Of a stretch of 64,000 nt of DNA, positions 1 to 64,000 are shown piece by piece. How positions within the stretch are numbered: position 1 is the stretch's first letter; each line of letters begins with the position of its first letter. The position numbers and the translations under genes are program-made. The notes beneath the pieces were generated by a model that ran no database searches, was not told the DNA's origin, and worked only from the letters and a program-made list of their open reading frames with translations. Source of the DNA: Labia minor (taxonomy: Eukaryota; Arthropoda; Insecta; Dermaptera; Spongiphoridae). The stretch is from the NCBI GenBank assembly GCA_963082975.1, contig OY720350.1:15160910-15224909 (forward strand). Reading direction: 5' to 3'.

Positions 1-265
1 AATTTTATAATCTTTAAAATAATTTAATTATTTTAAAAAACTGCGGTCTTCAATTACAATTTTTTTTACTCTCTACTGACTGTTCATTTCATAACTGAAA
101 ATAGTTTCGAATAGAAATAGACGATATTACTTGGATTAATCTTATTATGCTAGCTAAAATTGTTTGTTTGTATTATTGAGGACCCCAGTTCAATTCATTT
201 TAATCAGAATGATGCAATCATGCAACATTTAATAATTGTAATAAATAATTAAAGAATTGTATATT
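1..265 (-). repeat. Composite repeat, inverted copy, distal half
   Basis: This stretch is the reverse complement, with scattered substitutions, of about 17370-17650 in the 1992-bp repeat. Landmarks are the shared GGACCCCAGTTCAATTCA and TTATGCTAGCTAAAATTG motifs. It continues at 3186 after the piggyBac-like element, so the two pieces were one repeat copy before insertion. No gene is seen. Confidence 0.85.
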
Positions 266-1674
266 AACCCTTTGCACTCCGAGCAATTTTTAATATGGGC
301 TAGTAGCAACTCCGAGTCATTTTCACTATGGGCTATCAGCTACTCCAGGCTATTTTTAATGGCGCGAGCGCGCCTCAGTTAAATATTGAAAATTGCTTTG
401 TCATTAAAAAAAACCTGAATAAACTAAAAAAATATGCTTTATTAATACAATATAATTACGAAAATATAAAAATACAATATATTTTATAAAAATCACTTTT
501 TGAATTTCTTCATTTTATGGTATCTTGCAAAACAATCCCCAAGGTGCATTCTTGGCTTATCAGGACAAGTATCACAGTATTCACTCGTTTCTCGTCTTTC
601 ACCTTTTTTCTGTCTATTGGAGCAAACTTTGCGCATTTCATGAAGTTTTCCGTTTAACCTGAACTCAGATGAAGAGGTAGAGGCTCTAGATTTTTCTTGT
701 CGAAAATTATTAACCAGTTGATCGACTAACAGTTTCACATATTTCAAATGTGTCAATGGTTTTTCGTTTCTTTTTGTTTTTTCAATTTTATATAGGATAT
801 ATGAATTAATTACAGACATTTCCATGCTCCAAAATAACATTTTTTTCCACCACTTAAGAGATTTTCTCAAAAAACAATAGGTAGATGCATATTGATCAGC
901 TCGATCTACACCGCCCATAGAATTTGTGTAACTGACGACTACATTAGGCTTTCTAATATCTATTTCCGTACCCCCTCGAAGAATTCTTTTTGAATTTATC
1001 ATTCCAGCATCATTCCAAGTGCTCAAAAGTGAGACAATCCTTTTGTCTTTCCCTAGGAAGATAATTTTTCCTTTTATACTAACAAAAGTTTTCTTATCCG
1101 AAAACTTGGGTTTTTTCAGAAAGGTCGGGATGCCTTTTCTGTTAGCTTTTATAGTACCAGTCAAGTGGCATTTCAATTTCATTAATTCTTCTGCTAAAGT
1201 TATACTGGTATAATATCTATCAGTAAACATATGGTAACCCTGTGCTTCCGTGATTTTATTTTTTGATATAAATGCAGCGGAATTCTAGTGGTGACTGGTA
1301 AATCTGAACGAATAAGACTTTCTGAAGTAATACTTCCATAATAAGGTAAGATGGAATAGATATATCCTGTTTCAGAATCCGCCATTGCATAGATTCTTAT
1401 ACCCCATTTTGTTGGCTTGATGGGGTTGTAAGTAATGAAAGAAATTTTTCATTTAAATTTTACAATGGATTCGTCTACGCAAATATTTTTACCAGGAATA
1501 AAGTGTTCAGAAAATTTTGAGTCTATATAATCTAAAAAAATACTAGCTCGTTGTATACGAGTTTTGAGATGTTTTCTTTCCGAGTCAGGTGTTTTTAAAT
1601 GGGGCATCCAAAATATTTGATTAAATCGAGCTCTTGTAAATACATCAGAAAATAAGCTGGAGTGTCTTCACTCG

Positions 1675-2345
1675 ACTATCTCGCAATTTGAATTGGATTA
1701 AATAACATAATATATTATATAATAAATATTATATAAATATAATAAATATAATAAATAAATAATAAATAAATAAATAAATATAATATATATTATATAATAA
1801 ATAAATAAATTTATAAATTATAAATAATAAATATTAAACCAGCGCATGTTTGGCTTTTTATTGATGGCACCATGGCACGTGTTGGCGCGTGAGATTTACA
1901 GTGTTAAAAAATTAATTCTGGTAATTTCAGCGAATCAATCAAGCTGAAATTCTATATATAGCAGTTTTATACAATTATTAATCATGTGAAAAATTATCAA
2001 ACATATATCTTTATTTTTACGGTCACTTTAGAGGAAAAAAAATCAAAACGTTGTAGGTAATGACCCTCTTCCGGTTGAGCTACATTTCTCAAAAGTTGAT
2101 AGAAAACTATGAATTTTGAATAATGTCCATGTACCAAATTTCATCATTCTAGCTCAAACCGTTTTTGCGTAATCTTGCCTACATACATACACACACACAT
2201 ACACACATACACACACACACACACACACACAACATTTTTCTCAACCTTAGTGAAAATGATTCAGGAACCTTTAAAACGTATAAAAACATCAAAATCTCAA
2301 CATCGAAAATTTTCGTGATCGCAATACTATCTCTGGCGAGATAGT
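1675..2345. mobile_element. MITE-like insertion inside the transposase
   Basis: The segment interrupts the transposase between its IPFY and SSLFSDVF stretches. It begins ACTATCTCGC and ends GCGAGATAGT, a 10-bp inverted repeat. The right end is itself a hairpin, because ACTATCTC at 2326 pairs with GAGATAGT. The interior has no ORF: it holds an AATAAAT-rich simple repeat (about 1735-1830), a short G+C-richer patch and a CA microsatellite. No clear target duplication is visible, so the superfamily is undetermined. The text before the microsatellite resembles the AAATTTG-containing repeat at 13700-14450. Confidence 0.6.
2181..2231. repeat. (CA)n/(CATA)n microsatellite
   Basis: About 50 bp of ACAC with occasional ACAT units, inside the MITE-like insertion. 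It is expected to be length-variable. Confidence 0.95.
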
Positions 2346-3060
2346 AAAAAGGGATTCTACTGTTATGTCTAGTCTACCAATATTCTTGCATGTTAGAAAC
2401 AGGCATTGTACCCATATTTAGGATAAGTCCAATGAAAGCCCAGAATTCATCTTTATTTACATCGCGTCATGTTTGCCATATAGAGTCTTTAGATATATTA
2501 TTTGATTTCAACAAGGATTTTGCATAGCTGTTTGTTTCTTTTATTATTTCATTTACAAGTTGTTCTGAGAAAAATAGTTTGAAAAACTGAATCGGTTCAA
2601 AAATATTAGAGGGAATTTGAGGGCCCGTTACTTTTTGCCCTATTGAAAAATTTACTCTTTTGGACATATATCCATTCTCTGTAATACTGACCCAATCATC
2701 TTATTTTGAGGAGATGCTTCCATTGTCATCGGTTTCACTATCAATAGGTCATGCTTTTCGATTTCGATGGACTACTACATCACTGCCAGAAGTATCACTA
2801 TCACTATAATCTTCATTTATATTAATTTCAGACAAATTGTCGCTGTATAATTCAAATTCGAATTCATCTTCACTTTCGGAGAATTCATCAATTGCATTGA
2901 AATTATTTTCTTCCATTTTGGGGAAAAATATAAAAAAATGATTATAATTTTAACGCAATTATTTGTAAAATCCAAGAGTATAGATTTTGATGAAGAATTA
3001 TAGAATATTTGAATTAAATATTTATATTATATTTAAAATAAAAACAATGTTTCTTTTCCA

Positions 3061-3166
3061 TGTCGCTGCTGCGGCGACAACGGAGTAGGAGCTTAACATA
3101 CAAAGTCGCCACAGCGGCGACATCGGAGCTATATGATTGCCTTACACTGTCGCCGCTGTGGCGACA
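3061..3166. repeat. Three subterminal palindromes of the piggyBac-like element
   Basis: Three variants of one G+C-rich palindrome, TGTCGCCGCTGTGGCGACA or close to it, lie at 3061-3079, 3105-3121 and 3148-3166, each followed by a CGGAG-type motif like that in the terminal repeat. In piggyBac-family elements subterminal repeats can serve as transposase-binding sites; that role is inferred here, not shown. Confidence 0.75.
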
Positions 3167-3185
3167 ACGGAGTGCAAAGGGTTAA

Positions 3186-3311
3186 TATTTTTTAAAGGGT
3201 CGAGCGAGAGTTCGGTGTCCCAGGTATTAATATTACCAGCCAAACCCAATAATAATGAATCATTTTTTTTAACTTAAGTACCGAGCCGAGGCTCGGGGTC
3301 CCGGTACTTTT
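3186..3311 (-). repeat. Composite repeat, inverted copy, GC-hairpin end
   Basis: Reverse complement of the motif block at 17258-17380: GTCGAGCG, GTGTCCCAGGTATTAATATT, the AATGAATCATT stretch, and the GAGCC-GA-GGCTC hairpin ending CCCGGTA at about 3311. It is the other half of the copy begun at 1-265. Confidence 0.9.
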
Positions 3312-3541
3312 TCACTTAAACTGGAAATTCTATAAATTTTTAATTTCCAATATTCCTTCAAAAAACAAAAAACAAAAAACAAGCCCGCTTATATTTCAAT
3401 TATTAGGCGTTGATTGGTACTTGATGGCGCTATCTATTAAAAAAACTTTCAAAAAATAACATTAAGTTTCCAAGTACGATATTGATGTACTGTGATTTGC
3501 AGGTTACACAGAGCATCCGTATCAGAGGGGATCACTCAATG
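3312..3541. other. Unique left flank, no gene recognised
   Basis: A+T-rich sequence with a short (AAAAAAC)n tract near 3360. This flank occurs nowhere else in the window: the other P-like element (32188) and the empty site (63146) have a different left flank. The 8 bases before the P-like end are ACTCAATG, which do not match the CACACCAT on its right. Confidence 0.6.
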
Positions 3542-4410
3542 CAACCCCCCGACACAGGCCCAGAGCTTTCGAAAACATGTTAAGAACATAGGGGCCACAA
3601 GAGGCGCTGCTGGCACTAATTTAAATCCGAAAGTTTTTCATAAACCAACCAACAGATGCCGCACCAGGCTCATTTTTAAATTCATGAAATCCATTTGAAT
3701 CATTTTAAATATTGTGAAAGTGTCGTAAACATCTGATCAGGTACATCTCACTCTTAGGCAAGCTCTGAGTCCATGTTTTGACTTTAATGGGTTATGATAC
3801 CAGAAGGCGCTGCAGGCACCCAATTTGTAACTCTGAAGACGCTCACGAGGCCGCACTACTGTAGAAGATAAAATTTGAATTTATTTTCTTGGACTTGTAA
3901 AATCATCCCCCAGTTGTGTGTCCATGTGTGTTGATGTGTGTCATTGTCCCCTCGCCACAGGCTACATCGTGCATAAAAATTCGAAATCCGAAGGCAGCAA
4001 TTGCAAACATGCCTACAGTAAGTAAAATTTTATTATATAAATTATTTTATATTAATATTAAATTTATTAATATATTATTAAATATTTTATTTATTTACAA
4101 AATTTTACATATTTGCCATATTAAATATTATTATTTATATTTACATTAATATTCAGTATTACTGAATTATGTACATATAAAATAAAATATTTGAATATAT
4201 TATTAATATATGTTGTCTATTGAAAATGAACGAGTTTCTTTCTATTTTAACTATTCTTCTATTTCCTCGTATACCTGATCCAAGACAATAGGCTAAGTTT
4301 TTATTAAACAGACCATATTTATAACCTGTAGATCAACCCATGTACTTAAAATTCGATATTCCAAACATATCTATTAAACTATTTTAAAATTATTTGTTAT
4401 CATTTCTCAG

Positions 4411-4621
4411 ATGGATTAATCATGAAAACAGCGATTTTACAACAAGCGAGAAGAAAAAGTTAAACCGTGGAGTGATACCTCAGAAAGTAACCCAAGATAA
4501 TATGTTTTGTGTATTTAATAAAACTATTTTCAAAGGTGTAAATTTATACGTCTCACAATATATGAATAAACAATATGTAAATAAGATATGTTTAATAGTG
4601 AGATCACCATATAATTTGTAA
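4411..4621 (+). pseudogene. Exon-like fragment, possible end of a THAP domain
   Basis: An acceptor-like TTTCTCAG (4403-4410) precedes an open frame to a stop at 4619-4621. It contains R-W, then KKKLNRGVIPQKV. A Trp followed by Leu-x-x-Gly-x-Ile-Pro resembles the C-terminal part of THAP DNA-binding domains, which P-type transposases carry at their N-terminus. An upstream candidate exon (3959-4017, preceded by CCACAG and followed by GTAAGT) ends in Met-Pro-Thr, a plausible THAP start. The Cys/His ligands were not found, so this is tentative. Confidence 0.28.
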
Positions 4622-5275
4622 ACATAATTTTATAATTTTTATTAATTTTCAAATAAATATGATGTATTATGTATTATATATTATCTATCACTTAGACATT
4701 ACTATTTTCATCTAGCTGTATAAATTCCATAATAACAATTCAAAAATTGTAAAATTTTTGCACAAGCGAAAAAACAAAATGTTAAAAAGATATGTTTAAT
4801 AGTGAGATCACCACATAATTTGTAAATATAATTTTATAATTTTTATTAATTTTAGAACAAATATTATGTATTATGTATTATATATTATCTATTACTCTTA
4901 GAACATTACTATATCCATCTAGCTGTATAAATTCAATAATAACAATTCAAAAATTGTCAAATTTTTGCACAAGCGAAAAAACAAAATGTTAAAAAGATAT
5001 GTTTAATAGTGAGATCACCACATTATTTGTAAATATAATTTTATAATTTTTATTAATTTTAGAACAAATATTATGTATTATGTATTATATATTATCTATT
5101 ACTCTTAGAACATTACTATATCAATCTAGCTGTATAAATTCAATAATAACAATTCAAAAATTGTCAAATTTTTGCACAAGCGAAAAAACAAAATGTTAAA
5201 AAGATATGTTTAATAGTGAGATCACCACATTATTTGTAAATATAATTTTATAATTTTTATTAATTTTCAAATATA
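4574..5275. repeat. 207-bp tandem repeat, about 3.4 copies
   Basis: The block beginning AAGATATGTTTAATAGTGAG recurs with a 207-bp period (anchors at 4574, 4781, 4988 and 5195). It lies in the left part of the long P-like copy that is deleted from the copy at 32188. No coding potential is seen. Confidence 0.9.
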
Positions 5276-5339
5276 TATTGTTTATATACATAAAAAATTA
5301 TTCGTTTCTTTTAGATATGTTAATTACATAAAAAGATTG

Positions 5340-5435
5340 TAGAAAATTTTCAGTTAATGAAAAATTATTTATTTGGAAATTAAACTAATATTTATCTCCA
5401 AATAGATAATTTTTCATTTAACAGAAAATTTTCCA
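5340..5435. repeat. Palindrome, family 1 (divergent member)
   Basis: The left arm (5342-5377) and right arm (5397-5433) are near-reverse-complements built on TTCAGTTAATGAAAAATTAT. Related hairpins stand at 7461-7605 and 7898-8024. Confidence 0.75.
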
Positions 5436-5462
5436 CAATTTTTTAATTCCCGGAATTCCCGA

Positions 5463-5463
<1 letters not shown>

Positions 5464-5493
<30 letters not shown>
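5464..5493 (+). repeat. Poly(A) tract, 30 A
   Basis: An uninterrupted run of 30 A followed by a CA-rich stretch. It could be a retroposed tail or a slippage tract, and its true length is uncertain in any assembly. Confidence 0.9.
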
Positions 5494-5495
<2 letters not shown>

Positions 5496-5985
5496 CACAC
5501 AGACACACACACAAGCACGCTTTTTTATAGCGTTTTTTATAAAATTAGTATATGGGTTATGATACCAGGTGGCGCGATGTGCTAAAACTTTGCTTCAAAA
5601 TTTAACCCGGAGTGGGGACATCTTAAAGATAGTCTGTGCATCTGATCATCTGATCCATCTGATCTTCAAGCGTCTAACATCTTAAAACAATTTGAAACAA
5701 TTGTAAATATTTTATACTGATCCGACGCCCTCCAATTGCGATCAATATGTATAATGGTAAAGTAAGTATAATTAATATAATTTTACTATTATTTGAATCC
5801 AGTTCTGGTAGATGTACGTATTATATTTTTAATGTTTTAAACTCAATTCAATTTTCTTAATCTATATTATGTATCCATATGCTTGGTGCAAATTTATCTT
5901 TTAAAATTTACTGTTGTTGTTGACTTAAAAATGTATTAATAATAAAAGAAAATAATTTCAATAATTTTTTTTAATATTTTTACAG

Positions 5986-7272
5986 CCCCACGTGTTAATA
6001 CTACAAGTGATTTTGGAATGACCTCAGAAGAGCCAAATATTTTTGAATCCAGTTCTGGTAGATGTACGTATTATATTTTTAATGTTTTAAACTCAATTCA
6101 ATTTTCTTAATCTATATTATGTATCCATATGCTTGGTGCAAATTTATCTTTTAAAATTTACTGTTGTTGTTGACTTAAAAATGTATTAATAATAAAAGAA
6201 AATAATTTCAATAATTTTTTTTAATATTTTTTTTAGCAACACCTATTACTCCATCTGTTAGCTTGGCCTTCGAGGAGCCAAATCTTTTTGAATCCAGTTC
6301 TGGGAGATGTACGTATTATATTTTTAATAAAATTCATTAATCTTCTCTTAACTTTGAATAGATTTGCTAAAATGATTTAAAATAAAATTTTAGTTCGCTT
6401 AGGCTTTTCTGTATTAATTCATTGGAGTTTTTTATTTTAAACTTAATTAATTTTTGCAGGTGATCCGCGGGACATACACCTACAAGATCTCGGTGTTTCT
6501 AGAATAGAAAATTTATCTCCCAGGAAGAAAAGATTGTACCAAAGGCTCAACGAGGTCAAGCGACTATTGAACCAAGATAAAGAGAGAAAGAGAATAATTT
6601 CACAAGAATGTAAGCGATCAAAAAAACTTCTTCATGAATCATTTCAAAATATTAATGATATCCATAATCTACCTGCTCCTCTCTCAACTTTTGTTTTATC
6701 CACCCTTAAAAATTTCTCTGTGGTTAAAAATTCCCGCCGGTATACCCAGGAAGAAAAAGCCCTTTTCCTCTCCATATACAAACATGGCCCTAGGTGCTAT
6801 CGATATTTACAAACAATCTTATGTCTTCCTTCGGTGAGCTGGTACTTTGATAAGACAACTGTTGATAAATGAATGTCGTTTCTGCGTGAATTTCGCATGC
6901 GGGGAAAGCAGAAATGATATTCACAAATCAACAGAATTGCGGCAAAATGAGGGATGTTTTGAAAAACATCCCTCAGATGATTTCAAAAAACTAATATCTA
7001 AAGAGATGGGCAAGTTTTACCATAATATCCCTAGCATCATCCATCTTTCAAATATCCTCTCTTCTTCCTTTTCAGATCCCTTCTTCGAAACTGACTTTTG
7101 TCCCTTGCATGGTGATGATTTCGCCAAAAGATGTAGCCTTCTTTTACATAAAAAAATGTTGCTACATTTTATTAAATTGTGTAACAATATGATATGTAAG
7201 AAGGATACATCTTCTACAGAAATCATCAACATTTTCGTCAAATACATTCTATATTCTCGATCATCTAGGTAA
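5986..7272 (+). pseudogene. P-element-type transposase remains, long copy
   Basis: Exons read from AG/GT boundaries are 5986-6063 (78 nt), 6237-6308 (72 nt) and 6460 onward. The first two are variants of one exon ending FESSSGR; both are multiples of three in the same phase. The third encodes a basic coiled-coil-like segment (QRLNEVKRLLNQDKERKR) and then RYTQEEKALFLSIYKHGP-CYRYLQ-LCLPS. That matches the region before the catalytic domain in P/THAP9 transposases. A good donor (GTGAGC) follows LPS at 6834; reading through instead reaches a stop at 6872. A separate open frame, 6847-7272, with Cys/His-rich text (FCPLHGDDF) looks like the C-terminal end. The RNase-H-like catalytic core expected between them is absent. 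No activity is expected. Confidence 0.72.
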
Positions 7273-7460
7273 ATCAACGTCCTTGTGTAATTTTTATTTA
7301 AGTGAGAAATTTAATATAATATGTTTAAAGAAAAATATGTATAAAAGATTTGTTTACAAATGAGATACACATCATTATTGTTAATGATATTTTGTAATAA
7401 TCTATTTTCAAATAAATATGTCACATACAACATAATTCTTTTCTTCTAGACATGCAAATT

Positions 7461-7605
7461 ATGAAATTTTTCAGTTAAGTGAAAAATTATTTATTTGGGG
7501 ACAAGACATACATTTCAGCAATTTTTTTAAAAAAAAAAAAATTATTTCTGAAATGTCAGTTTTAGCTCTAAATAAATAATTTTTCACTTAACTGAAAAAT
7601 TTCAT
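7461..7605. repeat. Palindrome, family 1, inside the P-like element
   Basis: The 36-bp arms (7461-7496 and 7570-7605) are near-perfect reverse complements containing TTCAGTTAAGTGAAAAATTA. The repeat lies between the transposase remains and the right terminal repeat. The same arms form the hairpin at 7898-8024 just outside the element, so the palindrome is an independent repeat family. Confidence 0.85.
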
Positions 7606-7897
7606 AATTTTTTCATTCTTCCCGCTCCTCTCATTCAAATGATTCAAAATGGATTTTAAAAATGGTGCCAGGCCGGTTTTTTCACATCATAGTTCATATA
7701 GGGGTCACTTTTTAGCAGCAGCGCTAAACGCTGTTTCACGAATTTAGCATTGCGTGTCGGGGGGTTGCACACCATATAACAGACAAGCAGACAAGTTAAG
7801 CTTAACTTTTGAAAATGGTGTTCAGCGCCTCCTGGCTAAATTGGTGGGGTTTTTAAATTCATTCAGAAGGATTAATTGGAATAAAATAATGGAATTT

Positions 7898-8024
7898 TCA
7901 GTTAAGTGAAAAATTATTTATTTAGAGGTAAACTGACATTTCATCAATAAATTTTTATTTTTCCATATTATTGCTGAAACGTTGGTTTTATCTCCAAATA
8001 AATAATTTTTCACTTAAGTGAAAA
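7898..8024. repeat. Palindrome, family 1, next to a GC-hairpin repeat
   Basis: TCAGTTAAGTGAAAAATTAT (7898) pairs with the AAATAAATAATTTTTCACTT stretch at 7996-8024. The right arm ends directly at the TACCGGG start of the GC-hairpin repeat. The inverted copy at 3302-3325 shows the same AAGTGAAAA next to TACCGGG, so the two parts probably travel together. Confidence 0.75.
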
Positions 8025-8025
8025 G

Positions 8026-8134
8026 TACCGGGACCCCGAGCCTCGGCTCGGTACTTAAGTTAAAAAAAATGATTCATTATTATTGGGTTTGGCTGGTAAT
8101 ATTAATACCTGGGATACCGAGCTGTCGCTCGAAA
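8026..8134 (+). repeat. GC-hairpin repeat
   Basis: A G+C-rich island in A+T-rich DNA. TACCGGGACCCCGAGCC-TC-GGCTCGGTA forms a stem-loop, and about 80 bp later a variant, TACCTGGGATACCGAGC-TGTC-GCTCG, forms another. Copies start at 8269, 12306, 14549, 15523 and 17258 in unit 1, twice in every 1992-bp repeat, and in inverted form at 3311. The class is unknown. Confidence 0.85.
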
Positions 8135-8139
8135 AAATG

Positions 8140-8268
8140 TTTAGGCATTATTATAGACATTTTCATTCTGTAAATTAAATAATTTTATTTCATTTAAATA
8201 AATATCTATTTTTAAATAATTTTTCTCTCTACATTATTTATCTAATTCTGACAATATATTAAGATCAC
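8140..8268 (+). repeat. A+T-rich module preceding GC-hairpin repeats
   Basis: The ATTATAGACATTTTCATTCTG module recurs at 12190-12305 and near 18650-18772 in each array repeat, always directly before a GC-hairpin copy. No gene is seen. Confidence 0.75.
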
Positions 8269-8375
8269 ACCGGGACCCCGAGCCTCGGCTAGGTAATTAA
8301 GTTAAAAAAAAATAATTCATTATTATATTGGGTTTGGCTGGTAATATTAATACTTGGGGCACCGAGCTGATATAC
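8269..8375 (+). repeat. GC-hairpin repeat
   Basis: Second copy, with the variant CGGCTAGGTAATTAAG, which weakens the outer stem. It ends at ACTTGGGGCACCGAGC, and the second hairpin is incomplete. Confidence 0.8.
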
Positions 8376-8732
8376 AATTCTTTAATTATTTATTACAATT
8401 ATTAAATGTTGCATTATTGCATCAATCTGATTAAAATGTATTATTAGGTATGTTTCTAAGTGCATGAATATTTTTTTTTTATTGGAAGAATAATAAATAT
8501 ATATCGTAATTTATAATTATAAAATATTATTAAAATATATATATTTAATTTTATTTCGAAATTAAATAAACAATTTTAAAATATTTTTCTTTTAAAAAAA
8601 GGCGGGAGTCAAATTTCAATATGAATGTCATATAAAAAAAATATTAATACAATATCCTTTAAAAAAAGGCGGGAGTAAAATTCCAAATTATGTTTTTTTG
8701 TTTTTGTTTTTGTTTTTTTTGAGAGAGATTAA
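8376..8732. repeat. A+T-rich repeat mosaic, no gene
   Basis: Fragments of the composite repeat: the ATTATTTATTACAATTATTA block, the AATTTTATTTCGAAATTAAA block and two AAAAAAAGGCGGGAGT motifs (near 8596 and 8664). It ends in T-runs and GAGAGAGATT. Nothing coding is seen. Confidence 0.7.
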
Positions 8733-9134
8733 CCCATTTGAGCCTAGTGATCCGATTTCGGAACACTCGACTCGAGTCACTATTTTATTTTTTTATTTAT
8801 TAATGTCGACACCAAAGTGCGTTCTGATCACCTAGTCGGTGATAGTGATAGTGTTGCTTGGGCTTGTATTAATTATTTAAATGTGCATAGACCTGTAACA
8901 CTGTCGCTATGAGGTTAAAAAGATTGAAGTAAAAAATAGGACGGTTTTTGCAACGTTTCTTTCAACTCATGTTAGTATTACTTTTACTTTTTTGGTTCTA
9001 TAAATATATTTTTTTGTTATTACTTATCTTCTGGATATACACTAACGTGTTGTAGACACACTACACAGAAATTTTTGTTATTGTCGTAATTATGGGTTCA
9101 TAAAGTCAGGTGTTCCGATTTCGGAACACTAGGC
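8733..9134. mobile_element. piggyBac-type MITE, right end missing
   Basis: The left end is TTAA (8729-8732) followed by CCCATTTGAGCCTAGTG. Just inside is a TCCGATTTCGGA-type palindrome, repeated near 9110-9134 in reverse complement (GTGTTCCGATTTCGGAACAC, then TAGGC). The subterminal match covers about 25 bp, but the final CTCAAATGGG-TTAA expected on the right is absent; the sequence instead changes about 20 bp before the LINE frame. No transposase is present. Assignment to the piggyBac superfamily rests on TTAA, the CCC end and the symmetrical ends. Confidence 0.6.
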
Positions 9135-9150
9135 ACATACACTACTATAA

Positions 9151-12100
9151 CATGATAGTGAAGAAATTATTGAAATTCCGGCTCGTGATTCTATAAATAG
9201 TAAAACAAATTTTAAAAATTTAAATTTAAATATAAAAGATATAAATAATAATTCCAATGAAAAGAAAAAAACAAGCAAAAAGCTTAAATTAAAAAATGAT
9301 ACAATTGCTATTGGTTCTTTAAATGTGAGATCTTTAAAAGACGAAGGAAGTTTAATAGAAATAGAAAATGCAATGGAAAAAACAAAACTAGATGTCCTGG
9401 GACTTGCTGAGGTTAGAAGGCAGGGAGAGTAAATAATTAAAAGAAAGAATGGAAATATTTTTTATTATAATGGAGAGATACCAGGACAAAGAGGTGTTGG
9501 ATTCATAATAAGTAATCATTGGTCCAATAAAATCATAAAATATAGGGGATATTCAGATCGAATAGCTCTCATAACATTGAATATAGGTAAAACAACAAAT
9601 ATTAGCTTAATACAAGTCTATGCCCCTACAACTCAAGCTGATGATGAGGTAATGGAATCCTTTTATGAATTATTAAACAAAATTATACGGGAACACCCCA
9701 ACTCACATAACCACAAGTTGATAATTATGGGCGACTTCAACAGTCAAATCGGTAGAAGAATGGAGGAAGAAAATAGAATGATTGGTCCTTATGGCTATGG
9801 AAAAAGAAACGACAGAGGGGAGAGATTGGTACAGTTCTGTCAAGAAAATAATTTTAAAATAATAAACACCTATTATAAGAAAAGAGCGGGAAAGAGATGG
9901 ACCTGGATCGCTCCTAACGGTGTATTTAAGAGTGAAATTGATTTTATGGTGACTTCACACCTTAATTTAATAAAAAAATTTGAAATAGTTGATAAATTTC
10001 CATTCTTCAGTGACCATAGACTTCTAAAAATTGAAATACTGATAAATAATATTAAAAAGCGCCCACATCCTAAATGGACTAAAAAATACCAATCAGGGGT
10101 AGAAAATATTAAAATAGAAACGATAAAAAATTTCAATCGGGAGCTAATAAATATAGATTTCACACAAAAAGACCAGTTGCAAAATCAATATAATATATTA
10201 GAAAATTTACTAACAAACGTACAAAATGAATCCTATGAAATAAGTGAAACAAAAACAAAACTATCCGAAAAAACAAAAGCCCTCATTGAAAGAAGAAATA
10301 AATTAAAAACAAAAAGAAATTCTAAAGTAGGACAAATTGAACATAATCTAATGTGTAAAACAGTTAAATATAACATAAAGAGCGATATACAAAGATACAA
10401 CAATGAAATTATAAAAAAGTTAATTGAACCACATACTTCAGTAAAACAGATAAGACAAATGATATTTGAGGGAAAGCAACTAATTCCATGTCTGATAAAC
10501 AAAAATAAAAATATTAACTATGCACGTAAAGAAATAGTTCAAATAGCTACAGACTACTATAAAGAATTATATGAGGGTGAAAGTACCAATAAGTTTTACA
10601 ACAAAAAACGCTCAAATGAAAACATTCCTGAGTTTTTAGAATCAGAAATTGAAAACGAGATAAAAAACTTAAAATCTGGTAAAGCGGCCGGCATAGATGG
10701 AATAAAAAACGAAATACTAAAACAACTCATTAATTTTATAATAAAACCATTAACGTCCATATATAATAATATTTTAATAACAACAACCATACCAAAGCAA
10801 TGGCAAAAGTCTAACATTATAATTATGTACAAAAAAGGCGACCCGAAAGATATTGTCAACTATAGACCACTTACTCTAACATCAAATATGGGAAAAATCT
10901 TTGCAAAACTCATCCAGAGAAGAATTGAGAGAACTATAATTAACAACCAACCAATAGAGCAAGCCGGCTTTAGAACTGGATATTCCACAATAGATCATTT
11001 ACACGTGATAGGACAGATCTTAGAAAAATCTAGAGAATATCAATTCACAATATATTTAGCATTTATCGATTTTACCAAAGCATTTGACTCTATAAACCAG
11101 GCTTGCATCCTGGAAGCTCTGATCTCTCAAGGAGTAGATATAAACTACGTTGAGATTATTGAGAATCTATATAAGAAGTGTGAGGCTAGAATTCTCTTGG
11201 ATGAGCCGGGACCCTTCTTCCCTGTAAGAAGAGGCGTAAGACAGGGTGATCCACTTTCACCAATTTTATTCAATTGCACAATGGAGCAAATGTTTAGAAA
11301 ATTTAATTGGGAGGGGAGGGGGTTGAATGTCAATGGTACCTTCTTGAACAACTTAAGATTCGCGGACGACATAGTCCTGATTGGGAAAAGCAAAGAGGAA
11401 ATAACCGAATTACTGAGAGACTTGAACAAGGAAAGTAAAAAAGTGGGTCTAAGGATAAATGAGAAGAAGTCCGTAATACTTACAAATGGTTGTCAAGAAA
11501 AAATAAAATACGACGATAAAAAATACATAGAGTGTAGGGAAGAAGTGGTTTATCTTGGTCAAACAATACGTTATGAAAATAGAACAACGCTAGAAATAAA
11601 TAGAAGGATAAACTTAGGTTGGAAAAAATTTTGGTCTACGGCCTTTATACTAAAAAATAAAGAAATAAACCTAGACTCAAAAATCAAAGTTTTTAAAAAA
11701 TGTATTATACCAGTGATGACTTATGGTGCACAAACATGGACATTAACAAAGAAAAACATGAATAAATTGGAAACAGCTCAACGATCCATGATAAGGAGTA
11801 TTCTTGGTTTTACAAGAAGAGATAGGAAAAGAATAAAAGAAATATATAAAATAACAAATATGGACAACATCAACATTTATATAAGAAAAATAAAGTGGAA
11901 GTGGGCCGGACATACAGTAAGAACACATGACGAACGATGGTCTAAGAGAATTTTGGAATGGCATATACTGGAAGAAAAAAGGAAAAGAGGCAGACAAGTA
12001 AAAAGATGGTCGGATGAAATTCACGAAACAGCGGGAACGGATTGGCAGAGGATTGCAAGACGAAGAACCGCTTGGAGAATTTTGGGAGAGGCCTATGCCC

Positions 12101-12187
12101 GCAAGGGCCTGGTTCTGTCATAACAAATAAATCAATTAAATTTTTGTATATATATATGTATTATGTAACCAAATAAAGGCAATAAAT
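9151..12187 (+). mobile_element. APE-type non-LTR retrotransposon (LINE)
   Basis: The element carries endonuclease and reverse transcriptase in one frame, a short 3' UTR with AATAAA at 12172 and 12181, and no LTRs. The 5' end appears truncated: the frame closes upstream at 9148 with no separate ORF1, and the sequence abuts the truncated MITE. No convincing target duplication was found. On the right it meets the TTATAGACATTTTCATT module that also stands at 8150, which suggests insertion into that repeat. Confidence 0.85.
9433..12123 (+). CDS. LINE endonuclease-reverse transcriptase, main open frame
   Basis: The protein nicks target DNA and copies element RNA at the nick. The same frame is open from 9154 except for one TAA at 9430-9432. 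Before that stop lie SLNVRSLKDEG and LGLAEVRRQGE, the N-terminal endonuclease motifs with the catalytic Glu. After it come IQVYAPT, MGDFNSQIG (codon at 9727) and SDHRLLKIE (9 bases past 10000), completing the exonuclease-endonuclease-phosphatase fold. RT motifs follow: GKAAGIDGIKNEI, NYRPLTL, AFIDFTKAFDS (11059), RQGDPLSPILFN (11239) and FADDIVLIG (11359). The Arg/Lys-rich C-terminus (AGHTVR, GRQVKRW, RTAWRILGEAYA) lacks a CCHC zinc finger. The clade is not resolved by eye; RTE-like or a related APE clade is likely. There is no obvious ATG; translation of the copy as it stands is doubtful. The second copy encodes an identical protein. Confidence 0.9.
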   Translation: MIKRKNGNIFYYNGEIPGQRGVGFIISNHWSNKIIKYRGYSDRIALITLNIGKTTNISLIQVYAPTTQADDEVMESFYELLNKIIREHPNSHNHKLIIMGDFNSQIGRRMEEENRMIGPYGYGKRNDRGERLVQFCQENNFKIINTYYKKRAGKRWTWIAPNGVFKSEIDFMVTSHLNLIKKFEIVDKFPFFSDHRLLKIEILINNIKKRPHPKWTKKYQSGVENIKIETIKNFNRELINIDFTQKDQLQNQYNILENLLTNVQNESYEISETKTKLSEKTKALIERRNKLKTKRNSKVGQIEHNLMCKTVKYNIKSDIQRYNNEIIKKLIEPHTSVKQIRQMIFEGKQLIPCLINKNKNINYARKEIVQIATDYYKELYEGESTNKFYNKKRSNENIPEFLESEIENEIKNLKSGKAAGIDGIKNEILKQLINFIIKPLTSIYNNILITTTIPKQWQKSNIIIMYKKGDPKDIVNYRPLTLTSNMGKIFAKLIQRRIERTIINNQPIEQAGFRTGYSTIDHLHVIGQILEKSREYQFTIYLAFIDFTKAFDSINQACILEALISQGVDINYVEIIENLYKKCEARILLDEPGPFFPVRRGVRQGDPLSPILFNCTMEQMFRKFNWEGRGLNVNGTFLNNLRFADDIVLIGKSKEEITELLRDLNKESKKVGLRINEKKSVILTNGCQEKIKYDDKKYIECREEVVYLGQTIRYENRTTLEINRRINLGWKKFWSTAFILKNKEINLDSKIKVFKKCIIPVMTYGAQTWTLTKKNMNKLETAQRSMIRSILGFTRRDRKRIKEIYKITNMDNINIYIRKIKWKWAGHTVRTHDERWSKRILEWHILEEKRKRGRQVKRWSDEIHETAGTDWQRIARRRTAWRILGEAYARKGLVLS

Positions 12188-12385
12188 TTATAGACATTTT
12201 CATTCTGTAAATTAAATAATTTTATTTCATTTAAATAAATATCGATTTTTAAATAATTTTTCTCTCTACATTATTTATCTAATTCTGACAATATATTAAG
12301 ATCACACCGGGACCCCGAGCCTCGGCTAGGTTATTAAGTTAAAAAAAAATAATTCATTATTATATTGGGTTTGGCTGGTAATATT
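12188..12385 (+). repeat. A+T-rich module plus GC-hairpin repeat, cut at its end
   Basis: Copy of the 8150-8360 block, with the hairpin at 12306. It stops at GGTAATATTA where the foldback begins, so the second hairpin half (TACCTGGGACACC...) is missing. Confidence 0.8.
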
Positions 12386-13393
12386 AATCTAATCAAAAAC
12401 ATACCTGTTAAAAAGGGGGCCAAGTTCCTATCGGCTATTTGTTTGCCTAAAAAAGGGTTCAAATCCATCCCAATGCCAAGTTTAGATGCACTTCAAAATC
12501 ATTCATAATTATTTTTATCAACAGCCTGATCCACTGGTAAACTTTTGGCATTCCAAAGAATCGCCACCACACCCCAACCAGTCCTCCGCCTCCTGCATCC
12601 AGGCACGCCACTTTATTCACGTCAACGGTCCATCTGGCCGAAATTCACTTTACCATACACCCAACTTAAAATATGGTATAGTTGTTAAAATACGTAGGTA
12701 CATGGTTTAAAATATCTAAAATTATAATACTTAGAAATTTGAACTTGGCAGGTTTTCGTGCTGTACAAAACACTCAGTCCCACACCAAGTCCTCCGCCTC
12801 CTGCATCCAGGCACACTACACTCCACTTTATTCACGTCAACGGTTCATCTGGCCGAAATTCACTTTACCATATACCCAACTTAAAATATGGTATAGTTGT
12901 TAAAATACGTAGGTACTTGGTTTAAAATATCTACAATTTTAATACTTAGAATTAGCGGGTTAATTTATATATTTAAATAATAAATATAATTATAGAATTA
13001 ATCTAGTGTTACGTACAGTACGAAAACCTGCCAAGTTCAAATTTCTAAGTATTATAATTTTAGATATTTTAAACCATGTACCTACGTATTTTAACAACTA
13101 TACCATATTTTAAGTTGGGTGTATGGTCAAGTGAATTTCGGCCAGATGGACCGTTGACGTGAATAAAGTGGCGTGCCTGGATTCAGGAGGCGGAGGACTG
13201 GTTGGGGTGTGGTGGCGATTCTTTGGAATGCCAAAAGTTTACCAGTGGATCAGGCTGTTGATAAAAATGATTATGAATGATTTTGAAGTGCATCTAAACT
13301 TGGCATTGGGATGGATTTGAACCCTTTTTTAGGCAAACAAATAGCCGATAGGAACTTGGCCCCCTTTTTAACAGGTATGTTTTTGATTAGATT
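12386..13393. mobile_element. Foldback element, about 1.0 kb
   Basis: The outer ends are AATCTAATC (12386-12394) and GATTAGATT (13385-13393). The arms run about 385 bp (12386-12770 and 13007-13393) at very high identity, around a spacer of roughly 235 bp. The spacer carries a third, directly repeated copy (about 12785-12950) of the arm segment containing CTCCGCCTCCTGCATCCAGG. The arms are clearly G+C-richer than their surroundings. No long ORF or convincing target duplication was found. It is non-autonomous and its superfamily is unknown. Confidence 0.85.
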
Positions 13394-14448
13394 TCAATAC
13401 TTTTTTTTAAGAAAGCTTCCTATTTTTTCCTTTTTGTGCCGCGCCCGCGTCCATTCTTAGCCTTTGAAGTAATTTTGTGTTTAAAAAAATTGCAAATTTT
13501 TTTAAATTAAAATTATATTTGTTTATATATTAAATATAATAATTTTATTTGTTCTTTTATTTTATAGTTCTGAATTTCCAACTTGTATTGAATAATAAAT
13601 AATTAGAACTATTAATATTAATTGAAAATTATATAGAAACTGTTAAGTTATAACAATAAAAATAAACAAACATTAATTTAAATTATAAAGTAAAATGGTT
13701 TAACACTATTATATATATTTATAATTTACACCTAACCCTACTTGTATAGGTAAAATGTCACTTCAGGTAGTCAGATCATGATGAAATTTGGTATCTCAAT
13801 TTTTTTCATATTTTTAAATCTATATACAAAATATGAAGCAAATATCTCGAAGCAAACTGGTACTTTACTTGAAAGGTAAACGCAACCAGTGTAGGTAAAG
13901 TACCACTTCCGGTTAACCGAATTTGACGAAATTTTAAAAGAAATCTACAAACTGTGAATAATATCGGTGTACCAAATTTCGAAGTCCTAGCTTGATTAGT
14001 TTCTGACAAAACCAATGTATTCGTTTGAATTCGTTAAAATCGCATTGATATTCGATTATAACAACTCAAGCTTGACCGATTTCTTAAATTTCATAATTTT
14101 TTGTTAACCTACTTATAACACACGACCTGTATGCCAAATTTCATAGCGCTAGGACAATTGGAAATACCCTAAGAATTTTGTTGACCAATCAGTGAATCAG
14201 TTCCAAAATAAGCTATTTTCACAGGGTCATATTTCAGGATCTACTGAAGCTATAACTATGAAATTTGGCATACTTCTTTAGTTCTAGTATATGACTACGT
14301 AGATAAAATTTTATCTCTGTACTTGCAATAGGCACTGAGATACAGGGGGGTCAAAAGTGACTCCAAACCATTCGTGTAAATATACTTACGGCATGCGCGC
14401 GGCTTGCTGGAACTTGGCCGGCGCACTGCCGTGCGCATAGATACTTGG
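13394..14448. repeat. Unclassified repeat with AAATTTGG/CCAAATTT motifs
   Basis: About 1 kb without a gene. From 13730 it contains repeated ATGAAATTTGGTAT-like motifs and their complements (CCAAATTTCATAGCGCTAGG), and two TACTTTAC/CACTTCCGGTTAACCG blocks. It ends in a G+C-rich inverted segment (GGCATGCGCGCGGC ... GCACTGCCGTGCGCAT, 14391-14441). Similar AAATTTGG text occurs near 2140 and 16460. This looks like an ancient dispersed repeat; no class is claimed. Confidence 0.5.
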
Positions 14449-15522
14449 GACACCGAGCTGATATACAATTCCTTAATTATTTATTACAATTATTAAATGT
14501 TGCATCATTGCATGGAACTTGGGGTCCTCAATAATACATAAATATGTATACCGGGACCCCGAGCCTCGGCTCGGTACTTAAGTTAAAAAAAATGATTCAT
14601 TATTATTGGATTTGGCTGGTAATAATAATACCTGGGACACCGAGCTCGCTCTACCCTTTAAAAAATATTGATATACAATTCTTTAATTATTTATTATAAT
14701 TATTAAATGTATTAAATAATATTTTATTGAAAAAATATTAAAAATTATAAAACTATCTAAAACTTAATTAATAAAAGAACAATGAATAAATAAATCACGA
14801 AAATAGATTAAAAAAAAATGCACGCGGCGAGTTTCGATCCTTCGAACTCGGGGAGTAAAAACAATTGTTCTTACCACTGGTCTAAGATATTTTGATAATA
14901 ACAAACATATTTTTACCATCTTTCAAAGACATTTATTTGTTTTGTTGTTTTTTTTTTTTTTAGAGAGATTAATAAATATATATATATTTTATTAAAAATA
15001 AATATTTTTAATTTTATTTCGAAATTAAATAATGAATTTTAAAATATTTTAAATATAAAAAAATGTTAATACAATATCATTTTAAAAAAAGCGGGAGTCA
15101 ACCAACCGTATTTTATTTTGTTTTTGTTTTTTTTGAGAGTGATTAATAAATATATATATATATTTTTTTAAAAATAAATATTTTTAATTATATTTCGAAA
15201 TTAAATAATAAATTTTAAAATATTTTAAATTTTAAAAAAAAAATTAATACAATATCCTTTAAAAAAAGGCGGGAGTAAAATTTCAAAATGGATGCCATTG
15301 ACGTCTCTCATATATAATTTTTAATTAAGAAATAAATAATGAAGCTGTATGTTTCAAGAGATGTGATCAATAAAACTCAATTTTTCTTTATAAATACTAT
15401 ATCTAGTGTGAATTTGAAAAAAATCGTTAGAGCGGTTTTTGAGAACCAATATATATAGAAATATATATAGAAATATATATAGATAGATATATACAATTTT
15501 AGCTAGCATAATAAGATAAGAG
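14449..15522 (+). repeat. Composite repeat, first head-to-tail copy
   Basis: The module order from 14549 is: GC-hairpin head; ACAATTATTAAATG block; AAAGAACAATGAATAAATAA block; minus-strand tRNA-like module; T-run with GAGAGAGATT; AAATATTTTTAATTTTATTT block; AAAAAAAGCGGGAGT; GCGGTTTTTGAGAACCAAT tail; and AGCTAGCATAATAAGATAAG. The next copy begins at 15523, about 974 bp later. The 1992-bp array is built from the same modules. Confidence 0.75.
14819..14892 (-). other. tRNA-like module A
   Basis: On the minus strand TTAGACCAGTGGTAAGAA resembles a D-arm and A box. It is followed by a TTGTTTTTA loop-like segment, then a T-arm/B-box-like GGATCGAAACTC inside a hairpin. A T9 run follows immediately (A-run at 14810-14818 on the plus strand), as in a Pol III terminator. 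A full cloverleaf with a paired acceptor stem could not be drawn, so this is a tRNA-derived relic at best. Confidence 0.4.
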
Positions 15523-16100
15523 TACCGGGACCCCGAGCCTCGGCTCGGTACTTAAGTTAAAAAAAATGATTCATTATTATTGGGTTTGGCTTGTAATATT
15601 AATACCTGGGACACCGAGCTCGCTCTACCCTTTAAAAAATATTGATATACAATTCTTTAATTATTTATTACAATTATTAAATGTATTAAATAATATTTTA
15701 TTGAAAAAATATTAAAAATTATAAAACTATCTAAAACTTAATTAATAAAAGAACAATGAATAAATAAATCACGAAAATAGATTAAAAAAAAATGCACGCG
15801 GCGAGTTTCGATCCTTCGAACTCGGGGAGTAAAAACAATTGTTCTTACCGCTGGTCTATGATATTTTGATAATTACAAAGATATTTTTACCATCTTTCAA
15901 AGACATTTATTTGTTTTGTTGTTTTTTTTTTGAGAGAGATTAATAAATATATATATATTTTATTAAAAATAAATATTTTTAATTTTATTTCGAAATTAAA
16001 TAATAAATTTTAAAATATTTTAAATATAAAAAAATGTTAATACAATATCTATTAAAAAAAAAGCGGGAGTAAAATTTCAATATGAATGTCATATGTCATC
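15523..16100 (+). repeat. Composite repeat, second head-to-tail copy
   Basis: Repeats the 14549 copy through the hairpin, the A+T blocks, the tRNA-like module and the AAAAAAAAGCGGGAGT motif with few changes, then diverges into an ATAAATAATATTAATAAATA tract. Confidence 0.8.
15793..15866 (-). other. tRNA-like module B
   Basis: Near-identical to module A (the D-loop reads CCAGCGGTAAG), again directly followed by a T-run on the minus strand. Confidence 0.38.
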
Positions 16101-16230
16101 GATAAATAATAAATAATATTAATAAATATTAAATTTAATAAAAGAACAATGAATAAATAAATATAAAATAGTAATTTATTAAAAAATAATAGATTAAAAA
16201 AAAAAAAAAAAATTATTTCAAAACCATTTT

Positions 16231-16640
16231 TTATTTTGTTGTTATTACCGACCGACGATAGTAAGGGAGGTATTGTTTTCACACCAAATTTCACATGTGG
16301 AGATTTTTACATATCTCCACGAATCATGCATTTTCTAAACAGAAAAAAGTATTTTTAGCATGATGTCTGTCCGTCTGTCCGTCCGTCCGTCCGTCTGTCC
16401 GTCCGTCTGTCCGTCCGTATAGATGTGTACAGCCTGAACGGCTCAACCGATTTTGATGAAATTTGGTATATTTACTTAATGCATCAGTGGGATGAATTGA
16501 TCAACTTTTGGTGCAATTCCGGAAACCGGAAGTGGTAGTATTAGCGATCGACGATAGGAAGGAAAGGGTTATTTTCACACCAAAGGAGATCTTTTTATAT
16601 ATCACCACGAATCATGCATTTTGTATTGGTTTTATCCTCG
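16231..16640. repeat. (TCCG/TCTG)n microsatellite between two direct repeats
   Basis: GTCTGTCCG units at about 16363-16420 lie between two related blocks of about 90 bp (16244-16335 and 16545-16625). Both blocks read CGACGATAG, TTTTCACACCAAA and CACGAATCATGCATTTT. The text between includes CTCAACCGATTTTGATGAAA, typical of degraded retroelement tails in arthropods. The class is not assigned. Confidence 0.7.
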
Positions 16641-16985
16641 AAAAAAATCATATTTATTAGTTTTTTCTTGATTTGAAATTATATGACGTCATCCAGCCAT
16701 GCATGACGTCACAGCCTGGTCTTGCATATATATTATAAATAAAATAAAATTAAAAATGTTTATATTTATTATTTATGTATCCATATCTGTTTTTTATTAC
16801 ATTAATAGATATATGAAAATTATTTGAAATTGTTTCTGTAGCTGGAAATTAATTTATTTCAGACCGTCGGTCGGTTCGGACCTGGCCACAGGTCAACTTA
16901 TTTTTTTTTTGAGAGAGATTAATAAATATATATATATATTTTATTAAAAATAAATATTTTTAATTTGATTTCGAAATTAAATAAT
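16641..16985. other. A+T-rich spacer, no gene
   Basis: Contains two TGACGTCA-like palindromes (near 16685 and 16705), an ACCGTCGGTCGGTTCGGACC patch near 16863, and another GAGAGAGATT-headed module start near 16911 that leads into the array. Confidence 0.5.
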
Positions 16986-19900
16986 AAATTTTAAAATATT
17001 TTAAATATAAAAAAAATATTAATACAAAATTAAAAAAAGGCGGGAGTAAAATTTCAAAATGGATGCCATTTACGTCACCCATATATAATTTTCAATTAAG
17101 AAATTAATAATGAAGCTGTAAGTTTCAAGAGATGTGATCAATAAAACTCAATTTTTCTTTATAAATACTATATCTAGTGTGAATTTGAAAAAAATCGTTA
17201 GAGCGGTTTTTGAGAACCAATATATATAGAAATATATATAGAAATATATATAGATAGTACCGGGACCCCGAGCCTCGGCTCGGTACTTAAGTTAAAAAAA
17301 ATGATTCATTATTATTGGGTTTGGCTGGTAATATTAATACCTGGGACACCGAGCTGTCGCTCGACCCTTTAAAAAATATTAATCTACAATTAATTATTTA
17401 TTACAATTATTAAATGTTGCATCATTGCATCAATCTGATTAAAATGAATTGAACTGGGGTCCTCAATAATACAAACAAACAATTTTAGCTAGCATAATAA
17501 GATTAATCCAAGTAATATCGTCTATTTCTATTCGACACTATTTTCAGTTATGAAATGAACAGTCAGTAGAGAGTAAAAAAATTGTAATTGAAGACCGTTG
17601 TTTTTAAAAATAATTAAATTATTTTATAGATTATAAAATAAAAATTATTGTATTAACATTAAAAATATTGAAATAAAAAAATAATAGTTTGATTTAATAA
17701 ACTAAAATATTATAAACATTTTTAATGTGAATTTCTCAGGGAGGTAGGGAGCCCAATTCATTTAACCATCCATGTTGTATAAGGAATCTTAATTTCTTAA
17801 CACTCCGTTTTTTCAAATTTAAAATAGAGGGAGAGAAAGAGTTTCAATTATATTCGAATAGTCTATATATTCTATATATGAGTATTTTTTTTTTCTGAAT
17901 TTAATACCAAGTTGATTTTCAAAATTTTCTATTCTTTATGCATATGATTGATTACATGTGTTAAAATTTAAACAAATTCAAATATTCTAATTTATAAATT
18001 TATATAAAATTTAATATTATTTTTTCGAGACTAATGGCAAATACCGGTGGCCCTAGTCAGAGCAAGAGAAGACTCCTTTTGGTAGCGGCCCAGTCGATGA
18101 TGTTATATGGATCGGAGATTTGGGCTTTACAACTATATTTTAAGTGAAAAAATGATTTCTTGGTTATATAAAAATTAAAATATGATTCTTTATATCTTTA
18201 TTATACAGAAAAGTAGGCGTGTTAATATAAAATATATACCTGGGACACCGAACTATCACTCGACCCTTTAACCAATTTATACAATTTATTTTTATATACT
18301 TTAAAAATTTTACAATTTTTTAATTATTTATTATAATTGTTAAATGGGATTTCTAAAAATGACCCATTAAAAATTTGTTTCCTAAAATGTTTCAAATTAA
18401 TTAAAATAAATTGTATAAATGTTCATTTATAAAATCTATATATCTGTGAGTTTGTTTTTCGATTTTTTAAATTTTGATTTTGGATTCGATTAGAGCTTAA
18501 AATGTGTAAATGTAAAGTGGTCTTGGTTTTTTTAAAATTCGTTTGGGAACATGGTCAAATCGGCAGTCAAAGTTGAAAATTCCCCATATATTATAACTAC
18601 TGTAATTAGTATTATTATAATGTATAATTATAAAGAAAAAATGTTTAGACATTATTATAGACATTTTCATTCTGTAAATTAAATAATTTTATTTCATTTA
18701 AATAAATATCTATTTTTAAATATTTTTTTCTCTCTACATTATTTATCTAATTCTCACAATATATTAAGATCATACCGGGACCCCGAGCCTCGGCTCTGTA
18801 ATTAAGTTAAAAAAAAATAATTCATTATTATTGATAAATATATATCGTAATTTATAATTATAAAATATTATTAAAATATATATTTTTAATTTTATTTCGA
18901 AATTAAATAAAAAATTTTAAAATATTTTAAATATAAAAAAAATATATATTTTTAATTTTATTTCGAAATTAAATAAAAAATTTTAAAATATTTTAAATAT
19001 AAAAAAAATATTAATACAAAATTAAAAAAAGGCGGGAGTAAAATTTCAAAATGGATGCCATTTACGTCACCCATATATAATTTTCAATTAAGAAATTAAT
19101 AATGAAGCTGTAAGTTTCAAGAGATGTGATCAATAAAACTCAATTTTTCTTTATAAATACTATATCTAGTGTGAATTTGAAAAAAATCGTTAGAGCGGTT
19201 TTTGAGAACCAATATATATAGAAATATATATAGAAATATATATAGATAGTACCGGGACCCCGAGCCTCGGCTCGGTACTTAAGTTAAAAAAAATGATTCA
19301 TTATTATTGGGTTTGGCTGGTAATATTAATACCTGGGACACCGAGCTGTCGCTCGACCCTTTAAAAAATATTAATCTACAATTAATTATTTATTACAATT
19401 ATTAAATGTTGCATCATTGCATCAATCTGATTAAAATGAATTGAACTGGGGTCCTCAATAATACAAACAAACAATTTTAGCTAGCATAATAAGATTAATC
19501 CAAGTAATATCGTCTATTTCTATTCGACACTATTTTCAGTTATGAAATGAACAGTCAGTAGAGAGTAAAAAAATTGTAATTGAAGACCGTTGTTTTTAAA
19601 AATAATTAAATTATTTTATAGATTATAAAATAAAAATTATTGTATTAACATTAAAAATATTGAAATAAAAAAATAATAGTTTGATTTAATAAACTAAAAT
19701 ATTATAAACATTTTTAATGTGAATTTCTCAGGGAGGTAGGGAGCCCAATTCATTTAACCATCCATGTTGTATAAGGAATCTTAATTTCTTAACACTCCGT
19801 TTTTTCAAATTTAAAATAGAGGGAGAGAAAGAGTTTCAATTATATTCGAATAGTCTATATATTCTATATTTGAGTATTTTTTTTTTCTGAATTTAATACC

Positions 19901-22900
19901 AAGTTGATTTTCAAAATTTTCTATTCTTTATGCATATGATTGATTACATGTGTTAAAATTTAAACAAATTCAAATATTCTAATTTATAAATTTATATAAA
20001 ATTTAATATTATTTTTTCGAGACTAATGGCAAATACCGGTGGCCCTAGTCAGAGCAAGAGAAGACTCCTTTTGGTAGCGGCCCAGTCGATGATGTTATAT
20101 GGATCGGAGATTTGGGCTTTACAACTATATTTTAAGTGAAAAAATGATTTCTTGGTTATATAAAAATTAAAATATGATTCTTTATATCTTTATTATACAG
20201 AAAAGTAGGCGTGTTAATATAAAATATATACCTGGGACACCGAACTATCACTCGACCCTTTAACCAATTTATACAATTTATTTTTATATACTTTAAAAAT
20301 TTTACAATTTTTTAATTATTTATTATAATTGTTAAATGGGATTTCTAAAAATGACCCATTAAAAATTTGTTTCCTAAAATGTTTCAAATTAATTAAAATA
20401 AATTGTATAAATGTTCATTTATAAAATCTATATATCTGTGAGTTTGTTTTTCGATTTTTTAAATTTTGATTTTGGATTCGATTAGAGCTTAAAATGTGTA
20501 AATGTAAAGTGGTCTTGGTTTTTTTAAAATTCGTTTGGGAACATGGTCAAATCGGCAGTCAAAGTTGAAAATTCCCCATATATTATAACTACTGTAATTA
20601 GTATTATTATAATGTATAATTATAAAGAAAAAATGTTTAGACATTATTATAGACATTTTCATTCTGTAAATTAAATAATTTTATTTCATTTAAATAAATA
20701 TCTATTTTTAAATATTTTTTTCTCTCTACATTATTTATCTAATTCTCACAATATATTAAGATCATACCGGGACCCCGAGCCTCGGCTCTGTAATTAAGTT
20801 AAAAAAAAATAATTCATTATTATTGATAAATATATATCGTAATTTATAATTATAAAATATTATTAAAATATATATTTTTAATTTTATTTCGAAATTAAAT
20901 AAAAAATTTTAAAATATTTTAAATATAAAAAAAATATATATTTTTAATTTTATTTCGAAATTAAATAAAAAATTTTAAAATATTTTAAATATAAAAAAAA
21001 TATTAATACAAAATTAAAAAAAGGCGGGAGTAAAATTTCAAAATGGATGCCATTTACGTCACCCATATATAATTTTCAATTAAGAAATTAATAATGAAGC
21101 TGTAAGTTTCAAGAGATGTGATCAATAAAACTCAATTTTTCTTTATAAATACTATATCTAGTGTGAATTTGAAAAAAATCGTTAGAGCGGTTTTTGAGAA
21201 CCAATATATATAGAAATATATATAGAAATATATATAGATAGTACCGGGACCCCGAGCCTCGGCTCGGTACTTAAGTTAAAAAAAATGATTCATTATTATT
21301 GGGTTTGGCTGGTAATATTAATACCTGGGACACCGAGCTGTCGCTCGACCCTTTAAAAAATATTAATCTACAATTAATTATTTATTACAATTATTAAATG
21401 TTGCATCATTGCATCAATCTGATTAAAATGAATTGAACTGGGGTCCTCAATAATACAAACAAACAATTTTAGCTAGCATAATAAGATTAATCCAAGTAAT
21501 ATCGTCTATTTCTATTCGACACTATTTTCAGTTATGAAATGAACAGTCAGTAGAGAGTAAAAAAATTGTAATTGAAGACCGTTGTTTTTAAAAATAATTA
21601 AATTATTTTATAGATTATAAAATAAAAATTATTGTATTAACATTAAAAATATTGAAATAAAAAAATAATAGTTTGATTTAATAAACTAAAATATTATAAA
21701 CATTTTTAATGTGAATTTCTCAGGGAGGTAGGGAGCCCAATTCATTTAACCATCCATGTTGTATAAGGAATCTTAATTTCTTAACACTCCGTTTTTTCAA
21801 ATTTAAAATAGAGGGAGAGAAAGAGTTTCAATTATATTCGAATAGTCTATATATTCTATATATGAGTATTTTTTTTTTCTGAATTTAATACCAAGTTGAT
21901 TTTCAAAATTTTCTATTCTTTATGCATATGATTGATTACATGTGTTAAAATTTAAACAAATTCAAATATTCTAATTTATAAATTTATATAAAATTTAATA
22001 TTATTTTTTCGAGACTAATGGCAAATACCGGTGGCCCTAGTCAGAGCAAGAGAAGACTCCTTTTGGTAGCGGCCCAGTCGATGATGTTATATGGATCGGA
22101 GATTTGGGCTTTACAACTATATTTTAAGTGAAAAAATGATTTCTTGGTTATATAAAAATTAAAATATGATTCTTTATATCTTTATTATACAGAAAAGTAG
22201 GCGTGTTAATATAAAATATATACCTGGGACACCGAACTATCACTCGACCCTTTAACCAATTTATACAATTTATTTTTATATACTTTAAAAATTTTACAAT
22301 TTTTTAATTATTTATTATAATTGTTAAATGGGATTTCTAAAAATGACCCATTAAAAATTTGTTTCCTAAAATGTTTCAAATTAATTAAAATAAATTGTAT
22401 AAATGTTCATTTATAAAATCTATATATCTGTGAGTTTGTTTTTCGATTTTTTAAATTTTGATTTTGGATTCGATTAGAGCTTAAAATGTGTAAATGTAAA
22501 GTGGTCTTGGTTTTTTTAAAATTCGTTTGGGAACATGGTCAAATCGGCAGTCAAAGTTGAAAATTCCCCATATATTATAACTACTGTAATTAGTATTATT
22601 ATAATGTATAATTATAAAGAAAAAATGTTTAGACATTATTATAGACATTTTCATTCTGTAAATTAAATAATTTTATTTCATTTAAATAAATATCTATTTT
22701 TAAATATTTTTTTCTCTCTACATTATTTATCTAATTCTCACAATATATTAAGATCATACCGGGACCCCGAGCCTCGGCTCTGTAATTAAGTTAAAAAAAA
22801 ATAATTCATTATTATTGATAAATATATATCGTAATTTATAATTATAAAATATTATTAAAATATATATTTTTAATTTTATTTCGAAATTAAATAAAAAATT

Positions 22901-25900
22901 TTAAAATATTTTAAATATAAAAAAAATATATATTTTTAATTTTATTTCGAAATTAAATAAAAAATTTTAAAATATTTTAAATATAAAAAAAATATTAATA
23001 CAAAATTAAAAAAAGGCGGGAGTAAAATTTCAAAATGGATGCCATTTACGTCACCCATATATAATTTTCAATTAAGAAATTAATAATGAAGCTGTAAGTT
23101 TCAAGAGATGTGATCAATAAAACTCAATTTTTCTTTATAAATACTATATCTAGTGTGAATTTGAAAAAAATCGTTAGAGCGGTTTTTGAGAACCAATATA
23201 TATAGAAATATATATAGAAATATATATAGATAGTACCGGGACCCCGAGCCTCGGCTCGGTACTTAAGTTAAAAAAAATGATTCATTATTATTGGGTTTGG
23301 CTGGTAATATTAATACCTGGGACACCGAGCTGTCGCTCGACCCTTTAAAAAATATTAATCTACAATTAATTATTTATTACAATTATTAAATGTTGCATCA
23401 TTGCATCAATCTGATTAAAATGAATTGAACTGGGGTCCTCAATAATACAAACAAACAATTTTAGCTAGCATAATAAGATTAATCCAAGTAATATCGTCTA
23501 TTTCTATTCGACACTATTTTCAGTTATGAAATGAACAGTCAGTAGAGAGTAAAAAAATTGTAATTGAAGACCGTTGTTTTTAAAAATAATTAAATTATTT
23601 TATAGATTATAAAATAAAAATTATTGTATTAACATTAAAAATATTGAAATAAAAAAATAATAGTTTGATTTAATAAACTAAAATATTATAAACATTTTTA
23701 ATGTGAATTTCTCAGGGAGGTAGGGAGCCCAATTCATTTAACCATCCATGTTGTATAAGGAATCTTAATTTCTTAACACTCCGTTTTTTCAAATTTAAAA
23801 TAGAGGGAGAGAAAGAGTTTCAATTATATTCGAATAGTCTATATATTCTATATATGAGTATTTTTTTTTTCTGAATTTAATACCAAGTTGATTTTCAAAA
23901 TTTTCTATTCTTTATGCATATGATTGATTACATGTGTTAAAATTTAAACAAATTCAAATATTCTAATTTATAAATTTATATAAAATTTAATATTATTTTT
24001 TCGAGACTAATGGCAAATACCGGTGGCCCTAGTCAGAGCAAGAGAAGACTCCTTTTGGTAGCGGCCCAGTCGATGATGTTATATGGATCGGAGATTTGGG
24101 CTTTACAACTATATTTTAAGTGAAAAAATGATTTCTTGGTTATATAAAAATTAAAATATGATTCTTTATATCTTTATTATACAGAAAAGTAGGCGTGTTA
24201 ATATAAAATATATACCTGGGACACCGAACTATCACTCGACCCTTTAACCAATTTATACAATTTATTTTTATATACTTTAAAAATTTTACAATTTTTTAAT
24301 TATTTATTATAATTGTTAAATGGGATTTCTAAAAATGACCCATTAAAAATTTGTTTCCTAAAATGTTTCAAATTAATTAAAATAAATTGTATAAATGTTC
24401 ATTTATAAAATCTATATATCTGTGAGTTTGTTTTTCGATTTTTTAAATTTTGATTTTGGATTCGATTAGAGCTTAAAATGTGTAAATGTAAAGTGGTCTT
24501 GGTTTTTTTAAAATTCGTTTGGGAACATGGTCAAATCGGCAGTCAAAGTTGAAAATTCCCCATATATTATAACTACTGTAATTAGTATTATTATAATGTA
24601 TAATTATAAAGAAAAAATGTTTAGACATTATTATAGACATTTTCATTCTGTAAATTAAATAATTTTATTTCATTTAAATAAATATCTATTTTTAAATATT
24701 TTTTTCTCTCTACATTATTTATCTAATTCTCACAATATATTAAGATCATACCGGGACCCCGAGCCTCGGCTCTGTAATTAAGTTAAAAAAAAATAATTCA
24801 TTATTATTGATAAATATATATCGTAATTTATAATTATAAAATATTATTAAAATATATATTTTTAATTTTATTTCGAAATTAAATAAAAAATTTTAAAATA
24901 TTTTAAATATAAAAAAAATATATATTTTTAATTTTATTTCGAAATTAAATAAAAAATTTTAAAATATTTTAAATATAAAAAAAATATTAATACAAAATTA
25001 AAAAAAGGCGGGAGTAAAATTTCAAAATGGATGCCATTTACGTCACCCATATATAATTTTCAATTAAGAAATTAATAATGAAGCTGTAAGTTTCAAGAGA
25101 TGTGATCAATAAAACTCAATTTTTCTTTATAAATACTATATCTAGTGTGAATTTGAAAAAAATCGTTAGAGCGGTTTTTGAGAACCAATATATATAGAAA
25201 TATATATAGAAATATATATAGATAGTACCGGGACCCCGAGCCTCGGCTCGGTACTTAAGTTAAAAAAAATGATTCATTATTATTGGGTTTGGCTGGTAAT
25301 ATTAATACCTGGGACACCGAGCTGTCGCTCGACCCTTTAAAAAATATTAATCTACAATTAATTATTTATTACAATTATTAAATGTTGCATCATTGCATCA
25401 ATCTGATTAAAATGAATTGAACTGGGGTCCTCAATAATACAAACAAACAATTTTAGCTAGCATAATAAGATTAATCCAAGTAATATCGTCTATTTCTATT
25501 CGACACTATTTTCAGTTATGAAATGAACAGTCAGTAGAGAGTAAAAAAATTGTAATTGAAGACCGTTGTTTTTAAAAATAATTAAATTATTTTATAGATT
25601 ATAAAATAAAAATTATTGTATTAACATTAAAAATATTGAAATAAAAAAATAATAGTTTGATTTAATAAACTAAAATATTATAAACATTTTTAATGTGAAT
25701 TTCTCAGGGAGGTAGGGAGCCCAATTCATTTAACCATCCATGTTGTATAAGGAATCTTAATTTCTTAACACTCCGTTTTTTCAAATTTAAAATAGAGGGA
25801 GAGAAAGAGTTTCAATTATATTCGAATAGTCTATATATTCTATATATGAGTATTTTTTTTTTCTGAATTTAATACCAAGTTGATTTTCAAAATTTTCTAT

Positions 25901-26945
25901 TCTTTATGCATATGATTGATTACATGTGTTAAAATTTAAACAAATTCAAATATTCTAATTTATAAATTTATATAAAATTTAATATTATTTTTTCGAGACT
26001 AATGGCAAATACCGGTGGCCCTAGTCAGAGCAAGAGAAGACTCCTTTTGGTAGCGGCCCAGTCGATGATGTTATATGGATCGGAGATTTGGGCTTTACAA
26101 CTATATTTTAAGTGAAAAAATGATTTCTTGGTTATATAAAAATTAAAATATGATTCTTTATATCTTTATTATACAGAAAAGTAGGCGTGTTAATATAAAA
26201 TATATACCTGGGACACCGAACTATCACTCGACCCTTTAACCAATTTATACAATTTATTTTTATATACTTTAAAAATTTTACAATTTTTTAATTATTTATT
26301 ATAATTGTTAAATGGGATTTCTAAAAATGACCCATTAAAAATTTGTTTCCTAAAATGTTTCAAATTAATTAAAATAAATTGTATAAATGTTCATTTATAA
26401 AATCTATATATCTGTGAGTTTGTTTTTCGATTTTTTAAATTTTGATTTTGGATTCGATTAGAGCTTAAAATGTGTAAATGTAAAGTGGTCTTGGTTTTTT
26501 TAAAATTCGTTTGGGAACATGGTCAAATCGGCAGTCAAAGTTGAAAATTCCCCATATATTATAACTACTGTAATTAGTATTATTATAATGTATAATTATA
26601 AAGAAAAAATGTTTAGACATTATTATAGACATTTTCATTCTGTAAATTAAATAATTTTATTTCATTTAAATAAATATCTATTTTTAAATATTTTTTTCTC
26701 TCTACATTATTTATCTAATTCTCACAATATATTAAGATCATACCGGGACCCCGAGCCTCGGCTCTGTAATTAAGTTAAAAAAAAATAATTCATTATTATT
26801 GATAAATATATATCGTAATTTATAATTATAAAATATTATTAAAATATATATTTTTAATTTTATTTCGAAATTAAATAAAAAATTTTAAAATATTTTAAAT
26901 ATAAAAAAAATATATATTTTTAATTTTATTTCGAAATTAAATAAA
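16986..26945 (+). repeat. Array of five 1992-bp repeats
   Basis: The anchor GTACCGGG stands at 17257, 19249, 21241, 23233 and 25225, exactly 1992 bp apart. Units are almost identical; one diagnostic base (17878 plus multiples of 1992) reads A, T, A, A, A. Each unit contains a GC-hairpin head, the AGCTAGCATAATAAGATTAA block, a LINE RT shard, a decayed hairpin half, the ATTATAGACATTTTCATTCTG module, a second GC hairpin, doubled AATTTTATTTCGAAATTAAA modules and the GAGCGGTTTTTGAGAACCAA tail. It is a satellite assembled from mobile-element pieces. Confidence 0.95.
18016..18147 (+). pseudogene. LINE reverse transcriptase shard within each 1992-bp repeat
   Basis: An open stretch of about 43 codons reads SRLMANTGGPSQSKRRLL, then QSMMLYGSEIWAL, then a stop. 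This is the conserved segment after the RT palm in several APE-type LINE clades. Because it sits inside the tandem unit, it recurs at 20008-20139, 22000-22131, 23992-24123 and 25984-26115 in this array. It differs from both other LINEs in the window, so it comes from a third element. It is too short to function. Confidence 0.75.
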
Positions 26946-27202
26946 AAATTTTAAAATATTTTAAATATAAAAAAAATATTAATACAAGATTCTTTAAAAA
27001 AAGGCGGGAGTCAAATTTCAATATAAATGTCATTTGTGATGTCATCAATATATAAATTAATAATAAATAATATTAATAAATATTAAATTTAATAAAAGAA
27101 CAATGAATAAATAAATATAAAATAGTAATTTATTAAAATGTAAACAATAGATAAAAAGAAAAAAAATAACAAATTCATTATTTTCATTTTCATTTTTAAA
27201 TA
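26946..27202. repeat. Array edge and A+T-rich modules
   Basis: Array homology ends about 26987, where ATACAAGATTC replaces ATACAAAATT. After an AAAAAAAGGCGGGAGTC motif come the AAAGAACAATGAATAAATAA block and A-rich runs leading into tRNA-like module C. Confidence 0.7.
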
Positions 27203-27281
27203 ACGATTCACCCGGAGAGTTTCGAACCGACGAAATCCACTCGTTAAAACATCACTTTACCATCTGAACTAAATATATTTA
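27203..27281 (-). other. tRNA-like module C
   Basis: The minus strand reads TTTAGTTCAGATGGTAAAG (A-box-like), then TGTTTTAACGAGTGG, then GGTTCGAAACTC (an excellent B box), then GGGTGAATC. A T8 run follows about 50 bp downstream. Its sequence differs from modules A and B while the flanking repeat scaffold is shared. Stem pairing is poor, so it is called tRNA-like only. Confidence 0.42.
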
Positions 27282-27985
27282 GATAAAAAATTGTCATTTT
27301 TTTACTGTCTTAGCAGGCAGATTTGATGTTTTTTATTTTATTTTTTTTTTTTTTTGAGAGAGATTAATAAATATCTATATATATTTTATTAAAAATAAAT
27401 ATTTTTAATTTTATTTCGAAATTAAATAATAAATTTTAAAATATTTTAAATAAAGAAAAATATTAATACAAATAAAAATGGAGGCCAATTTTGACGTTTT
27501 CCATATATAATTTTCAATTAAGAAATTAATAATGAAGCTGTAAGTTTCAAAAGATGTGATCAATAAAACTCAATTTTTCTTTATAAATACTATATCTAGT
27601 GTGAATTTGAAAAAAATCGTTAGAGCGGTTTTTGAGAACCAATATATATAGATAGATAGATATATACAATTTTAGCTAGCATAATAAGATAAGATATACA
27701 ATTTTAGCTAGCATAATAAGATAAGATATATTTATGTGTTAAAATTTAAACAAATTCAATTTTAAGAATATATTAAAGAAAGAAATTGTTTTTAAAATAT
27801 CCTAAATAATATGTAACAATTTTCAAGATAGAAATTTATTACAATATTACAATTATTAAATGTTGCATCATTTTAATTAATAAAATAAAATAAAAGAAAT
27901 TAAATTTAATCAAAGAACAATGAATAAATAAATATAAAATAGTAATTTATTAAAAAATAATAGATAAAAAAAAAAAAAATTTTTT
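27282..27985. repeat. Composite repeat body, no gene
   Basis: T-run and GAGAGAGATT near 27340-27365, AAATATTTTTAATTTTATTT block, GAGCGGTTTTTGAGAACCAA tail near 27625, two consecutive AGCTAGCATAATAAGATAAG blocks, and a new AAAGAACAATGAATAAATAA block before module D. Confidence 0.7.
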
Positions 27986-28056
27986 TCCGCCGGTTTCGAT
28001 CCTGCTAGGTTGACTATTCAAAACAGTGCCTTTACCCATTAGACTGATATATTTAT
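27986..28056 (-). other. tRNA-like module D
   Basis: The minus strand reads CAGTCTAATGGGTAAAGGCA, then CTGTTTTGAATAGTC, then AGGATCGAAACCGGCGG, and then a long T-run. It follows the same plan as modules A-C with a different sequence, including a different loop at the anticodon position. Confidence 0.4.
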
Positions 28057-28697
28057 TTAATTAACATGACATTTTTACTCTCTTTGCAAGAATTATGTTT
28101 TTTTGTTTTTGTTTTTGTTTTTTTTGAGAGTGATTAATAAATATATATATATATTTTATTAAAAATAAATATTTTTAATTTTATTTCGAAATTAAATAAT
28201 GAATTTTAAAATATTTTAAATATATAAAAAAATGTTAATACAATTCATTTAAAAAAACGCGGGAGTCAACCAACCGTATTTTATTTTGTTAATAATTAAT
28301 TAATTAAGATTAATAAATATATATATATATATATATATATATTATTAAAAATAAATATTTTTAATTTTATTTCGAAATTTATTTTATTTTAAAATATTTT
28401 AAAAATAAAAAAAATATTAATTGAAGTAAAATTGATGACGTCACACCCATATATAATTTTTAATTAAGAAATTAATAATGAAGCTGTAAGTTTCAAGAGA
28501 TGTGATCAATAAAACTCAATTTTTCTTTATAAATACTATATCTAGTGTGAATTTGAAAAAAATCGTTACAGCGGTTTTTGAGAACCAATGGTTATAGACA
28601 GATATATAGATATATACAATTTTAGCTAGCATAATAAGATAAGATTATTTATACTAGTCATTCAGAGCTGTCATTTTATATAAAAACTAGCTGCTCA
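28057..28697. repeat. Composite repeat body with (AT)n tract
   Basis: T-runs, GAGAGTGATT, AAATATTTTTAATTTTATTT blocks, an (AT)n run near 28317-28343, ATGACGTCAC near 28434, the GCGGTTTTTGAGAACCAAT tail and AGCTAGCATAATAAGATAAG near 28620. No gene is seen. Confidence 0.7.
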
Positions 28698-28742
28698 GAG
28701 CGCCTTCGGCGCTCTTCACACCTAGACGGGGGCTCCGCCCCC
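28698..28742. repeat. Twin G+C-rich stem-loops
   Basis: GAGCGCC-TTC-GGCGCTC (28698-28714) and GGGGGC-TCC-GCCCCC (28728-28742) are perfect stems with three-base loops, 13 bp apart, in otherwise A+T-rich DNA. They lie about 175-220 nt past the stop of the minus-strand LINE relic and could be its 3' UTR structure; that link is inferred. Confidence 0.7.
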
Positions 28743-28915
28743 TGTACCCCCGAGTGGTACATAGTATTTGGTTGAAAGTAGTAAAAGGTTTTCATCCATT
28801 TTGTTTCAATCCTTATATTACATAAAACATTCATTTCTTTTTGTGTTCTTATTTAAAATATATTTTAATTTAATCAGTAAATTAATTATATATATTATTA
28901 TTGTAAATGTTATAT

Positions 28916-29760
28916 CTATTTATTTATATAGCTCAAAGATACTCGAAAGTTCTTGGCCGCAACAACCACATTTCTCCAAGTGTCCCTATCCTGAGCCCTT
29001 GTCCCATCTCTCTTACGTCCCTTCCTACGCGTCATTGGTTTTCCAAGCGGACGTTTTCCAATCGGTCTCCCCACCAATATCTTTTTCTTCTCCCATTCTA
29101 GCCACGTGCCCTGCCTATCGCAGCTTTTTCCCTTTTATAACCCTAACTATTTCTGAAGATGCAGAGAGACCATGCAATTTCTTGTTATGCTGTCTCCCCC
29201 ATTCCCCGGTGACCTCATCTTTCTTTGGCCAATAAATGCAGGGAAGAATCCTATTCTCAAATACTCTGAATCTACTCTCATCTCCCAGGGTCATAGACCA
29301 TGCCTCCCACCCATATAATGCATCAGGCAAAATAATTTTTTTATATATTCCCTTTGATAATAATTTTGAAGAGATAAACCTCTTTATTGAAAAGATAACA
29401 GGCGTTTCCCGATTGCAACCCCGATTTAAATTCTTCTCAAATATTATTATCCTTCGTGATTACATTCAATTTTTCTACATATTGAAATTCTACATTTTGT
29501 ATCTTAAGATTTTGTATGTTAATACTCTTCCTCTTTGTTACTAAATATTTTTTCTTATCACTATTAATTTCAAACCTCCATTAATTTTTCCTCGCTATCT
29601 GCAATTGCAATTTCCTAATCTCCTATTATATTTAAGTCGTCTGGGTAACCTAATATTTTACAATTGATTTCCGCATCTTATTCTTTCTTTACTACCTTCA
29701 AGACAAATTTGAAGATCAAAATTTGAAAAAGTTTATGCTAATCTATATTGAGTCATGTGT
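28916..29760 (-). pseudogene. Decayed LINE reverse transcriptase, C-terminal half
   Basis: On the minus strand the order is RT-like FKFVLKVVKKE, then LGYPDDLNIIGD (29636-29647 encodes YPDD where Y-A-D-D is the usual active site). Next come DKKKYLVTKRK, a KSGLQSGNACYLFNKEVY stretch, ALYGWEAWSMTLGDESRFRVFENRILPCIYW (29115-29330, in pieces), a GHVARMG motif and LVGRPIGKRPLGKP. AQDRDTWRNVVVAAKNF precedes a stop at 28916. Frames shift at least twice and stops occur after GD and elsewhere. The order is that of the C-terminal part of an APE-type LINE different from the one at 9151. The 5' part was not traced beyond about 29760. Confidence 0.75.
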
Positions 29761-30700
29761 ATGTTTTACTAAAGTCTACAAATAATTAGTGAACAGAAAT
29801 ATTGAATTCGCAGTTTTTTTCCTAATATCTGTCATAATGAAAATATCTTAATTAATGTTGATCGATTTGGCCTGAACCCGCAATGATATCTCCTAATATT
29901 TCCTCCGCCTATGGTTCTTAAGTATTTTCTATGTTATAATAGTATAATATTTCTTGATCATTACATTTTGATATTTTATTTTCATTGCTAGATTATTATT
30001 GAATATTTTTAATTTTAATGAAACTTGAGACAATTTATAAAAATTAACGGTACAAAACTATAGATAAATTACCAATATATACATTCATTAATAGTATTAA
30101 TTTAAATTAATTGATTTATTTGTTTTTTTATTAATTTTTTTAGATCATAGTTATTTTCCTCCCTTAAAAGAAACTTATATAATTCTGTGGTGCTAGGGGA
30201 TTTGAAAATTATTAGTCGCAATATGAAGATTTCGCTTACAGTTTCTGTCATGTCCGACCTCCGTCCAACAGTTATTTCCCTCAAATTTCTTGCTTCGCTT
30301 AATCATGTGATCTATATATTTAATTTTTTTTCATTCATTGTAATAAAATTTAAACAAATAAAAATTTTCACTTTGTTAATTTATATAAATTTCAAATTAA
30401 ACTGATTGTGAGTGATACGCTTTGCCAATACTCTGAATAATTTGTGTATAGAAATATTGAATGTTCTTAGTGAGATTTTTTAACCTTTCACTTTCAAAGA
30501 GAAAAGAAGAAATATAAAAATATATTAGAAAGAATAAATAAAAATTAAGTTAATATAAATATGATCTAAATATTTTATTAAATTAATTAAAATGGGAACT
30601 TTTAGAATAAATGATTTAATTGAATTGATATTTAAATATTAGAATTTAAAATAAAAAGTGAAATATTATAATAATTCTTTAATTGGGAATCGCTATGATA
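29761..30700. other. No gene recognised
   Basis: A+T-rich. A 60-codon minus-strand frame (30102-30284) has no family resemblance I can name and lies where the decayed LINE's upstream part might be. An AG-like acceptor precedes it near 30310. It is left uncalled. Confidence 0.4.
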
Positions 30701-31060
30701 ATTCATTGTTTGAAATGATTCCGCTAGGGACAGTGAGCCACGCCAGGCTCTTGAATGAACAACACGGAGAATTATATAAACTTTAAAAAATTAATTTCTG
30801 CGGTTATTGATTAAATATTAATAAAATTTATAGCCTATGTTACTCTAGGGGTATATAAGAATATTGTGATGTAATTTCAAAGAAATCGGTTCAGCCAATT
30901 CTGAGTCTATAAAATAGTAATTTTCCGGACAGACAGACAGACAGACATGAAAAATTCTAAAGTCACTTTTGGATTCTAGAGGTCATGAAACGCGAAGATA
31001 TGCAAAAATTTTTAAATTCTGAGCAATGTGCAGACAAAAACCTTTTTTTATATATATAGA
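30701..31060 (+). mobile_element. RTE-like retroelement 3' tail
   Basis: GACAGTGAGCCACGCCAGGC (30730), then TTTATAGCCTATGTTACTCT (about 30828), then AATTTCAAAGAAATCGGTTC with AGCC (about 30875) and (GACA)5 at 30928-30947. TAGCCTATGT-ACTC followed by an ATCGGTTCAGCC segment and a short microsatellite is a familiar 3' end of RTE-type LINEs and dependent SINEs in insects. Recognition is from memory of that pattern. Confidence 0.55.
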
Positions 31061-31433
31061 TTTTTCAATTAGGTTCTTATTTATGTACAATATTATTTCT
31101 AATTACAAACACTTTATTAATTGCATGATATTAACAGAAAACACACCAAATTTCACATATAAATATTGAAATTTAACAAAAATGTTTTTTTTTCTAATGG
31201 ATTTAAAAAGAAACACAAACAGAGACGTTGAGTAGGATTCTGTTTCGATGAGGACATGTCACATTTGTTGCCCTCTTCACACATTCTCATAATAAATTTG
31301 TAATAAAATAAAATAACTTCTTTTTATTATAATTTTTTTATTTGAATTAGATATATGTATAAAATTACAAATGACATTAAAAATATTGCAAATATTAATT
31401 TTTTTTAGTAGAAATCAGTAAATTTAAATATTT
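31061..31433. other. 3' flank of the small gene
   Basis: A+T-rich, no coding signal. It contains the putative polyadenylation signal on the minus strand (31337-31342). Confidence 0.5.
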
Positions 31434-32063
31434 TCATAATTTGCGAAAACATTCCGACAAAAGTTCGAATTTCTCATCCAAAGTATTAACATCCTAAAAA
31501 TAAATTATTTAATTTTAAAATGTATTTTATATTTCTATAATTCTTATCTTTATTTAATATTATGATGATGCATAATTGCGTTTTATAAATAAATCTTATA
31601 TATAAAAGGCTGAAATAATTGAAATCTTATAATAATAATTATATATAATGTAAATACAATTGTTATTAGTTTTAGGATATTTTTCTATTAATATTTTATC
31701 ATGAAACTTTTTGATTTTATTTTTTTCTTGTATCAAACATATTAGATTTAATATCAATAGTTCTCTTAATTTCACTTGAATTTCTTAAATCATTTCTATA
31801 CAATTTTTATCTTTCATTCATACCTTTCTATATAATTTGTATGATAAACGAATTTCTTCTTTTTTTGGATCCAATTGTTTCATCTCTGATATATTCTCCT
31901 TCATTTCCTATAATTTTATAATAGATTAAAAGATTAATGTATAAATGCAAATTAGATAGAATAAATTTCTTACCGGAATTAGTTTGTCCTCAAGCGATTT
32001 TTCTAATAATCTAACACATTTCATATTCATTAAATGTATTTCATGAGCTGTTTTCAATGACAT
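31434..32063 (-). CDS. Unrecognised small three-exon gene, unit 1 copy
   Basis: Minus-strand exons: 32063-31974 (90 nt, ATG start), 31907-31824 (84 nt) and 31493-31434 (60 nt, TGA stop). Both introns (66 and 330 bp) are phase 0 with canonical ends: donors CCG|GTAAGA and AAG|GTATGA, acceptors TTATAG|GAA and TTTTAG|GAT. The product is 77 residues: it starts MSLKTAHEIHLMNMK, exon 2 begins EMKENISEMKQLDPKK, and it ends FELLSECFRKL. It is Lys/Glu/Leu-rich and probably helical, with no signal peptide or membrane segment. I do not recognise a family. AATAAA lies about 92 nt after the stop (31337-31342). A P-like element is inserted 124 bp upstream of the ATG. The three junctions agreeing in phase is the main support; transcription is unproven. 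Confidence 0.62.
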
Positions 32064-32179
32064 TTTGGAATATCAAGATTTATTGTTTTTTTTTCCTTGA
32101 TTTTTAATAATCTTAATCAAAAAGATTCAAATACAATTAACTTTAAAAGCTTTAAAACTGTTTAAAACACAGACCTGCA

Positions 32180-32187
32180 CACACCAT
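32180..32187. other. Left 8-bp target duplication of P-like insertion
   Basis: CACACCAT here is repeated at 34750-34757 on the other side of the element and occurs once at the empty site 63146-63153. Confidence 0.93.
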
Positions 32188-32722
32188 CAACCCCCCGACA
32201 CAGGCCCAGAGCTTTCGAAAACATGTTAAGAACATAGGGGCCACAAGAGGCGCTGCTGGCACTAATTTAAATCCGAAAGTTTTTCATAAACCAACCAACA
32301 GATGCCGCACCAGGCTCATTTTTAAATTCATGAAATCCATTTGAATCATTTTAAATATTGTGAAAGTGTCGTAAACATCTGATCATCTGATCCATCTGAT
32401 CTTCAAGCGTCTAACATCTTAAAACAATTTGAAACAATTGTAAATATTTTATACTGATCCGACGCCCTCCAATTGCGATCAATATGTATAATGGTAAAGT
32501 AAGTATAATTAATATAATTTTACTATTATTTGAATCCAGTTCTGGTAGATGTACGTATTATATTTTTAATGTTTTAAACTCAATTCAATTTTCTTAATCT
32601 ATATTATGTATCCATATGCTTGGTGCAAATTTATCTTTTAAAATTTACTGTTGTTGTTGACTTAAAAATGTATTAATAATAAAAGAAAATAATTTCAATA
32701 ATTTTTTTTAATATTTTTACAG

Positions 32723-34254
32723 CCCCACGTGTTAATACTACAAGTGATTTTGGAATGACCTCAGAAGAGCCAAATATTTTTGAATCCAGTTCTGGTAGAT
32801 GTACGTATTATATTTTTAATGTTTTAAACTCAATTCAATTTTCTTAATCTATATTATGTATCCATATGCTTGGTGCAAATTTATCTTTTAAAATTTACTG
32901 TTGTCGTTCACTAAAAAATGTATTAATAATAAAAGAAAATAATTTCAATAATTTTTTTTTATATTTTTTTTAGCAACACCTATTACTCCATCTGTTAGCT
33001 TGGCCTTCGAGGAGCCAAATATTTTTGAATCCAGTTCTGGTAGATGTACGTATTATATTTTTAATGTTTTAAACTCAATTCAATTTTCTTAATCTATATT
33101 ATGTATCCATATGCTTGGTGCAAATTTATCTTTTAAAATTTACTGTTGTTGTTCACTTAAAAATGTATTAATAATAAAAGAAAATAATTTCAATAATTTT
33201 TTTTAATATTTTTTCTAGCAACACCTGTTACTCCATCTGTTAGCTTGGCCTTCGAGGAGCCAAATCTTTTTGAATCCAGTTCTGGGAGATGTACGTATTA
33301 TATTTTTAATAAAATTCATTAATCTTCTCTTAACTTTGAATAGATTTGCTAAAATGATTTAAAATAAAATTTTAGTTCGCTTAGGCTTTTCTGTATTAAT
33401 TCATTGGAGTTTCTTATTTTAAACTTAATTAATTTTTGCAGGTGATCCGCGGGACATACACCTACAAGATCTCGGTGTTTCTAGAATAGAAAATTTATCT
33501 CCCAGGAAGAAAAGATTGTACCAAAGGCTCAACGAGGTCAAGCGACTATTGAACCAAGATAAAGAGAGAAAGAGAATAATTTCACAAGAATGTAAGCGAT
33601 CAAAAAAACTTCTTCATGAATCATTTCAAAATATTAATGATATCCATAATCTACCTGCTCCTCTCTCAACTTTTGTTTTATCCACCCTTAAAAATTTCTC
33701 TGTGGTTAAAAATTCCCGCCGGTATACCCAGGAAGAAAAAGCCCTTTTCCTCTCCATATACAAACATGGCCCTAGGTGCTATCGATATTTACAAACAATC
33801 TTATGTCTTCCTTCGGTGAGCTGGTACTTTGATAAGACAACTGTTGATAAATGAATGTCGTTTCTGCGTGAATTTCGCATGCGGGGAAAGCAGAAATGAT
33901 ATTCACAAATCAACAGAATTGCGGCAAAATGAGGGATGTTTTGAAAAACATCCCTCAGATGATTTCAAAAAACTAATATCTAAAGAGATGGGCAAGTTTT
34001 ACCATAATATCCCTAGCATCATCCATCTTTCAAATATCCTCTCTTCTTCCTTTTCAGATCCCTTCTTCGAAACTGACTTTTGTCCCTTGCATGGTGATGA
34101 TTTCGCCAAAAGATGTAGCCTTCTTTTACATAAAAAAATGTTGCTACATTTTATTAAATTGTGTAACAATATGATATGTAAGAAGGATACATCTTCTACA
34201 GAAATCATCAACATTTTCGTCAAATACATTCTATATTCTCGATCATCTAGGTAA
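32723..34254 (+). pseudogene. P-element-type transposase remains, short copy
   Basis: Exons: 32723-32800 (78 nt), 32974-33045 (72), 33219-33290 (72), then 33442 onward to a donor GTGAGC at 33816 or a stop at 33854. The C-terminal-like frame is 33829-34254. The three small exons are variants of one unit ending FESSSGR, and all keep the frame, so this copy has one more repeat than the long copy. From 33442 on, the translation equals the long copy. As there, the coiled-coil and QEEKALFLSIYKHGP segments are present and the catalytic core is missing. Confidence 0.72.
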
Positions 34255-34442
34255 ATCAACGTCCTTGTGTAATTTTTATTTAAGTGAGAAATTTAATATA
34301 ATATGTTTAAAGAAAAATATGTATAAAAGATTTGTTTACAAATGAGATACACATCATTATTGTTAATGATATTTTGTAATAATCTATTTTCAAATAAATA
34401 TGTCACATACAACATAATTCTTTTCTTCTAGACATGCAAATT

Positions 34443-34587
34443 ATGAAATTTTTCAGTTAAGTGAAAAATTATTTATTTGGGGACAAGACATACATTTCAG
34501 CAATTTTTTTAAAAAAAAAAAAATTATTTCTGAAATGTCAGTTTTAGCTCTAAATAAATAATTTTTCACTTAACTGAAAAATTTCAT
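34443..34587. repeat. Palindrome, family 1, inside the short P-like copy
   Basis: Counterpart of the hairpin at 7461-7605, with the same arms and spacer. Confidence 0.85.
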
Positions 34588-34879
34588 AATTTTTTCATTC
34601 TTCCCGCTCCTCTCATTCAAATGATTCAAAATGGATTTTAAAAATGGTGCCAGGCCGGTTTTTTCACATCATAGTTCATATAGGGGTCACTTTTTAGCAG
34701 CAGCGCTAAACGCTGTTTCACGAATTTAGCATTGCGTGTCGGGGGGTTGCACACCATATAACAGACAAGCAGACAAGTTAAGCTTAACTTTTGAAAATGG
34801 TGTTCAGCGCCTCCTGGCTAAATTGGTGGGGTTTTTAAATTCATTCAGAAGGATTAATTGGAATAAAATAATGGAATTT

Positions 34880-35006
34880 TCAGTTAAGTGAAAAATTATT
34901 TATTTAGAGGTAAACTGACATTTCATCAATAAATTTTTATTTTTCCATATTATTGCTGAAACGTTGGTTTTATCTCCAAATAAATAATTTTTCACTTAAG
35001 TGAAAA
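34880..35006. repeat. Palindrome, family 1, unit 2
   Basis: Counterpart of 7898-8024, ending against the GC-hairpin repeat at 35008. Confidence 0.75.
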
Positions 35007-35007
35007 G

Positions 35008-35357
35008 TACCGGGACCCCGAGCCTCGGCTCGGTACTTAAGTTAAAAAAAATGATTCATTATTATTGGGTTTGGCTGGTAATATTAATACCTGGGATACC
35101 GAGCTGTCGCTCGAAAAAATGTTTAGGCATTATTATAGACATTTTCATTCTGTAAATTAAATAATTTTATTTCATTTAAATAAATATCTATTTTTAAATA
35201 ATTTTTCTCTCTACATTATTTATCTAATTCTGACAATATATTAAGATCACACCGGGACCCCGAGCCTCGGCTAGGTAATTAAGTTAAAAAAAAATAATTC
35301 ATTATTATATTGGGTTTGGCTGGTAATATTAATACTTGGGGCACCGAGCTGATATAC
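35008..35357 (+). repeat. Two GC-hairpin repeats, unit 2
   Basis: Copies start at 35008 and 35251 with the A+T-rich module between them, as at 8026 and 8269. Confidence 0.82.
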
Positions 35358-35714
35358 AATTCTTTAATTATTTATTACAATTATTAAATGTTGCATTATT
35401 GCATCAATCTGATTAAAATGTATTATTAGGTATGTTTCTAAGTGCATGAATATTTTTTTTTTATTGGAAGAATAATAAATATATATCGTAATTTATAATT
35501 ATAAAATATTATTAAAATATATATATTTAATTTTATTTCGAAATTAAATAAACAATTTTAAAATATTTTTCTTTTAAAAAAAGGCGGGAGTCAAATTTCA
35601 ATATGAATGTCATATAAAAAAAATATTAATACAATATCCTTTAAAAAAAGGCGGGAGTAAAATTCCAAATTATGTTTTTTTGTTTTTGTTTTTGTTTTTT
35701 TTGAGAGAGATTAA
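35358..35714. repeat. A+T-rich repeat mosaic, no gene, unit 2
   Basis: Counterpart of 8376-8732 with the same AAAAAAAGGCGGGAGT motifs. Confidence 0.7.
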
Positions 35715-36116
35715 CCCATTTGAGCCTAGTGATCCGATTTCGGAACACTCGACTCGAGTCACTATTTTATTTTTTTATTTATTAATGTCGACACCAAAGT
35801 GCGTTCTGATCACCTAGTCGGTGATAGTGATAGTGTTGCTTGGGCTTGTATTAATTATTTAAATGTGCATAGACCTGTAACACTGTCGCTATGAGGTTAA
35901 AAAGATTGAAGTAAAAAATAGGACGGTTTTTGCAACGTTTCTTTCAACTCATGTTAGTATTACTTTTACTTTTTTGGTTCTATAAATATATTTTTTTGTT
36001 ATTACTTATCTTCTGGATATACACTAACGTGTTGTAGACACACTACACAGAAATTTTTGTTATTGTCGTAATTATGGGTTCATAAAGTCAGGTGTTCCGA
36101 TTTCGGAACACTAGGC
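35715..36116. mobile_element. piggyBac-type MITE, right end missing, unit 2
   Basis: Same truncated element as at 8733. The identical break shows that the truncation predates the duplication. Confidence 0.6.
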
Positions 36117-36132
36117 ACATACACTACTATAA

Positions 36133-39100
36133 CATGATAGTGAAGAAATTATTGAAATTCCGGCTCGTGATTCTATAAATAGTAAAACAAATTTTAAAAA
36201 TTTAAATTTAAATATAAAAGATATAAATAATAATTCCAATGAAAAGAAAAAAACAAGCAAAAAGCTTAAATTAAAAAATGATACAATTGCTATTGGTTCT
36301 TTAAATGTGAGATCTTTAAAAGACGAAGGAAGTTTAATAGAAATAGAAAATGCAATGGAAAAAACAAAACTAGATGTCCTGGGACTTGCTGAGGTTAGAA
36401 GGCAGGGAGAGTAAATAATTAAAAGAAAGAATGGAAATATTTTTTATTATAATGGAGAGATACCAGGACAAAGAGGTGTTGGATTCATAATAAGTAATCA
36501 TTGGTCCAATAAAATCATAAAATATAGGGGATATTCAGATCGAATAGCTCTCATAACATTGAATATAGGTAAAACAACAAATATTAGCTTAATACAAGTC
36601 TATGCCCCTACAACTCAAGCTGATGATGAGGTAATGGAATCCTTTTATGAATTATTAAACAAAATTATACGGGAACACCCCAACTCACATAACCACAAGT
36701 TGATAATTATGGGCGACTTCAACAGTCAAATCGGTAGAAGAATGGAGGAAGAAAATAGAATGATTGGTCCTTATGGCTATGGAAAAAGAAACGACAGAGG
36801 GGAGAGATTGGTACAGTTCTGTCAAGAAAATAATTTTAAAATAATAAACACCTATTATAAGAAAAGAGCGGGAAAGAGATGGACCTGGATCGCTCCTAAC
36901 GGTGTATTTAAGAGTGAAATTGATTTTATGGTGACTTCACACCTTAATTTAATAAAAAAATTTGAAATAGTTGATAAATTTCCATTCTTCAGTGACCATA
37001 GACTTCTAAAAATTGAAATACTGATAAATAATATTAAAAAGCGCCCACATCCTAAATGGACTAAAAAATACCAATCAGGGGTAGAAAATATTAAAATAGA
37101 AACGATAAAAAATTTCAATCGGGAGCTAATAAATATAGATTTCACACAAAAAGACCAGTTGCAAAATCAATATAATATATTAGAAAATTTACTAACAAAC
37201 GTACAAAATGAATCCTATGAAATAAGTGAAACAAAAACAAAACTATCCGAAAAAACAAAAGCCCTCATTGAAAGAAGAAATAAATTAAAAACAAAAAGAA
37301 ATTCTAAAGTAGGACAAATTGAACATAATCTAATGTGTAAAACAGTTAAATATAACATAAAGAGCGATATACAAAGATACAACAATGAAATTATAAAAAA
37401 GTTAATTGAACCACATACTTCAGTAAAACAGATAAGACAAATGATATTTGAGGGAAAGCAACTAATTCCATGTCTGATAAACAAAAATAAAAATATTAAC
37501 TATGCACGTAAAGAAATAGTTCAAATAGCTACAGACTACTATAAAGAATTATATGAGGGTGAAAGTACCAATAAGTTTTACAACAAAAAACGCTCAAATG
37601 AAAACATTCCTGAGTTTTTAGAATCAGAAATTGAAAACGAGATAAAAAACTTAAAATCTGGTAAAGCGGCCGGCATAGATGGAATAAAAAACGAAATACT
37701 AAAACAACTCATTAATTTTATAATAAAACCATTAACGTCCATATATAATAATATTTTAATAACAACAACCATACCAAAGCAATGGCAAAAGTCTAACATT
37801 ATAATTATGTACAAAAAAGGCGACCCGAAAGATATTGTCAACTATAGACCACTTACTCTAACATCAAATATGGGAAAAATCTTTGCAAAACTCATCCAGA
37901 GAAGAATTGAGAGAACTATAATTAACAACCAACCAATAGAGCAAGCCGGCTTTAGAACTGGATATTCCACAATAGATCATTTACACGTGATAGGACAGAT
38001 CTTAGAAAAATCTAGAGAATATCAATTCACAATATATTTAGCATTTATCGATTTTACCAAAGCATTTGACTCTATAAACCAGGCTTGCATCCTGGAAGCT
38101 CTGATCTCTCAAGGAGTAGATATAAACTACGTTGAGATTATTGAGAATCTATATAAGAAGTGTGAGGCTAGAATTCTCTTGGATGAGCCGGGACCCTTCT
38201 TCCCTGTAAGAAGAGGCGTAAGACAGGGTGATCCACTTTCACCAATTTTATTCAATTGCACAATGGAGCAAATGTTTAGAAAATTTAATTGGGAGGGGAG
38301 GGGGTTGAATGTCAATGGTACCTTCTTGAACAACTTAAGATTCGCGGACGACATAGTCCTGATTGGGAAAAGCAAAGAGGAAATAACCGAATTACTGAGA
38401 GACTTGAACAAGGAAAGTAAAAAAGTGGGTCTAAGGATAAATGAGAAGAAGTCCGTAATACTTACAAATGGTTGTCAAGAAAAAATAAAATACGACGATA
38501 AAAAATACATAGAGTGTAGGGAAGAAGTGGTTTATCTTGGTCAAACAATACGTTATGAAAATAGAACAACGCTAGAAATAAATAGAAGGATAAACTTAGG
38601 TTGGAAAAAATTTTGGTCTACGGCCTTTATACTAAAAAATAAAGAAATAAACCTAGACTCAAAAATCAAAGTTTTTAAAAAATGTATTATACCAGTGATG
38701 ACTTATGGTGCACAAACATGGACATTAACAAAGAAAAACATGAATAAATTGGAAACAGCTCAACGATCCATGATAAGGAGTATTCTTGGTTTTACAAGAA
38801 GAGATAGGAAAAGAATAAAAGAAATATATAAAATAACAAATATGGACAACATCAACATTTATATAAGAAAAATAAAGTGGAAGTGGGCCGGACATACAGT
38901 AAGAACACATGACGAACGATGGTCTAAGAGAATTTTGGAATGGCATATACTGGAAGAAAAAAGGAAAAGAGGCAGACAAGTAAAAAGATGGTCGGATGAA
39001 ATTCACGAAACAGCGGGAACGGATTGGCAGAGGATTGCAAGACGAAGAACCGCTTGGAGAATTTTGGGAGAGGCCTATGCCCGCAAGGGCCTGGTTCTGT

Positions 39101-39169
39101 CATAACAAATAAATCAATTAAATTTTTGTATATATATATGTATTATGTAACCAAATAAAGGCAATAAAT
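36133..39169 (+). mobile_element. APE-type LINE, unit 2
   Basis: Counterpart of 9151-12187 with the same 5' truncation, 3' UTR and flanks. Confidence 0.85.
36415..39105 (+). CDS. LINE endonuclease-reverse transcriptase, unit 2
   Basis: The 848-residue stretch from 36559 is identical in translation to the unit 1 copy. The same TAA (36412-36414) interrupts the endonuclease after LGLAEVRRQGE. Key motifs: MGDFNSQIG, SDHRLLKIE, AFIDFTKAFDS, RQGDPLSPILFN and FADDIVLIG. A shared nonsense codon and no other differences mean that this pair arose by segmental duplication, not by two retrotransposition events. Confidence 0.9.
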   Translation: MIKRKNGNIFYYNGEIPGQRGVGFIISNHWSNKIIKYRGYSDRIALITLNIGKTTNISLIQVYAPTTQADDEVMESFYELLNKIIREHPNSHNHKLIIMGDFNSQIGRRMEEENRMIGPYGYGKRNDRGERLVQFCQENNFKIINTYYKKRAGKRWTWIAPNGVFKSEIDFMVTSHLNLIKKFEIVDKFPFFSDHRLLKIEILINNIKKRPHPKWTKKYQSGVENIKIETIKNFNRELINIDFTQKDQLQNQYNILENLLTNVQNESYEISETKTKLSEKTKALIERRNKLKTKRNSKVGQIEHNLMCKTVKYNIKSDIQRYNNEIIKKLIEPHTSVKQIRQMIFEGKQLIPCLINKNKNINYARKEIVQIATDYYKELYEGESTNKFYNKKRSNENIPEFLESEIENEIKNLKSGKAAGIDGIKNEILKQLINFIIKPLTSIYNNILITTTIPKQWQKSNIIIMYKKGDPKDIVNYRPLTLTSNMGKIFAKLIQRRIERTIINNQPIEQAGFRTGYSTIDHLHVIGQILEKSREYQFTIYLAFIDFTKAFDSINQACILEALISQGVDINYVEIIENLYKKCEARILLDEPGPFFPVRRGVRQGDPLSPILFNCTMEQMFRKFNWEGRGLNVNGTFLNNLRFADDIVLIGKSKEEITELLRDLNKESKKVGLRINEKKSVILTNGCQEKIKYDDKKYIECREEVVYLGQTIRYENRTTLEINRRINLGWKKFWSTAFILKNKEINLDSKIKVFKKCIIPVMTYGAQTWTLTKKNMNKLETAQRSMIRSILGFTRRDRKRIKEIYKITNMDNINIYIRKIKWKWAGHTVRTHDERWSKRILEWHILEEKRKRGRQVKRWSDEIHETAGTDWQRIARRRTAWRILGEAYARKGLVLS

Positions 39170-39367
39170 TTATAGACATTTTCATTCTGTAAATTAAATA
39201 ATTTTATTTCATTTAAATAAATATCGATTTTTAAATAATTTTTCTCTCTACATTATTTATCTAATTCTGACAATATATTAAGATCACACCGGGACCCCGA
39301 GCCTCGGCTAGGTTATTAAGTTAAAAAAAAATAATTCATTATTATATTGGGTTTGGCTGGTAATATT
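39170..39367 (+). repeat. A+T-rich module plus cut GC-hairpin repeat, unit 2
   Basis: Counterpart of 12188-12385, with the hairpin at 39288. Confidence 0.8.
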
Positions 39368-40375
39368 AATCTAATCAAAAACATACCTGTTAAAAAGGGG
39401 GCCAAGTTCCTATCGGCTATTTGTTTGCCTAAAAAAGGGTTCAAATCCATCCCAATGCCAAGTTTAGATGCACTTCAAAATCATTCATAATTATTTTTAT
39501 CAACAGCCTGATCCACTGGTAAACTTTTGGCATTCCAAAGAATCGCCACCACACCCCAACCAGTCCTCCGCCTCCTGCATCCAGGCACGCCACTTTATTC
39601 ACGTCAACGGTCCATCTGGCCGAAATTCACTTTACCATACACCCAACTTAAAATATGGTATAGTTGTTAAAATACGTAGGTACATGGTTTAAAATATCTA
39701 AAATTATAATACTTAGAAATTTGAACTTGGCAGGTTTTCGTGCTGTACAAAACACTCAGTCCCACACCAAGTCCTCCGCCTCCTGCATCCAGGCACACTA
39801 CACTCCACTTTATTCACGTCAACGGTTCATCTGGCCGAAATTCACTTTACCATATACCCAACTTAAAATATGGTATAGTTGTTAAAATACGTAGGTACTT
39901 GGTTTAAAATATCTACAATTTTAATACTTAGAATTAGCGGGTTAATTTATATATTTAAATAATAAATATAATTATAGAATTAATCTAGTGTTACGTACAG
40001 TACGAAAACCTGCCAAGTTCAAATTTCTAAGTATTATAATTTTAGATATTTTAAACCATGTACCTACGTATTTTAACAACTATACCATATTTTAAGTTGG
40101 GTGTATGGTCAAGTGAATTTCGGCCAGATGGACCGTTGACGTGAATAAAGTGGCGTGCCTGGATTCAGGAGGCGGAGGACTGGTTGGGGTGTGGTGGCGA
40201 TTCTTTGGAATGCCAAAAGTTTACCAGTGGATCAGGCTGTTGATAAAAATGATTATGAATGATTTTGAAGTGCATCTAAACTTGGCATTGGGATGGATTT
40301 GAACCCTTTTTTAGGCAAACAAATAGCCGATAGGAACTTGGCCCCCTTTTTAACAGGTATGTTTTTGATTAGATT
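39368..40375. mobile_element. Foldback element, unit 2
   Basis: Counterpart of 12386-13393, with the same AATCTAATC ends, arms of about 385 bp and directly repeated segment in the spacer. Confidence 0.85.
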
Positions 40376-41430
40376 TCAATACTTTTTTTTAAGAAAGCTT
40401 CCTATTTTTTCCTTTTTGTGCCGCGCCCGCGTCCATTCTTAGCCTTTGAAGTAATTTTGTGTTTAAAAAAATTGCAAATTTTTTTAAATTAAAATTATAT
40501 TTGTTTATATATTAAATATAATAATTTTATTTGTTCTTTTATTTTATAGTTCTGAATTTCCAACTTGTATTGAATAATAAATAATTAGAACTATTAATAT
40601 TAATTGAAAATTATATAGAAACTGTTAAGTTATAACAATAAAAATAAACAAACATTAATTTAAATTATAAAGTAAAATGGTTTAACACTATTATATATAT
40701 TTATAATTTACACCTAACCCTACTTGTATAGGTAAAATGTCACTTCAGGTAGTCAGATCATGATGAAATTTGGTATCTCAATTTTTTTCATATTTTTAAA
40801 TCTATATACAAAATATGAAGCAAATATCTCGAAGCAAACTGGTACTTTACTTGAAAGGTAAACGCAACCAGTGTAGGTAAAGTACCACTTCCGGTTAACC
40901 GAATTTGACGAAATTTTAAAAGAAATCTACAAACTGTGAATAATATCGGTGTACCAAATTTCGAAGTCCTAGCTTGATTAGTTTCTGACAAAACCAATGT
41001 ATTCGTTTGAATTCGTTAAAATCGCATTGATATTCGATTATAACAACTCAAGCTTGACCGATTTCTTAAATTTCATAATTTTTTGTTAACCTACTTATAA
41101 CACACGACCTGTATGCCAAATTTCATAGCGCTAGGACAATTGGAAATACCCTAAGAATTTTGTTGACCAATCAGTGAATCAGTTCCAAAATAAGCTATTT
41201 TCACAGGGTCATATTTCAGGATCTACTGAAGCTATAACTATGAAATTTGGCATACTTCTTTAGTTCTAGTATATGACTACGTAGATAAAATTTTATCTCT
41301 GTACTTGCAATAGGCACTGAGATACAGGGGGGTCAAAAGTGACTCCAAACCATTCGTGTAAATATACTTACGGCATGCGCGCGGCTTGCTGGAACTTGGC
41401 CGGCGCACTGCCGTGCGCATAGATACTTGG
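40376..41430. repeat. Unclassified AAATTTGG-motif repeat, unit 2
   Basis: Counterpart of 13394-14448; no gene. Confidence 0.5.
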
Positions 41431-41800
41431 GACACCGAGCTGATATACAATTCCTTAATTATTTATTACAATTATTAAATGTTGCATCATTGCATGGAAC
41501 TTGGGGTCCTCAATAATACATAAATATGTATACCGGGACCCCGAGCCTCGGCTCGGTACTTAAGTTAAAAAAAATGATTCATTATTATTGGATTTGGCTG
41601 GTAATAATAATACCTGGGACACCGAGCTCGCTCTACCCTTTAAAAAATATTGATATACAATTCTTTAATTATTTATTACAATTATTAAATGTATTAAATA
41701 ATATTTTATTGAAAAAATATTAAAAATTATAAAACTATCTAAAACTTAATTAATAAAAGAACAATGAATAAATAAATCACGAAAATAGATTAAAAAAAAA

Positions 41801-41874
41801 TGCACGCGGCGAGTTTCGATCCTTCGAACTCGGGGAGTAAAAACAATTGTTCTTACCACTGGTCTAAGATATTT
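41801..41874 (-). other. tRNA-like module A, unit 2
   Basis: Counterpart of 14819-14892, with the same A-box-like and B-box-like motifs and T-run. Confidence 0.4.
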
Positions 41875-42774
41875 TGATAATAACAAACATATTTTTACCA
41901 TCTTTCAAAGACATTTATTTGTTTTGTTGTTTTTTTTTTTTTTAGAGAGATTAATAAATATATATATATTTTATTAAAAATAAATATTTTTAATTTTATT
42001 TCGAAATTAAATAATGAATTTTAAAATATTTTAAATATAAAAAAATGTTAATACAATATCATTTTAAAAAAAGCGGGAGTCAACCAACCGTATTTTATTT
42101 TGTTTTTGTTTTTTTTGAGAGTGATTAATAAATATATATATATATTTTTTTAAAAATAAATATTTTTAATTATATTTCGAAATTAAATAATAAATTTTAA
42201 AATATTTTAAATTTTAAAAAAAAAATTAATACAATATCCTTTAAAAAAAGGCGGGAGTAAAATTTCAAAATGGATGCCATTGACGTCTCTCATATATAAT
42301 TTTTAATTAAGAAATAAATAATGAAGCTGTATGTTTCAAGAGATGTGATCAATAAAACTCAATTTTTCTTTATAAATACTATATCTAGTGTGAATTTGAA
42401 AAAAATCGTTAGAGCGGTTTTTGAGAACCAATATATATAGAAATATATATAGAAATATATATAGATAGATATATACAATTTTAGCTAGCATAATAAGATA
42501 AGAGTACCGGGACCCCGAGCCTCGGCTCGGTACTTAAGTTAAAAAAAATGATTCATTATTATTGGGTTTGGCTTGTAATATTAATACCTGGGACACCGAG
42601 CTCGCTCTACCCTTTAAAAAATATTGATATACAATTCTTTAATTATTTATTACAATTATTAAATGTATTAAATAATATTTTATTGAAAAAATATTAAAAA
42701 TTATAAAACTATCTAAAACTTAATTAATAAAAGAACAATGAATAAATAAATCACGAAAATAGATTAAAAAAAAA

Positions 42775-42848
42775 TGCACGCGGCGAGTTTCGATCCTTCG
42801 AACTCGGGGAGTAAAAACAATTGTTCTTACCGCTGGTCTATGATATTT
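42775..42848 (-). other. tRNA-like module B, unit 2
   Basis: Counterpart of 15793-15866. Confidence 0.38.
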
Positions 42849-43212
42849 TGATAATTACAAAGATATTTTTACCATCTTTCAAAGACATTTATTTGTTTTG
42901 TTGTTTTTTTTTTGAGAGAGATTAATAAATATATATATATTTTATTAAAAATAAATATTTTTAATTTTATTTCGAAATTAAATAATAAATTTTAAAATAT
43001 TTTAAATATAAAAAAATGTTAATACAATATCTATTAAAAAAAAAGCGGGAGTAAAATTTCAATATGAATGTCATATGTCATCGATAAATAATAAATAATA
43101 TTAATAAATATTAAATTTAATAAAAGAACAATGAATAAATAAATATAAAATAGTAATTTATTAAAAAATAATAGATTAAAAAAAAAAAAAAAAATTATTT
43201 CAAAACCATTTT

Positions 43213-43622
43213 TTATTTTGTTGTTATTACCGACCGACGATAGTAAGGGAGGTATTGTTTTCACACCAAATTTCACATGTGGAGATTTTTACATATCTCC
43301 ACGAATCATGCATTTTCTAAACAGAAAAAAGTATTTTTAGCATGATGTCTGTCCGTCTGTCCGTCCGTCCGTCCGTCTGTCCGTCCGTCTGTCCGTCCGT
43401 ATAGATGTGTACAGCCTGAACGGCTCAACCGATTTTGATGAAATTTGGTATATTTACTTAATGCATCAGTGGGATGAATTGATCAACTTTTGGTGCAATT
43501 CCGGAAACCGGAAGTGGTAGTATTAGCGATCGACGATAGGAAGGAAAGGGTTATTTTCACACCAAAGGAGATCTTTTTATATATCACCACGAATCATGCA
43601 TTTTGTATTGGTTTTATCCTCG
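43213..43622. repeat. (TCCG/TCTG)n microsatellite between direct repeats, unit 2
   Basis: Counterpart of 16231-16640. Confidence 0.7.
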
Positions 43623-43967
43623 AAAAAAATCATATTTATTAGTTTTTTCTTGATTTGAAATTATATGACGTCATCCAGCCATGCATGACGTCACAGCCTG
43701 GTCTTGCATATATATTATAAATAAAATAAAATTAAAAATGTTTATATTTATTATTTATGTATCCATATCTGTTTTTTATTACATTAATAGATATATGAAA
43801 ATTATTTGAAATTGTTTCTGTAGCTGGAAATTAATTTATTTCAGACCGTCGGTCGGTTCGGACCTGGCCACAGGTCAACTTATTTTTTTTTTGAGAGAGA
43901 TTAATAAATATATATATATATTTTATTAAAAATAAATATTTTTAATTTGATTTCGAAATTAAATAAT

Positions 43968-46900
43968 AAATTTTAAAATATTTTAAATATAAAAAAAATA
44001 TTAATACAAAATTAAAAAAAGGCGGGAGTAAAATTTCAAAATGGATGCCATTTACGTCACCCATATATAATTTTCAATTAAGAAATTAATAATGAAGCTG
44101 TAAGTTTCAAGAGATGTGATCAATAAAACTCAATTTTTCTTTATAAATACTATATCTAGTGTGAATTTGAAAAAAATCGTTAGAGCGGTTTTTGAGAACC
44201 AATATATATAGAAATATATATAGAAATATATATAGATAGTACCGGGACCCCGAGCCTCGGCTCGGTACTTAAGTTAAAAAAAATGATTCATTATTATTGG
44301 GTTTGGCTGGTAATATTAATACCTGGGACACCGAGCTGTCGCTCGACCCTTTAAAAAATATTAATCTACAATTAATTATTTATTACAATTATTAAATGTT
44401 GCATCATTGCATCAATCTGATTAAAATGAATTGAACTGGGGTCCTCAATAATACAAACAAACAATTTTAGCTAGCATAATAAGATTAATCCAAGTAATAT
44501 CGTCTATTTCTATTCGACACTATTTTCAGTTATGAAATGAACAGTCAGTAGAGAGTAAAAAAATTGTAATTGAAGACCGTTGTTTTTAAAAATAATTAAA
44601 TTATTTTATAGATTATAAAATAAAAATTATTGTATTAACATTAAAAATATTGAAATAAAAAAATAATAGTTTGATTTAATAAACTAAAATATTATAAACA
44701 TTTTTAATGTGAATTTCTCAGGGAGGTAGGGAGCCCAATTCATTTAACCATCCATGTTGTATAAGGAATCTTAATTTCTTAACACTCCGTTTTTTCAAAT
44801 TTAAAATAGAGGGAGAGAAAGAGTTTCAATTATATTCGAATAGTCTATATATTCTATATATGAGTATTTTTTTTTTCTGAATTTAATACCAAGTTGATTT
44901 TCAAAATTTTCTATTCTTTATGCATATGATTGATTACATGTGTTAAAATTTAAACAAATTCAAATATTCTAATTTATAAATTTATATAAAATTTAATATT
45001 ATTTTTTCGAGACTAATGGCAAATACCGGTGGCCCTAGTCAGAGCAAGAGAAGACTCCTTTTGGTAGCGGCCCAGTCGATGATGTTATATGGATCGGAGA
45101 TTTGGGCTTTACAACTATATTTTAAGTGAAAAAATGATTTCTTGGTTATATAAAAATTAAAATATGATTCTTTATATCTTTATTATACAGAAAAGTAGGC
45201 GTGTTAATATAAAATATATACCTGGGACACCGAACTATCACTCGACCCTTTAACCAATTTATACAATTTATTTTTATATACTTTAAAAATTTTACAATTT
45301 TTTAATTATTTATTATAATTGTTAAATGGGATTTCTAAAAATGACCCATTAAAAATTTGTTTCCTAAAATGTTTCAAATTAATTAAAATAAATTGTATAA
45401 ATGTTCATTTATAAAATCTATATATCTGTGAGTTTGTTTTTCGATTTTTTAAATTTTGATTTTGGATTCGATTAGAGCTTAAAATGTGTAAATGTAAAGT
45501 GGTCTTGGTTTTTTTAAAATTCGTTTGGGAACATGGTCAAATCGGCAGTCAAAGTTGAAAATTCCCCATATATTATAACTACTGTAATTAGTATTATTAT
45601 AATGTATAATTATAAAGAAAAAATGTTTAGACATTATTATAGACATTTTCATTCTGTAAATTAAATAATTTTATTTCATTTAAATAAATATCTATTTTTA
45701 AATATTTTTTTCTCTCTACATTATTTATCTAATTCTCACAATATATTAAGATCATACCGGGACCCCGAGCCTCGGCTCTGTAATTAAGTTAAAAAAAAAT
45801 AATTCATTATTATTGATAAATATATATCGTAATTTATAATTATAAAATATTATTAAAATATATATTTTTAATTTTATTTCGAAATTAAATAAAAAATTTT
45901 AAAATATTTTAAATATAAAAAAAATATATATTTTTAATTTTATTTCGAAATTAAATAAAAAATTTTAAAATATTTTAAATATAAAAAAAATATTAATACA
46001 AAATTAAAAAAAGGCGGGAGTAAAATTTCAAAATGGATGCCATTTACGTCACCCATATATAATTTTCAATTAAGAAATTAATAATGAAGCTGTAAGTTTC
46101 AAGAGATGTGATCAATAAAACTCAATTTTTCTTTATAAATACTATATCTAGTGTGAATTTGAAAAAAATCGTTAGAGCGGTTTTTGAGAACCAATATATA
46201 TAGAAATATATATAGAAATATATATAGATAGTACCGGGACCCCGAGCCTCGGCTCGGTACTTAAGTTAAAAAAAATGATTCATTATTATTGGGTTTGGCT
46301 GGTAATATTAATACCTGGGACACCGAGCTGTCGCTCGACCCTTTAAAAAATATTAATCTACAATTAATTATTTATTACAATTATTAAATGTTGCATCATT
46401 GCATCAATCTGATTAAAATGAATTGAACTGGGGTCCTCAATAATACAAACAAACAATTTTAGCTAGCATAATAAGATTAATCCAAGTAATATCGTCTATT
46501 TCTATTCGACACTATTTTCAGTTATGAAATGAACAGTCAGTAGAGAGTAAAAAAATTGTAATTGAAGACCGTTGTTTTTAAAAATAATTAAATTATTTTA
46601 TAGATTATAAAATAAAAATTATTGTATTAACATTAAAAATATTGAAATAAAAAAATAATAGTTTGATTTAATAAACTAAAATATTATAAACATTTTTAAT
46701 GTGAATTTCTCAGGGAGGTAGGGAGCCCAATTCATTTAACCATCCATGTTGTATAAGGAATCTTAATTTCTTAACACTCCGTTTTTTCAAATTTAAAATA
46801 GAGGGAGAGAAAGAGTTTCAATTATATTCGAATAGTCTATATATTCTATATTTGAGTATTTTTTTTTTCTGAATTTAATACCAAGTTGATTTTCAAAATT

Positions 46901-49900
46901 TTCTATTCTTTATGCATATGATTGATTACATGTGTTAAAATTTAAACAAATTCAAATATTCTAATTTATAAATTTATATAAAATTTAATATTATTTTTTC
47001 GAGACTAATGGCAAATACCGGTGGCCCTAGTCAGAGCAAGAGAAGACTCCTTTTGGTAGCGGCCCAGTCGATGATGTTATATGGATCGGAGATTTGGGCT
47101 TTACAACTATATTTTAAGTGAAAAAATGATTTCTTGGTTATATAAAAATTAAAATATGATTCTTTATATCTTTATTATACAGAAAAGTAGGCGTGTTAAT
47201 ATAAAATATATACCTGGGACACCGAACTATCACTCGACCCTTTAACCAATTTATACAATTTATTTTTATATACTTTAAAAATTTTACAATTTTTTAATTA
47301 TTTATTATAATTGTTAAATGGGATTTCTAAAAATGACCCATTAAAAATTTGTTTCCTAAAATGTTTCAAATTAATTAAAATAAATTGTATAAATGTTCAT
47401 TTATAAAATCTATATATCTGTGAGTTTGTTTTTCGATTTTTTAAATTTTGATTTTGGATTCGATTAGAGCTTAAAATGTGTAAATGTAAAGTGGTCTTGG
47501 TTTTTTTAAAATTCGTTTGGGAACATGGTCAAATCGGCAGTCAAAGTTGAAAATTCCCCATATATTATAACTACTGTAATTAGTATTATTATAATGTATA
47601 ATTATAAAGAAAAAATGTTTAGACATTATTATAGACATTTTCATTCTGTAAATTAAATAATTTTATTTCATTTAAATAAATATCTATTTTTAAATATTTT
47701 TTTCTCTCTACATTATTTATCTAATTCTCACAATATATTAAGATCATACCGGGACCCCGAGCCTCGGCTCTGTAATTAAGTTAAAAAAAAATAATTCATT
47801 ATTATTGATAAATATATATCGTAATTTATAATTATAAAATATTATTAAAATATATATTTTTAATTTTATTTCGAAATTAAATAAAAAATTTTAAAATATT
47901 TTAAATATAAAAAAAATATATATTTTTAATTTTATTTCGAAATTAAATAAAAAATTTTAAAATATTTTAAATATAAAAAAAATATTAATACAAAATTAAA
48001 AAAAGGCGGGAGTAAAATTTCAAAATGGATGCCATTTACGTCACCCATATATAATTTTCAATTAAGAAATTAATAATGAAGCTGTAAGTTTCAAGAGATG
48101 TGATCAATAAAACTCAATTTTTCTTTATAAATACTATATCTAGTGTGAATTTGAAAAAAATCGTTAGAGCGGTTTTTGAGAACCAATATATATAGAAATA
48201 TATATAGAAATATATATAGATAGTACCGGGACCCCGAGCCTCGGCTCGGTACTTAAGTTAAAAAAAATGATTCATTATTATTGGGTTTGGCTGGTAATAT
48301 TAATACCTGGGACACCGAGCTGTCGCTCGACCCTTTAAAAAATATTAATCTACAATTAATTATTTATTACAATTATTAAATGTTGCATCATTGCATCAAT
48401 CTGATTAAAATGAATTGAACTGGGGTCCTCAATAATACAAACAAACAATTTTAGCTAGCATAATAAGATTAATCCAAGTAATATCGTCTATTTCTATTCG
48501 ACACTATTTTCAGTTATGAAATGAACAGTCAGTAGAGAGTAAAAAAATTGTAATTGAAGACCGTTGTTTTTAAAAATAATTAAATTATTTTATAGATTAT
48601 AAAATAAAAATTATTGTATTAACATTAAAAATATTGAAATAAAAAAATAATAGTTTGATTTAATAAACTAAAATATTATAAACATTTTTAATGTGAATTT
48701 CTCAGGGAGGTAGGGAGCCCAATTCATTTAACCATCCATGTTGTATAAGGAATCTTAATTTCTTAACACTCCGTTTTTTCAAATTTAAAATAGAGGGAGA
48801 GAAAGAGTTTCAATTATATTCGAATAGTCTATATATTCTATATATGAGTATTTTTTTTTTCTGAATTTAATACCAAGTTGATTTTCAAAATTTTCTATTC
48901 TTTATGCATATGATTGATTACATGTGTTAAAATTTAAACAAATTCAAATATTCTAATTTATAAATTTATATAAAATTTAATATTATTTTTTCGAGACTAA
49001 TGGCAAATACCGGTGGCCCTAGTCAGAGCAAGAGAAGACTCCTTTTGGTAGCGGCCCAGTCGATGATGTTATATGGATCGGAGATTTGGGCTTTACAACT
49101 ATATTTTAAGTGAAAAAATGATTTCTTGGTTATATAAAAATTAAAATATGATTCTTTATATCTTTATTATACAGAAAAGTAGGCGTGTTAATATAAAATA
49201 TATACCTGGGACACCGAACTATCACTCGACCCTTTAACCAATTTATACAATTTATTTTTATATACTTTAAAAATTTTACAATTTTTTAATTATTTATTAT
49301 AATTGTTAAATGGGATTTCTAAAAATGACCCATTAAAAATTTGTTTCCTAAAATGTTTCAAATTAATTAAAATAAATTGTATAAATGTTCATTTATAAAA
49401 TCTATATATCTGTGAGTTTGTTTTTCGATTTTTTAAATTTTGATTTTGGATTCGATTAGAGCTTAAAATGTGTAAATGTAAAGTGGTCTTGGTTTTTTTA
49501 AAATTCGTTTGGGAACATGGTCAAATCGGCAGTCAAAGTTGAAAATTCCCCATATATTATAACTACTGTAATTAGTATTATTATAATGTATAATTATAAA
49601 GAAAAAATGTTTAGACATTATTATAGACATTTTCATTCTGTAAATTAAATAATTTTATTTCATTTAAATAAATATCTATTTTTAAATATTTTTTTCTCTC
49701 TACATTATTTATCTAATTCTCACAATATATTAAGATCATACCGGGACCCCGAGCCTCGGCTCTGTAATTAAGTTAAAAAAAAATAATTCATTATTATTGA
49801 TAAATATATATCGTAATTTATAATTATAAAATATTATTAAAATATATATTTTTAATTTTATTTCGAAATTAAATAAAAAATTTTAAAATATTTTAAATAT

Positions 49901-52900
49901 AAAAAAAATATATATTTTTAATTTTATTTCGAAATTAAATAAAAAATTTTAAAATATTTTAAATATAAAAAAAATATTAATACAAAATTAAAAAAAGGCG
50001 GGAGTAAAATTTCAAAATGGATGCCATTTACGTCACCCATATATAATTTTCAATTAAGAAATTAATAATGAAGCTGTAAGTTTCAAGAGATGTGATCAAT
50101 AAAACTCAATTTTTCTTTATAAATACTATATCTAGTGTGAATTTGAAAAAAATCGTTAGAGCGGTTTTTGAGAACCAATATATATAGAAATATATATAGA
50201 AATATATATAGATAGTACCGGGACCCCGAGCCTCGGCTCGGTACTTAAGTTAAAAAAAATGATTCATTATTATTGGGTTTGGCTGGTAATATTAATACCT
50301 GGGACACCGAGCTGTCGCTCGACCCTTTAAAAAATATTAATCTACAATTAATTATTTATTACAATTATTAAATGTTGCATCATTGCATCAATCTGATTAA
50401 AATGAATTGAACTGGGGTCCTCAATAATACAAACAAACAATTTTAGCTAGCATAATAAGATTAATCCAAGTAATATCGTCTATTTCTATTCGACACTATT
50501 TTCAGTTATGAAATGAACAGTCAGTAGAGAGTAAAAAAATTGTAATTGAAGACCGTTGTTTTTAAAAATAATTAAATTATTTTATAGATTATAAAATAAA
50601 AATTATTGTATTAACATTAAAAATATTGAAATAAAAAAATAATAGTTTGATTTAATAAACTAAAATATTATAAACATTTTTAATGTGAATTTCTCAGGGA
50701 GGTAGGGAGCCCAATTCATTTAACCATCCATGTTGTATAAGGAATCTTAATTTCTTAACACTCCGTTTTTTCAAATTTAAAATAGAGGGAGAGAAAGAGT
50801 TTCAATTATATTCGAATAGTCTATATATTCTATATATGAGTATTTTTTTTTTCTGAATTTAATACCAAGTTGATTTTCAAAATTTTCTATTCTTTATGCA
50901 TATGATTGATTACATGTGTTAAAATTTAAACAAATTCAAATATTCTAATTTATAAATTTATATAAAATTTAATATTATTTTTTCGAGACTAATGGCAAAT
51001 ACCGGTGGCCCTAGTCAGAGCAAGAGAAGACTCCTTTTGGTAGCGGCCCAGTCGATGATGTTATATGGATCGGAGATTTGGGCTTTACAACTATATTTTA
51101 AGTGAAAAAATGATTTCTTGGTTATATAAAAATTAAAATATGATTCTTTATATCTTTATTATACAGAAAAGTAGGCGTGTTAATATAAAATATATACCTG
51201 GGACACCGAACTATCACTCGACCCTTTAACCAATTTATACAATTTATTTTTATATACTTTAAAAATTTTACAATTTTTTAATTATTTATTATAATTGTTA
51301 AATGGGATTTCTAAAAATGACCCATTAAAAATTTGTTTCCTAAAATGTTTCAAATTAATTAAAATAAATTGTATAAATGTTCATTTATAAAATCTATATA
51401 TCTGTGAGTTTGTTTTTCGATTTTTTAAATTTTGATTTTGGATTCGATTAGAGCTTAAAATGTGTAAATGTAAAGTGGTCTTGGTTTTTTTAAAATTCGT
51501 TTGGGAACATGGTCAAATCGGCAGTCAAAGTTGAAAATTCCCCATATATTATAACTACTGTAATTAGTATTATTATAATGTATAATTATAAAGAAAAAAT
51601 GTTTAGACATTATTATAGACATTTTCATTCTGTAAATTAAATAATTTTATTTCATTTAAATAAATATCTATTTTTAAATATTTTTTTCTCTCTACATTAT
51701 TTATCTAATTCTCACAATATATTAAGATCATACCGGGACCCCGAGCCTCGGCTCTGTAATTAAGTTAAAAAAAAATAATTCATTATTATTGATAAATATA
51801 TATCGTAATTTATAATTATAAAATATTATTAAAATATATATTTTTAATTTTATTTCGAAATTAAATAAAAAATTTTAAAATATTTTAAATATAAAAAAAA
51901 TATATATTTTTAATTTTATTTCGAAATTAAATAAAAAATTTTAAAATATTTTAAATATAAAAAAAATATTAATACAAAATTAAAAAAAGGCGGGAGTAAA
52001 ATTTCAAAATGGATGCCATTTACGTCACCCATATATAATTTTCAATTAAGAAATTAATAATGAAGCTGTAAGTTTCAAGAGATGTGATCAATAAAACTCA
52101 ATTTTTCTTTATAAATACTATATCTAGTGTGAATTTGAAAAAAATCGTTAGAGCGGTTTTTGAGAACCAATATATATAGAAATATATATAGAAATATATA
52201 TAGATAGTACCGGGACCCCGAGCCTCGGCTCGGTACTTAAGTTAAAAAAAATGATTCATTATTATTGGGTTTGGCTGGTAATATTAATACCTGGGACACC
52301 GAGCTGTCGCTCGACCCTTTAAAAAATATTAATCTACAATTAATTATTTATTACAATTATTAAATGTTGCATCATTGCATCAATCTGATTAAAATGAATT
52401 GAACTGGGGTCCTCAATAATACAAACAAACAATTTTAGCTAGCATAATAAGATTAATCCAAGTAATATCGTCTATTTCTATTCGACACTATTTTCAGTTA
52501 TGAAATGAACAGTCAGTAGAGAGTAAAAAAATTGTAATTGAAGACCGTTGTTTTTAAAAATAATTAAATTATTTTATAGATTATAAAATAAAAATTATTG
52601 TATTAACATTAAAAATATTGAAATAAAAAAATAATAGTTTGATTTAATAAACTAAAATATTATAAACATTTTTAATGTGAATTTCTCAGGGAGGTAGGGA
52701 GCCCAATTCATTTAACCATCCATGTTGTATAAGGAATCTTAATTTCTTAACACTCCGTTTTTTCAAATTTAAAATAGAGGGAGAGAAAGAGTTTCAATTA
52801 TATTCGAATAGTCTATATATTCTATATATGAGTATTTTTTTTTTCTGAATTTAATACCAAGTTGATTTTCAAAATTTTCTATTCTTTATGCATATGATTG

Positions 52901-55900
52901 ATTACATGTGTTAAAATTTAAACAAATTCAAATATTCTAATTTATAAATTTATATAAAATTTAATATTATTTTTTCGAGACTAATGGCAAATACCGGTGG
53001 CCCTAGTCAGAGCAAGAGAAGACTCCTTTTGGTAGCGGCCCAGTCGATGATGTTATATGGATCGGAGATTTGGGCTTTACAACTATATTTTAAGTGAAAA
53101 AATGATTTCTTGGTTATATAAAAATTAAAATATGATTCTTTATATCTTTATTATACAGAAAAGTAGGCGTGTTAATATAAAATATATACCTGGGACACCG
53201 AACTATCACTCGACCCTTTAACCAATTTATACAATTTATTTTTATATACTTTAAAAATTTTACAATTTTTTAATTATTTATTATAATTGTTAAATGGGAT
53301 TTCTAAAAATGACCCATTAAAAATTTGTTTCCTAAAATGTTTCAAATTAATTAAAATAAATTGTATAAATGTTCATTTATAAAATCTATATATCTGTGAG
53401 TTTGTTTTTCGATTTTTTAAATTTTGATTTTGGATTCGATTAGAGCTTAAAATGTGTAAATGTAAAGTGGTCTTGGTTTTTTTAAAATTCGTTTGGGAAC
53501 ATGGTCAAATCGGCAGTCAAAGTTGAAAATTCCCCATATATTATAACTACTGTAATTAGTATTATTATAATGTATAATTATAAAGAAAAAATGTTTAGAC
53601 ATTATTATAGACATTTTCATTCTGTAAATTAAATAATTTTATTTCATTTAAATAAATATCTATTTTTAAATATTTTTTTCTCTCTACATTATTTATCTAA
53701 TTCTCACAATATATTAAGATCATACCGGGACCCCGAGCCTCGGCTCTGTAATTAAGTTAAAAAAAAATAATTCATTATTATTGATAAATATATATCGTAA
53801 TTTATAATTATAAAATATTATTAAAATATATATTTTTAATTTTATTTCGAAATTAAATAAAAAATTTTAAAATATTTTAAATATAAAAAAAATATATATT
53901 TTTAATTTTATTTCGAAATTAAATAAAAAATTTTAAAATATTTTAAATATAAAAAAAATATTAATACAAAATTAAAAAAAGGCGGGAGTAAAATTTCAAA
54001 ATGGATGCCATTTACGTCACCCATATATAATTTTCAATTAAGAAATTAATAATGAAGCTGTAAGTTTCAAGAGATGTGATCAATAAAACTCAATTTTTCT
54101 TTATAAATACTATATCTAGTGTGAATTTGAAAAAAATCGTTAGAGCGGTTTTTGAGAACCAATATATATAGAAATATATATAGAAATATATATAGATAGT
54201 ACCGGGACCCCGAGCCTCGGCTCGGTACTTAAGTTAAAAAAAATGATTCATTATTATTGGGTTTGGCTGGTAATATTAATACCTGGGACACCGAGCTGTC
54301 GCTCGACCCTTTAAAAAATATTAATCTACAATTAATTATTTATTACAATTATTAAATGTTGCATCATTGCATCAATCTGATTAAAATGAATTGAACTGGG
54401 GTCCTCAATAATACAAACAAACAATTTTAGCTAGCATAATAAGATTAATCCAAGTAATATCGTCTATTTCTATTCGACACTATTTTCAGTTATGAAATGA
54501 ACAGTCAGTAGAGAGTAAAAAAATTGTAATTGAAGACCGTTGTTTTTAAAAATAATTAAATTATTTTATAGATTATAAAATAAAAATTATTGTATTAACA
54601 TTAAAAATATTGAAATAAAAAAATAATAGTTTGATTTAATAAACTAAAATATTATAAACATTTTTAATGTGAATTTCTCAGGGAGGTAGGGAGCCCAATT
54701 CATTTAACCATCCATGTTGTATAAGGAATCTTAATTTCTTAACACTCCGTTTTTTCAAATTTAAAATAGAGGGAGAGAAAGAGTTTCAATTATATTCGAA
54801 TAGTCTATATATTCTATATTTGAGTATTTTTTTTTTCTGAATTTAATACCAAGTTGATTTTCAAAATTTTCTATTCTTTATGCATATGATTGATTACATG
54901 TGTTAAAATTTAAACAAATTCAAATATTCTAATTTATAAATTTATATAAAATTTAATATTATTTTTTCGAGACTAATGGCAAATACCGGTGGCCCTAGTC
55001 AGAGCAAGAGAAGACTCCTTTTGGTAGCGGCCCAGTCGATGATGTTATATGGATCGGAGATTTGGGCTTTACAACTATATTTTAAGTGAAAAAATGATTT
55101 CTTGGTTATATAAAAATTAAAATATGATTCTTTATATCTTTATTATACAGAAAAGTAGGCGTGTTAATATAAAATATATACCTGGGACACCGAACTATCA
55201 CTCGACCCTTTAACCAATTTATACAATTTATTTTTATATACTTTAAAAATTTTACAATTTTTTAATTATTTATTATAATTGTTAAATGGGATTTCTAAAA
55301 ATGACCCATTAAAAATTTGTTTCCTAAAATGTTTCAAATTAATTAAAATAAATTGTATAAATGTTCATTTATAAAATCTATATATCTGTGAGTTTGTTTT
55401 TCGATTTTTTAAATTTTGATTTTGGATTCGATTAGAGCTTAAAATGTGTAAATGTAAAGTGGTCTTGGTTTTTTTAAAATTCGTTTGGGAACATGGTCAA
55501 ATCGGCAGTCAAAGTTGAAAATTCCCCATATATTATAACTACTGTAATTAGTATTATTATAATGTATAATTATAAAGAAAAAATGTTTAGACATTATTAT
55601 AGACATTTTCATTCTGTAAATTAAATAATTTTATTTCATTTAAATAAATATCTATTTTTAAATATTTTTTTCTCTCTACATTATTTATCTAATTCTCACA
55701 ATATATTAAGATCATACCGGGACCCCGAGCCTCGGCTCTGTAATTAAGTTAAAAAAAAATAATTCATTATTATTGATAAATATATATCGTAATTTATAAT
55801 TATAAAATATTATTAAAATATATATTTTTAATTTTATTTCGAAATTAAATAAAAAATTTTAAAATATTTTAAATATAAAAAAAATATATATTTTTAATTT

Positions 55901-57911
55901 TATTTCGAAATTAAATAAAAAATTTTAAAATATTTTAAATATAAAAAAAATATTAATACAAAATTAAAAAAAGGCGGGAGTAAAATTTCAAAATGGATGC
56001 CATTTACGTCACCCATATATAATTTTCAATTAAGAAATTAATAATGAAGCTGTAAGTTTCAAGAGATGTGATCAATAAAACTCAATTTTTCTTTATAAAT
56101 ACTATATCTAGTGTGAATTTGAAAAAAATCGTTAGAGCGGTTTTTGAGAACCAATATATATAGAAATATATATAGAAATATATATAGATAGTACCGGGAC
56201 CCCGAGCCTCGGCTCGGTACTTAAGTTAAAAAAAATGATTCATTATTATTGGGTTTGGCTGGTAATATTAATACCTGGGACACCGAGCTGTCGCTCGACC
56301 CTTTAAAAAATATTAATCTACAATTAATTATTTATTACAATTATTAAATGTTGCATCATTGCATCAATCTGATTAAAATGAATTGAACTGGGGTCCTCAA
56401 TAATACAAACAAACAATTTTAGCTAGCATAATAAGATTAATCCAAGTAATATCGTCTATTTCTATTCGACACTATTTTCAGTTATGAAATGAACAGTCAG
56501 TAGAGAGTAAAAAAATTGTAATTGAAGACCGTTGTTTTTAAAAATAATTAAATTATTTTATAGATTATAAAATAAAAATTATTGTATTAACATTAAAAAT
56601 ATTGAAATAAAAAAATAATAGTTTGATTTAATAAACTAAAATATTATAAACATTTTTAATGTGAATTTCTCAGGGAGGTAGGGAGCCCAATTCATTTAAC
56701 CATCCATGTTGTATAAGGAATCTTAATTTCTTAACACTCCGTTTTTTCAAATTTAAAATAGAGGGAGAGAAAGAGTTTCAATTATATTCGAATAGTCTAT
56801 ATATTCTATATTTGAGTATTTTTTTTTTCTGAATTTAATACCAAGTTGATTTTCAAAATTTTCTATTCTTTATGCATATGATTGATTACATGTGTTAAAA
56901 TTTAAACAAATTCAAATATTCTAATTTATAAATTTATATAAAATTTAATATTATTTTTTCGAGACTAATGGCAAATACCGGTGGCCCTAGTCAGAGCAAG
57001 AGAAGACTCCTTTTGGTAGCGGCCCAGTCGATGATGTTATATGGATCGGAGATTTGGGCTTTACAACTATATTTTAAGTGAAAAAATGATTTCTTGGTTA
57101 TATAAAAATTAAAATATGATTCTTTATATCTTTATTATACAGAAAAGTAGGCGTGTTAATATAAAATATATACCTGGGACACCGAACTATCACTCGACCC
57201 TTTAACCAATTTATACAATTTATTTTTATATACTTTAAAAATTTTACAATTTTTTAATTATTTATTATAATTGTTAAATGGGATTTCTAAAAATGACCCA
57301 TTAAAAATTTGTTTCCTAAAATGTTTCAAATTAATTAAAATAAATTGTATAAATGTTCATTTATAAAATCTATATATCTGTGAGTTTGTTTTTCGATTTT
57401 TTAAATTTTGATTTTGGATTCGATTAGAGCTTAAAATGTGTAAATGTAAAGTGGTCTTGGTTTTTTTAAAATTCGTTTGGGAACATGGTCAAATCGGCAG
57501 TCAAAGTTGAAAATTCCCCATATATTATAACTACTGTAATTAGTATTATTATAATGTATAATTATAAAGAAAAAATGTTTAGACATTATTATAGACATTT
57601 TCATTCTGTAAATTAAATAATTTTATTTCATTTAAATAAATATCTATTTTTAAATATTTTTTTCTCTCTACATTATTTATCTAATTCTCACAATATATTA
57701 AGATCATACCGGGACCCCGAGCCTCGGCTCTGTAATTAAGTTAAAAAAAAATAATTCATTATTATTGATAAATATATATCGTAATTTATAATTATAAAAT
57801 ATTATTAAAATATATATTTTTAATTTTATTTCGAAATTAAATAAAAAATTTTAAAATATTTTAAATATAAAAAAAATATATATTTTTAATTTTATTTCGA
57901 AATTAAATAAA
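43968..57911 (+). repeat. Array of seven 1992-bp repeats
   Basis: GTACCGGG anchors at 44239, 46231, 48223, 50215, 52207, 54199 and 56191. The diagnostic base (44860 plus multiples of 1992) reads A, T, A, A, A, T, T. The first five thus match array 1 and the two extra units are of the T type. Module content is the same as in array 1. Confidence 0.95.
44998..45129 (+). pseudogene. LINE RT shard in each repeat of array 2
   Basis: Same SRLMANTGGPSQSKRRLL ... LYGSEIWAL fragment as in array 1. It recurs at 46990-47121, 48982-49113, 50974-51105, 52966-53097, 54958-55089 and 56950-57081. Confidence 0.75.
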
Positions 57912-58168
57912 AAATTTTAAAATATTTTAAATATAAAAAAAATATTAATACAATATTCTTTAAAAAAAGGCGGGAGTCAAATTTCAATATAAATGTCATT
58001 TGTGATGTCATCAATATATAAATTAATAATAAATAATATTAATAAATATTAAATTTAATAAAAGAACAATGAATAAATAAATATAAAATAGTAATTTATT
58101 AAAATGTAAACAATAGATAAAAAGAAAAAAAATAACAAATTCATTATTTTCATTTTCATTTTTAAATA

Positions 58169-58247
58169 ACGATTCACCCGGAGAGTTTCGAACCGACGAA
58201 ATCCACTCGTTAAAACATCACTTTACCATCTGAACTAAATATATTTA
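58169..58247 (-). other. tRNA-like module C, unit 2
   Basis: Counterpart of 27203-27281, with the B-box-like GGTTCGAAACTC preserved. Confidence 0.42.
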
Positions 58248-58951
58248 GATAAAAAATTGTCATTTTTTTACTGTCTTAGCAGGCAGATTTGATGTTTTTT
58301 ATTTTATTTTTTTTTTTTTTTGAGAGAGATTAATAAATATCTATATATATTTTATTAAAAATAAATATTTTTAATTTTATTTCGAAATTAAATAATAAAT
58401 TTTAAAATATTTTAAATAAAGAAAAATATTAATACAAATAAAAATGGAGGCCAATTTTGACGTTTTCCATATATAATTTTCAATTAAGAAATTAATAATG
58501 AAGCTGTAAGTTTCAAAAGATGTGATCAATAAAACTCAATTTTTCTTTATAAATACTATATCTAGTGTGAATTTGAAAAAAATCGTTAGAGCGGTTTTTG
58601 AGAACCAATATATATAGATAGATAGATATATACAATTTTAGCTAGCATAATAAGATAAGATATACAATTTTAGCTAGCATAATAAGATAAGATATATTTA
58701 TGTGTTAAAATTTAAACAAATTCAATTTTAAGAATATATTAAAGAAAGAAATTGTTTTTAAAATATCCTAAATAATATGTAACAATTTTCAAGATAGAAA
58801 TTTATTACAATATTACAATTATTAAATGTTGCATCATTTTAATTAATAAAATAAAATAAAAGAAATTAAATTTAATCAAAGAACAATGAATAAATAAATA
58901 TAAAATAGTAATTTATTAAAAAATAATAGATAAAAAAAAAAAAAATTTTTT

Positions 58952-59022
58952 TCCGCCGGTTTCGATCCTGCTAGGTTGACTATTCAAAACAGTGCCTTTA
59001 CCCATTAGACTGATATATTTAT
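58952..59022 (-). other. tRNA-like module D, unit 2
   Basis: Counterpart of 27986-28056, followed by a T-run on the minus strand. Confidence 0.4.
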
Positions 59023-59663
59023 TTAATTAACATGACATTTTTACTCTCTTTGCAAGAATTATGTTTTTTTGTTTTTGTTTTTGTTTTTTTTGAGAGTGAT
59101 TAATAAATATATATATATATTTTATTAAAAATAAATATTTTTAATTTTATTTCGAAATTAAATAATGAATTTTAAAATATTTTAAATATATAAAAAAATG
59201 TTAATACAATTCATTTAAAAAAACGCGGGAGTCAACCAACCGTATTTTATTTTGTTAATAATTAATTAATTAAGATTAATAAATATATATATATATATAT
59301 ATATATATTATTAAAAATAAATATTTTTAATTTTATTTCGAAATTTATTTTATTTTAAAATATTTTAAAAATAAAAAAAATATTAATTGAAGTAAAATTG
59401 ATGACGTCACACCCATATATAATTTTTAATTAAGAAATTAATAATGAAGCTGTAAGTTTCAAGAGATGTGATCAATAAAACTCAATTTTTCTTTATAAAT
59501 ACTATATCTAGTGTGAATTTGAAAAAAATCGTTACAGCGGTTTTTGAGAACCAATGGTTATAGACAGATATATAGATATATACAATTTTAGCTAGCATAA
59601 TAAGATAAGATTATTTATACTAGTCATTCAGAGCTGTCATTTTATATAAAAACTAGCTGCTCA

Positions 59664-59708
59664 GAGCGCCTTCGGCGCTCTTCACACCTAGACGGGGGCT
59701 CCGCCCCC
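59664..59708. repeat. Twin G+C-rich stem-loops, unit 2
   Basis: Counterpart of 28698-28742, both stems perfect. Confidence 0.7.
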
Positions 59709-59881
59709 TGTACCCCCGAGTGGTACATAGTATTTGGTTGAAAGTAGTAAAAGGTTTTCATCCATTTTGTTTCAATCCTTATATTACATAAAACATTCAT
59801 TTCTTTTTGTGTTCTTATTTAAAATATATTTTAATTTAATCAGTAAATTAATTATATATATTATTATTGTAAATGTTATAT

Positions 59882-60726
59882 CTATTTATTTATATAGCTC
59901 AAAGATACTCGAAAGTTCTTGGCCGCAACAACCACATTTCTCCAAGTGTCCCTATCCTGAGCCCTTGTCCCATCTCTCTTACGTCCCTTCCTACGCGTCA
60001 TTGGTTTTCCAAGCGGACGTTTTCCAATCGGTCTCCCCACCAATATCTTTTTCTTCTCCCATTCTAGCCACGTGCCCTGCCTATCGCAGCTTTTTCCCTT
60101 TTATAACCCTAACTATTTCTGAAGATGCAGAGAGACCATGCAATTTCTTGTTATGCTGTCTCCCCCATTCCCCGGTGACCTCATCTTTCTTTGGCCAATA
60201 AATGCAGGGAAGAATCCTATTCTCAAATACTCTGAATCTACTCTCATCTCCCAGGGTCATAGACCATGCCTCCCACCCATATAATGCATCAGGCAAAATA
60301 ATTTTTTTATATATTCCCTTTGATAATAATTTTGAAGAGATAAACCTCTTTATTGAAAAGATAACAGGCGTTTCCCGATTGCAACCCCGATTTAAATTCT
60401 TCTCAAATATTATTATCCTTCGTGATTACATTCAATTTTTCTACATATTGAAATTCTACATTTTGTATCTTAAGATTTTGTATGTTAATACTCTTCCTCT
60501 TTGTTACTAAATATTTTTTCTTATCACTATTAATTTCAAACCTCCATTAATTTTTCCTCGCTATCTGCAATTGCAATTTCCTAATCTCCTATTATATTTA
60601 AGTCGTCTGGGTAACCTAATATTTTACAATTGATTTCCGCATCTTATTCTTTCTTTACTACCTTCAAGACAAATTTGAAGATCAAAATTTGAAAAAGTTT
60701 ATGCTAATCTATATTGAGTCATGTGT
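59882..60726 (-). pseudogene. Decayed LINE reverse transcriptase, unit 2
   Basis: Counterpart of 28916-29760, including the YPDD active-site change and the AQDRDTWRNVVVAAKNF end. It shares the disruptions identified in unit 1. Confidence 0.75.
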
Positions 60727-61666
60727 ATGTTTTACTAAAGTCTACAAATAATTAGTGAACAGAAATATTGAATTCGCAGTTTTTTTCCTAATATCTGTCA
60801 TAATGAAAATATCTTAATTAATGTTGATCGATTTGGCCTGAACCCGCAATGATATCTCCTAATATTTCCTCCGCCTATGGTTCTTAAGTATTTTCTATGT
60901 TATAATAGTATAATATTTCTTGATCATTACATTTTGATATTTTATTTTCATTGCTAGATTATTATTGAATATTTTTAATTTTAATGAAACTTGAGACAAT
61001 TTATAAAAATTAACGGTACAAAACTATAGATAAATTACCAATATATACATTCATTAATAGTATTAATTTAAATTAATTGATTTATTTGTTTTTTTATTAA
61101 TTTTTTTAGATCATAGTTATTTTCCTCCCTTAAAAGAAACTTATATAATTCTGTGGTGCTAGGGGATTTGAAAATTATTAGTCGCAATATGAAGATTTCG
61201 CTTACAGTTTCTGTCATGTCCGACCTCCGTCCAACAGTTATTTCCCTCAAATTTCTTGCTTCGCTTAATCATGTGATCTATATATTTAATTTTTTTTCAT
61301 TCATTGTAATAAAATTTAAACAAATAAAAATTTTCACTTTGTTAATTTATATAAATTTCAAATTAAACTGATTGTGAGTGATACGCTTTGCCAATACTCT
61401 GAATAATTTGTGTATAGAAATATTGAATGTTCTTAGTGAGATTTTTTAACCTTTCACTTTCAAAGAGAAAAGAAGAAATATAAAAATATATTAGAAAGAA
61501 TAAATAAAAATTAAGTTAATATAAATATGATCTAAATATTTTATTAAATTAATTAAAATGGGAACTTTTAGAATAAATGATTTAATTGAATTGATATTTA
61601 AATATTAGAATTTAAAATAAAAAGTGAAATATTATAATAATTCTTTAATTGGGAATCGCTATGATA
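60727..61666. other. No gene recognised, unit 2
   Basis: Counterpart of 29761-30700, A+T-rich, with the same uncalled 60-codon minus-strand frame (61068-61250). Confidence 0.4.
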
Positions 61667-62026
61667 ATTCATTGTTTGAAATGATTCCGCTAGGGACAGT
61701 GAGCCACGCCAGGCTCTTGAATGAACAACACGGAGAATTATATAAACTTTAAAAAATTAATTTCTGCGGTTATTGATTAAATATTAATAAAATTTATAGC
61801 CTATGTTACTCTAGGGGTATATAAGAATATTGTGATGTAATTTCAAAGAAATCGGTTCAGCCAATTCTGAGTCTATAAAATAGTAATTTTCCGGACAGAC
61901 AGACAGACAGACATGAAAAATTCTAAAGTCACTTTTGGATTCTAGAGGTCATGAAACGCGAAGATATGCAAAAATTTTTAAATTCTGAGCAATGTGCAGA
62001 CAAAAACCTTTTTTTATATATATAGA
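61667..62026 (+). mobile_element. RTE-like retroelement 3' tail, unit 2
   Basis: Counterpart of 30701-31060, with TTTATAGCCTATGTTACTCT and (GACA)5. Confidence 0.55.
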
Positions 62027-62399
62027 TTTTTCAATTAGGTTCTTATTTATGTACAATATTATTTCTAATTACAAACACTTTATTAATTGCATGATATTAA
62101 CAGAAAACACACCAAATTTCACATATAAATATTGAAATTTAACAAAAATGTTTTTTTTTCTAATGGATTTAAAAAGAAACACAAACAGAGACGTTGAGTA
62201 GGATTCTGTTTCGATGAGGACATGTCACATTTGTTGCCCTCTTCACACATTCTCATAATAAATTTGTAATAAAATAAAATAACTTCTTTTTATTATAATT
62301 TTTTTATTTGAATTAGATATATGTATAAAATTACAAATGACATTAAAAATATTGCAAATATTAATTTTTTTTAGTAGAAATCAGTAAATTTAAATATTT

Positions 62400-63029
62400 T
62401 CATAATTTGCGAAAACATTCCGACAAAAGTTCGAATTTCTCATCCAAAGTATTAACATCCTAAAAATAAATTATTTAATTTTAAAATGTATTTTATATTT
62501 CTATAATTCTTATCTTTATTTAATATTATGATGATGCATAATTGCGTTTTATAAATAAATCTTATATATAAAAGGCTGAAATAATTGAAATCTTATAATA
62601 ATAATTATATATAATGTAAATACAATTGTTATTAGTTTTAGGATATTTTTCTATTAATATTTTATCATGAAACTTTTTGATTTTATTTTTTTCTTGTATC
62701 AAACATATTAGATTTAATATCAATAGTTCTCTTAATTTCACTTGAATTTCTTAAATCATTTCTATACAATTTTTATCTTTCATTCATACCTTTCTATATA
62801 ATTTGTATGATAAACGAATTTCTTCTTTTTTTGGATCCAATTGTTTCATCTCTGATATATTCTCCTTCATTTCCTATAATTTTATAATAGATTAAAAGAT
62901 TAATGTATAAATGCAAATTAGATAGAATAAATTTCTTACCGGAATTAGTTTGTCCTCAAGCGATTTTTCTAATAATCTAACACATTTCATATTCATTAAA
63001 TGTATTTCATGAGCTGTTTTCAATGACAT
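62400..63029 (-). CDS. Unrecognised small three-exon gene, unit 2 copy
   Basis: Minus-strand exons 63029-62940, 62873-62790 and 62459-62400, with the same phase-0 GT-AG introns and the same 77-residue product as the unit 1 gene. No exon differences were seen by eye. Its 5' flank is uninterrupted here: upstream of the ATG the sequence runs through the single CACACCAT directly into unit 3. If this is a real gene, this copy has the ancestral promoter context. A putative AATAAA lies at 62303-62308. Confidence 0.62.
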
Positions 63030-63145
63030 TTTGGAATATCAAGATTTATTGTTTTTTTTTCCTTGATTTTTAATAATCTTAATCAAAAAGATTCAAATAC
63101 AATTAACTTTAAAAGCTTTAAAACTGTTTAAAACACAGACCTGCA

Positions 63146-63153
63146 CACACCAT
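63146..63153. other. Empty P-element target site
   Basis: A single CACACCAT joins the left flank seen at 32171-32179 (AGACCTG...) to the right flank seen at 34758 (ATAACAGACAAG). It is either the pre-insertion allele or a precisely restored site. Confidence 0.93.
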
Positions 63154-64000
63154 ATAACAGACAAGCAGACAAGTTAAGCTTAACTTTTGAAAATGGTGTT
63201 CAGCGCCTCCTGGCTAAATTGGTGGGGTTTTTAAATTCATTCAGAAGGATTAATTGGAATAAAATAATGGAATTTTCAGTTAAGTGAAAAATTATTTATT
63301 TAGAGGTAAACTGACATTTCATCAATAAATTTTTATTTTTCCATATTATTGCTGAAACGTTGGTTTTATCTCCAAATAAATAATTTTTCACTTAAGTGAA
63401 AAGTACCGGGACCCCGAGCCTCGGCTCGGTACTTAAGTTAAAAAAAATGATTCATTATTATTGGGTTTGGCTGGTAATATTAATACCTGGGATACCGAGC
63501 TGTCGCTCGAAAAAATGTTTAGGCATTATTATAGACATTTTCATTCTGTAAATTAAATAATTTTATTTCATTTAAATAAATATCTATTTTTAAATAATTT
63601 TTCTCTCTACATTATTTATCTAATTCTGACAATATATTAAGATCACACCGGGACCCCGAGCCTCGGCTAGGTAATTAAGTTAAAAAAAAATAATTCATTA
63701 TTATATTGGGTTTGGCTGGTAATATTAATACTTGGGGCACCGAGCTGATATACAATTCTTTAATTATTTATTACAATTATTAAATGTTGCATTATTGCAT
63801 CAATCTGATTAAAATGTATTATTAGGTATGTTTCTAAGTGCATGAATATTTTTTTTTTATTGGAAGAATAATAAATATATATCGTAATTTATAATTATAA
63901 AATATTATTAAAATATATATATTTAATTTTATTTCGAAATTAAATAAACAATTTTAAAATATTTTTCTTTTAAAAAAAGGCGGGAGTCAAATTTCAATAT
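63146..64000. repeat. Tandem segmental duplication, start of unit 3
   Basis: Matches 7768-8622 and 34750-35604: the family 1 palindrome (63276-63402), GC-hairpin repeats at 63404 and 63647, and the A+T-rich mosaic. The window ends inside it. Confidence 0.92.

Follow-up and report, generated by a model that had tools for sequence, protein, structure and literature searches.

A Putative Ankyrin-Less Coiled-Coil Gene with Accelerated Exons and Conserved Introns in Labia minor

Introduction

Three short blocks of open frame lie on the minus strand at 31434..32063 of a DNA window from Labia minor, and the question that this locus raises is whether they form a gene and, if so, from what such a gene might descend. 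The window, i.e., the whole stretch of 64,000 nucleotides that was analysed, corresponds to C9:15160910-15224909, and the genome searched comprises 604 Mb in 71 contigs.

Results and Discussion

Gene Model and Its Twin in the Window

The first-pass annotation had proposed a three-exon gene that scans for open reading frames overlook, and its exons, GT-AG introns, phase 0 and 77-codon frame were all recovered as claimed. Exon 1 (31974..32063, 90 nt, 30 codons) begins with ATG and is followed by intron 1 (31908..31973, 66 bp, GTAAG...TAG), exon 2 (31824..31907, 84 nt, 28 codons; two codons shorter in aligned relatives), intron 2 (31494..31823, 330 bp, GTATG...TAG) and exon 3 (31434..31493, 60 nt, 19 codons plus TGA), all on the minus strand and with both introns in phase 0. 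Splicing thus gives a frame of 77 codons that is closed by TGA. As for the twin at 62400-63029, it is as exact as had been stated: its exon 1 (62940..63029), exon 2 (62790..62873) and exon 3 (62400..62459), likewise on the minus strand, are identical to those of copy 1, and 31200 to 32187 equals 62166-63153 over the whole 988 bp.

A multi-exon frame of this size is, however, easily obtained. When spliced frames were scanned with at most two GT-AG introns of 50–400 bp each, 16 of 40 dinucleotide-shuffled copies of the stretch yielded a frame of at least 77 codons, and the gene stretch itself contains a longer alternative of 111 codons. The downstream AATAAA cited in support of the gene is present on the minus strand, at 31342 and 31328, but it was given little weight because the window contains this hexamer 4.3 times per kb on each strand. 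Taken alone, the exon structure is not beyond chance; since structure alone proves little in A/T-rich DNA, outside evidence is required for the model. Judged on sequence comparison, this evidence is well beyond chance, as described below.

Relationship to a Coiled-Coil/Ankyrin-Repeat Family

A DNA search of the same genome with the window gene gave at least 61 matches, with 40 of the 79 candidates scored. The 56 matches beyond the five copies on C9 all fall within query positions 78-605, a span running from the exon 1 end into the beginning of exon 3, and many of them are partial. In the relatives, an ankyrin exon comes after short coiled-coil exons, and some of them (L026 and L027) repeat a coiled-coil exon. 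Read with X at stops, the relative L028 matches Ank_2 with E = 1.4e-38, and the open 445-codon exon of L027 does so with E = 5e-158. A 66-residue probe from the start of the ankyrin exon of L020 found 82 genome matches, the weakest of which may be other ankyrin genes; for 46 of the 82, the surrounding open frame has 200 codons or more, with a maximum of 3,539, and 10 are interrupted by stops. Outside the window, the probe matches at C1:19001214 and C10:42977246 are each contained in one open frame, of 3,539 and 2,870 codons, respectively; these would be giant one-exon genes. A further ankyrin relative with an open frame is situated on C6 near 66.158 Mb.

Introns 1 and 2 of the window gene are homologous to the family introns and lie at the same phase-0 places, exon 2 is homologous to the family exon 2 and aligns with one 6-nt gap, and the 5' flank can also be aligned to the family. 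In the relatives with ankyrin repeats, the exon corresponding to exon 3 continues into these repeats, whereas that of the window gene stops after 19 codons, and no Pfam ankyrin match was found in the 77 residues. Since it is without ankyrin repeats, the window gene is a derived paralogue and not a full member of the family. These homologies show that the predicted gene is a paralogue of a large ankyrin-repeat family, from whose N-terminal coiled-coil exons it descends, and that it is devoid of the ankyrin part. A family of the same genome can therefore be named, where the first-pass annotation had been able to name none.

The start codon also differs from that of the family. At 32081..32083, on the minus strand, the alignment has ATA in the window gene where five aligned relatives have ATG (ATGAATCTTGAT), followed by a 1-nt deletion and then a new ATG. 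The ancestral ATG opens a frame through exon 1 in three of the five relatives (L020, L025, and L029), the other two being frameshifted, and both window copies start at the later ATG, in frame with the rest of exon 1. Beyond this genome, a 70-residue probe gave pattern stretches in viral contigs (15) and in prokaryotic genome contigs (163), none of which was confirmed as a family relative; the prokaryotic collection says little on this point. In the open-access papers searched for an ankyrin expansion of this type, or for fast exons with conserved introns, no description of the coiled-coil/ankyrin family was found.

Divergence of Exons and Introns from the Family

The window gene was compared with a consensus of eight dispersed copies, taken from the 56 dispersed DNA matches, and each of the eight was likewise tested against the consensus of the rest. 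L020 and L021 (0–1% different from L022 in the compared unit), two further modules of L018 (3–4% from the first and 0–1% from each other) and the partial modules L023 and L024 were left out. The introns of the window gene differ from the consensus at 13 of 396 sites, i.e., 1 of 66 in intron 1 and 12 of 330 in intron 2, whereas exon 2 differs at 22 of 78 sites and carries two extra codons. The resulting exon 2/intron ratio is 8.6 (p = 1e-10). In the eight other copies this ratio is 1.0–2.2, with a lowest p of 0.035, and none is comparable to the window gene. In exon 3, 31 of 60 sites depart from the six-copy family consensus used for the segmentation described below. For exon 1, comparison with five relatives gave 45–50 differences in 77–87 aligned sites (52–60%), against 3–5 differences in 66 (5–8%) for intron 1 and 10–22% for the 72 bp 5' of exon 1; among the five relatives themselves, exon 1 is 0–18% different.

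Intron constraint was considered as a cause of this contrast. Three dead copies, L017, L018 and L028, bear stops in exon 2, and their exon 2/intron ratios are 1.1, 2.1 and 2.2 (p = 0.41, 0.07, and 0.09). Because exon 2 and the introns of these copies do not differ significantly, constraint on the introns was ruled out as the cause.

A two-state segmentation was applied to the differences from a family consensus of six copies, three of which reach exon 1 and the 5' flank; the rates were set by the analyst and the gene model was not supplied. Three fast stretches were called, 32069-31975, 31907-31831 and a third that begins at 31493. Two of the borders, 31907 and 31493, are the exact starts of exon 2 and exon 3, and the others lie one base from the end of exon 1 (31974), 6 bases ahead of the ATG (32069) and 7 bases short of the end of exon 2 (31830). 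The 3' end is not delimited, as the fast state reaches the end of the alignment at 31400; it continues this far because past the stop the relatives have ankyrin code and the window gene has none. These comparisons show that the exons of the predicted gene, and not its introns, have been strongly accelerated in its lineage, in agreement with the earlier suggestion of a fast-evolving small protein. A tiny split gene can be supported in this manner without RNA data, the borders of acceleration alone falling near the splice sites.

Predicted Protein Product

The 77-residue product is charged and leucine-rich, with 12 K, 11 E and 13 L, and its two cysteines, read by eye, are 57 residues apart. The best 28-residue heptad stretch, residues 47–74, extends across the exon 2/3 junction, and 7 of 1000 shuffles were as good; in a family composite assembled by the analyst, the best stretch also crosses this junction, and 2 of 1000 shuffles were as good. 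Since a crude hydropathy test shows no evident signal peptide (averaged over 11 residues, hydropathy within the first 35 does not exceed 0.68), the product is probably intracellular. A Pfam search with the 77 residues gave no significant match, the best being HEF_HK with E = 0.011, under its cut-off. Similarly, a PDB sequence search gave none (best E = 1.4), the best PDB match of the family composite had E = 0.15, and an Rfam search of the window gave no match.

Copies on C9 and Their Genomic Setting

The gene had been described as duplicated, and the identical twin bears this out, but there is more than a duplication: C9 carries, in a span of 119 kb, five copies spaced 16 to 49 kb apart, of which four are identical and the fifth, C9e, is 97% identical to them. 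Long blocks in the window recur at about 27 and 31 kb. Their shared content comprises a LINE with an 896-codon frame, an array of 1,992-bp repeats and, at the right end, the window gene, and the blocks extend past the window on both sides. The tandem array has 5.1 units 3' of copy 1 (16946..27079) and 7.1 units of the same repeat 3' of copy 2 (43928..58045). This repeat is 23% GC, its adjacent full units are 99.8–100% identical, and the number of units differs between the segmental copies.

The two window copies diverge 5' of 32187/63153, i.e., from 124 bp ahead of the ATG, and the upstream sequence of C9e diverges from 88 bp ahead of it. The upstream 400 bp are the same in window copy 2 and in two copies to the left and different in copy 1. 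Copy 2 retains upstream sequence that is common to the relatives and that copy 1 has lost. This block (63180..63402, minus strand) is 88–89% identical over 190 bp to L020 and L022, with shorter matches to L025 and L028; the relatives that share it lie on other chromosomes, and it was not found upstream of copy 1. Part of the block matches in both orientations, and it may therefore be, or include, an old short repeat insertion. The claim that the gene is intact holds for the frame, which is open in both window copies, but not for its surroundings, as copy 1 is without the shared upstream region and both copies are without the ancestral start codon. At a recurrent junction, 63146-63153 / 7768, the upstream edge of the gene adjoins sequence beginning at 7768, and in the left-hand copies the two overlap by 8 bp; the junction of window copy 1 differs and lies at 32187.

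Substitution Pattern and the Fifth Copy

For exon 2, dN and dS are 0.47 and 0.04 against L025, and 0.54 and 0.08 against L026, with a smaller gap against L020 (0.49 and 0.21); the synonymous changes behind these values are tiny in number (0.5–2.3). The excess of dN is partly a family trait, because dN also exceeds dS in three other family pairs (0.17/0.04, 0.28/0.15, and 0.32/0.20). The 13 alignable codons of exon 3 gave a dN of 0.75–0.84 and a dS of 0.60–0.96. As there is no clear excess of dN here, exons 1 and 3 may have been exchanged and not selected base by base.

The fifth copy provides a closer comparison. An alignment of C9e with window copy 2 over 7,238 bp contains 19 substitutions and 6 gap positions. 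Its 90-bp exon 1 contains 13 of the 19 substitutions and all 6 gap positions, which form two 3-nt indels (Fisher p = 1e-21). Of the remaining six substitutions, four lie in the flanks and one in intron 2, and the last replaces an amino acid encoded by exon 2. When exon 1 was aligned by codons, with the gaps placed on codons, it showed 14 differences, of which 13 are nonsynonymous and 1 is synonymous, and the frame is open. Since such clustered change is hard to reach by point substitution alone, exon 1 of C9e has likely undergone exchange with a diverged version. When the genome was searched with these 90 bases, the five candidates obtained were the five C9 copies, although a short AT-rich query may miss diverged donors. 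A donor, if any, would therefore be another haplotype, a lost copy, too diverged, or outside the assembly.

These data bear on the foremost rival explanation, in which the differences in the exons arose mainly because exon segments were exchanged, by ordinary gene conversion, from an allele of another haplotype or from a reverse-transcribed mRNA template, and not through base-by-base selection. This account is a serious contender, albeit a doubtful one. A cDNA template would by itself end at exon borders. Single substitutions could hardly produce thirteen changes together with two indels within 90 bp when the surrounding 7.1 kb has six changes, and exon 1 of C9e has one synonymous change, where the flank rate predicts 0.013. 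Exons 1 and 3 also appear largely replaced, and a switching of exon segments between conserved introns has been reported for snake three-finger toxins (PMC2474615). Nevertheless, the assembly yielded no donor for exon 1 of C9e in the search with the short AT-rich query, and exon 2 is alignable and has an excess of nonsynonymous changes. With the change in a 7-kb comparison concentrated in one 90-bp exon, selection and exon exchange can be tested against each other by resequencing.

Extent, Possible Decay and Possible Age of the Gene

The 77-residue frame could also be part of a longer gene, with a further 5' exon such as a signal-peptide exon, or of another splice pattern. This is unlikely: although the stretch offers the 111-codon alternative and one relative has an extra coiled-coil exon, the accelerated stretch begins just 6 bases ahead of the proposed ATG. 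Moreover, the upstream sequence differs between copies from the points given above, at 124 and 88 bp ahead of the ATG, so a shared 5' exon would lie farther out.

It is more improbable still that the gene is a decayed family copy whose frame is open by chance. The ancestral ATG and the ankyrin part are indeed gone, chance frames of this size are common in the shuffled copies, and dead relatives exist, both among the probe matches with stops and in L017, L018 and L028. However, the dead copies do not approach the window gene in their exon 2/intron ratios, exon 2 of the window gene has no stop and its indel relative to the consensus is codon-sized, and C9e has again changed mainly in exon 1 with the frame kept. 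Finally, the gene could represent an old, diverged subfamily in which gene conversion homogenised the introns with those of the family and bypassed the exons. Such a history would likewise yield similar introns and different exons and is compatible with the exon 3 dS of 0.6 or more, but it is very unlikely, since it predicts old synonymous divergence, whereas the exon 2 dS of 0.04–0.08 against L025 and L026 is at the intron level.

Proposed Origin and Possible Function

On balance, the locus probably contains an ankyrin-less coiled-coil mini-paralogue that is spliced, presumably translated, amplified, and presumably under diversifying selection. The N-terminal coiled-coil exons of the ankyrin family gave rise to a shortened paralogue without ankyrin repeats, in which the family start codon is lost and a new in-frame ATG is present. 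Five copies arose by amplification on one chromosome, the exons and not the introns are accelerated, and C9e shows fresh change that is concentrated in exon 1. Accelerated exons with conserved introns are a pattern known from genes engaged in evolutionary arms races. That such a signature occurs in an ankyrin-derived coiled-coil gene, whose copies lie next to a satellite-like array, suggests that a conflict system may exist in this animal.

As for function, the likeliest mechanism, although one that we infer with less confidence from the architecture, is that the mini-paralogue might act as a microprotein. Its bare oligomerisation helix would pair and compete with the coiled-coil ends of the full-length ankyrin paralogues or of their partners, and exon 1 would form the contact surface in a conflict, either between host and parasite or within the genome. 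A far more speculative idea, and an improbable one, is that of an exon-directed diversity generator, in which exon 1 would be rewritten in frame as a unit bounded by its splice site, the introns and kilobases of flank being left nearly unchanged. Conversion from reverse-transcribed spliced mRNA is one example of how this might occur, with the tandem array as a reservoir of versions.

Comparison with Known Systems

Exons that evolve faster than the introns between them have, to our knowledge, been described mostly in genes for venoms and for secreted effectors. The exons of conotoxins evolve fast, and both conotoxins and three-finger toxins are disulphide-rich; a microProtein is a small protein related to a multidomain family, from which it retains an interaction helix. 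The two venom families share with the window gene conserved introns, differing exons and membership in a multigene family. In snake three-finger toxins, the introns are reported to be conserved while exon segments are switched (PMC2474615), and conserved introns are likewise reported for conotoxin genes (PMC3862624). The toxins are secreted, however, whereas the product of the window gene has two cysteines and, by the crude test, no hydrophobic leader, and is charged and probably helical.

The aphid bicycle effectors have been described as a rapidly evolving multigene family with very small exons (PMC9168663), and rapid evolution, very small exons and membership in a multigene family are features that the window gene shares. 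According to the same source, a secretion signal and the CYC motif are present in the majority of the pea aphid's bicycle homologues, while homologues of other groups may lack an obvious CYC motif (PMC9168663). In the product of the window gene, neither a CYC motif, sought by eye, nor an N-terminal secretion signal, by crude hydropathy, was found. The window gene would resemble microProteins as a small paralogue that keeps a putative interaction helix of a multidomain family, but it differs from them in being hypervariable. An exon/intron pattern known from venom and effector families would thus be met here in a small, apparently intracellular coiled-coil protein.

Other Content of the Window and Genome

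The window had been portrayed as otherwise broken coding sequence with the three-exon gene as the only candidate host gene. The former statement is contradicted by a LINE frame of 896 codons on the plus strand, at 9433-12123 and 36415-39105, which is identical in both segmental copies and carries near full-length matches to endonuclease (Exo_endo_phos_2) and reverse transcriptase (RVT_1, E = 3e-32) domains. The latter may hold. Eleven other unspliced frames of at least 120 codons, counting twins, reduce to six distinct ones, comprising two with clear transposon matches, one with a weak match and one antisense to the LINE frame; the remaining two are without a significant Pfam match.

Among these frames, two overlapping ones on the plus strand at 6447-7272 and 33429-34254 are identical in both copies; the first has a weak match to P-element transposase (E = 0.017, under the cut-off), and the second has none. 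At 493-1284, on the minus strand, a 263-codon fragment of DDE_Tnp_1_7 transposase (E = 3e-23) is present, which we take to be of the piggyBac type. A 156-codon open frame on the plus strand at 28765-29235 and 59731-60201 has no significant Pfam match (best E = 0.059, under the cut-off).

Outside the window, COX1 on the mitochondrial contig C14 (26.5 kb) can be read through with the invertebrate code, and it is present twice, in inverted orientation, within C14:15673-26497, the copies being 100% identical over the 2,520 bp compared. This inverted pair may be a dimer-like arrangement or a palindromic assembly artefact, which would look alike. It is reminiscent of the circular mitochondrial dimers of about 28 kb that have been reported for many isopods (PMC4502366).
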